NCBI GenBank assembly: GCA_026391475.1
Contig: JAPLED010000086.1
Location: 1-37,258 of the forward strand
Length of the DNA stretch: 37,258 nucleotides
Direction: 5' to 3'
Origin: Bacteroidia bacterium
GTDB taxonomy: Bacteria > Bacteroidota > Bacteroidia > Bacteroidales > VadinHA17
Below, one piece after another: positions 1 through 37,258 of the stretch. The stretch's first letter is position 1; every line of letters begins with the position of its first letter. The translations under genes were made by a program, and so were the position numbers. The notes under the pieces were generated by a model. That model had not been told where the DNA came from. It saw only the letters and a program-made list of their open reading frames with translations, and made no database searches.

Positions 1-2109
<2,109 letters not shown>

Positions 2110-2238
2110 GAGTTAATCAATTTTACTAACTTTCTTACCAATATGTCAAAGAACTTTATCAATTTGAAAATGTGTCAATTTGAGAATTTGATAATGAATT
2201 CTCAAATCTTCAAATTAGTTAATTTTCAAATTAACTAG
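2110..2238 (-). other. tRNA-Ala/23S spacer with boxA and a strong hairpin
   Basis: AT-rich spacer of the rRNA operon. It holds a boxA-like antitermination motif AGTTCTTTGA (complement of 2146-2155), identical over 10 nt to the one in the 16S leader. It also holds a perfect 11-bp inverted repeat (2178-2188 with 2197-2207, 8-nt loop). The hairpin is a candidate precursor-processing site. Roles are inferred from position and from known rrn operon structure. Confidence 0.6.
2146..2155 (-). promoter_or_regulatory. boxA-like antitermination site, 23S side
   Basis: The minus strand reads AGTTCTTTGA, exactly repeated at 4184-4193 in the leader. Bacterial rrn operons carry boxA both in the leader and before 23S, where NusB/S10 bind nascent RNA to keep polymerase Rho-resistant. 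The assignment rests on motif and position. Confidence 0.55.
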
Positions 2239-2312
2239 TGGAGAATAAGGGAGTCGAACCCTTGACCCCCTGCGTGCAAGGCAGGTGCTCTGACCAACTG
2301 AGCTAATTCCCC
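2239..2312 (-). tRNA. tRNA-Ala (anticodon TGC)
   Basis: The minus strand folds into a complete 74-nt cloverleaf. The acceptor stem GGGGAAT pairs with ATTCTCC (one G-U), the D arm contains AGCTCAGTTGGT, the anticodon loop holds TGC, and the T arm contains GGTTCGACTCC. The discriminator base is A and CCA is not encoded, so it must be added after transcription. It lies between tRNA-Ile and 23S, the usual place in a bacterial rrn spacer. Confidence 0.97.
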
Positions 2313-2320
2313 AATCGCTG

Positions 2321-2394
2321 TAGTCCCGCACGGAGTTGAACCGTGGACCTCTACATTATCAGTGTAGCGCTCTAACCAACTGAGCTACGGGACT
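2321..2394 (-). tRNA. tRNA-Ile (anticodon GAT)
   Basis: Complete 74-nt tRNA on the minus strand. The acceptor stem AGTCCCG pairs with CGGGACT, the anticodon loop is CTGATAA (GAT anticodon), and the T arm contains GGTTCAACTCC. CCA is not encoded. Only 8 nt separate it from tRNA-Ala, so both are processed from the 16S-23S spacer. Confidence 0.97.
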
Positions 2395-2540
2395 GAATAA
2401 TACTTCCGTAAACTTAATATGGTGGTTGTATATTCTCCTGTTATCCGCGCTGGCGGATGCTATATAATTAATGAAGTATACCAGGCGGATAAGTAACTTT
2501 TTTCCAATAATGGATATAGTTAACTGATTGATTTTCTCCA
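2395..2540 (-). other. 16S/tRNA-Ile spacer with processing-stem half
   Basis: Non-coding rrn spacer. It contains a 6-bp hairpin (ATCCGC 2443-2448 with GCGGAT 2453-2458). Just after the 16S end it has AAAATCAATC (complement of 2526-2535). That sequence can pair with GATTGGTTTT of the leader (complement of 4095-4104; nine Watson-Crick pairs and one G-U). The two flank 16S and are a likely RNase III-type precursor stem. Confidence 0.5.
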
Positions 2541-4067
<1,527 letters not shown>

Positions 4068-4214
4068 AAAAATTTATTCTTAAATCTCTTTACAAAAACC
4101 AATCCGTGTACTCAATTCAAAAATACTAACAAGTTTTTTTGACGAGATTTTCCATATCTCGCCTGGTTGTTTACTTCATAATTTCAAAGAACTCCCCTTT
4201 TGCTTTTGGGACGA
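4068..4214 (-). other. rrn operon leader with boxA and stem-loop
   Basis: Leader between the rrn promoter and 16S. Reading on the minus strand it has a boxA-like AGTTCTTTGA (complement of 4184-4193), then a 6-bp hairpin (CGAGAT/ATCTCG, 4143-4148 with 4156-4161). Next comes GATTGGTTTT (complement of 4095-4104), able to pair with the sequence just beyond the 16S 3' end. Confidence 0.55.
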
Positions 4215-4222
4215 CAAAGATA
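4215..4222 (-). promoter_or_regulatory. putative rrn promoter -7 box
   Basis: The minus strand reads TATCTTTG, a perfect match to the Bacteroidota -7 consensus TAnnTTTG, about 150 nt before 16S. A clear -33 TTTG is not visible; TTTA at an 18-nt spacing (4241-4244) is the nearest candidate. It also lies within the upstream region of the divergent glycosyltransferase gene. Confidence 0.6.
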
Positions 4223-4289
4223 AAAATAATCCTCACGATTTAAATGTCTATATAATGAAAAATACTATTTTCGTAAATATTTATCTGAT

Positions 4290-5018
4290 ATGCCGAACAT
4301 TGTAATTATTCCAACTTACAAGGAAAAAGAGAATATAGAGGCAATAATCAAAGCCATATCCTCTCTTTCCATTCCGTTCGACATTCTTATAATAGATGAT
4401 AACTCCCCTGACGGAACCGCTGATATCGTTAAAAATCTGCAACCATTAATGCCAAATCTTCACATCATCGAACGACCCGGCAAACTGGGATTAGGTACAG
4501 CATATATTTCAGGCTTTAAGTGGGCTCTCGAAAAAGACTATAGCTATATTTTTGAAATGGATGCAGATTTCTCCCACGACCCGCGCGATCTTGTGAAACT
4601 GTACAAAGCATGTAAAGATAATGGTGCTGACCTGGCTATCGGTTCAAGATATATCAGCGGTGTAAACGTAGTTAACTGGCCTCTCTCCCGGGTCATTATG
4701 TCGTATGTCGCTTCTATCTATGTCAGAGCAGTTACAGGTATGAGAATTATGGATACCACAGCCGGACTCAAATGTTACAGGAGGGAGGTTCTGGAGAACA
4801 TCAAACCAGACCATATCAGATCAGTAGGTTATGGTTTCCAGATTGAAATGAAGTTTACTGCCTGGAAACTAGGCTACAAAATAGTTGAGATCCCTATTGT
4901 TTTCACAGACAGGAAACTGGGAACTTCAAAAATGTCTGGAGGAATCTTTAATGAGGCATTATGGGGTGTCTTAAGAATGAAATTCAGAAGCATCTTCACT
5001 AAATATCCAAGAAGGTAA
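4290..5018 (+). CDS. GT2 polyprenol-phosphate mannosyltransferase (DPM1-like)
   Basis: Predicted to transfer a hexose, probably mannose from GDP-mannose, to a polyprenyl phosphate on the cytoplasmic face of the inner membrane, giving a lipid-linked sugar donor. The 242-aa protein is the single-domain, soluble form of the family. Seen in sequence: the N-terminal IPTYKEKENI motif, DDNSPDGT at residues 36-43, the metal-binding DAD at 91-93 followed by FSHDP, an SRY segment and DTTAGLKCYRRE. The C-terminal DRKLGTSKMS region is typical of DPM1 homologues. There is no C-terminal membrane domain. The ATG at 4290 starts right at the conserved first strand and has no Shine-Dalgarno. It is divergent from the rRNA operon. 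Sugar specificity is inferred from family resemblance; a glucose-specific paralogue cannot be excluded. Confidence 0.88.
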   Translation: MPNIVIIPTYKEKENIEAIIKAISSLSIPFDILIIDDNSPDGTADIVKNLQPLMPNLHIIERPGKLGLGTAYISGFKWALEKDYSYIFEMDADFSHDPRDLVKLYKACKDNGADLAIGSRYISGVNVVNWPLSRVIMSYVASIYVRAVTGMRIMDTTAGLKCYRREVLENIKPDHIRSVGYGFQIEMKFTAWKLGYKIVEIPIVFTDRKLGTSKMSGGIFNEALWGVLRMKFRSIFTKYPRR

Positions 5019-5055
5019 ATATACCTTTATATATAGGGACGACGGGTTATAAGTT

Positions 5056-5159
5056 ATTCACCCCTCTCCCGCTCCGCGGGATTTCCCCCAAGGGGGAAAA
5101 AATATAGTAAAGTTTTACTGGATTCCTTTCCCCTTAGGGGAAAAAGAAAGGAGGTGAAT
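5056..5159. repeat. clustered palindromic intergenic repeat, copy 1
   Basis: Outer arms ATTCACC (5056-5062) and GGTGAAT (5153-5159) enclose three perfect hairpins: CCCGC/GCGGG (5068-5080), TTTCCCCC/GGGGGAAA (5082-5099) and TTTCCCC/GGGGAAA (5127-5143). It fills the gap between the glycosyltransferase gene and pyrC. The nested architecture matches the elements at 6559-6693 and at the right edge. It could act as a transcription attenuator or be a REP/MITE-like element. Confidence 0.65.
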
Positions 5160-5191
5160 CGATAGCCTGCAAATTGAATAAGTATCATAAA

Positions 5192-6535
5192 ATGAGCAAT
5201 ATATTAATAAAGAATGCCACAATTATTAATGAAGGAAGAACTTTCCGGAGTGATCTTTTAATTAAAGAAGAACTCATTTCAGCGATAGGATCTGCTGACC
5301 AGATGATTGCCCCAGCCGGGACAAAAATAATAGACGCAACAGGATTATTACTGATCCCGGGGGTAATCGACGATCAGGTTCATTTCAGAGAACCCGGACT
5401 AACGCACAAAGGTGATATTTTCAGCGAGTCGAGGGCAGCTACTGCCGGTGGTGTAACATCTTTTATGGATATGCCTAACACCGACCCACAAACAGTTTCA
5501 ATCGACATACTTAATGAAAAATACCGGATAGGTTCTGAAAACTCACTTACCAATTACTCTTTTTATATTGGCGCCACAAACACAAATCTCGATGAAGTGA
5601 TGAAAGTCGATCCATCGGAAGTATGTGGTATAAAGCTGTTCATGGGGTCTTCAACCGGTAACATGCTTGTTGATAATGAAAATGCTTTGAAAGAATTGTT
5701 TGCAAAAGCTTTTTTACCTTTAACCGCTCATTGTGAATATGAACCAACAATAAGGAAAAACAGTGAGATATACAGGGAAAAATACGGGGAGGATGTCCCA
5801 ATTAAAATGCATTCGCTGATACGCAGCCGTGAAGCCTGTTTTCTCTCCTCATCACATGCCATTAATCTTGCAAAAGAGTATAATACAAGACTTCACATAC
5901 TTCATCTTTCAACAGCTGATGAGATGAAGCTTTTCAGTAATGAGTTACCATTAAACCAAAAAAGGATAACCGGAGAGGTTTGTGTTCACCATCTATGGTT
6001 TGATGAATCATCATATGATGACCTCGGGACACTTATAAAATGGAATCCGGCAATAAAAACCCGGTTCGACAGGAATGCCCTGATCAGTGGTGTGAATAAT
6101 AATCTTATCGATATTGTCGCCACCGACCATGCTCCGCATACTCTAACCGAAAAAGGGAACAGCTATTTCAAAGCACCTTCCGGCGGACCGCTTATTCAGC
6201 ACTCACTGGTTGTAATGCTCGAACTCTGGCATAGGAAAGTTTTCAGTCTTGAAAAAATCGTTGAAATGATGTGCCATAATCCTGCTATTCTATTCAATAT
6301 CAAAGATCGAGGATTTATCAGGGAAGGTTATAAAGCTGACTTGTGTCTTGTCGATCCTGCCAGCCCCTGGGTGGTTTCAAAAAAAAATATCCTTTATAAA
6401 TGCGGATGGTCACCTTTTGAAGGAACTACCTTCAGATCAAAAGTTGTTCAAACGATTGTAAATGGGACGATTGTATATGACAACGGAGTAATTAAAGAGG
6501 ATTACAGGGGTCAGCGATTGATGTTTGATCGTTAA
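5192..6535 (+). CDS. pyrC: dihydroorotase (class I-type, Bacteroidota subgroup)
   Basis: Cyclises N-carbamoyl-L-aspartate to dihydroorotate in de novo pyrimidine synthesis; cytoplasmic metal-dependent amidohydrolase. The 447-aa protein shows the PGVIDDQVHFREPGLTHKG block near residues 56-74, GGVTSFMDMPNT, GIKLFMGSSTGNML, a ligand His in TAHCE, another in LHILHLST, and the catalytic Asp in ATDHAPH. The first metal-binding His of the usual HxH is Gln here (Q62 before H64). From memory this is normal for Bacteroidota dihydroorotases, so I do not read it as loss of function. I chose the ATG at 5192 (MSNILIKNATI) over a TTG six codons earlier, since the protein then begins at the first conserved strand. 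No Shine-Dalgarno lies at a useful distance. Convergent with lysC. Confidence 0.95.
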   Translation: MSNILIKNATIINEGRTFRSDLLIKEELISAIGSADQMIAPAGTKIIDATGLLLIPGVIDDQVHFREPGLTHKGDIFSESRAATAGGVTSFMDMPNTDPQTVSIDILNEKYRIGSENSLTNYSFYIGATNTNLDEVMKVDPSEVCGIKLFMGSSTGNMLVDNENALKELFAKAFLPLTAHCEYEPTIRKNSEIYREKYGEDVPIKMHSLIRSREACFLSSSHAINLAKEYNTRLHILHLSTADEMKLFSNELPLNQKRITGEVCVHHLWFDESSYDDLGTLIKWNPAIKTRFDRNALISGVNNNLIDIVATDHAPHTLTEKGNSYFKAPSGGPLIQHSLVVMLELWHRKVFSLEKIVEMMCHNPAILFNIKDRGFIREGYKADLCLVDPASPWVVSKKNILYKCGWSPFEGTTFRSKVVQTIVNGTIVYDNGVIKEDYRGQRLMFDR

Positions 6536-6558
6536 TAGTTATTGTGCTATAAGAATCA

Positions 6559-6693
6559 AACCACCTCCCCCTGACGCTTCGGTCAGGGTACTCCTCCTTC
6601 TCAAGGAGGAGAAATAGAAGATATTGAATTTCAAAATTTTCCCCTCCTTTTCAAAGGAGGGGTGTCCCGACGAATAGTCGGGACGGGGTGGTT
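6559..6693. repeat. clustered palindromic intergenic repeat, copy 2
   Basis: Between the convergent pyrC and lysC genes. Outer arms AACCACC (6559-6565) and GGTGGTT (6687-6693) enclose four perfect hairpins: CCCTGAC/GTCAGGG (6569-6588), CTCCTCCTT/AAGGAGGAG (6591-6611), CCCCTCCTTT/AAAGGAGGGG (6641-6662) and GTCCCGAC/GTCGGGAC (6664-6684). It probably terminates both genes. The stacked design suggests a REP- or MITE-like family rather than a simple terminator. Confidence 0.75.
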
Positions 6694-6699
6694 AATGTC

Positions 6700-7956
6700 T
6701 TATTCCTGTCTTACAACAAATCTCACTGTGCTTCTCGTACGTTGTTCAATCATAATTTCTCGTCCCTTAGTTATTCTTTCAATTGCCTCCTGTGTATAAT
6801 GTCTGATCGACAGCATTTCAACCGATTCATTATATATGGCATTATATTCTGTTTTCAGGTCGGCAATAAGAGCATCCACCCTTACTCTCTCATCATCAAC
6901 ACAGACATCGATGCTTACTGCACTTGCTTCCACAAGGTTTACCTTAATGCCGTGTGCGATAAATGAATGGAAAACCCTGCTCAGATTATCACCCATCACA
7001 AATGAGAAATCTTTCGGAAGAATTGAGATAAGTATCTGATCCTCTTTTTTAATGAAAACCGGGATTATCTTTTTAAGAGTTGCATCAGCTTTGATAATAG
7101 TCCCTTTTTCACCGGGTACAAGAAATGATCGCACATGAAGCGGGATATTCTTGTTATGAAGTGGTTTAATGGTCTTCGGGTGAATTACTTTTGCACCTGA
7201 AAAAGTTATTTCAACAGCCTCCCTATAAGATATTTCATCAAGTTTCTGAGCATCCGGCAACCATTTGGGATCGGCATTCAGGATTCCTGGTACATCTTTC
7301 CATACCATAACACTTTCAGCATCAAGCATGTTTGCGAGGATGGCTGCCGTATAATCTGATCCTTCCCTGCCAAGTGTTGTTGTCTGTCCGGTAACTGTTC
7401 CTCCTATAAAACCCTGGGTAACATAAATCCTCTTCTTTTTAAAGTCAAAAATGCTTCGTATTCTATTGGTGCTTTCACTCCATAATATATTTGCATCTCT
7501 GAACCTGTCATCTGTTATCAGCGATTCCCTGATATCTATCCATTCTGTGTTCATTCCAGACAATTTCAGGAAAGCCTCCACAATTATTGTTGACCAAATT
7601 TCACCATAAGAGACTATCTGATCATATTCAAAATCGTGCTTCCCCTTTGATCCAGTCATTAAATAATCTTTCAGACGGGCAAAGGAGATATCTATCTTTT
7701 CTTTAACTTCTGAGAAAGTACTGAAAAGTTCATCAATTACCAATAAGTGTCCTTCATACACTTCATCCAGAAGAGCAGTATATTTTTCTTCACCGTTGAG
7801 CCATGCCATGAGGACTTTCTCAAGAGCATTTGTTGTCTTTCCGAAAGCAGAAACGACAACCACCAGATTTTCTGACTCCAGCGAAACAATACTGGCGAGA
7901 TTCCTTATTCCTGGAGCATTTTTTACTGATGCACCTCCAAACTTATAAACCTTCAT
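6700..7956 (-). CDS. lysC: aspartate kinase (monofunctional, ACT-regulated)
   Basis: Phosphorylates L-aspartate, the first step toward lysine, threonine, methionine and diaminopimelate; cytoplasmic. The 418-aa protein begins MKVYKFGGASVKN, the amino-acid-kinase signature. It carries TQGFIGGTVTGQTTTLGREG and the GSDYTAAILA block that bind substrate and ATP. The last 130 or so residues form ACT-type regulatory domains (LVEASAVSIDVCVDD), implying feedback control. No homoserine dehydrogenase domain is fused. The ATG at 7956 was preferred to an in-frame TTG three codons upstream because the kinase motif follows directly. A promoter of the TTG-N19-TAnnTTTA kind lies just upstream, back to back with mfd. 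Confidence 0.95.
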   Translation of the reverse strand: MKVYKFGGASVKNAPGIRNLASIVSLESENLVVVVSAFGKTTNALEKVLMAWLNGEEKYTALLDEVYEGHLLVIDELFSTFSEVKEKIDISFARLKDYLMTGSKGKHDFEYDQIVSYGEIWSTIIVEAFLKLSGMNTEWIDIRESLITDDRFRDANILWSESTNRIRSIFDFKKKRIYVTQGFIGGTVTGQTTTLGREGSDYTAAILANMLDAESVMVWKDVPGILNADPKWLPDAQKLDEISYREAVEITFSGAKVIHPKTIKPLHNKNIPLHVRSFLVPGEKGTIIKADATLKKIIPVFIKKEDQILISILPKDFSFVMGDNLSRVFHSFIAHGIKVNLVEASAVSIDVCVDDERVRVDALIADLKTEYNAIYNESVEMLSIRHYTQEAIERITKGREIMIEQRTRSTVRFVVRQE

Positions 7957-7972
7957 GGATTCCAATTTGCTC

Positions 7973-8003
7973 TAAAATTAACATTTCTGCCATATAATTC
8001 AAT
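7973..8003 (-). promoter_or_regulatory. putative lysC promoter
   Basis: The minus strand reads ATTG (complement of 8000-8003), 19 nt, then TAATTTTA (complement of 7973-7980). It fits the Bacteroidota -33/-7 arrangement, with A in place of the final G. The box ends 16 nt before the lysC ATG. Confidence 0.5.
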
Positions 8004-8039
8004 TCCATTGGGAAACATCTCTTTTAAGATTCATTTTAG

Positions 8040-8047
8040 TAATTTTG
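8040..8047 (+). promoter_or_regulatory. putative mfd promoter -7 box
   Basis: TAATTTTG is a perfect TAnnTTTG match, 17 nt before the ATG at 8065. No good -33 element is seen at the usual 19-21 nt spacing. The position favours the ATG at 8065 over the upstream TTG at 8008, which would lie before the promoter. Confidence 0.5.
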
Positions 8048-8064
8048 CCGGCACGCTTCTACAA

Positions 8065-11000
8065 ATGAAAGAAAACCAAATAACTGGTCACTATAACACC
8101 CATCCTGTACTCCCGGCTCTGATTAAAACAATATATGCAGACAAGACCGGAAATATTCGTATTGAAGGACTTTCAGGTTCATCAAAGGCGATAGTTCTGT
8201 CGCTCGTTTTTCATAAAACACAAACCACCCATGTCGTAATAATTCCGGAAAAAGAGGATGCTGCCTATTTTTATAACGACCTGATTTCTCTTGTTGGCGA
8301 AGATTCTGTTTTCTTTTTTCCATCGACATACAAACGGTCAGTTCAGTATGAGCAGACCGAGCCGGCAAATATTGTCCTTCGCACCGAAGTACTTAATCAT
8401 CTTGCCTCAGGAAAAAGAAAAGGGATTATTGTTACCTACCCCGAGTCGGTTATGGAAAAAGTGGTGAGCAGGAAAAACCTGAAAAAGAACACTTTCAACA
8501 TAAGTAATGGTGACAAGATCTCGTTAGAGTTTCTTGAGGAGATGCTTCATGAATACAATTTTGTAAGGACTGATTTTGTTTATGAACCCGGACAGTATTC
8601 AATAAGAGGAAGCATAGCAGACGTTTTTTCTTACTCGGCCGATCTGCCCTACCGTATCGACTTTTTTGGCGAAGAAGTCGAAACAATAAGATCGTTTAAT
8701 ACTGATGATCAGTTGTCTGTGAGTATTCACAAGCAGATATCCATTATACCTAACATCCAGGATATATCAATTGAGGAGATCAATGATTCCTTTACCGACT
8801 TTTTACCCCCCTCCTCGCTGATATGGATTGAGGATGCAGAATATATTAAGGAAAAGATCAATAATATCTTCTTTCAGACTACACAAAGGGAAGAATCGGG
8901 TCAGATATCCGAAAAGAAAGAGTTGGTGATGACAGGGAATAATTTTTTTGATTATTGCAAAAATTTCAGGATGCTTGAGCTCGGAAGGCAAAGCATGTTT
9001 GAACCTGAAGCCAGATTTGAATTCCGTACTGAATCCCAACCTGTTTTCAATAAAAATTTCGAATTGCTTTCCGGAAAACTTCTTTCGAATGATGCTGATG
9101 GTTACGTTACATACATCATTTCGGAGAGCGAGTCGCAGATCGAAAGGCTCAGGGATATCTTTTCTGAGATTAACCCTGATGTACACTTTACCCCGCTTTT
9201 ACTGAATCTGCACAACGGATTCACTGATCATGATCTGAAGATTTCGATATATACTGATCACCAGATATTTGACAGGTATCATAAATTCAGGATAAGAGGA
9301 TACTTTACAAGAAAAGAGAGTATTTCGGTAAAAGAGCTTACAGGACTTAATCCGGGAGATTATGTTGTACACATCGATCATGGTATCGGTAAGTTCGGCG
9401 GACTGGAGAAGATTGAAGTTAACGGAAAGATCCAGGAGGCTATAAAGTTGGTTTACAGGGATAATGATATCCTTTATGTAGGTATCCACTCACTTCATCG
9501 CATATCAAAATATAAGGGGAAAGATAGTGCTGAACCAAAAATTTACAAACTAGGTTCAGGTGCCTGGCAGAAACTTAAGCAGACTACAAAAACGAGAGTA
9601 AAGGATATTGCAAAAGATCTTATCCATCTTTATGCAAAAAGGATGGGCTCTCCGGGATTTTCTTTTTCACCCGATTCATATCTTCAGCGCGAACTTGAAG
9701 CTTCATTTATTTATGAGGATACCCCCGATCAATTGACTGCTTCAGTTGCCGTTAAAGAAGATATGGAAGCCGCTCACCCCATGGATCGTCTTGTATGTGG
9801 TGATGTAGGTTTCGGTAAAACTGAAATAGCCATAAGAGCTGCATTTAAATCGGCTTCCGACAGCAAACAAACAGCTGTGCTTGTGCCTACAACGATCCTT
9901 GCTCTTCAACACTACAAAACATTTTCATCTCGACTCAAAGGATTTCCATGTAATATTGAATATATAAGCCGGCATAAAAAAGTCGCTGATCAAAAGAAGA
10001 TCCTCTCACAACTGTCTGAAGGAAAGATAGATATAATTATAGGCACCCATAAGCTTGTCGGGCAGGATGTTAAGTTCAAAGATCTTGGACTTCTGATAAT
10101 TGATGAAGAACAGAGGTTCGGCGTTTCAGTAAAAGAGAAACTGAAGAAGATTAAGGCAAACGTCGACACTCTGACTCTTACAGCTACTCCCATCCCACGC
10201 ACATTGCAATTCTCGCTGATGGGAGCCCGCGACCTTTCCATAATCAACACTCCTCCTCCCAACAGGATGCCGATTGTAACTGAATTATATGGCTTTAACG
10301 AAGAAATAATAAAAGAAGGTATTGAATATGAGGTCTCAAGAAACGGCCAGGTATTTTTTATTCATAACAGGGTTGAAAATATCAAACAGATACAAGCTCA
10401 GATCAATCGCATATGCCCCAATGTTAAAACAGCAATTGTACACGGGAAGATGGATGGCATTCATATCGAAAATGTGATGTACGATTTCATACAGGGCGAT
10501 TATGATGTTCTTCTGGCGACCACCATAATAGAATCGGGACTTGATATTCCTAATGCCAATACTATTTTCATAAATGATGCTCACCACTTTGGTCTCTCAG
10601 AGTTACATCAGCTCAGGGGAAGAGTCGGACGCTCGAATAAAAAAGCCTTTTGTTATCTGCTGGCTCCTCCTTTGAGCACGCTCACACACGAGGCACGACG
10701 CAGGCTTAAGGCAATTGAAGAATTTTCGGAACTCGGTAGCGGGTTCAATATAGCAATGCAGGATCTTGATATCAGAGGCTCCGGAAACCTGCTCGGAGGA
10801 GAACAGAGCGGATTTATTGCTGATGTAGGATTTGAGACCTATCAGCGGATATTAAATGAAGCTCTGATCGAATTGAGAGAGTCTGAGTTCAGAGAACCCT
10901 CAACCGATGGAGAGAAGGTTGCTGTACCGATAAAAGCGGGACATGAAAAATCATATGTGTCCGATTTTCAAATCGATACCGATCTTGAAATTATGTTCCC

Positions 11001-11427
11001 CGATGAATATATTTCAAATATTTCGGAAAGGATAAGGTTATATAAAGAGCTGAATGAGATTGATACAGATGAAGCATTAATATTGTTTGAGAAGAAACTT
11101 ATTGACAGGTTTGGGAATATTCCTGCCCCGGCAGAAGCTCTCCTCGATATTGTAAGAATCAAATGGATCGCTGTAAAACTTGGAATCGAAAAAATCCTGT
11201 TAAAGAATAACCTGCTCATTGCCAACTTCGTTTCGGATCATAACTCACAGTTTTATCGTAGCGCACTTTTCATTTCGATAATGAATTATGTAAACAGAAA
11301 GCAAAAGCAGATGAATATGAAACAAAAAACATCAAAGCTTAGCCTTACAGTCTCTGATGTGAAATCGGTTAAATCTGCAATTCATATTATAAAAGAGATT
11401 CTTGCAGATTATAATAGAAGTGCCTAG
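8065..11427 (+). CDS. mfd: transcription-repair coupling factor Mfd
   Basis: Removes RNA polymerase stalled at DNA lesions and recruits UvrA; cytoplasmic ATP-driven DNA translocase. The 1120-aa protein is close to the family's normal length. Domains in order: an N-terminal UvrB-like module (about 1-330), the RNA-polymerase-interacting CarD-like domain (VVHIDHGIGKFGGLEK), and a RecG-type helicase core with Walker A GDVGFGKTE near residue 579. The core continues with DEEQRFGV as DEAD-box-like motif II, TATPIPRTL as motif III, and GRVGRS as motif VI. A C-terminal autoinhibitory domain ends the protein. Start chosen at the ATG at 8065; an in-frame TTG at 8008 would add 19 residues with no family support and precedes the -7 box. 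It is divergent from lysC. Confidence 0.97.
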   Translation: MKENQITGHYNTHPVLPALIKTIYADKTGNIRIEGLSGSSKAIVLSLVFHKTQTTHVVIIPEKEDAAYFYNDLISLVGEDSVFFFPSTYKRSVQYEQTEPANIVLRTEVLNHLASGKRKGIIVTYPESVMEKVVSRKNLKKNTFNISNGDKISLEFLEEMLHEYNFVRTDFVYEPGQYSIRGSIADVFSYSADLPYRIDFFGEEVETIRSFNTDDQLSVSIHKQISIIPNIQDISIEEINDSFTDFLPPSSLIWIEDAEYIKEKINNIFFQTTQREESGQISEKKELVMTGNNFFDYCKNFRMLELGRQSMFEPEARFEFRTESQPVFNKNFELLSGKLLSNDADGYVTYIISESESQIERLRDIFSEINPDVHFTPLLLNLHNGFTDHDLKISIYTDHQIFDRYHKFRIRGYFTRKESISVKELTGLNPGDYVVHIDHGIGKFGGLEKIEVNGKIQEAIKLVYRDNDILYVGIHSLHRISKYKGKDSAEPKIYKLGSGAWQKLKQTTKTRVKDIAKDLIHLYAKRMGSPGFSFSPDSYLQRELEASFIYEDTPDQLTASVAVKEDMEAAHPMDRLVCGDVGFGKTEIAIRAAFKSASDSKQTAVLVPTTILALQHYKTFSSRLKGFPCNIEYISRHKKVADQKKILSQLSEGKIDIIIGTHKLVGQDVKFKDLGLLIIDEEQRFGVSVKEKLKKIKANVDTLTLTATPIPRTLQFSLMGARDLSIINTPPPNRMPIVTELYGFNEEIIKEGIEYEVSRNGQVFFIHNRVENIKQIQAQINRICPNVKTAIVHGKMDGIHIENVMYDFIQGDYDVLLATTIIESGLDIPNANTIFINDAHHFGLSELHQLRGRVGRSNKKAFCYLLAPPLSTLTHEARRRLKAIEEFSELGSGFNIAMQDLDIRGSGNLLGGEQSGFIADVGFETYQRILNEALIELRESEFREPSTDGEKVAVPIKAGHEKSYVSDFQIDTDLEIMFPDEYISNISERIRLYKELNEIDTDEALILFEKKLIDRFGNIPAPAEALLDIVRIKWIAVKLGIEKILLKNNLLIANFVSDHNSQFYRSALFISIMNYVNRKQKQMNMKQKTSKLSLTVSDVKSVKSAIHIIKEILADYNRSA

Positions 11428-11461
11428 AATGCCAAAAGTTTGCAGTTCATAAAAACTCCAA

Positions 11462-11520
11462 ACTTTAAGTACTTTAAGTACTTTAGGCACTTTAGGCACT
11501 TTAGGCACTTTAGGCACTTT
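11462..11520 (+). repeat. 9-bp tandem repeat upstream of coaX
   Basis: Six head-to-tail 9-bp units: two of ACTTTAAGT (11462-11479) and four of ACTTTAGGC (11480-11515), followed by a partial unit. It lies between the mfd stop and the coaX -7 box, exactly where -33 contacts would be. One TTTA of the array (11500-11503) is 21 nt from the -7 box. Copy number is likely to vary by slippage. Confidence 0.9.
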
Positions 11521-11524
11521 TTAC

Positions 11525-11532
11525 TACTTTTG
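11525..11532 (+). promoter_or_regulatory. putative coaX promoter -7 box (leaderless geometry)
   Basis: TACTTTTG matches TAnnTTTG exactly and ends only 4 nt before the coaX ATG. Since transcription starts a few bases after this box, the mRNA would begin at or next to the start codon. Confidence 0.5.
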
Positions 11533-11536
11533 TACC

Positions 11537-12259
11537 ATGAATCTGATCGTTGACATAGGAAATACAAGCACAAAACTGGCAGTTTATAAGGGCCGTGAAA
11601 AGCTTTCTGTTTCCCGAATCAATGAGTTAAGTTGCGAGGAGCTGGAAAAAGAGTTGTCGGGTTTTAAGATAAAAAGGGCTATTGTTTCATCCGTGAAAAA
11701 GTTACCCCCGTTCATATCCGATCTATTCTTTACCAACATTCCATTTGTTCATGTTCTTTCGTATAAATCCAAGCTTCCTTTCAAAATTGAATATGAAACC
11801 CCTGAGACACTTGGACCCGACAGGATAGCCGCGGCAGCCGGGGCATTCAGTCTTTTTCCCGGTTCAGAAATCCTTGTTATCGATGCTGGCACTGCCATTA
11901 CATTTGATTTTCTCTCAGCCGATATTTATAAAGGCGGAAATATTTCACCGGGATTAACGATGAGATTCAAGGCGCTAAACAAATTTACCGGAAAATTACC
12001 ACTGGTTTCACCAATTGATAATTATACATCCCCGGGGCGAAATACTACCGATGCAATAACGGCCGGTGTGATTACGGGGGTCACATATGAAATAAATGAG
12101 TATATTCGCACGTTTGAGAAAAAGCACACTGAATTTAAAATAATACTAACAGGCGGCGACAGCGGATACCTTAAAGACAAAATCAATCATCAACTCATAT
12201 ATATGCCTGATATTGTGATTGATGGTTTAAATTATATTTTAGAATACGATGCGACATAA
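11537..12259 (+). CDS. coaX: type III pantothenate kinase
   Basis: Phosphorylates pantothenate, the first step of coenzyme A synthesis; cytoplasmic, of the ASKHA fold, usually needing a monovalent cation. The 240-aa protein opens with MNLIVDIGNTSTKLAV, the phosphate-binding motif that fixes the start codon. It continues with GPDRIAAAAGAF, VIDAGTAITFDF and GGNISPGLTMRFKALN, all diagnostic for CoaX. It overlaps the next gene by 11 bp, so the two are probably co-translated. The order coaX - outer-membrane protein - lptC is one I recall from Bacteroidales genomes. Confidence 0.95.
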   Translation: MNLIVDIGNTSTKLAVYKGREKLSVSRINELSCEELEKELSGFKIKRAIVSSVKKLPPFISDLFFTNIPFVHVLSYKSKLPFKIEYETPETLGPDRIAAAAGAFSLFPGSEILVIDAGTAITFDFLSADIYKGGNISPGLTMRFKALNKFTGKLPLVSPIDNYTSPGRNTTDAITAGVITGVTYEINEYIRTFEKKHTEFKIILTGGDSGYLKDKINHQLIYMPDIVIDGLNYILEYDAT

Positions 12260-13535
12260 ACTAATAATAGTCACTTTCATATCTCTGTTTTCTTTTGCAT
12301 TTACGGCCACCGGTCAGAAACTTGTCAATTCCCCTTATTCAAGGTTCAATATTGGTACTCTGGAACCTGCAGGATCGTTCAGAAGTCTTGGTATGGGAGG
12401 TATTGGAACATCATTGAGAGATAACAGCTCAATTTATTTTTCAAATCCGGCATCGTACAGTAGTCTTGATACAAACTCATTTGTTTTTGATTTTGGTCTT
12501 GATTATAGCATTAATATCCTCTCCGATGGGGTCTCAAGTTTTTCTTCGGATGATATGAATTTTGATCATCTCCTCCTGGGATTTCCTGTAGCAAAAGGAT
12601 GGGGAGTTGCAGCGGGCATTGTACCATTAAGTAATGGTTATTATAAATTGACTGAATCTGTTCTGAAGAATGATCCGGAATATGATCCGATTGTGGGAGA
12701 ATATTCCTCATATCATGTGGGAGATGGAGTGTTTACCAATTTTTTCCTTGGTACCGGAATCAAAGTCAATAAGAATTTTTCAGTCGGTGCGAATATGACA
12801 CTGCTGCTCGGACAGGTTAAAAGATCAAATCAGTTCGATTTTGCCGACTTTTATAATGTTTTTAATAATAACAGTACAGAAAAACTTTATTTAGGCGGTA
12901 TTAATTTTGATTATGGGATGCAATATACTGCATCTCTGAAGAATGATTATTTTCTTAATGCAGGTGTTTCACTGACCTCCGGTAAAAATTATAATTCCAA
13001 ATATGAACGTCTTTCTTTCAGGTATACGGCTTACAGTACAAGAGATACTATTTCATATGTTTCTGATGACTCAACCTCAGCTTTCATTCCGGGTACTTTA
13101 AGGCTGGGTATCTCTTTTGGAAAGAAAAACAAATTTACAACCGGGTTTGATTTCATCTCTACCAAATGGTCTAAATCAAAAATTCCCGGAGCCAGTGGTT
13201 ATGCAGCCGATACAAGATCATTCCTGTTTGGGGCTGAGTACATCCCTGACAAATTTTCAAATTACAGCTTCCTGAAAAGACTGGAGTATCGTATTGGGGG
13301 TCATATCGAAGATAATTATTTAATTATCAATGGAGAACAAGTAAAAGAGTATGGCGCGAGCATCGGTATTGGTTTACCAATGAGGCGCACATTGTCAAAG
13401 ACCAATCTGTTTTTTGATTTTACCAGGAAATACGGTTCTCCGGGTAGTAACCTTCATACCGAAAACTATTACACTATGGGTATCAGCCTGAATCTTTACG
13501 ATCCTTTCTGGTTCATCAAGCGTAAATATGAATAG
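12249..13535 (+). CDS. outer-membrane beta-barrel protein (FadL/PorV-like)
   Basis: The 428-aa protein has a signal peptide (first ~22 residues, cleaved near FTATGQ). Its body is rich in alternating aromatic and polar residues, as in outer-membrane barrels. The segment GMGGIGTSLRDNS followed by SNPASYSSLD resembles the N-terminus of FadL/PorV-type barrels. The C-terminus, LNLYDPFWFIKRKYE, is also barrel-like. The cargo is unknown. The start overlaps coaX by 11 bp, and lptC follows after 55 bp, which fits an envelope-biogenesis operon. The family name is a resemblance only. Confidence 0.7.
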   Translation: MRHKLIIVTFISLFSFAFTATGQKLVNSPYSRFNIGTLEPAGSFRSLGMGGIGTSLRDNSSIYFSNPASYSSLDTNSFVFDFGLDYSINILSDGVSSFSSDDMNFDHLLLGFPVAKGWGVAAGIVPLSNGYYKLTESVLKNDPEYDPIVGEYSSYHVGDGVFTNFFLGTGIKVNKNFSVGANMTLLLGQVKRSNQFDFADFYNVFNNNSTEKLYLGGINFDYGMQYTASLKNDYFLNAGVSLTSGKNYNSKYERLSFRYTAYSTRDTISYVSDDSTSAFIPGTLRLGISFGKKNKFTTGFDFISTKWSKSKIPGASGYAADTRSFLFGAEYIPDKFSNYSFLKRLEYRIGGHIEDNYLIINGEQVKEYGASIGIGLPMRRTLSKTNLFFDFTRKYGSPGSNLHTENYYTMGISLNLYDPFWFIKRKYE

Positions 13536-13590
13536 AAGTTACGCAGGTAACTATGACTGTTTAAATAGTTGAGAATTTCAACTGCCGCAT

Positions 13591-14160
13591 ATGAAACATC
13601 CATTAATGAAATTCAAAACTCCCTTCCTGATTACAGTAATTGTTATTGTAACGGGGATGGTTTTATCATGCGAAAATAAAATTAATCTCATCCCTAAATC
13701 AGACCTGCTTTCTCTTCCATCACTTACAGTTAAGGATTTTAAAACTGTCTTCAACGATTCCGGACGACTGCAACTTGAGATGTCTTCGCCCCTCTTAGAG
13801 CAGTACGATAATATAGACTTCCCATATTCTGAATTCAGATCGGGTATCAAAGTAATTTTTTATGATGGTAAAACGGAGCCTGTTGTATCAGTAACTGCAA
13901 AATATGCAAAATACACTAAAACAAATAATATATGGGAGCTTAAGGACAGTGTTGTTGTGATAAATGAGAATAATTATAAGCTCGAAACTGAAGTGTTATA
14001 CTGGGATCAGCAAAAAGACCTTATTTATACCGATCGCTTTGTAAGGATAACAAATGAGGACCAGATTATGATGGGAACAGGATTCGAGTCTGATCCCCGG
14101 CTGGTTAAGCGGACAATCAAGAAAGTGAGTGCTATAATTCCTCTTAAAGATGAGGAATAG
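13591..14160 (+). CDS. lptC: LPS export periplasmic protein LptC
   Basis: LptC bridges the LptBFG ABC transporter to the periplasmic LptA chain that carries LPS to the outer membrane. The 189-aa product has a basic start and one hydrophobic segment ending in VLSC, so here it is probably lipidated at Cys27 instead of being held by a transmembrane helix. The beta-rich remainder (SGIKVIFYDGKTEPVVSV, AKYAKY, then YWDQQKDLIYTDRFV) matches the LptC/OstA repeat pattern. An alternative ATG five codons in would shorten the n-region. The Bacteroidota neighbours (coaX before, CNNM/CBS protein after) support the call. Confidence 0.8.
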   Translation: MKHPLMKFKTPFLITVIVIVTGMVLSCENKINLIPKSDLLSLPSLTVKDFKTVFNDSGRLQLEMSSPLLEQYDNIDFPYSEFRSGIKVIFYDGKTEPVVSVTAKYAKYTKTNNIWELKDSVVVINENNYKLETEVLYWDQQKDLIYTDRFVRITNEDQIMMGTGFESDPRLVKRTIKKVSAIIPLKDEE

Positions 14161-14212
14161 TTCGCTGCTTGTGCTTGAAATTATGCTAAGACACAAACAG
14201 AGAAAAAAGAGT

Positions 14213-14220
14213 TAACTTTG
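14213..14220 (+). promoter_or_regulatory. putative -7 box of the CNNM/CBS gene (leaderless geometry)
   Basis: TAACTTTG, a perfect TAnnTTTG match, ends 4 nt before the ATG at 14225, the same geometry as at coaX. No TTTG is seen at -33, so confidence is limited. Confidence 0.4.
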
Positions 14221-14224
14221 ATTC

Positions 14225-15484
14225 ATGAACGGAATCCTGATTATACTTCTCGCAATAATCCTTTCTGCGTTTTTTTCGGGTATGGAGATAGCTTTTGTTA
14301 CTTCTAACAAACTCCGTATTGAGCTTGACAGGAAACAAGGGGTCTTCGGATCTGAAATACTAAAACTATTTACAGATAACCCTGGCAAGTATATTGCCAC
14401 GATGCTTATTGGCAACAATATTTCACTGGTTGTTTACGGTTTGGTCTTTTCAAGCATCCTGAGACCGGCACTATCGCCACTCATTGATTCCGACCTTTTA
14501 ATTCTTATACTGAATACATTTATTTCTACTGCTATTATCCTGTTTGTAGCAGAGTTTCTTCCAAAGACCATCTTCATCATTTCCCCGAATTTTTTTCTTA
14601 AGTTTTTAAGCATCCCAACACTGTTTTTCTTTTTCCTTTTCTACCCGATAAGCAAATTTACCCTTGCAGCTTCAAACCTGTTTATCAGGGTATTTTTCAG
14701 AATCAAAACCGGAGAAAAAAAGCAGGAGAATCTTGTTTTCAGCAAGGTTGATCTTGACCATTTTGTCAATCTGAGCAAGCAGAGTAAAGAAGAATCAGGG
14801 CCTGATCATCACAATATCAAGATCTTTCAGAATGCGCTGGACTTTTCCAATGTAAAGCTCAGGGAGTGCATGGTTCCCAGGACCGAGATTGAGGCAGTTG
14901 ACTGCATGAGTACAGTTGAGGAGCTTAAAGAAAAATTCATCGAAACAAGGCTTTCGAGGATATTGGTCTATCAGAACTCCATTGATAATATTACAGGCTA
15001 TTTCGAGTTGAAGGATATCTTTAAAAATCCTATAGATATCAGATCATCGTTAAGAAAGCTGGCAATTGTACCGGAAACGATGCCTGCAAATAAGCTACTG
15101 AAATTGTTTGTTGATGAAAAGAAGAATATTGCCCTTGTAGTTGACGAGTTTGGCGGAACATCCGGGATGGTAACAATAGAAGATGTGCTGGAAGAGATTG
15201 TGGGCGATATTGAGGATGAACATGATATAAATGATCTCACTGAAAAGATTGCCGGTAAAAACGAATATATTCTTTCGGGTCGTATTGAGATTGACTACCT
15301 GAATGAAAAATATCATCTTAGCCTGCCTGAAAAAGATGATTATGAAACACTTGCCGGCATGATCTTATTTTTTCATGGAAGTATCCCCGGAAATAATGAT
15401 GTAATAAGAATCCGGAATATCGTTATAAAAGTATTGAGGGCTACTACAACCAGGCTTGAACTTGTTAATCTGAAGATAGAATAG
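14225..15484 (+). CDS. CNNM/CBS-domain membrane protein (CorC/HlyC family, GldE-like)
   Basis: The 419-aa protein has an N-terminal CNNM membrane domain with about four hydrophobic segments in residues 1-160 ([19 protein letters not shown], then two near 60-125, then a Phe-rich one). A CBS pair spans about 205-325, and the last ~75 residues form a CorC_HlyC domain. The signature [20 protein letters not shown] is intact. Family members are linked to magnesium or cobalt efflux and, in gliding Bacteroidota, to GldE, a partner of GldD. Which role applies here is not decided by sequence. The gene follows lptC after 64 bp and has its own possible -7 box. The downstream neighbour is convergent and a strong hairpin lies between. 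Confidence 0.88.
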
Positions 15485-15529
15485 AAACAAAGGTAACTGG
15501 CGGTAGCTTAAGGTAACGATCAAACAAAA

Positions 15530-15562
15530 AATAGAGGCAACCCAAACCGGGTTGCCTCTATT
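15530..15562 (-). terminator. rho-independent terminator, probably bidirectional
   Basis: Perfect 14-bp stem (15530-15543 with 15549-15562) with a 5-nt AAACC loop. On the minus strand it is followed by TTTTTTGTTTG, a proper U-run for the SusC operon that ends at 15586. On the plus strand a weaker T-rich stretch follows, so it may also stop the CNNM/CBS gene. Confidence 0.85.
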
Positions 15563-15585
15563 ATAATAAAACTTTTTATGATTAG

Positions 15586-16365
15586 TTACTTTTTAGTATA
15601 CGTATGAACTCCCTGTTCCTGAATACCACCATTTAGCCAAAGTGTATAGGTACCTGTCATTTGACCCGTCACGAGATCAATTATACCAGATTCTACTCCT
15701 GTCCAACCAGTTGAAAATGTATAGCTGGACATCGTAAAGGTCAACTTGGTTAAATCAAGTGTGAAATTTGCTGTCCAACCTGAATTCCAATAGTTAGTAG
15801 TTTTTATAACGGTTGGATTAACCATCGAAAAGGATACAGTATAACTATAATCTTCTGCTGGTTCATCAGCTTTGTAACTACCTGTAAATTTGGCGATAGG
15901 TAGTGCACCTGTAGTAAATTTCCAGACCGGACTTACAGATTGTCCGCCATAAGGATCTTTAGCAACAACTTTCCAATAATAATCAGTATTTGCACTTAAA
16001 GCTGATGCTATTGTATAAGTTGCACTTGTTAAACCTGAACTTGCTACTGAAGTAGGTGTACTGGAGGTACCCAGATATAAATCATAAGTTAAAGCATCCC
16101 CTTCAGGATCAGTTCCAGTCCATGAAATAGTTGGAGTACAAGATACAGCAGTTGCGTTTAAAGCCGGAACCGGAGTAGAAGGAGCATTTGGGTTAGAATT
16201 TACCTCAAATTTCCAAACCGGACTTGTTGATGTTATATTTTGGGCATCAGTAGTTTCAACCTGCCAATAATAAGTACCACCTGCTGTACCAATGTGAGCA
16301 ACATAACTGTTTGCAGTCACATTTGAGGCTACTTTTGCAGGACTTGATGTATTACCAAAATACAC
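15586..16365 (-). CDS. FnIII-like repeat protein of the SusCD operon, 5'-truncated
   Basis: At least two fibronectin type III-like repeats are visible (YWQVETTDAQN and YYWKVVAKDPYGGQS, each followed by SPVWKF). A C-terminal domain of about 100 residues begins KFTGSYKAD; I cannot name it. As the last gene of the SusCD operon it would be expected to be a surface lipoprotein contacting the ligand. However, the only start available is a GTG inside the first repeat. The frame stays open 31 codons further (to 16458), encoding FTGAGQAINLAWAG, which belongs to that same repeat. It then meets TAA with no ATG, GTG or TTG. No signal peptide is encoded. I infer loss of the 5' end, perhaps with an A8 tract at 16443-16450 at the break, so the gene may be a pseudogene. 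Confidence 0.6.
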   Translation of the reverse strand: MYFGNTSSPAKVASNVTANSYVAHIGTAGGTYYWQVETTDAQNITSTSPVWKFEVNSNPNAPSTPVPALNATAVSCTPTISWTGTDPEGDALTYDLYLGTSSTPTSVASSGLTSATYTIASALSANTDYYWKVVAKDPYGGQSVSPVWKFTTGALPIAKFTGSYKADEPAEDYSYTVSFSMVNPTVIKTTNYWNSGWTANFTLDLTKLTFTMSSYTFSTGWTGVESGIIDLVTGQMTGTYTLWLNGGIQEQGVHTYTKK

Positions 16366-16543
16366 ATCCCATTTAATTGCACTTGAGGCAGTACCTGCCC
16401 ATGCTAAATTTATAGCCTGGCCTGCACCGGTAAATGTATTGATTTTTTTTATTTTCAGTTAAATCTTTTAACTCTTTCCTATTAAGCTTAATTTAAATCA
16501 ATAACTACAATTTAAACCTGCCTGATAAAAAGAGTCAAACTTC

Positions 16544-17476
16544 TTATATTCTTGTTAAGACTTCATACATTATACGGTTACCTGCAGAGCTAACGTAATA
16601 ACAATTCAACACAAAAATCTTTGTAACAGGATTATAATAATTAATTTCCGTATTATTTGCAGGAGGAGCAGGAGGGGTTAGAGGATCTCCTGACCATGTA
16701 GTAAACATACCTTCGCCACCAGCTAAAGGAACACCGGTAGCCGGATCGATTACCCTCAGGTTACATTTATAACAAGTTACACCACCAACAACAATTGTAT
16801 TTGTAGTAATCTCAATTTTAATATCATACGGATAGTTTCCAAATCCGGATTTTATAACTGTTTTACAATCAACAGTAGAAACAGTTTGTGTAGCGTTAAC
16901 CGGCTCAGTAGCGTTACCCGGACGAATACGATAACCTACAGTATGGTAATCGCCTGCATATGGGTTAGATATTGGTAATGTCATTAGCCGTGATCCTGTA
17001 CTTACCGGATCAGCAGGAATAACACCACCTGTAGCTGAAACTATTGAAACAGGAGCCATGAAATTATCGCATGCATTCAACAGTTGGGCGTTCCATACTT
17101 TAACATAAGCATATGCATTTCTCGTTCCTTTTTCAATTACCACAGTGGGTGTGAGAACCTCAATATAAGGGTACAATTTAAAACTTGTTTTGTTAAGTCT
17201 GTTGTATCTGGCCCTTGCTGAGTCATTTACAGCCAGAGTAAGTGTTATGTTCTCTGTTGGCAGCTTATCGGAAGCAATATTGACCAGAAATTTGAATGTA
17301 ACAGGTGTAGCTACCGGTTGCAGTGCAAGAGTGGCTTTTCCCCCATTCCAAACTTCGGCATACATTTTCCCTTCAAGGGAACTTGTCCAATCCATCCCGA
17401 CGTCATCTTTCAGGCAAGCGTTAAAAACAAGAACCGCTGAAAGAAAGGATACTATTATTAAGATTTTTTTTCTCAT
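16544..17476 (-). CDS. DUF1735 (BT_3987-like) surface lipoprotein
   Basis: Likely an outer-membrane lipoprotein that helps the SusCD pair bind a glycan. From the ATG at 17476 the protein (310 aa) begins MRKKILIIVSFLSAVLVF followed by NAC, a lipoprotein signal peptide. An ATG eight codons earlier (17500) gives an unusually long n-region. The first half has the DUF1735 pattern (FKFLVNIASDKLPTENITL, then AVNDSARARYN), and a beta-rich domain with paired cysteines (CYKCNLRV) follows. DUF1735 also forms the N-terminus of Bacteroides endo-beta-N-acetylglucosaminidase BT_3987, but no glycosidase domain is fused here. It follows susD by about 44 bp in the same operon. Confidence 0.75.
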   Translation of the reverse strand: MRKKILIIVSFLSAVLVFNACLKDDVGMDWTSSLEGKMYAEVWNGGKATLALQPVATPVTFKFLVNIASDKLPTENITLTLAVNDSARARYNRLNKTSFKLYPYIEVLTPTVVIEKGTRNAYAYVKVWNAQLLNACDNFMAPVSIVSATGGVIPADPVSTGSRLMTLPISNPYAGDYHTVGYRIRPGNATEPVNATQTVSTVDCKTVIKSGFGNYPYDIKIEITTNTIVVGGVTCYKCNLRVIDPATGVPLAGGEGMFTTWSGDPLTPPAPPANNTEINYYNPVTKIFVLNCYYVSSAGNRIMYEVLTRI

Positions 17477-17520
17477 ATTATTTGATTTAAAATAGTTCAT
17501 AATTTATGGCACTTTCGATG

Positions 17521-19011
17521 TTACCGGTTCTGCCAGAAAATTTTTGAAGTATACAGATTGATTGTTCCCTGGAGAAGGACATTATCGTTATTAGTACTGA
17601 TCTCAGTCTGTGGATAGAGCAAACGAACAGGTGGTGTTGGATTCACCTTTTGGGGATCTGCTGACCAATGAATGAAATCTGGGTAACCTGTTCTTCTGTA
17701 ATCGGTCCATATAGGCATTGGGCTCAGACCATTTAATGCACACCATTTCTGGGTAAGGATTGTCTGCAATTTGTTTGGAGCAACATCAAAATTAACCAGA
17801 GGTTTAGCGGCCTGTGCCAGGTACGTTGCAGCATCGGCTGCAGTTCCCAGAGTTCCACCCTCATAAATAACAGACTGTGTTACAGCACTTTCATAAAATG
17901 TTTTTGCAGTACCTGCAATGAATCCTCTCTGAGCAGCTTCGGCCTGCAGGAAGAGACTTTCAATATCAGTCAGAATCGGAGCGTTCTGATTGAATGCTTT
18001 TAACATACCAGGACCAATTTTTGATGTATTAGGTACCGTTTGCAGCAACGTGGCTCCAAAATAATTACCTTGTATACTGCTTCCTGTATAAGCCTGAAAG
18101 AATCTGAGTTTACGCGGGTCGTTATTGGCGGTCACAAAATCGCAGGCATCCTGTCCTGCCACAAAATAACCAAGACCATCGGCCTGCTGTGAATTATCCT
18201 GCTTATAGAAACGCTCCCAGAATGGGTTCATTTTACCGGCTGATTGCAGATACCCGGGGTTAAGCCATGCTCCTTCACCTGCACCCATAAATCCTACTGT
18301 GGAAGTAGTCGCCAGAGCACTTGTAATATAAGAAGCTCTTCCGGTCATATCTGATTGATTCATTAAAATCCTGAGCTTAAGAGTATTGGCAAACTTTGCC
18401 CATTTTCCCATGTTACCCTGGAAGATAATGTCCTTAGCGCCAACCTCCTCAGCATCAGCAGGAGCTGTAGCTATAAGGTTCATAGCCGAATCAAGCTGAA
18501 CAACAAGGTTCTCATAAATAGTCTTTTGGTCATCGTATGCCGGTTTCAATATACCCTGATCTGTTTTCAGAGCTTGTGAATAGGGCACATTGCCATATGC
18601 ATCAACAAGGTTCTGATAGATATAAGCCTTCATGATCTTAGCAATTGCTCTGTAAGGCATCTGTTTAGCTCCTGTTGATGCCTTTTCAATATAGTCATAA
18701 TTATTAAGGTTAGTGTAGGAGTTACTCCAGTTGCCCTGGAAGTGACTATTCAGAAGGTTATACTGTGTCATATTAAGATCCTGGGAATAACCTCCGCTAA
18801 TTGACCAGCAACCATACCATTCATATATGAATGCATAATTGCCGGGAGTATTCACAAGTATTGAAGTATAATTGAGTGCTGCAGGCAAAATAAAGTTCGC
18901 CGGAACAGCTGATGCCTGGTTTGGGTTCTTTTCGTTTACACTAAGAAAATCTTTTTTGCAAGCGCTTCCCAAAACAAGCAATACAGTTAATAATATAAAT
19001 AATTTCTTCAT
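17521..19011 (-). CDS. SusD/RagB-family nutrient-binding lipoprotein (SusD-like_2)
   Basis: SusD homologues are lipoprotein lids that capture oligosaccharides or peptides at the cell surface and pass them to SusC. The 496-aa product has a lipobox signal peptide (MKKLFILLTVLLVLGSAC, Cys18). It then has the SusD-like_2 opening KNPNQASAVPANFILPAALNY and TPR-like helices (YRAIAKIMKAYIYQNLVDAYGNVPYSQAL). A C-terminal LFLQAEAAQRGFI helix follows. The stop is 44 bp before the DUF1735 start, and susC ends 19 bp upstream. The substrate is not evident. Confidence 0.93.
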   Translation of the reverse strand: MKKLFILLTVLLVLGSACKKDFLSVNEKNPNQASAVPANFILPAALNYTSILVNTPGNYAFIYEWYGCWSISGGYSQDLNMTQYNLLNSHFQGNWSNSYTNLNNYDYIEKASTGAKQMPYRAIAKIMKAYIYQNLVDAYGNVPYSQALKTDQGILKPAYDDQKTIYENLVVQLDSAMNLIATAPADAEEVGAKDIIFQGNMGKWAKFANTLKLRILMNQSDMTGRASYITSALATTSTVGFMGAGEGAWLNPGYLQSAGKMNPFWERFYKQDNSQQADGLGYFVAGQDACDFVTANNDPRKLRFFQAYTGSSIQGNYFGATLLQTVPNTSKIGPGMLKAFNQNAPILTDIESLFLQAEAAQRGFIAGTAKTFYESAVTQSVIYEGGTLGTAADAATYLAQAAKPLVNFDVAPNKLQTILTQKWCALNGLSPMPIWTDYRRTGYPDFIHWSADPQKVNPTPPVRLLYPQTEISTNNDNVLLQGTINLYTSKIFWQNR

Positions 19012-19030
19012 ATTTTTTTGTTTTAGCTAC

Positions 19031-22000
19031 TTAGAAAGTAAGTTTAACACTAAACCCGTAAATCCTTGTAGGAGGTGTCTGATATTCAGTTGTATAACCA
19101 ACAGCATTACTGGTTCCGGACCGTGTATTGAATTCAGGATCGGTCCATACATTTGATTTGGGACGCAACATAATCAGGTTTCTTCCTACAACACCTATCT
19201 GAGCACCTTTGATTTTGCCGCCAAGGATATTCTTAACAGGAACATCATAGCTAAGAGATACTTCTCTCAGTTTCCAGAAAGCGGCACTGGTTAAATATGT
19301 GCTATTAGTACTGTTAAGCGTACTGCCTGTCCACATAGCTCGTGAGGCGTTACGTGTAATTACGTTGGTATTGGTAACGTAGACCGGGTTAGCAGTAGTA
19401 CCGGTATTGATAACAGAATTTGGAATAACGAAGTTCTGACGTCCGTTCTGAGCTGAATGCCATGAAGTACCTGTGAAATCAAGGGAAGTACCGACAGCAT
19501 TCATAATTACGTTACCACTTCTGTAGTCAGCAACAACATTTAAGTTAAGACCTTTATAGCTAAGTGTATTGACGATGCCGAGAATATGATTCGGGTTACC
19601 GTGTCCCATTACTTTCAAAGCCGGGTCTCTTAATGGTAATCCTGTCTGTGCATCAACAACCAAGTGACCTTCAGGATCTCTTACAAAGTCAGTAACTTTG
19701 ATAGCAGGGAACTGCTCGCCGACTATTGCATAAGAAACATCTTGAATTGGTAATTCATTCAGGCCGGGAAGAATTGATAGTACCTTGCTTGTATTGTAAG
19801 TATAGCTGATAGTCATGTTCCAGTTAAAATCGCCAAGATCAAGAACCGGATTCAGTTTAAAGTCTGCCTCAAGACCTTTGTTTTCCAGTTCTCCTGCATT
19901 TATGTATGCACTGGCATACCCGGTGGCATATGATATTTGTGCAGGAATTGTCTGATCCTTCGTGTTTTGTTTATAGACATTAATATCGAGGCCAATTCTG
20001 CTTTTAAAGAAGCTTAATTCAATACCGGTTTCAATTTCCCGGGTGAGTTCAGGCTTCAGCAACGGATTGCTCAAAGTCGTGCTGAGCACATATCCGCCGT
20101 TAGATCCATATGGGAATCCTGCTCCGGTAGCAAATGAAGGCAGAGTTGCATACCAGTTTCCTAAAGAGATCTGACCTGTTTTTGACCAAGCGCCTCTGAT
20201 CTTTGCATATGATAGAACTGAGTTGTTTTTCAGAGAAGGAATTGCTTCTGTCAGTATTAAACTGGCATCAACTCCCGGGTAAAAGAATGAACGGTTGCTT
20301 TTTATCAATCTTGAATCCCAGTCATTTCTTGCCTGACCATGAAGGAAGAGGAATTCTTTGTACCCTATAGTAGCATCGGCAAAGAGACCCGTTGAATTAC
20401 GATTCTGTTGATCTTCAGTAACGCCGGGTTCACCAAGGCGATTACTTACGTTATATAAGAAAGGTATGACAACAGAATTATTTACAACCTGAACGTATCT
20501 GTATTTATTTGAATACATCGAGTTTCCAAGGATCAGTTTACCGGTGAAATCACCAATTTTATGATTCAGCTGGATCATAAAGTCACCTGAAAGGACGATT
20601 TGATTATAAATAGCATCATTAGCGATTCCTGCAAAGGGTGATCCGGTGGCATTATGTCCGGCCTGCCATGGATCTGTCACCATATATGAATTATATGCAA
20701 TCCCATCTCTGAAGAATGTAGAGTTAGTACCGGAATAAGTGATACCTGCACGATAAGAAATGTCAATCCATTTTGCTGGACTTAAAGAAAGAAGTGCAGA
20801 ACCAAGAAGATTATCGACCCTGGTATCATATCTCGAATATTTAGTCTGCCAGTAAGGGTTTGGATAATAAGCATTAAAATACCCGTTATTGTTTGCAAAC
20901 TTATTATTATCAACATCCTTATATGCGGTAAGATCAACCTGGGCAGGGGTATTCAATACGTTCCAATAAATCGGTCTCCCCTGGAATGGTTCAGTTCCGG
21001 ATGTACTTGTGTTTGTTTGTGTGTAACCCATGGTATAATCAGCATGGAAAATTCCGGTCGTTCTTGAACCGGCAACGCGAACACCTGTTCTTCTGTTCTT
21101 ATCGCCTGGAATAGTACCAGTAGTGTTTACATCCTGTGCAGAAAGATAAAAACTGTTGTCGTTATCTCCTACAGAGTATGAAATGTCATTCTGCGTTGAA
21201 ACCCCTGTGTTAAAAAATTTAAATTTCCCATTTGGTACAGCGCTGTACTTAACAGTCTGGTATGAACCGTCAACCAATACACCGCCAAGGATCACCTCCT
21301 GGCCGTTAAACTCAGGACCGTAGCTCTGGTTTTCATAAGATGTATAAGGATCTGTGTTACGGTCAGGTCCAATCCAGAATGTATAATTCGGAAGAGAGTT
21401 TATTGTATCTTCACCGGAACCTGAACCAAAACGAGTCTGAAGTTTTGGCAGATAAGAGATCTGTTCAAAAGTTGTGGTGTTACTTATTTTAATAACAGGT
21501 ACATTGCCAGAACCTCTCCTTGTGGTAACAATCAATACTCCGTTTGAAGCATCGTTACCATAAAGAGCTGAAGCACTTGATCCTTTCAGTACGTTAACAC
21601 TTGCAATGTCGTTAGGGTTTATCGAGTTAAGATAGGTTGCACTTACAGGGACTCCGTCAAGAACAACCAAAGCCTGGTTACTTGCCAGGAAGTGGCGGTT
21701 ACCTCTAAGAGTGATCCTTGTATCGGGGTTAACACCGTTGTTTACAGTGTTAATCTGCAAACCTGATACTTTGGCAGTCAAACCATTGACAACATTACTG
21801 ACGCCAGCCTGGGTAAGCTCTTTGTCTGATACTTTTTGAGTAGCAATACCTAGTTCTTTTGATGGCCTCTTAATTCCAAAAGCAGTTACAACAACCTCTT
21901 CCAGACCAAGGATGTCTGATTCCATAACACAATCAATTACAGTGCGACCTGCAATTTCAATCTCCTGCTTTTTCATCCCGATATAGGAGAAAATAAGAGT

Positions 22001-22210
22001 TGTTGCGTTCTGAGGTACAGTAATGGAGTATTTCCCGTTAACATCTGCAGAGGCACCTATTGTTGTGCCTTTAACCTGAACACTTACTCCAGGAATAGGA
22101 CCTTCCCCCTTAACTCCTGATGTAACTGTACCTGTAATGACTTTCGTCTGTGCGAATAGTATAGATATACCTAACACAAACAAAATAATCAACAGAGATA
22201 GTTTCTTCAT
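19031..22210 (-). CDS. SusC/RagA-family TonB-linked outer-membrane transporter
   Basis: The 1059-aa protein imports a ligand held by the SusD lid, driven by TonB-ExbBD. In order: a signal peptide (first ~20 residues to ILFAQ); a carboxypeptidase-regulatory-like beta domain (about 22-105); the SusC signature EEVVVTAFGIKR; a plug domain (about 115-235) with ALVVLDGVPV, NDIASVNVLKGSSASALYG and NGVLIVTTRRG; and a large barrel ending YGFSVKLTF with a terminal Phe. It is full length and uninterrupted. A promoter of the -33/-7 Bacteroidota type precedes it. No sigma/anti-sigma, hybrid two-component or SusR-like regulator lies beside it, so control must be remote or constitutive. Confidence 0.95.
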   Translation of the reverse strand: MKKLSLLIILFVLGISILFAQTKVITGTVTSGVKGEGPIPGVSVQVKGTTIGASADVNGKYSITVPQNATTLIFSYIGMKKQEIEIAGRTVIDCVMESDILGLEEVVVTAFGIKRPSKELGIATQKVSDKELTQAGVSNVVNGLTAKVSGLQINTVNNGVNPDTRITLRGNRHFLASNQALVVLDGVPVSATYLNSINPNDIASVNVLKGSSASALYGNDASNGVLIVTTRRGSGNVPVIKISNTTTFEQISYLPKLQTRFGSGSGEDTINSLPNYTFWIGPDRNTDPYTSYENQSYGPEFNGQEVILGGVLVDGSYQTVKYSAVPNGKFKFFNTGVSTQNDISYSVGDNDNSFYLSAQDVNTTGTIPGDKNRRTGVRVAGSRTTGIFHADYTMGYTQTNTSTSGTEPFQGRPIYWNVLNTPAQVDLTAYKDVDNNKFANNNGYFNAYYPNPYWQTKYSRYDTRVDNLLGSALLSLSPAKWIDISYRAGITYSGTNSTFFRDGIAYNSYMVTDPWQAGHNATGSPFAGIANDAIYNQIVLSGDFMIQLNHKIGDFTGKLILGNSMYSNKYRYVQVVNNSVVIPFLYNVSNRLGEPGVTEDQQNRNSTGLFADATIGYKEFLFLHGQARNDWDSRLIKSNRSFFYPGVDASLILTEAIPSLKNNSVLSYAKIRGAWSKTGQISLGNWYATLPSFATGAGFPYGSNGGYVLSTTLSNPLLKPELTREIETGIELSFFKSRIGLDINVYKQNTKDQTIPAQISYATGYASAYINAGELENKGLEADFKLNPVLDLGDFNWNMTISYTYNTSKVLSILPGLNELPIQDVSYAIVGEQFPAIKVTDFVRDPEGHLVVDAQTGLPLRDPALKVMGHGNPNHILGIVNTLSYKGLNLNVVADYRSGNVIMNAVGTSLDFTGTSWHSAQNGRQNFVIPNSVINTGTTANPVYVTNTNVITRNASRAMWTGSTLNSTNSTYLTSAAFWKLREVSLSYDVPVKNILGGKIKGAQIGVVGRNLIMLRPKSNVWTDPEFNTRSGTSNAVGYTTEYQTPPTRIYGFSVKLTF

Positions 22211-22243
22211 ACGAATTATATTTTAGGTTTTAGTTTATGGCGC

Positions 22244-22274
22244 TAAAGGTACTTTTTCTTTTTTAAAAAACAAA
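22244..22274 (-). promoter_or_regulatory. SusC operon promoter (-33/-7)
   Basis: The minus strand has TTTG (complement of 22271-22274), exactly 19 nt, then TACCTTTA (complement of 22244-22251). This matches the Bacteroidota consensus TTTG-N19-TAnnTTTG except for the last base. The 5' untranslated region would be about 25-30 nt. Confidence 0.65.
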
Positions 22275-22369
22275 ATTCAGAAAAAAAAAGAAACCTGCGC
22301 AGATTAATCCCTCAATGACCGGAAAAGTTGTGGTGAGTTATTAAAAACCATTCCCCCGGTTTTAAAGAG

Positions 22370-24190
22370 TTATTTTATCAGAAGTGGGATGCTGTAAAAT
22401 CCTGTTTCCCCGGCTGAGGATATCCCTTCAACAATAATTGTATAAACGCCTGATTCATCGGAGGTAAAAAACTCAATCGCCGCTTTGCCATCCCTTGTTG
22501 ATTTTAAATCGGGTTTCCAATAAAGAGTGTTACGAAAATCAGGTATACGGCTCTCTTTTAATGAATCGATACCGTAATCCGGGGAATAAAAATTGTATTG
22601 TGGTGTATATCCTTCGAATACCTGCTTGTATACAGAGTTGTCTGATTCAAGAGCGCTTAGATCTCCCTTTTTTGTAGTGAAACTCACTATACCATCAAAA
22701 ATGTAATCGGAGAAAAAGTACCGTCTGTTAATAATATCTATTCTTTCCATGTCCTTTGAATTGACATTTAATAAATTTTCAATACCATTAACCGGTACTC
22801 CATCGATCAGAATTAATGCCTGATTTTCAAATGGTTGATATGGATAACTATTTATGATCTTAAAACTATATTTCTTATTCCTTCTGATTATCATTATTTC
22901 GGGAAGAATCTCTTTAACTATCTCCCTGATATTTTTCAGTTCGATATAATCCGACATCTTTATCCTGCGGTCAGGTTTACCATAGAAGTCTCCTATTATA
23001 GCATGTATTGGAATTGTCGGTCCTTTTTGCCTGAAAGGCTCATAGATATTATTTATCTGCATGCTGATAACTGCATTATTTATGCTCTCTGTTTTACTGC
23101 TGTCGAGATAAAATATATCGGGTTTATTTTCATTGAAAGTACTACAGAATGGCTGGCTAAGCTCAACATAACTGTCTGACATCTCGCTGGACAATGGCTG
23201 AATTACCAGCTCACTAAAACCATTCTGCTCTCTTATAACAAAATTAAATTCTCCTTTGTCATTTGTTTTTACAAACTGACATCTGGCCGTTTTTCCAACA
23301 AAAGAGAGAGAGATATCGATGTTTTTCAGTGGTTCATTGGTTGTCTTATTTTTAATTATACCGCTTAATAATGGCCCCTCTATCTCTGGCAAATGATCCG
23401 GAATTGTTCCTGTAGAGTTTTTTATTGTATCCCTGTAACTCATAACATGCAGATTATCTAATCTGTATATTGGATTCATTCTATCTATGTTGAGCAGCTG
23501 AGGTTTGACCACAGATATTGATAAATCGGTTTCAACCGGATTTCCAGCCATATTAGTAACCGAAATATCAATTTTAACTTTTTCTCGTGTCAGATATTTA
23601 TCTTTCTGAGGTTCAACCTTTATGATAAGGTTGCTTCCATTTTCATTATTTATCAACCTTTCTGCTGCTTGAACTCCGGCTGGGGATGAAAAATCAGACC
23701 CAGTATTCTGTTCTTTGGAATGATTTATCAGCTTATCGATATTTTTAAAAGGATTAAGAATAGTAATAGTTTTATAAAAAAACAGATCTTCTGAATAATT
23801 AAGCATCCATTTTGTATAGGCACGAATTAAATAGTTGCCCGAACTTAATGTATCAGAGAGCCTGAATCCGGTAGACCCCGAGGTTCCTGTTATCCATATT
23901 TTTACCTGGTTAACAGGATTGTTTGTACTATCAAGCAATTCAATATAAGCAACTTTGCTCAAATCAGAGGGAGTATATGTAAGCCCGTTCATTTTATATA
24001 CTTTTAACCATACCTGTTCTCCTGTTATGTAGATATCACGGTCAGTATGAATAAAGAGTTTTTCCCGGTAGTTTTTTATCTTAAAAGAATCGATGTCCGC
24101 ATCAGATATTTGCGCAACGGCTTTACTACTTAACGAAATAAATAAAAATGAAAGTATAATTTGCCAGATGCGGATGTTATAGTTTTTCAT
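22370..24190 (-). CDS. barrel-less MG2/TonB-plug protein (606 aa)
   Basis: Secreted or periplasmic protein with a signal peptide (about 1-26, ending SSKAVAQ). Visible parts: an alpha-2-macroglobulin MG2-like domain (REKLFIHTDRDIYITGEQVW, about 42-150); a carboxypeptidase-regulatory-like domain (LLSGIIKNKTTNEPLKNIDI, about 270-345); a TonB plug-like domain (ALILIDGVPVNGIENLL, then DGIVSFTTKKGDL, about 440-515); and a beta domain (LYWKPDL...DGKAAIEF) at the C-terminus. There is no outer-membrane barrel, so it cannot be a classical transporter. The start codon overlaps the stop of the deleted DUF4249 gene (ATGA), which would couple translation. It is homologous in layout to the 1235-aa protein upstream. 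Function unknown; a scaffold or partner for DUF4249 lipoproteins is my guess. Confidence 0.75.
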   Translation of the reverse strand: MKNYNIRIWQIILSFLFISLSSKAVAQISDADIDSFKIKNYREKLFIHTDRDIYITGEQVWLKVYKMNGLTYTPSDLSKVAYIELLDSTNNPVNQVKIWITGTSGSTGFRLSDTLSSGNYLIRAYTKWMLNYSEDLFFYKTITILNPFKNIDKLINHSKEQNTGSDFSSPAGVQAAERLINNENGSNLIIKVEPQKDKYLTREKVKIDISVTNMAGNPVETDLSISVVKPQLLNIDRMNPIYRLDNLHVMSYRDTIKNSTGTIPDHLPEIEGPLLSGIIKNKTTNEPLKNIDISLSFVGKTARCQFVKTNDKGEFNFVIREQNGFSELVIQPLSSEMSDSYVELSQPFCSTFNENKPDIFYLDSSKTESINNAVISMQINNIYEPFRQKGPTIPIHAIIGDFYGKPDRRIKMSDYIELKNIREIVKEILPEIMIIRRNKKYSFKIINSYPYQPFENQALILIDGVPVNGIENLLNVNSKDMERIDIINRRYFFSDYIFDGIVSFTTKKGDLSALESDNSVYKQVFEGYTPQYNFYSPDYGIDSLKESRIPDFRNTLYWKPDLKSTRDGKAAIEFFTSDESGVYTIIVEGISSAGETGFYSIPLLIK

Positions 24191-24573
24191 AAGAATAATT
24201 CAGCCTGGTTTAAGTCGATCCAAAAATCAGGTTTAATTAAAGTCCCCGACAACTCACAATCCGAGCAAATTCGCGATGTAAAAACCACGCTGTTTGTTTT
24301 ATATAGCCCATCACCAAAATTTTGCAGAATAGTCTGATTTCCGATTTCATCAGTTATAGTCATATCAGCATCATTTACTTTCTCCGGAATTAAATCCTCC
24401 GCCTGCATTGTTCTTGACAATTTAACTTCATATGACGCCTTTTCGTCAGTGATCAGACCTTCAACCACCAGGAGAGATCCATAACCGCTCAATTTGGGTT
24501 TATAAGGATCGATACAGGTACAAAGCGCAATTACAATAAAAATGGTAATCAAAGACTTTGGTCTTGTTTTCAA
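24187..24573 (-). pseudogene. DUF4249 lipoprotein gene with internal in-frame deletion
   Basis: A 128-codon remnant of a gene paralogous to the one at 28820-30046. Its first ~100 codons match closely (for example ASYEVKLSRTMQA is identical). After VVFT it jumps straight to ICSDCELSGTLIKPDFWIDL, which matches the extreme C-terminus of the full gene (ICSDCELTGTLVKPEYWIDL). About 287 codons are thus missing without loss of frame. The start codon is also gone: the full gene begins ATG TTG AAA, this copy ATA TTG AAA, leaving only TTG. I infer a decaying gene. A short peptide initiated at TTG and coupled to the next gene by the ATGA overlap remains possible. Confidence 0.8.
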
Positions 24574-24690
24574 TATGCGTACGTTGTAAATATTTTCATC
24601 CTTTTAAACAAGCCACTTTAAATTGAAAAGCAAAAATAAAACAAATTAGATACCTTAAACTATTGGGCAGGAAGAAAATTTTAAAAATCA
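24574..24690 (-). repeat. promoter-bearing duplicated repeat, copy 1
   Basis: Closely matches 28662-28748 and 30047-30155. Shared landmarks include TCCTTTTAAACAAGCCACTT (with one extra C on the 28662 side differing), GAAAAGCAAAAATAAAACAA and TATTGG.CAGGAAGAAA. The minus strand carries a perfect -7 box TATTTTTG (complement of 24631-24638), about 58 nt before the lost DUF4249 start, so it is a promoter plus 5' leader. The stretch from 24691 to the stop at 24861 shows nothing recognisable. Confidence 0.85.
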
Positions 24691-24860
24691 GTACCTGTAA
24701 GTAAAGTGTAATTCTCCAGAAAAATTGGATAAGCGGTCTTAAAATCACTCGCATAGTGTTTTTCGTCCATTACTAGAAGAAATGGAAGTGATAGCCAAGA
24801 CTAGTCAGTCAAATCTCAGAGCCTCTTAATCCAAATCACCACCAAGTGTTATTTGATAAT

Positions 24861-27800
24861 TTAATAAACCCGATAACTTGCTCTTCCTGTTCCAACTAAG
24901 TTGTTGAATGATATACCATTAATGGTGATTAATGCCGGTCCGTGATGTTTAAGATTAATGTATTTAATTTTAACAGGCTCTTTCCCGTCAAAGTAAACTT
25001 CAGGATTCCAGAAAATCGTCGAACGGTTCTGAAGAGTTGGATCAATATCAATATCTGCTTTTGTCGGGCTATAAAATTCTATGTATGGGCGGTAAATACT
25101 TATGGGTAAAAGCATATTGTCCTTTTTATGCTGTAATTTCCAATCAGTACGAAGCTTCATAAAAGTCGGATCATTACTCATGGTATTAACAAAGATTACA
25201 CCCCCTTGTGCTGCTCCTCCATACCTGGCATATGCCTGGCTCCCCATGAGGACTGTAAGAGATGTTATTTCATTCGGAGAAGTCGATCTTACTGTCCGCC
25301 AGCCATCAGAGTATCGGGGCACTCCGTCAAGAACGATAAGTGCTGGAACAACACCTCCGAAAAGAGATCTAGGGGGGCGAAGGATTATATAGTCATCAGT
25401 CATCCGGTATGGACTAATCAATCTGCGTATTGCATCATCCAACGAAAAAGATGACCAGAGAAGTTCATAGTCAAGACTCCTGATATCTGCATATTGATAT
25501 GTTTCTTCATATTTGTCGTGGTATACTTTCTTATTTTCCGGATGTCCGATAATAATAACTTCAGGAATCGCTATTACGCTGTCTCCCAAAGTAATGTTAT
25601 AAGAACCAGGAGCGATAGTATAAACATTTAACGGGATTGTGGGTTGTGGTGTAAACAGTTCCTTGCTTTTAAAGTACTTTTCATTATAAGGAATACTTAA
25701 CATAGCCCCCAAAACTCTTTTTTTGTTTTCAGTGTTTGGCAGCATAGTTACAGATCGTGTGATTTCAGGAAGCGAATCTAACAGTAATGTAATATTTCCG
25801 GTTTTGTTTGTAAGCAGATGCTTTATTGATGGCCCCTCAAGTGAGATAAGATCCAATCTCCTGTCAGCGCGATTGTTCTTCAAAGCATATAATATTTTCA
25901 TATTCAGCATTTCATAGTTGAGAGGTTCTTTGCTAATTGTCTCTTTCTTACTAAAATCCCAATTAAATTTACTCCAGCCATAAACCATCAACAGTAAATC
26001 ACGCTCTTCATTTGTAAGATTTTCAAGCCCCTTAACCAATGCTTTGGGTGGCAGGTTGCCAGGAAAGTTTGGATGATAATTATAGGCATACTCAATTCCG
26101 GGGGTAAATATTTCTGCATTATGACCTGATATTGAGTCAGCAACAGCTATTGAGAAGATTCCTTCAACAGGATTTCCGGATCCATCGGTCACTGATATTG
26201 AAAGTTCAGTCTCCTGCCCGGGGGTATAAAAATCATTTTCAGAAGTGATGTTAAATTTAAGGTGTTTATCAGGATTTACATAAAACAACCGCTCTGCAAC
26301 CGGTCTCAGCTCTTTGTTGAAAAGTGTTATTTGTGCCACACCTGAAAGCAATTGATCTGTTTCTACCACGATACGCTGTTTCTTTTTTAGCGTAAGCTCC
26401 TGTGAAAAAATCTGGGTCATATTCATGGTACCGGAAACAAATACTGTTTCACCATTATAATTATTTGATTGAATTTCAACAGCAAATGATCTGTTATCTA
26501 TAGGCTTAACATCAAGGCATATTCCTGATTCAACCGGATCAGGTAATGGCCAGATTTTTTCTTTTCCTGCACCTTTTGTAAGCTCCACAAACATCCCGGG
26601 CTGAGGAGTATAGACAAAGAAGCCCGGACCATAAGCGCTTGATTTTATTGTATCAACAAAAAATCCATTACTGCTTTTTAATAACCCCTCAACATGTACA
26701 GATTCTCCTTTAATATTTGTAGCATTAAAGCCTATTCTTTGTTCCAGACCTGCAACTAAAGTACCTCCTTCCGGTAAAAATCTTAAATCGAGATATTGGT
26801 CATTAAAAGGAATTTTGAAATCCCTTTTGACAGATTCTTTATTCGTATTCTTTTTAGTGATAATCTGTAATTTGGGTTGAATACTAATTGTGTCGGGTAT
26901 TGTAAATCTGATGACAGATTCTCCCTTTGTGTTTGTACGAGTCTCATTGGTTTCAATAGAATAATTGTCAGTTGTCAAACTGTATTGAAATTTCTGCTGA
27001 CTTTTTGGTTCACCCTTTGCATCAGTAATTTTAATAACTGCTTCAAGAGTATCTCCAGGCTGATAATTCTCCTGGTCAAATGTTATTTCAACTTTCTCAG
27101 GATCATCGTCTTTTGCCTTAACATATAAATCGAGTTGAAATGCATCCATCGGATCAAAATTCTGCATCATACCGGTAAAAGCAATAAAGTGATATTTTCC
27201 AAATCCTGCATTAGCTGGAATAGTCATCCATCCTGATGAAGTGGAGTTTTCAATTTTAAACCTGGAACTGTCAATCATCTTCTGTTCATCATTATAAAGA
27301 ATGGCATATAATGAGACACTATTTGACTCAAAAATGTTGGTAAATCTATCCCTGATATATGCCTGAAATCGGATTGTATCACCCGGTTTATACATGTTTC
27401 TATCAATATGAACGAAAACCTGATCTTTACTTTTAGAGTTTTGTTGGGCAAGCAGATATTTTTCAATTGGTGATATGTCCTTGTTAATATCGGCCACATC
27501 TTTTCCTATTGCATAAGGCAGGAAATCAAAAGGAAGCATATCTGCAATCCTTTCGTTAGCCATTTCTCCGCCCCATGTTATAGAATACGGGGTATCAAAA
27601 AAACCATTTTGATAAACATTTAATGTATCAGAAAAAAGCATTGTACTTATAAATTTATGAGGTTGAAAACCAGTAAGACCGGTAGCTAGCTCCGCATGGT
27701 TGTCTGTATAGCCTATCAATAATGGATTATTATAATACAAAGTCATGTAATTGCTGTTATATGATAACCTGAGATCATTTCCAGGAATTAGCTTAATTAT

Positions 27801-28568
27801 AGATAACTCTTTGGTAACAGTATCTATTTTACCTTCAAATATTTGGAAATTCTCCTGATATAGGGAGTCTGAAAAAAGTGCCCTGAAAAGATGCATTCTT
27901 GAACCGTAATAAGCAGATAATCTGTTTCGTGCCCACCTTTTACTATCTCTTGGTGCACCTGTTAATGGTTGAAAATAATGGTTGCCTTTAAACTTTAAAA
28001 ATTCGGTTTCAAGGTTATAACTAAAATCTGACAAATCGTAAATTATTATGTATCCTAAAGCCCTGTTTTCTATTCGCAGTGGTTTAAGTGAAAAACCGGT
28101 TAGAGTCTTATTCTGAGCATTTCTATATAGATGGAGATCCTCTGGATTGACAATTTTGCAGTCTTGAGAGTTAATTGTTTCGCCAAGGAATAGCTTAACA
28201 AATTGAGTATAGTTTGTCAGCCGGTTTTTATCTTTAGATTTAACAGTAACCTCCTTCAATAGAAAAAAATTTACTGAAAGCTTTATGTCGATTTTCTGCT
28301 TTTTCCCCTCCGCAGAGATAAATTGTGAATGGGATTTATATCCGATACAAGATGTAATCATTTCATACACCCCATCCCGTGAAATAGTTAATGAATAAAC
28401 ACCTTCGGCATCTGTCAAAACACCAAAGGTTGTTTTTGATAAATAAACAGATGCAGAAGGGATAGGCTTATTCAATGAATCCGTTACAACTCCTGTTATA
28501 GTGGTCTGTGCATTAAGGTTGTAACTTAAAATAATAAACAGGACAGTGAAAAAGACGCTTAGTCTCAT
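24861..28568 (-). CDS. barrel-less carboxypeptidase-regulatory/MG2/TonB-plug protein (1235 aa)
   Basis: Exported protein with a signal peptide (about 1-21, ending YNLNAQ). In order: a carboxypeptidase-regulatory-like domain (TTITGVVTDSLNKPIPSASV, about 22-105); a ~260-residue region with RNRLSAYYGSRMHLFRALFS, seen in many large Bacteroidota surface proteins; an MG2-like domain (DQVFVHIDRNMYKPGDTIRF, about 375-480); and further macroglobulin-like beta domains (LRFLPEGGTLVAGLEQRIGF). Near the C-terminus is a plug-like domain (ALIVLDGVPRYSDGWRTV and AQGGVIFVNTMS, about 1065-1150), followed by a beta domain resembling that of the 606-aa protein (IFWNPEVYFDGKEPVKI). No barrel follows. Its leader contains a DUF4249 fragment and copy 2 of the promoter repeat. 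The role is unknown. Confidence 0.75.
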   Translation of the reverse strand: MRLSVFFTVLFIILSYNLNAQTTITGVVTDSLNKPIPSASVYLSKTTFGVLTDAEGVYSLTISRDGVYEMITSCIGYKSHSQFISAEGKKQKIDIKLSVNFFLLKEVTVKSKDKNRLTNYTQFVKLFLGETINSQDCKIVNPEDLHLYRNAQNKTLTGFSLKPLRIENRALGYIIIYDLSDFSYNLETEFLKFKGNHYFQPLTGAPRDSKRWARNRLSAYYGSRMHLFRALFSDSLYQENFQIFEGKIDTVTKELSIIKLIPGNDLRLSYNSNYMTLYYNNPLLIGYTDNHAELATGLTGFQPHKFISTMLFSDTLNVYQNGFFDTPYSITWGGEMANERIADMLPFDFLPYAIGKDVADINKDISPIEKYLLAQQNSKSKDQVFVHIDRNMYKPGDTIRFQAYIRDRFTNIFESNSVSLYAILYNDEQKMIDSSRFKIENSTSSGWMTIPANAGFGKYHFIAFTGMMQNFDPMDAFQLDLYVKAKDDDPEKVEITFDQENYQPGDTLEAVIKITDAKGEPKSQQKFQYSLTTDNYSIETNETRTNTKGESVIRFTIPDTISIQPKLQIITKKNTNKESVKRDFKIPFNDQYLDLRFLPEGGTLVAGLEQRIGFNATNIKGESVHVEGLLKSSNGFFVDTIKSSAYGPGFFVYTPQPGMFVELTKGAGKEKIWPLPDPVESGICLDVKPIDNRSFAVEIQSNNYNGETVFVSGTMNMTQIFSQELTLKKKQRIVVETDQLLSGVAQITLFNKELRPVAERLFYVNPDKHLKFNITSENDFYTPGQETELSISVTDGSGNPVEGIFSIAVADSISGHNAEIFTPGIEYAYNYHPNFPGNLPPKALVKGLENLTNEERDLLLMVYGWSKFNWDFSKKETISKEPLNYEMLNMKILYALKNNRADRRLDLISLEGPSIKHLLTNKTGNITLLLDSLPEITRSVTMLPNTENKKRVLGAMLSIPYNEKYFKSKELFTPQPTIPLNVYTIAPGSYNITLGDSVIAIPEVIIIGHPENKKVYHDKYEETYQYADIRSLDYELLWSSFSLDDAIRRLISPYRMTDDYIILRPPRSLFGGVVPALIVLDGVPRYSDGWRTVRSTSPNEITSLTVLMGSQAYARYGGAAQGGVIFVNTMSNDPTFMKLRTDWKLQHKKDNMLLPISIYRPYIEFYSPTKADIDIDPTLQNRSTIFWNPEVYFDGKEPVKIKYINLKHHGPALITINGISFNNLVGTGRASYRVY

Positions 28569-28581
28569 GGTTTAATTTTTT

Positions 28582-28660
28582 GATTTCCTCTCTTTCATTC
28601 GAATCAAGATAAATTCTTATCCCGCTCTGAGTTTTGCTCTGGTTGTCAGAAAATTTCTCA
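28582..28660 (-). pseudogene. DUF4249 gene fragment (about codons 141-167)
   Basis: On the minus strand this stretch translates to EKFSDNQSKTQSGIRIYLDS. The intact DUF4249 protein has EEFTNNQSETHEGIRIYLDS at residues 141-160. DNA identity includes 23 consecutive bases (28598-28620 with 29565-29587). The fragment has no start codon and lies between repeat copy 2 and the 1235-aa gene. Everything before codon ~141 and after codon ~167 is gone. It now forms part of the 5' leader of the downstream gene. Confidence 0.8.
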
Positions 28661-28661
28661 C

Positions 28662-28748
28662 CCTTTTAAACAAGCCACTTAAAATTGAAAAGCAAAAATA
28701 AAACAAATTAGATGCCTTAAACTATTGGCCAGGAAGAAAATTTTAAAA
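28662..28748 (-). repeat. promoter-bearing duplicated repeat, copy 2
   Basis: About 87 bp closely matching the repeats at 24574-24690 and 30047-30155, including the -7 box TATTTTTG (complement of 28693-28700). It shares CCTTAAACTATTGG with copy 1 where copy 3 has CCATTGATTATTGG, so copies 1 and 2 are closer to each other. It would drive the 1235-aa gene. Confidence 0.85.
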
Positions 28749-28819
28749 CCCGGTTTCCACCATTAAAGCATGGCGTTCCAGACCCGGAAAAAAAATTTAT
28801 TCTGTTTGAATATTCTCTT

Positions 28820-30046
28820 CTACTTCAAGTCGATCCAGTATTCGGGTTTCACAAGTGTTCCGGTCAACTCGCAATCGGAGCAAATGCCTGTTGCAAAGAC
28901 CAGTTTACGAAGTTTCCTTGTTACAGGATCATAAAAAGGTTCAATAAAAATAAATTTAGCATCAGACCACATTTTGTATAATTCGTCCCATGTAGGTGGA
29001 ACACAGAATTGACAAGCATAGTCCTCCGGAGCAGTTTCAATTCTGGCACAACCATAATGGAATAGAGGAAGATTAAGTTTTGTCAACTCCATAAATGTTA
29101 TATCTTTTCTTTTTTGACTTACAGCCGAGACCTGAAAATACCCCAAAACTCTTTCATAGGGATTATGTACATTAGAAATATTGCAGATCACAGGGAAAGG
29201 TTGTGAACCAAAAATATCGCCGCTACTTTCATTCACCTTTTTCAAATTATCCCAAAATTGGGACTCCTTATCTGAAATAGAATATTGCTTAACCAAAATG
29301 CTGTATTGGATTGTCAGGCGATCTGATTGATCAGATCCGATAAAGTTAAGAGGCACATTCTTAATAAAACCGGCCTGTTCGGGGGGAAATGATTGAATTA
29401 ATATTTCCTTTGATCTCTTCTGCTTCCAGCAAAATTCCTTTACAACATCAACCGGCAAAATTGTCGAGTCATTGATAAAATTAAATTTTTTGAGTGTTGG
29501 TAACCTGAATTTCCATGTTTCCTCATATCCCCATCTGAAATAGTTATTGATTCCATCTCCCTCTTTCGAATCAAGATAAATTCTTATTCCCTCATGAGTC
29601 TCGCTCTGGTTATTGGTAAATTCCTCAGCTTTTTCGAAATATAGACTGTCAATCTCAGGGACAGGCAGCATCGTGCATGGCTCAGATTGATAATCTTTGC
29701 CATTGAGAGTAGCTATATGCAATATATAAGTTTTCCCGGCAGCGCCGGTAAAAACCGTACTATCTGTTTTATATAATCCGTTACCAAAATTCCGGAGCAT
29801 GGTTTTATTTCCGCTTTCATCTGTAATAGATAGGACAGCGTCAGATACTTTTTCCGGAATTGAATTCTGTGCCTGCATCGTTCTGGACAATTTAACTTCG
29901 TATGATGCATTTTCATTGGTGAGCAGACCGTCAACCACAAGAAGGGATTCATATCCCTTTAATTCAGGGATATATGGATCTATACATGTACAAAGTGCAA
30001 ATACAATAAAAATTGTAATGAGAGGTTTTGGTCTTGTTTTCAACAT
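28820..30046 (-). CDS. DUF4249 family lipoprotein, intact copy
   Basis: The 408-aa protein begins with a lipoprotein-like signal peptide (ITIFIVFALCTC, probable lipid Cys21) followed by IDPYIPELKGYESLLVVDGLLT, the typical DUF4249 opening. Ig-like beta segments follow (AVLSITDESGNKTMLRNFG, then AGKTYILHIATLNGK). There are conserved Cys and Trp residues near the end (CQFCVPPTWDELYKMW, CSDCELTGTL). DUF4249 proteins are usually encoded next to TonB-dependent receptors and are thought to be surface lipoproteins. Here the receptor gene is divergent (31032). The ATG at 30046 lies about 50 nt after the TATTTTTG box of repeat copy 3. It is the only undamaged DUF4249 gene of the three in the window. 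Confidence 0.88.
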   Translation of the reverse strand: MLKTRPKPLITIFIVFALCTCIDPYIPELKGYESLLVVDGLLTNENASYEVKLSRTMQAQNSIPEKVSDAVLSITDESGNKTMLRNFGNGLYKTDSTVFTGAAGKTYILHIATLNGKDYQSEPCTMLPVPEIDSLYFEKAEEFTNNQSETHEGIRIYLDSKEGDGINNYFRWGYEETWKFRLPTLKKFNFINDSTILPVDVVKEFCWKQKRSKEILIQSFPPEQAGFIKNVPLNFIGSDQSDRLTIQYSILVKQYSISDKESQFWDNLKKVNESSGDIFGSQPFPVICNISNVHNPYERVLGYFQVSAVSQKRKDITFMELTKLNLPLFHYGCARIETAPEDYACQFCVPPTWDELYKMWSDAKFIFIEPFYDPVTRKLRKLVFATGICSDCELTGTLVKPEYWIDLK

Positions 30047-30155
30047 GTGTTCGTTATAAATATTTTCATCCTTTTAAACAAGCCACTTTAAATTGAAAAG
30101 CAAAAATAAAACAAATTAGATACCATTGATTATTGGGCAGGAAGAAACTTTATAA
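30047..30155 (-). repeat. promoter-bearing duplicated repeat, copy 3
   Basis: Upstream region of the intact DUF4249 gene, matching repeat copies 1 and 2 over roughly 90-105 bp. The -7 box TATTTTTG is the complement of 30101-30108. Similarity to copy 1 continues into the coding region, so the duplicated unit included promoter, leader and gene. Confidence 0.85.
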
Positions 30156-30231
30156 AAATAAAATTAAATTAATCTTATCCGGTTATGGACAATTTATTAA
30201 TTTGGTAAATTAAAAAAGCACCTATTTCTTA

Positions 30232-31035
30232 ATGATGAAATTCATATATCCACCTTTATTCTTATTGTTATCTATCCATTGTTCAGGGCAGGTTTTTGAT
30301 CAGCAAAAAAAATATCCAAACGGAGATACGAACAAAAAAAATGATCTGCAATTTGTAACACTCCAGACAGATTATATCACCAAGCTTTACTACCAGGTAA
30401 TTGCAACTCCGAAAGATATTATTAATGGAAAGGAATGTCTGCCGTACTCTTTCAGAAGCAAAACGACTCCAATGTTTTATTCCAGGGAAAAACTTAATGC
30501 AACTTTAAATGTCAATAACAGGCTATATAAAAATATCAAATTACAGTATGATACCTTCAAGGATGATCTCATATATATCGATACAAACAGAATAATTAAT
30601 TTTGAATTCCCCAGGATAGCGCTAAATAAGGATATTATTGAAGGATTCAGTTTATATATTAATGGTGACATTATTAATTTCAAGCATTTAAGGTTCCCGG
30701 AAAGCTCAGACAAAAAACTTGTGGATGGTTTCTATGAAGTAGTTTATGAAGGGTCGTCAACACGGTTTATAATTAAACACCGTTCAACTCTTTACAATAA
30801 AGAGGGATTAAATGAATATAAGTATTCACCTGAAAGATATGTTTCAATAGGAGAAAAATATTATAAAATAAGAAATAAGAAGAACTTTATATTGATGTTC
30901 GGGAATCATTCACAGGAAATTAAAGAGTTTTTGCGTAAAGCAGAAATAAGGATAAAAAAAGCCGGGAAAGATCAGATTATTGAAGTATTAAAGTATTATG
31001 ATTCGCTAAAAGAATCAGGAAGGTTAACAAGATGA
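30232..31035 (+). CDS. exported protein of unknown function preceding a TonB receptor
   Basis: The 267-aa protein has a signal peptide (about 1-20, FLLLSIHCSGQ) and a beta-rich body. The segments NNRLYKNIKLQYDTFKDDLIYI, ENINGD-like turns and GFYEVVYEGSSTRFIIKHR recall an unnamed Bacteroidota family of periplasmic proteins. A C-terminal helical part (LRKAEIRIKKAGKDQIIEVL) follows. I do not recognise a function. Its stop overlaps the ATG of the next gene (ATGA), so it is translated with the receptor and probably works with it. The ATG sits just after TATTTCTT (30223-30230), an imperfect -7 box with TTTG 18 nt upstream. Confidence 0.7.
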   Translation: MMKFIYPPLFLLLSIHCSGQVFDQQKKYPNGDTNKKNDLQFVTLQTDYITKLYYQVIATPKDIINGKECLPYSFRSKTTPMFYSREKLNATLNVNNRLYKNIKLQYDTFKDDLIYIDTNRIINFEFPRIALNKDIIEGFSLYINGDIINFKHLRFPESSDKKLVDGFYEVVYEGSSTRFIIKHRSTLYNKEGLNEYKYSPERYVSIGEKYYKIRNKKNFILMFGNHSQEIKEFLRKAEIRIKKAGKDQIIEVLKYYDSLKESGRLTR

Positions 31036-33812
31036 AGAAATTTCCCTTAATAGTCCTTATCTTATTTGCATCATGCCATCTTTTTGCACAGGAGAAAAAA
31101 TTATCTCTCCAGTTCAGCCATATATTATTTAAAGAGCTTGCTGATACCATTGAGAAAACTATTCCTGTAAAAATCTATTATTCAAACAATTGGGTTGATA
31201 GTCTTTATCTCAACATACATGTAAACAATGACTCGATAACAAGTCTGTTTGACAGATCATTGGAAAATACCGGATTCTTCTTCATCATAACCGATAAAAA
31301 TAAGGTTATACTTTCAAAAGGGTTCCGCATCAAAACCAACTTTAGCAAAGAATATACTGAACAACTGAAAAAGAAAGCAATCCAGCCCGATACAATTCAA
31401 TATTTTCAACTACCCCCGGAAAACAAGGAAACGTCTATAAATGACGAGTTCAAAATATTTAAAATAGGAAATCCTTCAGCATTAAAAAATGGCGGAACTG
31501 CTTATATTTCAGGCACTTTAATAAATTCCATTACAGATGAACCTCTTCCCGGGGTAATTGTATATGTTGAAAAGCTGAAAGTAGGTGCAATTTCAAATTC
31601 AGTTGGTTATTATACGCTGGAATTGCCTAAAGGTCAATATCAAATTGAGTACAGAATGGTAGGGTTAAAACCGGTTAAAAGAAATATAGTACTATATTCC
31701 AACGGAGCACTCGATGTAGGAATGGTTCAAAGTACAAAACAGCTGGATGAGGTATTTGTTTCAGCCAATAAAGAAAACAAAGTTCAGGATGTAAAAATGG
31801 GTATCGAAAAAATCAGCATGAAGATGATAAAACAGATACCGATGGGAATGGGAGAAGCCGACCTGTTTAAAAGTTCATTATTATTGCCAGGTGTTCAATC
31901 GGTAGGTGAAGCTTCGAACGGTTTTAATATCCGGGGAGGAAGCATCGATCAGAATCTGATCTTGTTCGATGGCGCTCCTATTATAAATCCATCTCATTTT
32001 TTTGGTTTTTTCTCTTCATTCAATTCAGATATAATTGAAGATGTCACTCTCTATAAAAGTGGGATCCCGGCTAAATACGGAGGAAGAGTTTCGTCGGTTA
32101 TGGATATTTCACTTAAAAAAGGCTCCAGGGAAAAAGTTAATATTAGCGGGGGCATAAGTCCTTTTACCGGAAGATTAATGGTTGAAGCACCAATCTTAAA
32201 GAAGAGCAGCTCATTCATACTAAGCGCAAGGACTACATATTCGGACTGGATACTCGGATTAATGAAAGATAAACGCCTTCAAAAAAGCAATGCAGATTTT
32301 AATGATATCCAGGGATTGGTAACCTTCGATATTAATCCTAAAAACTCCGTTTCTGTTTCGGGATATTTAAGTAATGACAGCTTCGACTATTTTAAAGAGT
32401 ATGGTATCAGATACATGAACTTATCATCAACCATTAAGTGGAATCATACTTATAATACAAAGCTCTCTTCACAGTTTGCTGGAATATTAAGCAACTATGC
32501 TTATGAGATCGACTCAAAACAAGATTCAGTATCATTTAATTCACTGAATTATAAGCTGAACCAACGCATTCTCAGATCCGATTTCACATACTTCCCTGCT
32601 GAAAAACATAAAGTTGAATTCGGATTAAATGCAACTAATTATTCATTATCTCCCGGCACCCAAAAGCCTATCGGCGAATTTTCCCAAATTTTGCCAAAAT
32701 CTCTTGAGAATGAACAAGCTTTTGAATCTTCAATATATTTAAGTGATGAGTTTGAATATTCACCAAGACTACTGTTTTCAGGTGGCCTCAGATTCACTTT
32801 ATTTACTCCTTTTGGACCTAAAACAGAATATCTCTATTATCCTAACACTCCCAGGTCGCTGGAAAATATTTCAGATACTCTATTATACAGGAAAGGGCAA
32901 ATTATACGAGTCTATCCGGGATTGGAATTCAGGCTTTTATCCCGGTATATAATTACCCCTGATTTGTCTGTAAAAGCCGGAATTCAGCGTAATTTCCAAT
33001 ATATTAACATGATCTCCAATACCACATCGATGTCGCCGACCGATATCTGGAAATTAAGCGATAACTATATAAACCCACAAAGAGGAGACCAGTTTTCATT
33101 GGGGATATATAAAAACTTCAGAAGCAAAGCAATAGAAACATCTGTTGAAGTTTATTACAAGATATTAAAAAATATCCTCGACTATAAAGGTGGAGCCACC
33201 CTGCTCATGAATGATCATCTTGAGACAGATATTCTGAATGGTAAAGGGAAAGCTTACGGGATTGAGCTTATGGTTAAAAAACAAATCGGGATATTAACAG
33301 GCTGGATAAGTTATACTTATTCACGGTCATTGCTCAAAATTGACGGATTATTTGAAGAAGAGAAAGTTAACGGAGGGAGATATTTCCCGGCAAATTTTGA
33401 TAAGCCACATGATTTAAAGATTGTATCTAATATCAAATTATCAAGAAGATTAAACTTTACAACAAATCTTATATATAACACCGGCCGTCCTATAACTTAT
33501 CCGGTTGCTTATTTTAATTTTTATAATGTATCGAGAGTTTTTTATTCAGATAGGAATGAATTCAGGATACCCGACTATCTCAGACTTGATTTTTCAGCCA
33601 CAATGAACGGAAACCTAAAATTCAAAAAATTAAGTCACTCCGCATTAACTTTTACTGTTTATAATGTTCTTGGCCGGCGAAATCCTTATTCAATATTTTT
33701 TAAAGTTGAGGATGGTATTGTTAACGGTTATCAAATGTCGATTTTCGGCCAACCAATAATTATGCTTACTTACAGCTTCAGGATTCGGGGAAATGCATCA
33801 AATGATTTATAA
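31032..33812 (+). CDS. TonB-dependent receptor with STN-like N-terminus
   Basis: The 926-aa outer-membrane receptor has a signal peptide (about 1-20, ending HLFAQ). Next is an STN-like domain (FKELADTIEKTIPVKIYYSN, about 25-98), which in FecA-type receptors can signal to an anti-sigma factor. Then come a carboxypeptidase-regulatory-like domain (ISGTLINSITDEPLPGVIVY, about 158-245), a plug (GFNIRGGSIDQNLILFDGAP, about 255-370) and a barrel. No FecR or ECF sigma gene is visible beside it. It lies divergent from the intact DUF4249 gene, its usual partner type, and overlaps the 267-aa gene by 4 bp. The ligand is unknown. Confidence 0.9.
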   Translation: MKKFPLIVLILFASCHLFAQEKKLSLQFSHILFKELADTIEKTIPVKIYYSNNWVDSLYLNIHVNNDSITSLFDRSLENTGFFFIITDKNKVILSKGFRIKTNFSKEYTEQLKKKAIQPDTIQYFQLPPENKETSINDEFKIFKIGNPSALKNGGTAYISGTLINSITDEPLPGVIVYVEKLKVGAISNSVGYYTLELPKGQYQIEYRMVGLKPVKRNIVLYSNGALDVGMVQSTKQLDEVFVSANKENKVQDVKMGIEKISMKMIKQIPMGMGEADLFKSSLLLPGVQSVGEASNGFNIRGGSIDQNLILFDGAPIINPSHFFGFFSSFNSDIIEDVTLYKSGIPAKYGGRVSSVMDISLKKGSREKVNISGGISPFTGRLMVEAPILKKSSSFILSARTTYSDWILGLMKDKRLQKSNADFNDIQGLVTFDINPKNSVSVSGYLSNDSFDYFKEYGIRYMNLSSTIKWNHTYNTKLSSQFAGILSNYAYEIDSKQDSVSFNSLNYKLNQRILRSDFTYFPAEKHKVEFGLNATNYSLSPGTQKPIGEFSQILPKSLENEQAFESSIYLSDEFEYSPRLLFSGGLRFTLFTPFGPKTEYLYYPNTPRSLENISDTLLYRKGQIIRVYPGLEFRLLSRYIITPDLSVKAGIQRNFQYINMISNTTSMSPTDIWKLSDNYINPQRGDQFSLGIYKNFRSKAIETSVEVYYKILKNILDYKGGATLLMNDHLETDILNGKGKAYGIELMVKKQIGILTGWISYTYSRSLLKIDGLFEEEKVNGGRYFPANFDKPHDLKIVSNIKLSRRLNFTTNLIYNTGRPITYPVAYFNFYNVSRVFYSDRNEFRIPDYLRLDFSATMNGNLKFKKLSHSALTFTVYNVLGRRNPYSIFFKVEDGIVNGYQMSIFGQPIIMLTYSFRIRGNASNDL

Positions 33813-33942
33813 TATAGCACAGATTCCGGCAAGATAAAAATATATGAACTACAAATCCTTTGCCGCTATCATTAGTCTAGTCATCTTAGCCTCAAGGGAT
33901 AGGGGAAATAACTCATTATTAAATATTTAAACTAAAATACAA

Positions 33943-34527
33943 CTATTTTTTCAAAGTATTGTTCCTACGAAATTCCTCAGCAGCAATACATATCTGATTA
34001 TAAACATCTTCCCCCAGAGCCCTTATTAATGGCTCCTTAAGAAATTCATAAACATAAATTCCTTCCTCGGCACCTGTCTTACACGCAGGAGAGCAAATAG
34101 CTAATTCTTCATAATTTACAGCTTTAAAATCCGAATAATATTTGATACGGACAGGAAAGAGATGACATGATAATGGTTTTCTGAATGAGATTTTACCATC
34201 GGACCACGCCTGTTCAATTCCGCACATGAATATATTGTCCTTCAGAATCGTATATGCACATTCTTCATTACCGATGAGAGGAGTGACATTGTCCCCTTCA
34301 AAATCGATAACACTGGCACCCTTTTCAGCAATTGCTGATTTCCCGGCTTCCCTCAGATATGGCAGAACAGCCGACTGGATTTCCCCGAGAATCTTTACCT
34401 CTTCAGAAGTTAATGGAGCCCCTGAATCACCATACTTGCAGCAGTTGCCAAGGCATTGTTGCAGATTGCAGATAAATTTTTTTTCAAGAATATCTAAACT
34501 GAATATGGTATCGTTGATCCTAAGCAT
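33943..34527 (-). CDS. DUF3109 family cysteine-rich protein
   Basis: A 194-aa cytoplasmic protein with many cysteines: C20, C25 and the C29-C30 pair (FICNLQQCLGNCCKYGDSG), then NEECAY, FMCGIEQAW, PLSCHLFPV and AICSPAC. The pattern matches DUF3109, related to YkgJ-type proteins thought to bind zinc or an iron-sulfur cluster. The function is unproven. It stands alone between the TonB receptor and a 316-bp gap; no clear promoter was found. Confidence 0.85.
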   Translation of the reverse strand: MLRINDTIFSLDILEKKFICNLQQCLGNCCKYGDSGAPLTSEEVKILGEIQSAVLPYLREAGKSAIAEKGASVIDFEGDNVTPLIGNEECAYTILKDNIFMCGIEQAWSDGKISFRKPLSCHLFPVRIKYYSDFKAVNYEELAICSPACKTGAEEGIYVYEFLKEPLIRALGEDVYNQICIAAEEFRRNNTLKK

Positions 34528-34843
34528 GAATATAAATTTTTAAACATCATTGTATCCTTATCATTCCACATCAACCTGACCCCTCTCCTATAGCGTTATC
34601 GTACCTCCTGCCGAAATCAAAAACACATGTCCATAAATACGTGTAATTCAGTTTGTTGCCTGGCTTAAATTATCAACTTCAATCAATAAACCGCAAAGTT
34701 TACAATATGTAATTTGCTCAAATTACTAAATAGTAAATATATTCCCCTTCGCTAAACTATGGAACGGTTGAGGTACTATAGACCAGATATCCGTTTTTAA
34801 TGGAATATTTTTTTTTATTTTTACACTTTTAATTATGGAGTGA
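34528..34843. other. 316-bp intergenic region with nothing recognisable
   Basis: AT-rich gap between DUF3109 and the stand-alone plug gene. I see no open frame of note, no tRNA and no strong hairpin. A T-rich run just downstream of the plug gene stop (34808-34832 on the plus strand) could not be matched to a terminator stem. Confidence 0.5.
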
Positions 34844-35539
34844 TTATTTTTCTTTTTCGGGACCGTTAATCAGTGTGATGCTTATTACCCCATTTGCGCC
34901 GCGGACTCCGTAAATTGCTGCTGAAGATCCTTTAAGGACAGTGATTGACTTGACTTCTACCGGATTAATATTATCGATACTGTTGACAATAATCCCATTT
35001 ACAACAAAGAGCGGATCACTGCTGCCAAAGAAAGAATGCCCCTGCTGAATCTGGATACTTCTTCCGCTGACCACAACCCCGCTCACTTCGCCACGGATCA
35101 TCTGATAAATATCTGTATATGTATTCATCTTCTTAGCCTTTGGTTTGGCAGGCTTTTTTGCAGAATCCGGAATCCCTTTCTCATTCTCCTTATCTCCGGG
35201 TTTTAAAGCTTGGTTATCTGCAATCCCGTTAAGAGTGAAATTAATAGTAGTTTGGTTATTTATTAATGTTTTACCAGATCCATATTCGGGTGAGCGGACT
35301 TCCAGACTAAGGGCCGAGGGGCTGACTTTAATTTTATAGGAACCATTACTCTTCGATTTAAAGCTGGTTATGATATTGTCAATATAAAAAACAGCTCCTT
35401 CAACGGGCTTATGGTCCATGTTCAATACCTTACCGGTAATGGTAATCGTCTTATCAGATTTTTTATCGGTATTTTGTCCTGATGCAGATTGCATCAGGCA
35501 AATAGTAACTATTAATGAAAAAATTTTATTCAACTTCAT
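34844..35539 (-). CDS. stand-alone secreted TonB-plug protein
   Basis: From the ATG at 35539 the 231-aa protein begins MKLNKIFSLIVTICLMQSASGQ, a signal peptide. In-frame ATGs at 35551 and 35584 would only add residues ahead of it. It has a carboxypeptidase-regulatory-like domain (ITGKVLNMDHKPVEGAVFY), a Lys/Pro-rich linker (KKPAKPKAKKM) and a TonB plug domain (DPLFVVNGIIVNSIDNI, ITVLKGSSAAIYG, ANGVISITL). It stops where a SusC barrel would begin. The chain is complete, not cut by a frameshift that I can see. Its role may be regulatory or adaptor-like. It resembles SusC plugs more than the MG2/plug proteins at 22370-28568. Confidence 0.8.
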   Translation of the reverse strand: MKLNKIFSLIVTICLMQSASGQNTDKKSDKTITITGKVLNMDHKPVEGAVFYIDNIITSFKSKSNGSYKIKVSPSALSLEVRSPEYGSGKTLINNQTTINFTLNGIADNQALKPGDKENEKGIPDSAKKPAKPKAKKMNTYTDIYQMIRGEVSGVVVSGRSIQIQQGHSFFGSSDPLFVVNGIIVNSIDNINPVEVKSITVLKGSSAAIYGVRGANGVISITLINGPEKEK

Positions 35540-35579
35540 AATTTTTAACATAAATATAGTACAAGTTACACAGAAGTGT

Positions 35580-35604
35580 AGCACCGAGCAAATAATTCGG
35601 TGCT
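35580..35604 (-). terminator. possible gpmI terminator hairpin
   Basis: 8-bp stem AGCACCGA/TCGGTGCT (35580-35587 with 35597-35604), 9-nt loop, starting 9 nt after the gpmI stop. There is no U-run behind it, so it may only stabilise the 3' end. Confidence 0.45.
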
Positions 35605-35613
35605 TAAATGCAT

Positions 35614-37140
35614 TTACCGATTAACCAGCACTTTCCCCGTCATATCTGCCGGAATATCAATCCCCATGATGGTCAGTAATGTAGGAGCAACATCAGAAAG
35701 AATACCTTCATTAATACTCTTATAATCATCACTCACAAGAATAAGAGGTACCGGGTTGAGAGAGTGTGCGGTATTAGGTGTACCGTCTTCATTAAGAGCT
35801 TTATCGGCATTACCATGGTCGGATATTATCAGTACATCATATCCTGCACTGTGGGCTGATTTTATTACAGCTCCGGCACATTCATCAACCGTTTTAACAG
35901 CTTTTACAATGGCTTCATAAACACCGGTATGACCAACCATATCGCAATTAGCAAAATTAAGACAGATAAAATCAAACTTTTCTGATTCAATTGCTTTAAT
36001 AACAGCATCTTTTACACCATAGGCACTCATTTCAGGTTGCAGGTCGTAGGTAGCCACCTTTGGGGAAGGGATCATTATCCTCTCTTCATTTTTGAATTTT
36101 TCCTCCCTCCCTCCGGAGAAAAAGAATGTTACATGCGCATATTTTTCAGTTTCCGCTATTCTGAGCTGGTGTTTTCCGGCTGCTGCAAGTACTTCTCCTA
36201 TTGTATTATCAGCATTATCTTTTGGATAAATAATATGAAGTCCTTTAAAAGTAGCATCGTAGGGGGTCATTGTGCAATAGTACAATGGCATGGTTTTCAT
36301 CCCATTCTCAGGAATATCTTTTTGAGTCAGCGCAATTGTAAGTTCCTTTGCCCTGTCGTTTCTGAAGTTGAAAAAGACTATTACATCCCCCTCCTTAACT
36401 TTTCCGACTGGATTACCGTGATTATCAGTAATAACTATCGGTTTCATGAATTCATCTGTAACTCCATTATTGTACGACTCCTGCATTGCGTCAATAATAC
36501 TACCGGAAGGCGTGCCTATACCACTGACAATCAGATCATATGCCTCTTTAACTCTTTCCCATCTCTTATCACGGTCCATTGCGTAGTATCTTCCGATGAA
36601 CGATGCAACCTGTCCGTTCGATTTCTTCAGATGATCTAAAAGACTTTTCATATAACCGATCCCGCTGCGTGGATCTGTATCACGACCATCGCCAAAAGCA
36701 TGTATAAAGACATTTTTCAGTCCATAATCCATTGTCATGTCGCACAATGAATAAAGGTGTTTATCAAGAGAATGAACACCACCATCGGACATCAATCCCA
36801 GAAAGTGAACCTGTTTGTTATTATCACGGGCATAGGAGAAGGCATCAGTCAATACCTTGTTTTGTCTTATCTCCCCTGTTTTGCATTCCTTATTAATTTT
36901 AACCAGATCCTGGTAAATAACTCTTCCGGCTCCGATATTCAGATGGCCGACTTCCGAATTTCCCATCTGTCCATCGGGTAATCCTACATCCTCTCCGGAG
37001 GCATGAAGTATTGAGTTTGGATAATTATTCTTATAATAAGTAAGGTTAGGTGTCGGTACCTGGCTGATCACGTCTGATCTGGAACCATCGCCAATTCCCC
37101 AGCCATCGAGTATCATCAATAAAGTCTTTTTGTTCTTCAT
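35614..37140 (-). CDS. gpmI: 2,3-bisphosphoglycerate-independent phosphoglycerate mutase
   Basis: Interconverts 3- and 2-phosphoglycerate in glycolysis and gluconeogenesis; cytoplasmic, manganese-dependent, alkaline-phosphatase fold. The 508-aa protein matches the family's length. Key residues: metal Asp12 in [12 protein letters not shown], the phosphorylated Ser62 in [39 protein letters not shown], the NCDMVGHTG segment and the C-terminal ISDHGNAD metal site. A TAAATTTG -7 box lies 19 nt before the ATG. It is followed by the plug gene after about 75 bp, with a hairpin between. Confidence 0.97.
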
Positions 37141-37159
37141 CTTTTCTTTAGTTACAACA

Positions 37160-37167
37160 CAAATTTA
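37160..37167 (-). promoter_or_regulatory. putative gpmI promoter -7 box
   Basis: The minus strand reads TAAATTTG, a perfect TAnnTTTG match, 19 nt before the gpmI ATG. A -33 TTTG at the usual spacing is not apparent; that position falls in the palindromic repeat. Confidence 0.5.
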
Positions 37168-37185
37168 ATAATAGAAACAATTTTT

Positions 37186-37227
37186 TCTCCCTCTTAAGGG
37201 AGATCCCGGCTTGCCGGGAGAGGGGGC
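37186..37227. repeat. clustered palindromic intergenic repeat, copy 3 (may continue past the edge)
   Basis: Two perfect hairpins back to back: TCTCCCT/AGGGAGA (37186-37192 with 37197-37203) and TCCCGGC/GCCGGGA (37204-37210 with 37213-37219), followed by GAGGGGG. It shows the same CTCCC-rich stacked-hairpin style as the elements at 5056-5159 and 6559-6693. Confidence 0.6.
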
Positions 37228-37258
37228 AAATTTAGTCAAATTTTGGAAATCAAATTCC

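Follow-up and report, generated by a model that had tools for sequence, protein, structure and literature searches.

How three copies of one promoter came to stand before three different genes is the question raised by a locus in an uncultured Bacteroidales bacterium. The window, that is, the whole 37,258-nt stretch analyzed, is one MAG contig from a 2.8-Mb draft genome. The arrangement apparently arose because a DUF4249 lipoprotein gene was duplicated, two of the copies were cut down, and a plug gene was gained from outside. We think it likely that the locus represents a TonB-dependent receptor/DUF4249/plug module, with a DUF4249 arm that underwent remodelling in this lineage. The features of the locus are as follows.

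28820..30046, minus strand: c3, the intact DUF4249 lipoprotein gene, 408 aa (PF14054, E 1.6e-38; AlphaFold2 mean pLDDT 89.1)
30057..30124, minus strand: promoter/leader block of c3, 68 nt, with the same bases as 24587-24654 and the -7-like box TATTTTTG at 30101-30108
28650..28748, minus strand: promoter/leader repeat of c2, with a -7-like box at 28693-28700
28577..28667, minus strand: DUF4249 scrap of c2, 91 nt or about 30 codons, equivalent to approximately residues 138-167 of c3 and now in the 5' leader of the 1235-aa gene
24861..28568, minus strand: gene for the 1235-aa protein, a probable newcomer from its place in the tree (Pfam matches to CarboxypepD_reg and MG2, plus a plug-like region)
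24588..24686, minus strand: promoter/leader repeat of c1, with a -7-like box at 24631-24638
24187..24573, minus strand: c1, DUF4249 with an in-frame deletion, 128 codons, TTG start, overlapping the next ATG by 4 nt
22370..24190, minus strand: 606-aa gene, the native module plug protein (MG2, CarboxypepD_reg-like, and plug-like Pfam matches, all under cut-off)
30232..31035, plus strand: divergent gene, 267 aa, without a Pfam match at E 0.01, adjoining the receptor and conserved there
31032..33812, plus strand: TonB-dependent receptor of the module, 926 aa, with 64-72% identity in eight sister genomes

The composition is that of a module: a TonB-dependent receptor adjoins DUF4249, and a barrel-less MG2/plug gene, encoding the 606-aa native plug, directly follows DUF4249 c1 at -4 nt, the 1235-aa gene being extra. 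A SusC/SusD pair adjoins the locus at 17521-22210.

The description of the locus given by an earlier, sequence-only reading, three copies of one promoter-bearing repeat each leading DUF4249 sequence of differing completeness, is borne out. A 99-nt repeat family, D2, occurs at 24588-24686, 28650-28748, and 30058-30156; the latter two copies each align in register with the first at 93% identity, and the c2 and c3 repeats are 88% identical to one another. No other strong D2 match is present in the 2.8-Mb draft genome, where the next best has an E value of 0.04. Before c1, c2, and c3, the sequence matches TAnnTTTG at -7, the Bacteroidota primary-sigma promoter consensus as given in the available text of its source (PMC7366714), and these sites are predicted promoters. 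The element TANNTTTG lies 40-75 nt upstream of 15 of 17 DUF4249 copies, compared with 0.71 expected.

As had also been read, the c3 repeat leads an intact DUF4249 gene with no plug gene before the next repeat, which begins 71 nt from the c3 stop. The c2 leader passes directly into the DUF4249 scrap, which matches the middle of the gene (29544-29634 in c3) with 20 mismatches in 91 nt, has no ATG, GTG, or TTG in its DUF4249 frame on inspection by eye, and stops 8 nt short of the ATG of the 1235-aa gene. c1, before the native plug gene, retains codons 2-100 and 386-408 of c3; the alignment shows that approximately 285 codons were lost in frame, with the 5' end and the 3' end, including the 4-nt overlap, kept. 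At the position of the c3 ATG, c1 has ATA, so its nearest possible start is the following codon, TTG. Both c3 (133.3 bits) and c1 (30.9 bits) exceed the PF14054 gathering score of 28.5. The two are 74% identical in the shared N-terminal part and are sisters in the DUF4249 tree (97/95), in which c1 occupies only 30% of the columns. These relationships indicate that DUF4249 and its own promoter were tandemly duplicated here, with c1 and c3 nearest each other, and that c2 was reduced to promoter, leader, and scrap.

On alignment, the three promoter/leader blocks resemble one another much more closely than do the coding sequences behind them. c1 and c3 share a run of 68 identical bases, a length reached in 0 of 20,000 shuffles, and the c2 repeat has two changes in the initial 54 nt of this block. 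The coding parts of c1 and c3 have diverged strongly at synonymous sites (pS 0.58), yet their promoter/leaders are 94% identical; in seven further pairs from within single genomes, with pS 0.23-0.66, the figure is 46-69%. We infer that the promoters were homogenised after the coding bodies diverged, for which gene conversion or unequal crossing-over would provide a route, or that they are under unusual local constraint. Strong lineage constraint on the 68-nt block as a regulator-binding or RNA-level element, in place of conversion, is possible but rather unlikely: it would fit the presence of the block before all three genes, the 1235-aa gene included, and the retention of the -7-like box in the 15 copies above, but in two genomes (G006 and G032) leader identity is only 48-69% in four pairs whose divergence (pS 0.23-0.49) is below that of c1/c3. 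In addition, Rfam has no match within 22000-31000 and folding of the c3 leader is not unusual (z -0.57), results that count against an RNA-level element and on which a structured leader RNA was rejected. A terminator behind every unit was likewise rejected, as a pattern scan gave 6 compared with 5.1 expected and none within two gaps. Hairpins appear on plain folding of the two gaps, without a control. A short upstream ORF running over the start of DUF4249 was considered as a conserved feature and dropped as too weak, being present in 9 of 28 leaders with 4.4 expected.

By its placement in the tree, the plug-protein gene behind c2 comes from outside the module clade. The 1235-aa protein has no recognised barrel, matches the SusC/RagA plug signature TIGR04057 at 1.2e-3, under the cut-off of that model, and is set apart from 23 of 23 module plugs tested (100/100). 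Orthologues were sought in 10 genomes. In two sister species (G003 and G011), they are located in a hydrogenase cluster, and this site is empty in 7 other genomes where it is visible, the organism's own included; G006 was left out of the count, its site being undecided because the contig starts there. Near the 11 relatives fetched, no DUF4249 was present in the DNA seen, which for L073 is 3.1 kb and for L090 ends 138 bp upstream of the gene. Comparison of the gap at 24691-24860 with the flanks of the orthologues gave no homology, and no flanks are shared. The position outside the module plugs, the relatives without DUF4249, and the orthologues in the hydrogenase cluster point to capture of the gene into the array from elsewhere, behind the spare c2 promoter; alternatively, it may have been lost in sister species.

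The 4-nt overlap of c1 with the 606-aa gene, retained despite the truncation, is consistent with survival of c1 for translational coupling. That c1 is instead a working mini-lipoprotein, with the lipobox region, N-terminal strands, and C-terminal CxxC tail kept for function, is unlikely. Its frame is open, the omega of 0.13 between c1 and c3 (bootstrap 0.06-0.24) is a purifying signature that could mean a working short protein, and 14 of 14 invariant columns are kept; against this, the ATG is lost, and c1 lacks strands 106-112 and 118-121 of the c3 model, which seem to be the last part of the N-terminal domain. Four non-lipid cysteines are invariant in a 53-row alignment (C206, C333, C389, and C392); c3 has all of them, c1 lacks C206 and C333, and the AlphaFold2 model of c1 is poor (pLDDT 67.2, pTM 0.43).

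With c1 as a coupler and the 1235-aa gene as a newcomer, the locus would work as three independent transcription units responding to one shared input: DUF4249 c3 alone, the captured 1235-aa plug alone, and the 606-aa native plug, translated by coupling to the leftover short frame c1. DUF4249 c3, together with the 606-aa protein, is most likely the lipoprotein partner of the adjoining receptor. The 1235-aa protein would gain co-expression with the locus, without necessarily becoming a DUF4249 partner.

Across sister genomes and the 80 named loci compared, the module combines a TonB-dependent receptor with a tandem run of one to several DUF4249 genes and usually a single MG2/plug protein, and the DUF4249-plug distance is -4 to +12 nt in 10 of 10 genus modules. 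Sister species duplicate the promoter with DUF4249, up to five copies, and not promoter-DUF4249-plug; the single plug follows the last DUF4249 or, in G003, lies between copies. The array in G006:C18 has five spaced copies, four with a -7-like box, and elsewhere L111 (Imperialibacter) has six and L155 eight, of which the contig end cuts off the last. The present locus shares with these arrays a lipoprotein part that has repeatedly grown in tandem. It differs from the 80 named loci in its shortened DUF4249 and second plug: in modules free of contig ends, every DUF4249 has at least 300 aa, and at a linking distance of 1.5 kb none of the 80 loci joins a second intact plug to one module. Another plug gene in the neighbourhood of a module is not entirely confined to this locus, as G006:C18 has an 833-aa one approximately 4.5 kb past the module plug and in G019 a plug of the 1235 group shares the module's contig, approximately 20 kb off.

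From the earlier account of the history, lineage-specific DUF4249 duplication, the cutting down of two copies, and matched promoters stand. Its central step, that the promoter-DUF4249-plug unit was duplicated twice and redundant lipoproteins pruned, is largely contradicted and very improbable: the three matched promoters, the three DUF4249 remains in order, and the distant relationship of the plugs (a module-plug profile spans most of the MG2/plug part of the 1235-aa protein) would suit it, but the plugs are not each other's closest relatives, lie on opposite sides of the 100/100 branch, and are alike in separate short pieces at 21-35% identity, far more diverged than c1/c3, and sister arrays repeat DUF4249 without the plug. 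The proposed sharing of one lipoprotein by two plugs is mildly disfavoured.

SusC/SusD systems pair a TonB-linked receptor with a lipoprotein partner, as in this module. DUF4249 c3 differs in matching PF14054 only and not SusD; in the PDB, no fold match to DUF4249 reaches E<=0.001 (the best is 1.2e-3; TM-scores are low and many hits are antibody-like), and there is no sequence relative (two chance-level matches, E 0.44 and 0.47). In Bacteroides thetaiotaomicron, disruption of either member of the TonB-dependent transporter/DUF4249 pair BT2172-BT2173 is reported to have similar consequences; the likeness is by description, and the available text of that source makes no mention of a plug protein as partner, of tandem arrays, or of copied promoters (PMC11003636). 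The literature searched contained nothing on this arrangement.

As a tentative and somewhat doubtful generalisation, tandem lipoprotein arrays by TonB-dependent receptors could act as promoter banks, in which conversion-matched spare promoters would put foreign plug-domain genes under receptor-locus control and gutted frames would survive only as translational couplers. The probable history of this locus itself illustrates one route to rewiring a receptor locus: a promoter is duplicated together with its gene, the gene is lost, and the promoter is retained for a newcomer. The layout could also be used to test which of the two, DUF4249 or the plug protein, is the receptor's specific partner.

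The locus is a widespread module with a rearrangement specific to this lineage. All results on it come from one contig (C96, the window) of a MAG-like draft genome of 2.8 Mb (133 contigs, 97.9% complete). As the sequence-only reading had proposed, three copies of a promoter/leader repeat of approximately 99 nt each precede DUF4249 sequence in the same orientation; no fourth strong match was found in the whole draft genome.

24588-24686, minus strand: ~99-nt repeat c1, upstream of DUF4249 sequence
28650-28748, minus strand: ~99-nt repeat c2, upstream of DUF4249 sequence
30058-30156, minus strand: ~99-nt repeat c3, upstream of DUF4249 sequence

The layout described in that reading is also borne out. 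The c3 DUF4249 gene, called intact, encodes 408 aa (PF14054, E 1.6e-38). The c2 copy, described as a scrap leading a 1235-aa plug protein, is a 91-nt mid-gene fragment with the leader directly 5′ and the 1235-aa gene 8 nt further on; read by eye, its junction lies within A-rich sequence that shows short resemblances to both flanks. The c1 copy, described as internally deleted and followed by a 606-aa plug protein, is a 128-codon frame lacking approximately 285 codons, deleted in frame, and overlaps the 606-aa gene by 4 nt. A TTTAC/TTTGC-like short repeat, likewise read by eye, is common to both sides of the c1 junction, and c1 has ATA where c3 has ATG.

A close DUF4249 (at least 49% identity in one search, at least 47% by BLAST) is present in 10 of 36 genus genomes searched, our own included. 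In eight sister genomes, an orthologue of the 926-aa TonB-dependent receptor (64–72% identity) adjoins DUF4249, with the receptor and the 267-aa gene running divergently from it. The G008 contig, the ninth, ends before the receptor would come into view. The 267-aa family (30232-31035), which has no Pfam match, adjoins the receptor in 8/8 sister loci showing it. One plug gene of ~590–800 aa immediately follows a DUF4249 in all nine sister genomes. The module locus holds a single DUF4249 in G001, G009, G012, and G019, two in G032 and in G011 (there in opposite orientations), and five in G006; G008 has at least two, and G003 has three, of which one precedes and two follow the plug gene. A further plug-type gene of 833 aa, ~4.5 kb past the module plug of G006 (L192:8281-10782), counts against a strict one-plug rule.

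Across Bacteroidota, the best 80 of 561 named loci (four being the same contigs as genus loci), counted with loci cut by contig ends and with genes linked only within 1.5 kb, contain one DUF4249 in 55 cases, two to eight in 18, and none recognised in 7; plug ORFs number one in 73, none in 4, and two in 3. Two of the two-plug loci, L112 and L147, look like one split gene each, and L123 like two neighbouring modules. No DUF4249 below 300 aa was found in contig-end-free modules among these 80. Tandem arrays of six (L111:14498-21567) and eight DUF4249 genes (L155:3939-12833, the last one cut) lie next to receptors. Our genome has two more receptor-DUF4249-plug modules, on contigs C26 and C85.

A TANNTTTG box lies 40–75 nt upstream of the start in 15 of 17 genus DUF4249 copies (0.71 expected), missing in G006_1 and G011b; PMC7366714 gives the Bacteroidota consensus for this promoter element. 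Over 122 common codons, c1 and c3 have diverged (pS 0.58, pN 0.13, omega 0.13, bootstrap 0.06–0.24), but their 83-nt promoter/leader is 94% identical and includes a run of 68 identical bases, which arose in 0 of 20,000 shuffles of 77 mismatches over 413 columns. The c2 block differs from c1/c3 at 2 of its first 54 positions. Among seven other within-genome pairs, G032a/b has pS 0.47 and 52% leader identity, and six G006 pairs have pS 0.23–0.66 and leader identities of 46–69% (excluding pairs with G006_1). Hence either the promoter block is younger than the coding split, or it is constrained in this lineage only; of the two, homogenisation of the blocks is favoured over such a constraint. Short ATG-started frames of 8–10 codons (30040-30069 and 24570-24599, minus strand) have stops overlapping the DUF4249 start region. 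Similar frames occur in leaders of G008, G001, G032b, and G006_5; overall, 9 of 28 leaders contain one, versus 4.4 expected.

The two plug proteins belong to different groups. In a tree of 33 MG2/plug proteins, 23 module plugs, the 606-aa protein among them, split from 10 others with support of 100/100, and the 1235-aa protein falls among the 10, next to those of G003 and G011 (94/93). A direct alignment of the 606-aa and 1235-aa proteins gives only disjoint segments, at 21–35% identity. No DUF4249 was found near relatives of the 1235-aa protein in the DNA seen for the nine other group members and for two further relatives, L194 and L195; this DNA spans only 3.1 kb in L073 and stops 138 bp upstream of the gene in L090, and the G019 member shares its contig with a module ~20 kb away. 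Also in G019, adjacent separate genes of 816 and 342 aa (L088:6453-8903 and 8914-9942) are related to the halves of the 1235-aa protein, between them corresponding to its N-terminal part and its MG2/plug part, which suggests a gene fusion or fission.

The G003 and G011 orthologues (53–54% identity, full length) sit immediately before nuoE-nuoF-hydA-like hydrogenase genes. On the side away from this cluster, they (L086:3050-6538 and L087:7263-10808) are flanked by an LVIVD-repeat gene in G003 or a HAD-like gene in G011. A plug gene is present at the hydrogenase site in 2 of 10 genomes searched and absent in 7, our own included; the contig of the tenth, G006, begins too close to the site to tell. 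The hydA-like gene of G019 (L193:7268-8829) is split into two frames, with one TGA also seen, possibly a sequencing error. The 1235-aa gene thus occupies different sites in different species and here lies behind a DUF4249 promoter, from which we infer its capture into the DUF4249 array.

The c1 copy retains 14 of the 14 invariant columns it still contains, and 3 of 37 columns conserved at the 90% level are broken, the same as in c3; this conservation reflects a past of long constraint. In the predicted c3 fold (pLDDT 89.1), strands 106-112 and 118-121 are taken to close the N-terminal domain. Both are missing from c1, as are two of four invariant non-lipid cysteines, and its own prediction is poor (pLDDT 67.2, pTM 0.43). 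The ten genus modules have only −4 to +12 nt between DUF4249 and the plug gene, so an in-frame deletion that retains the two termini would leave translational coupling to the plug gene intact.

According to PMC11003636, disruption of either BT2172, a TonB-dependent transporter, or BT2173, a DUF4249 protein, has similar consequences. By analogy with this pair, c3 probably serves its neighbouring receptor. A role for c3 in also serving the 1235-aa protein is mildly disfavoured, because no DUF4249 was found in the DNA seen around the relatives of that protein.

Taken as a whole, remodelling of the DUF4249 arm in this lineage, with matched promoters, a captured 1235-aa gene, and a coupled native plug, is a probable explanation, slightly weakened by the extra plug gene found close to the module of G006. 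Worth pursuing are the spread of one promoter to three units that have diverged, and the putative capture of the 1235-aa gene.
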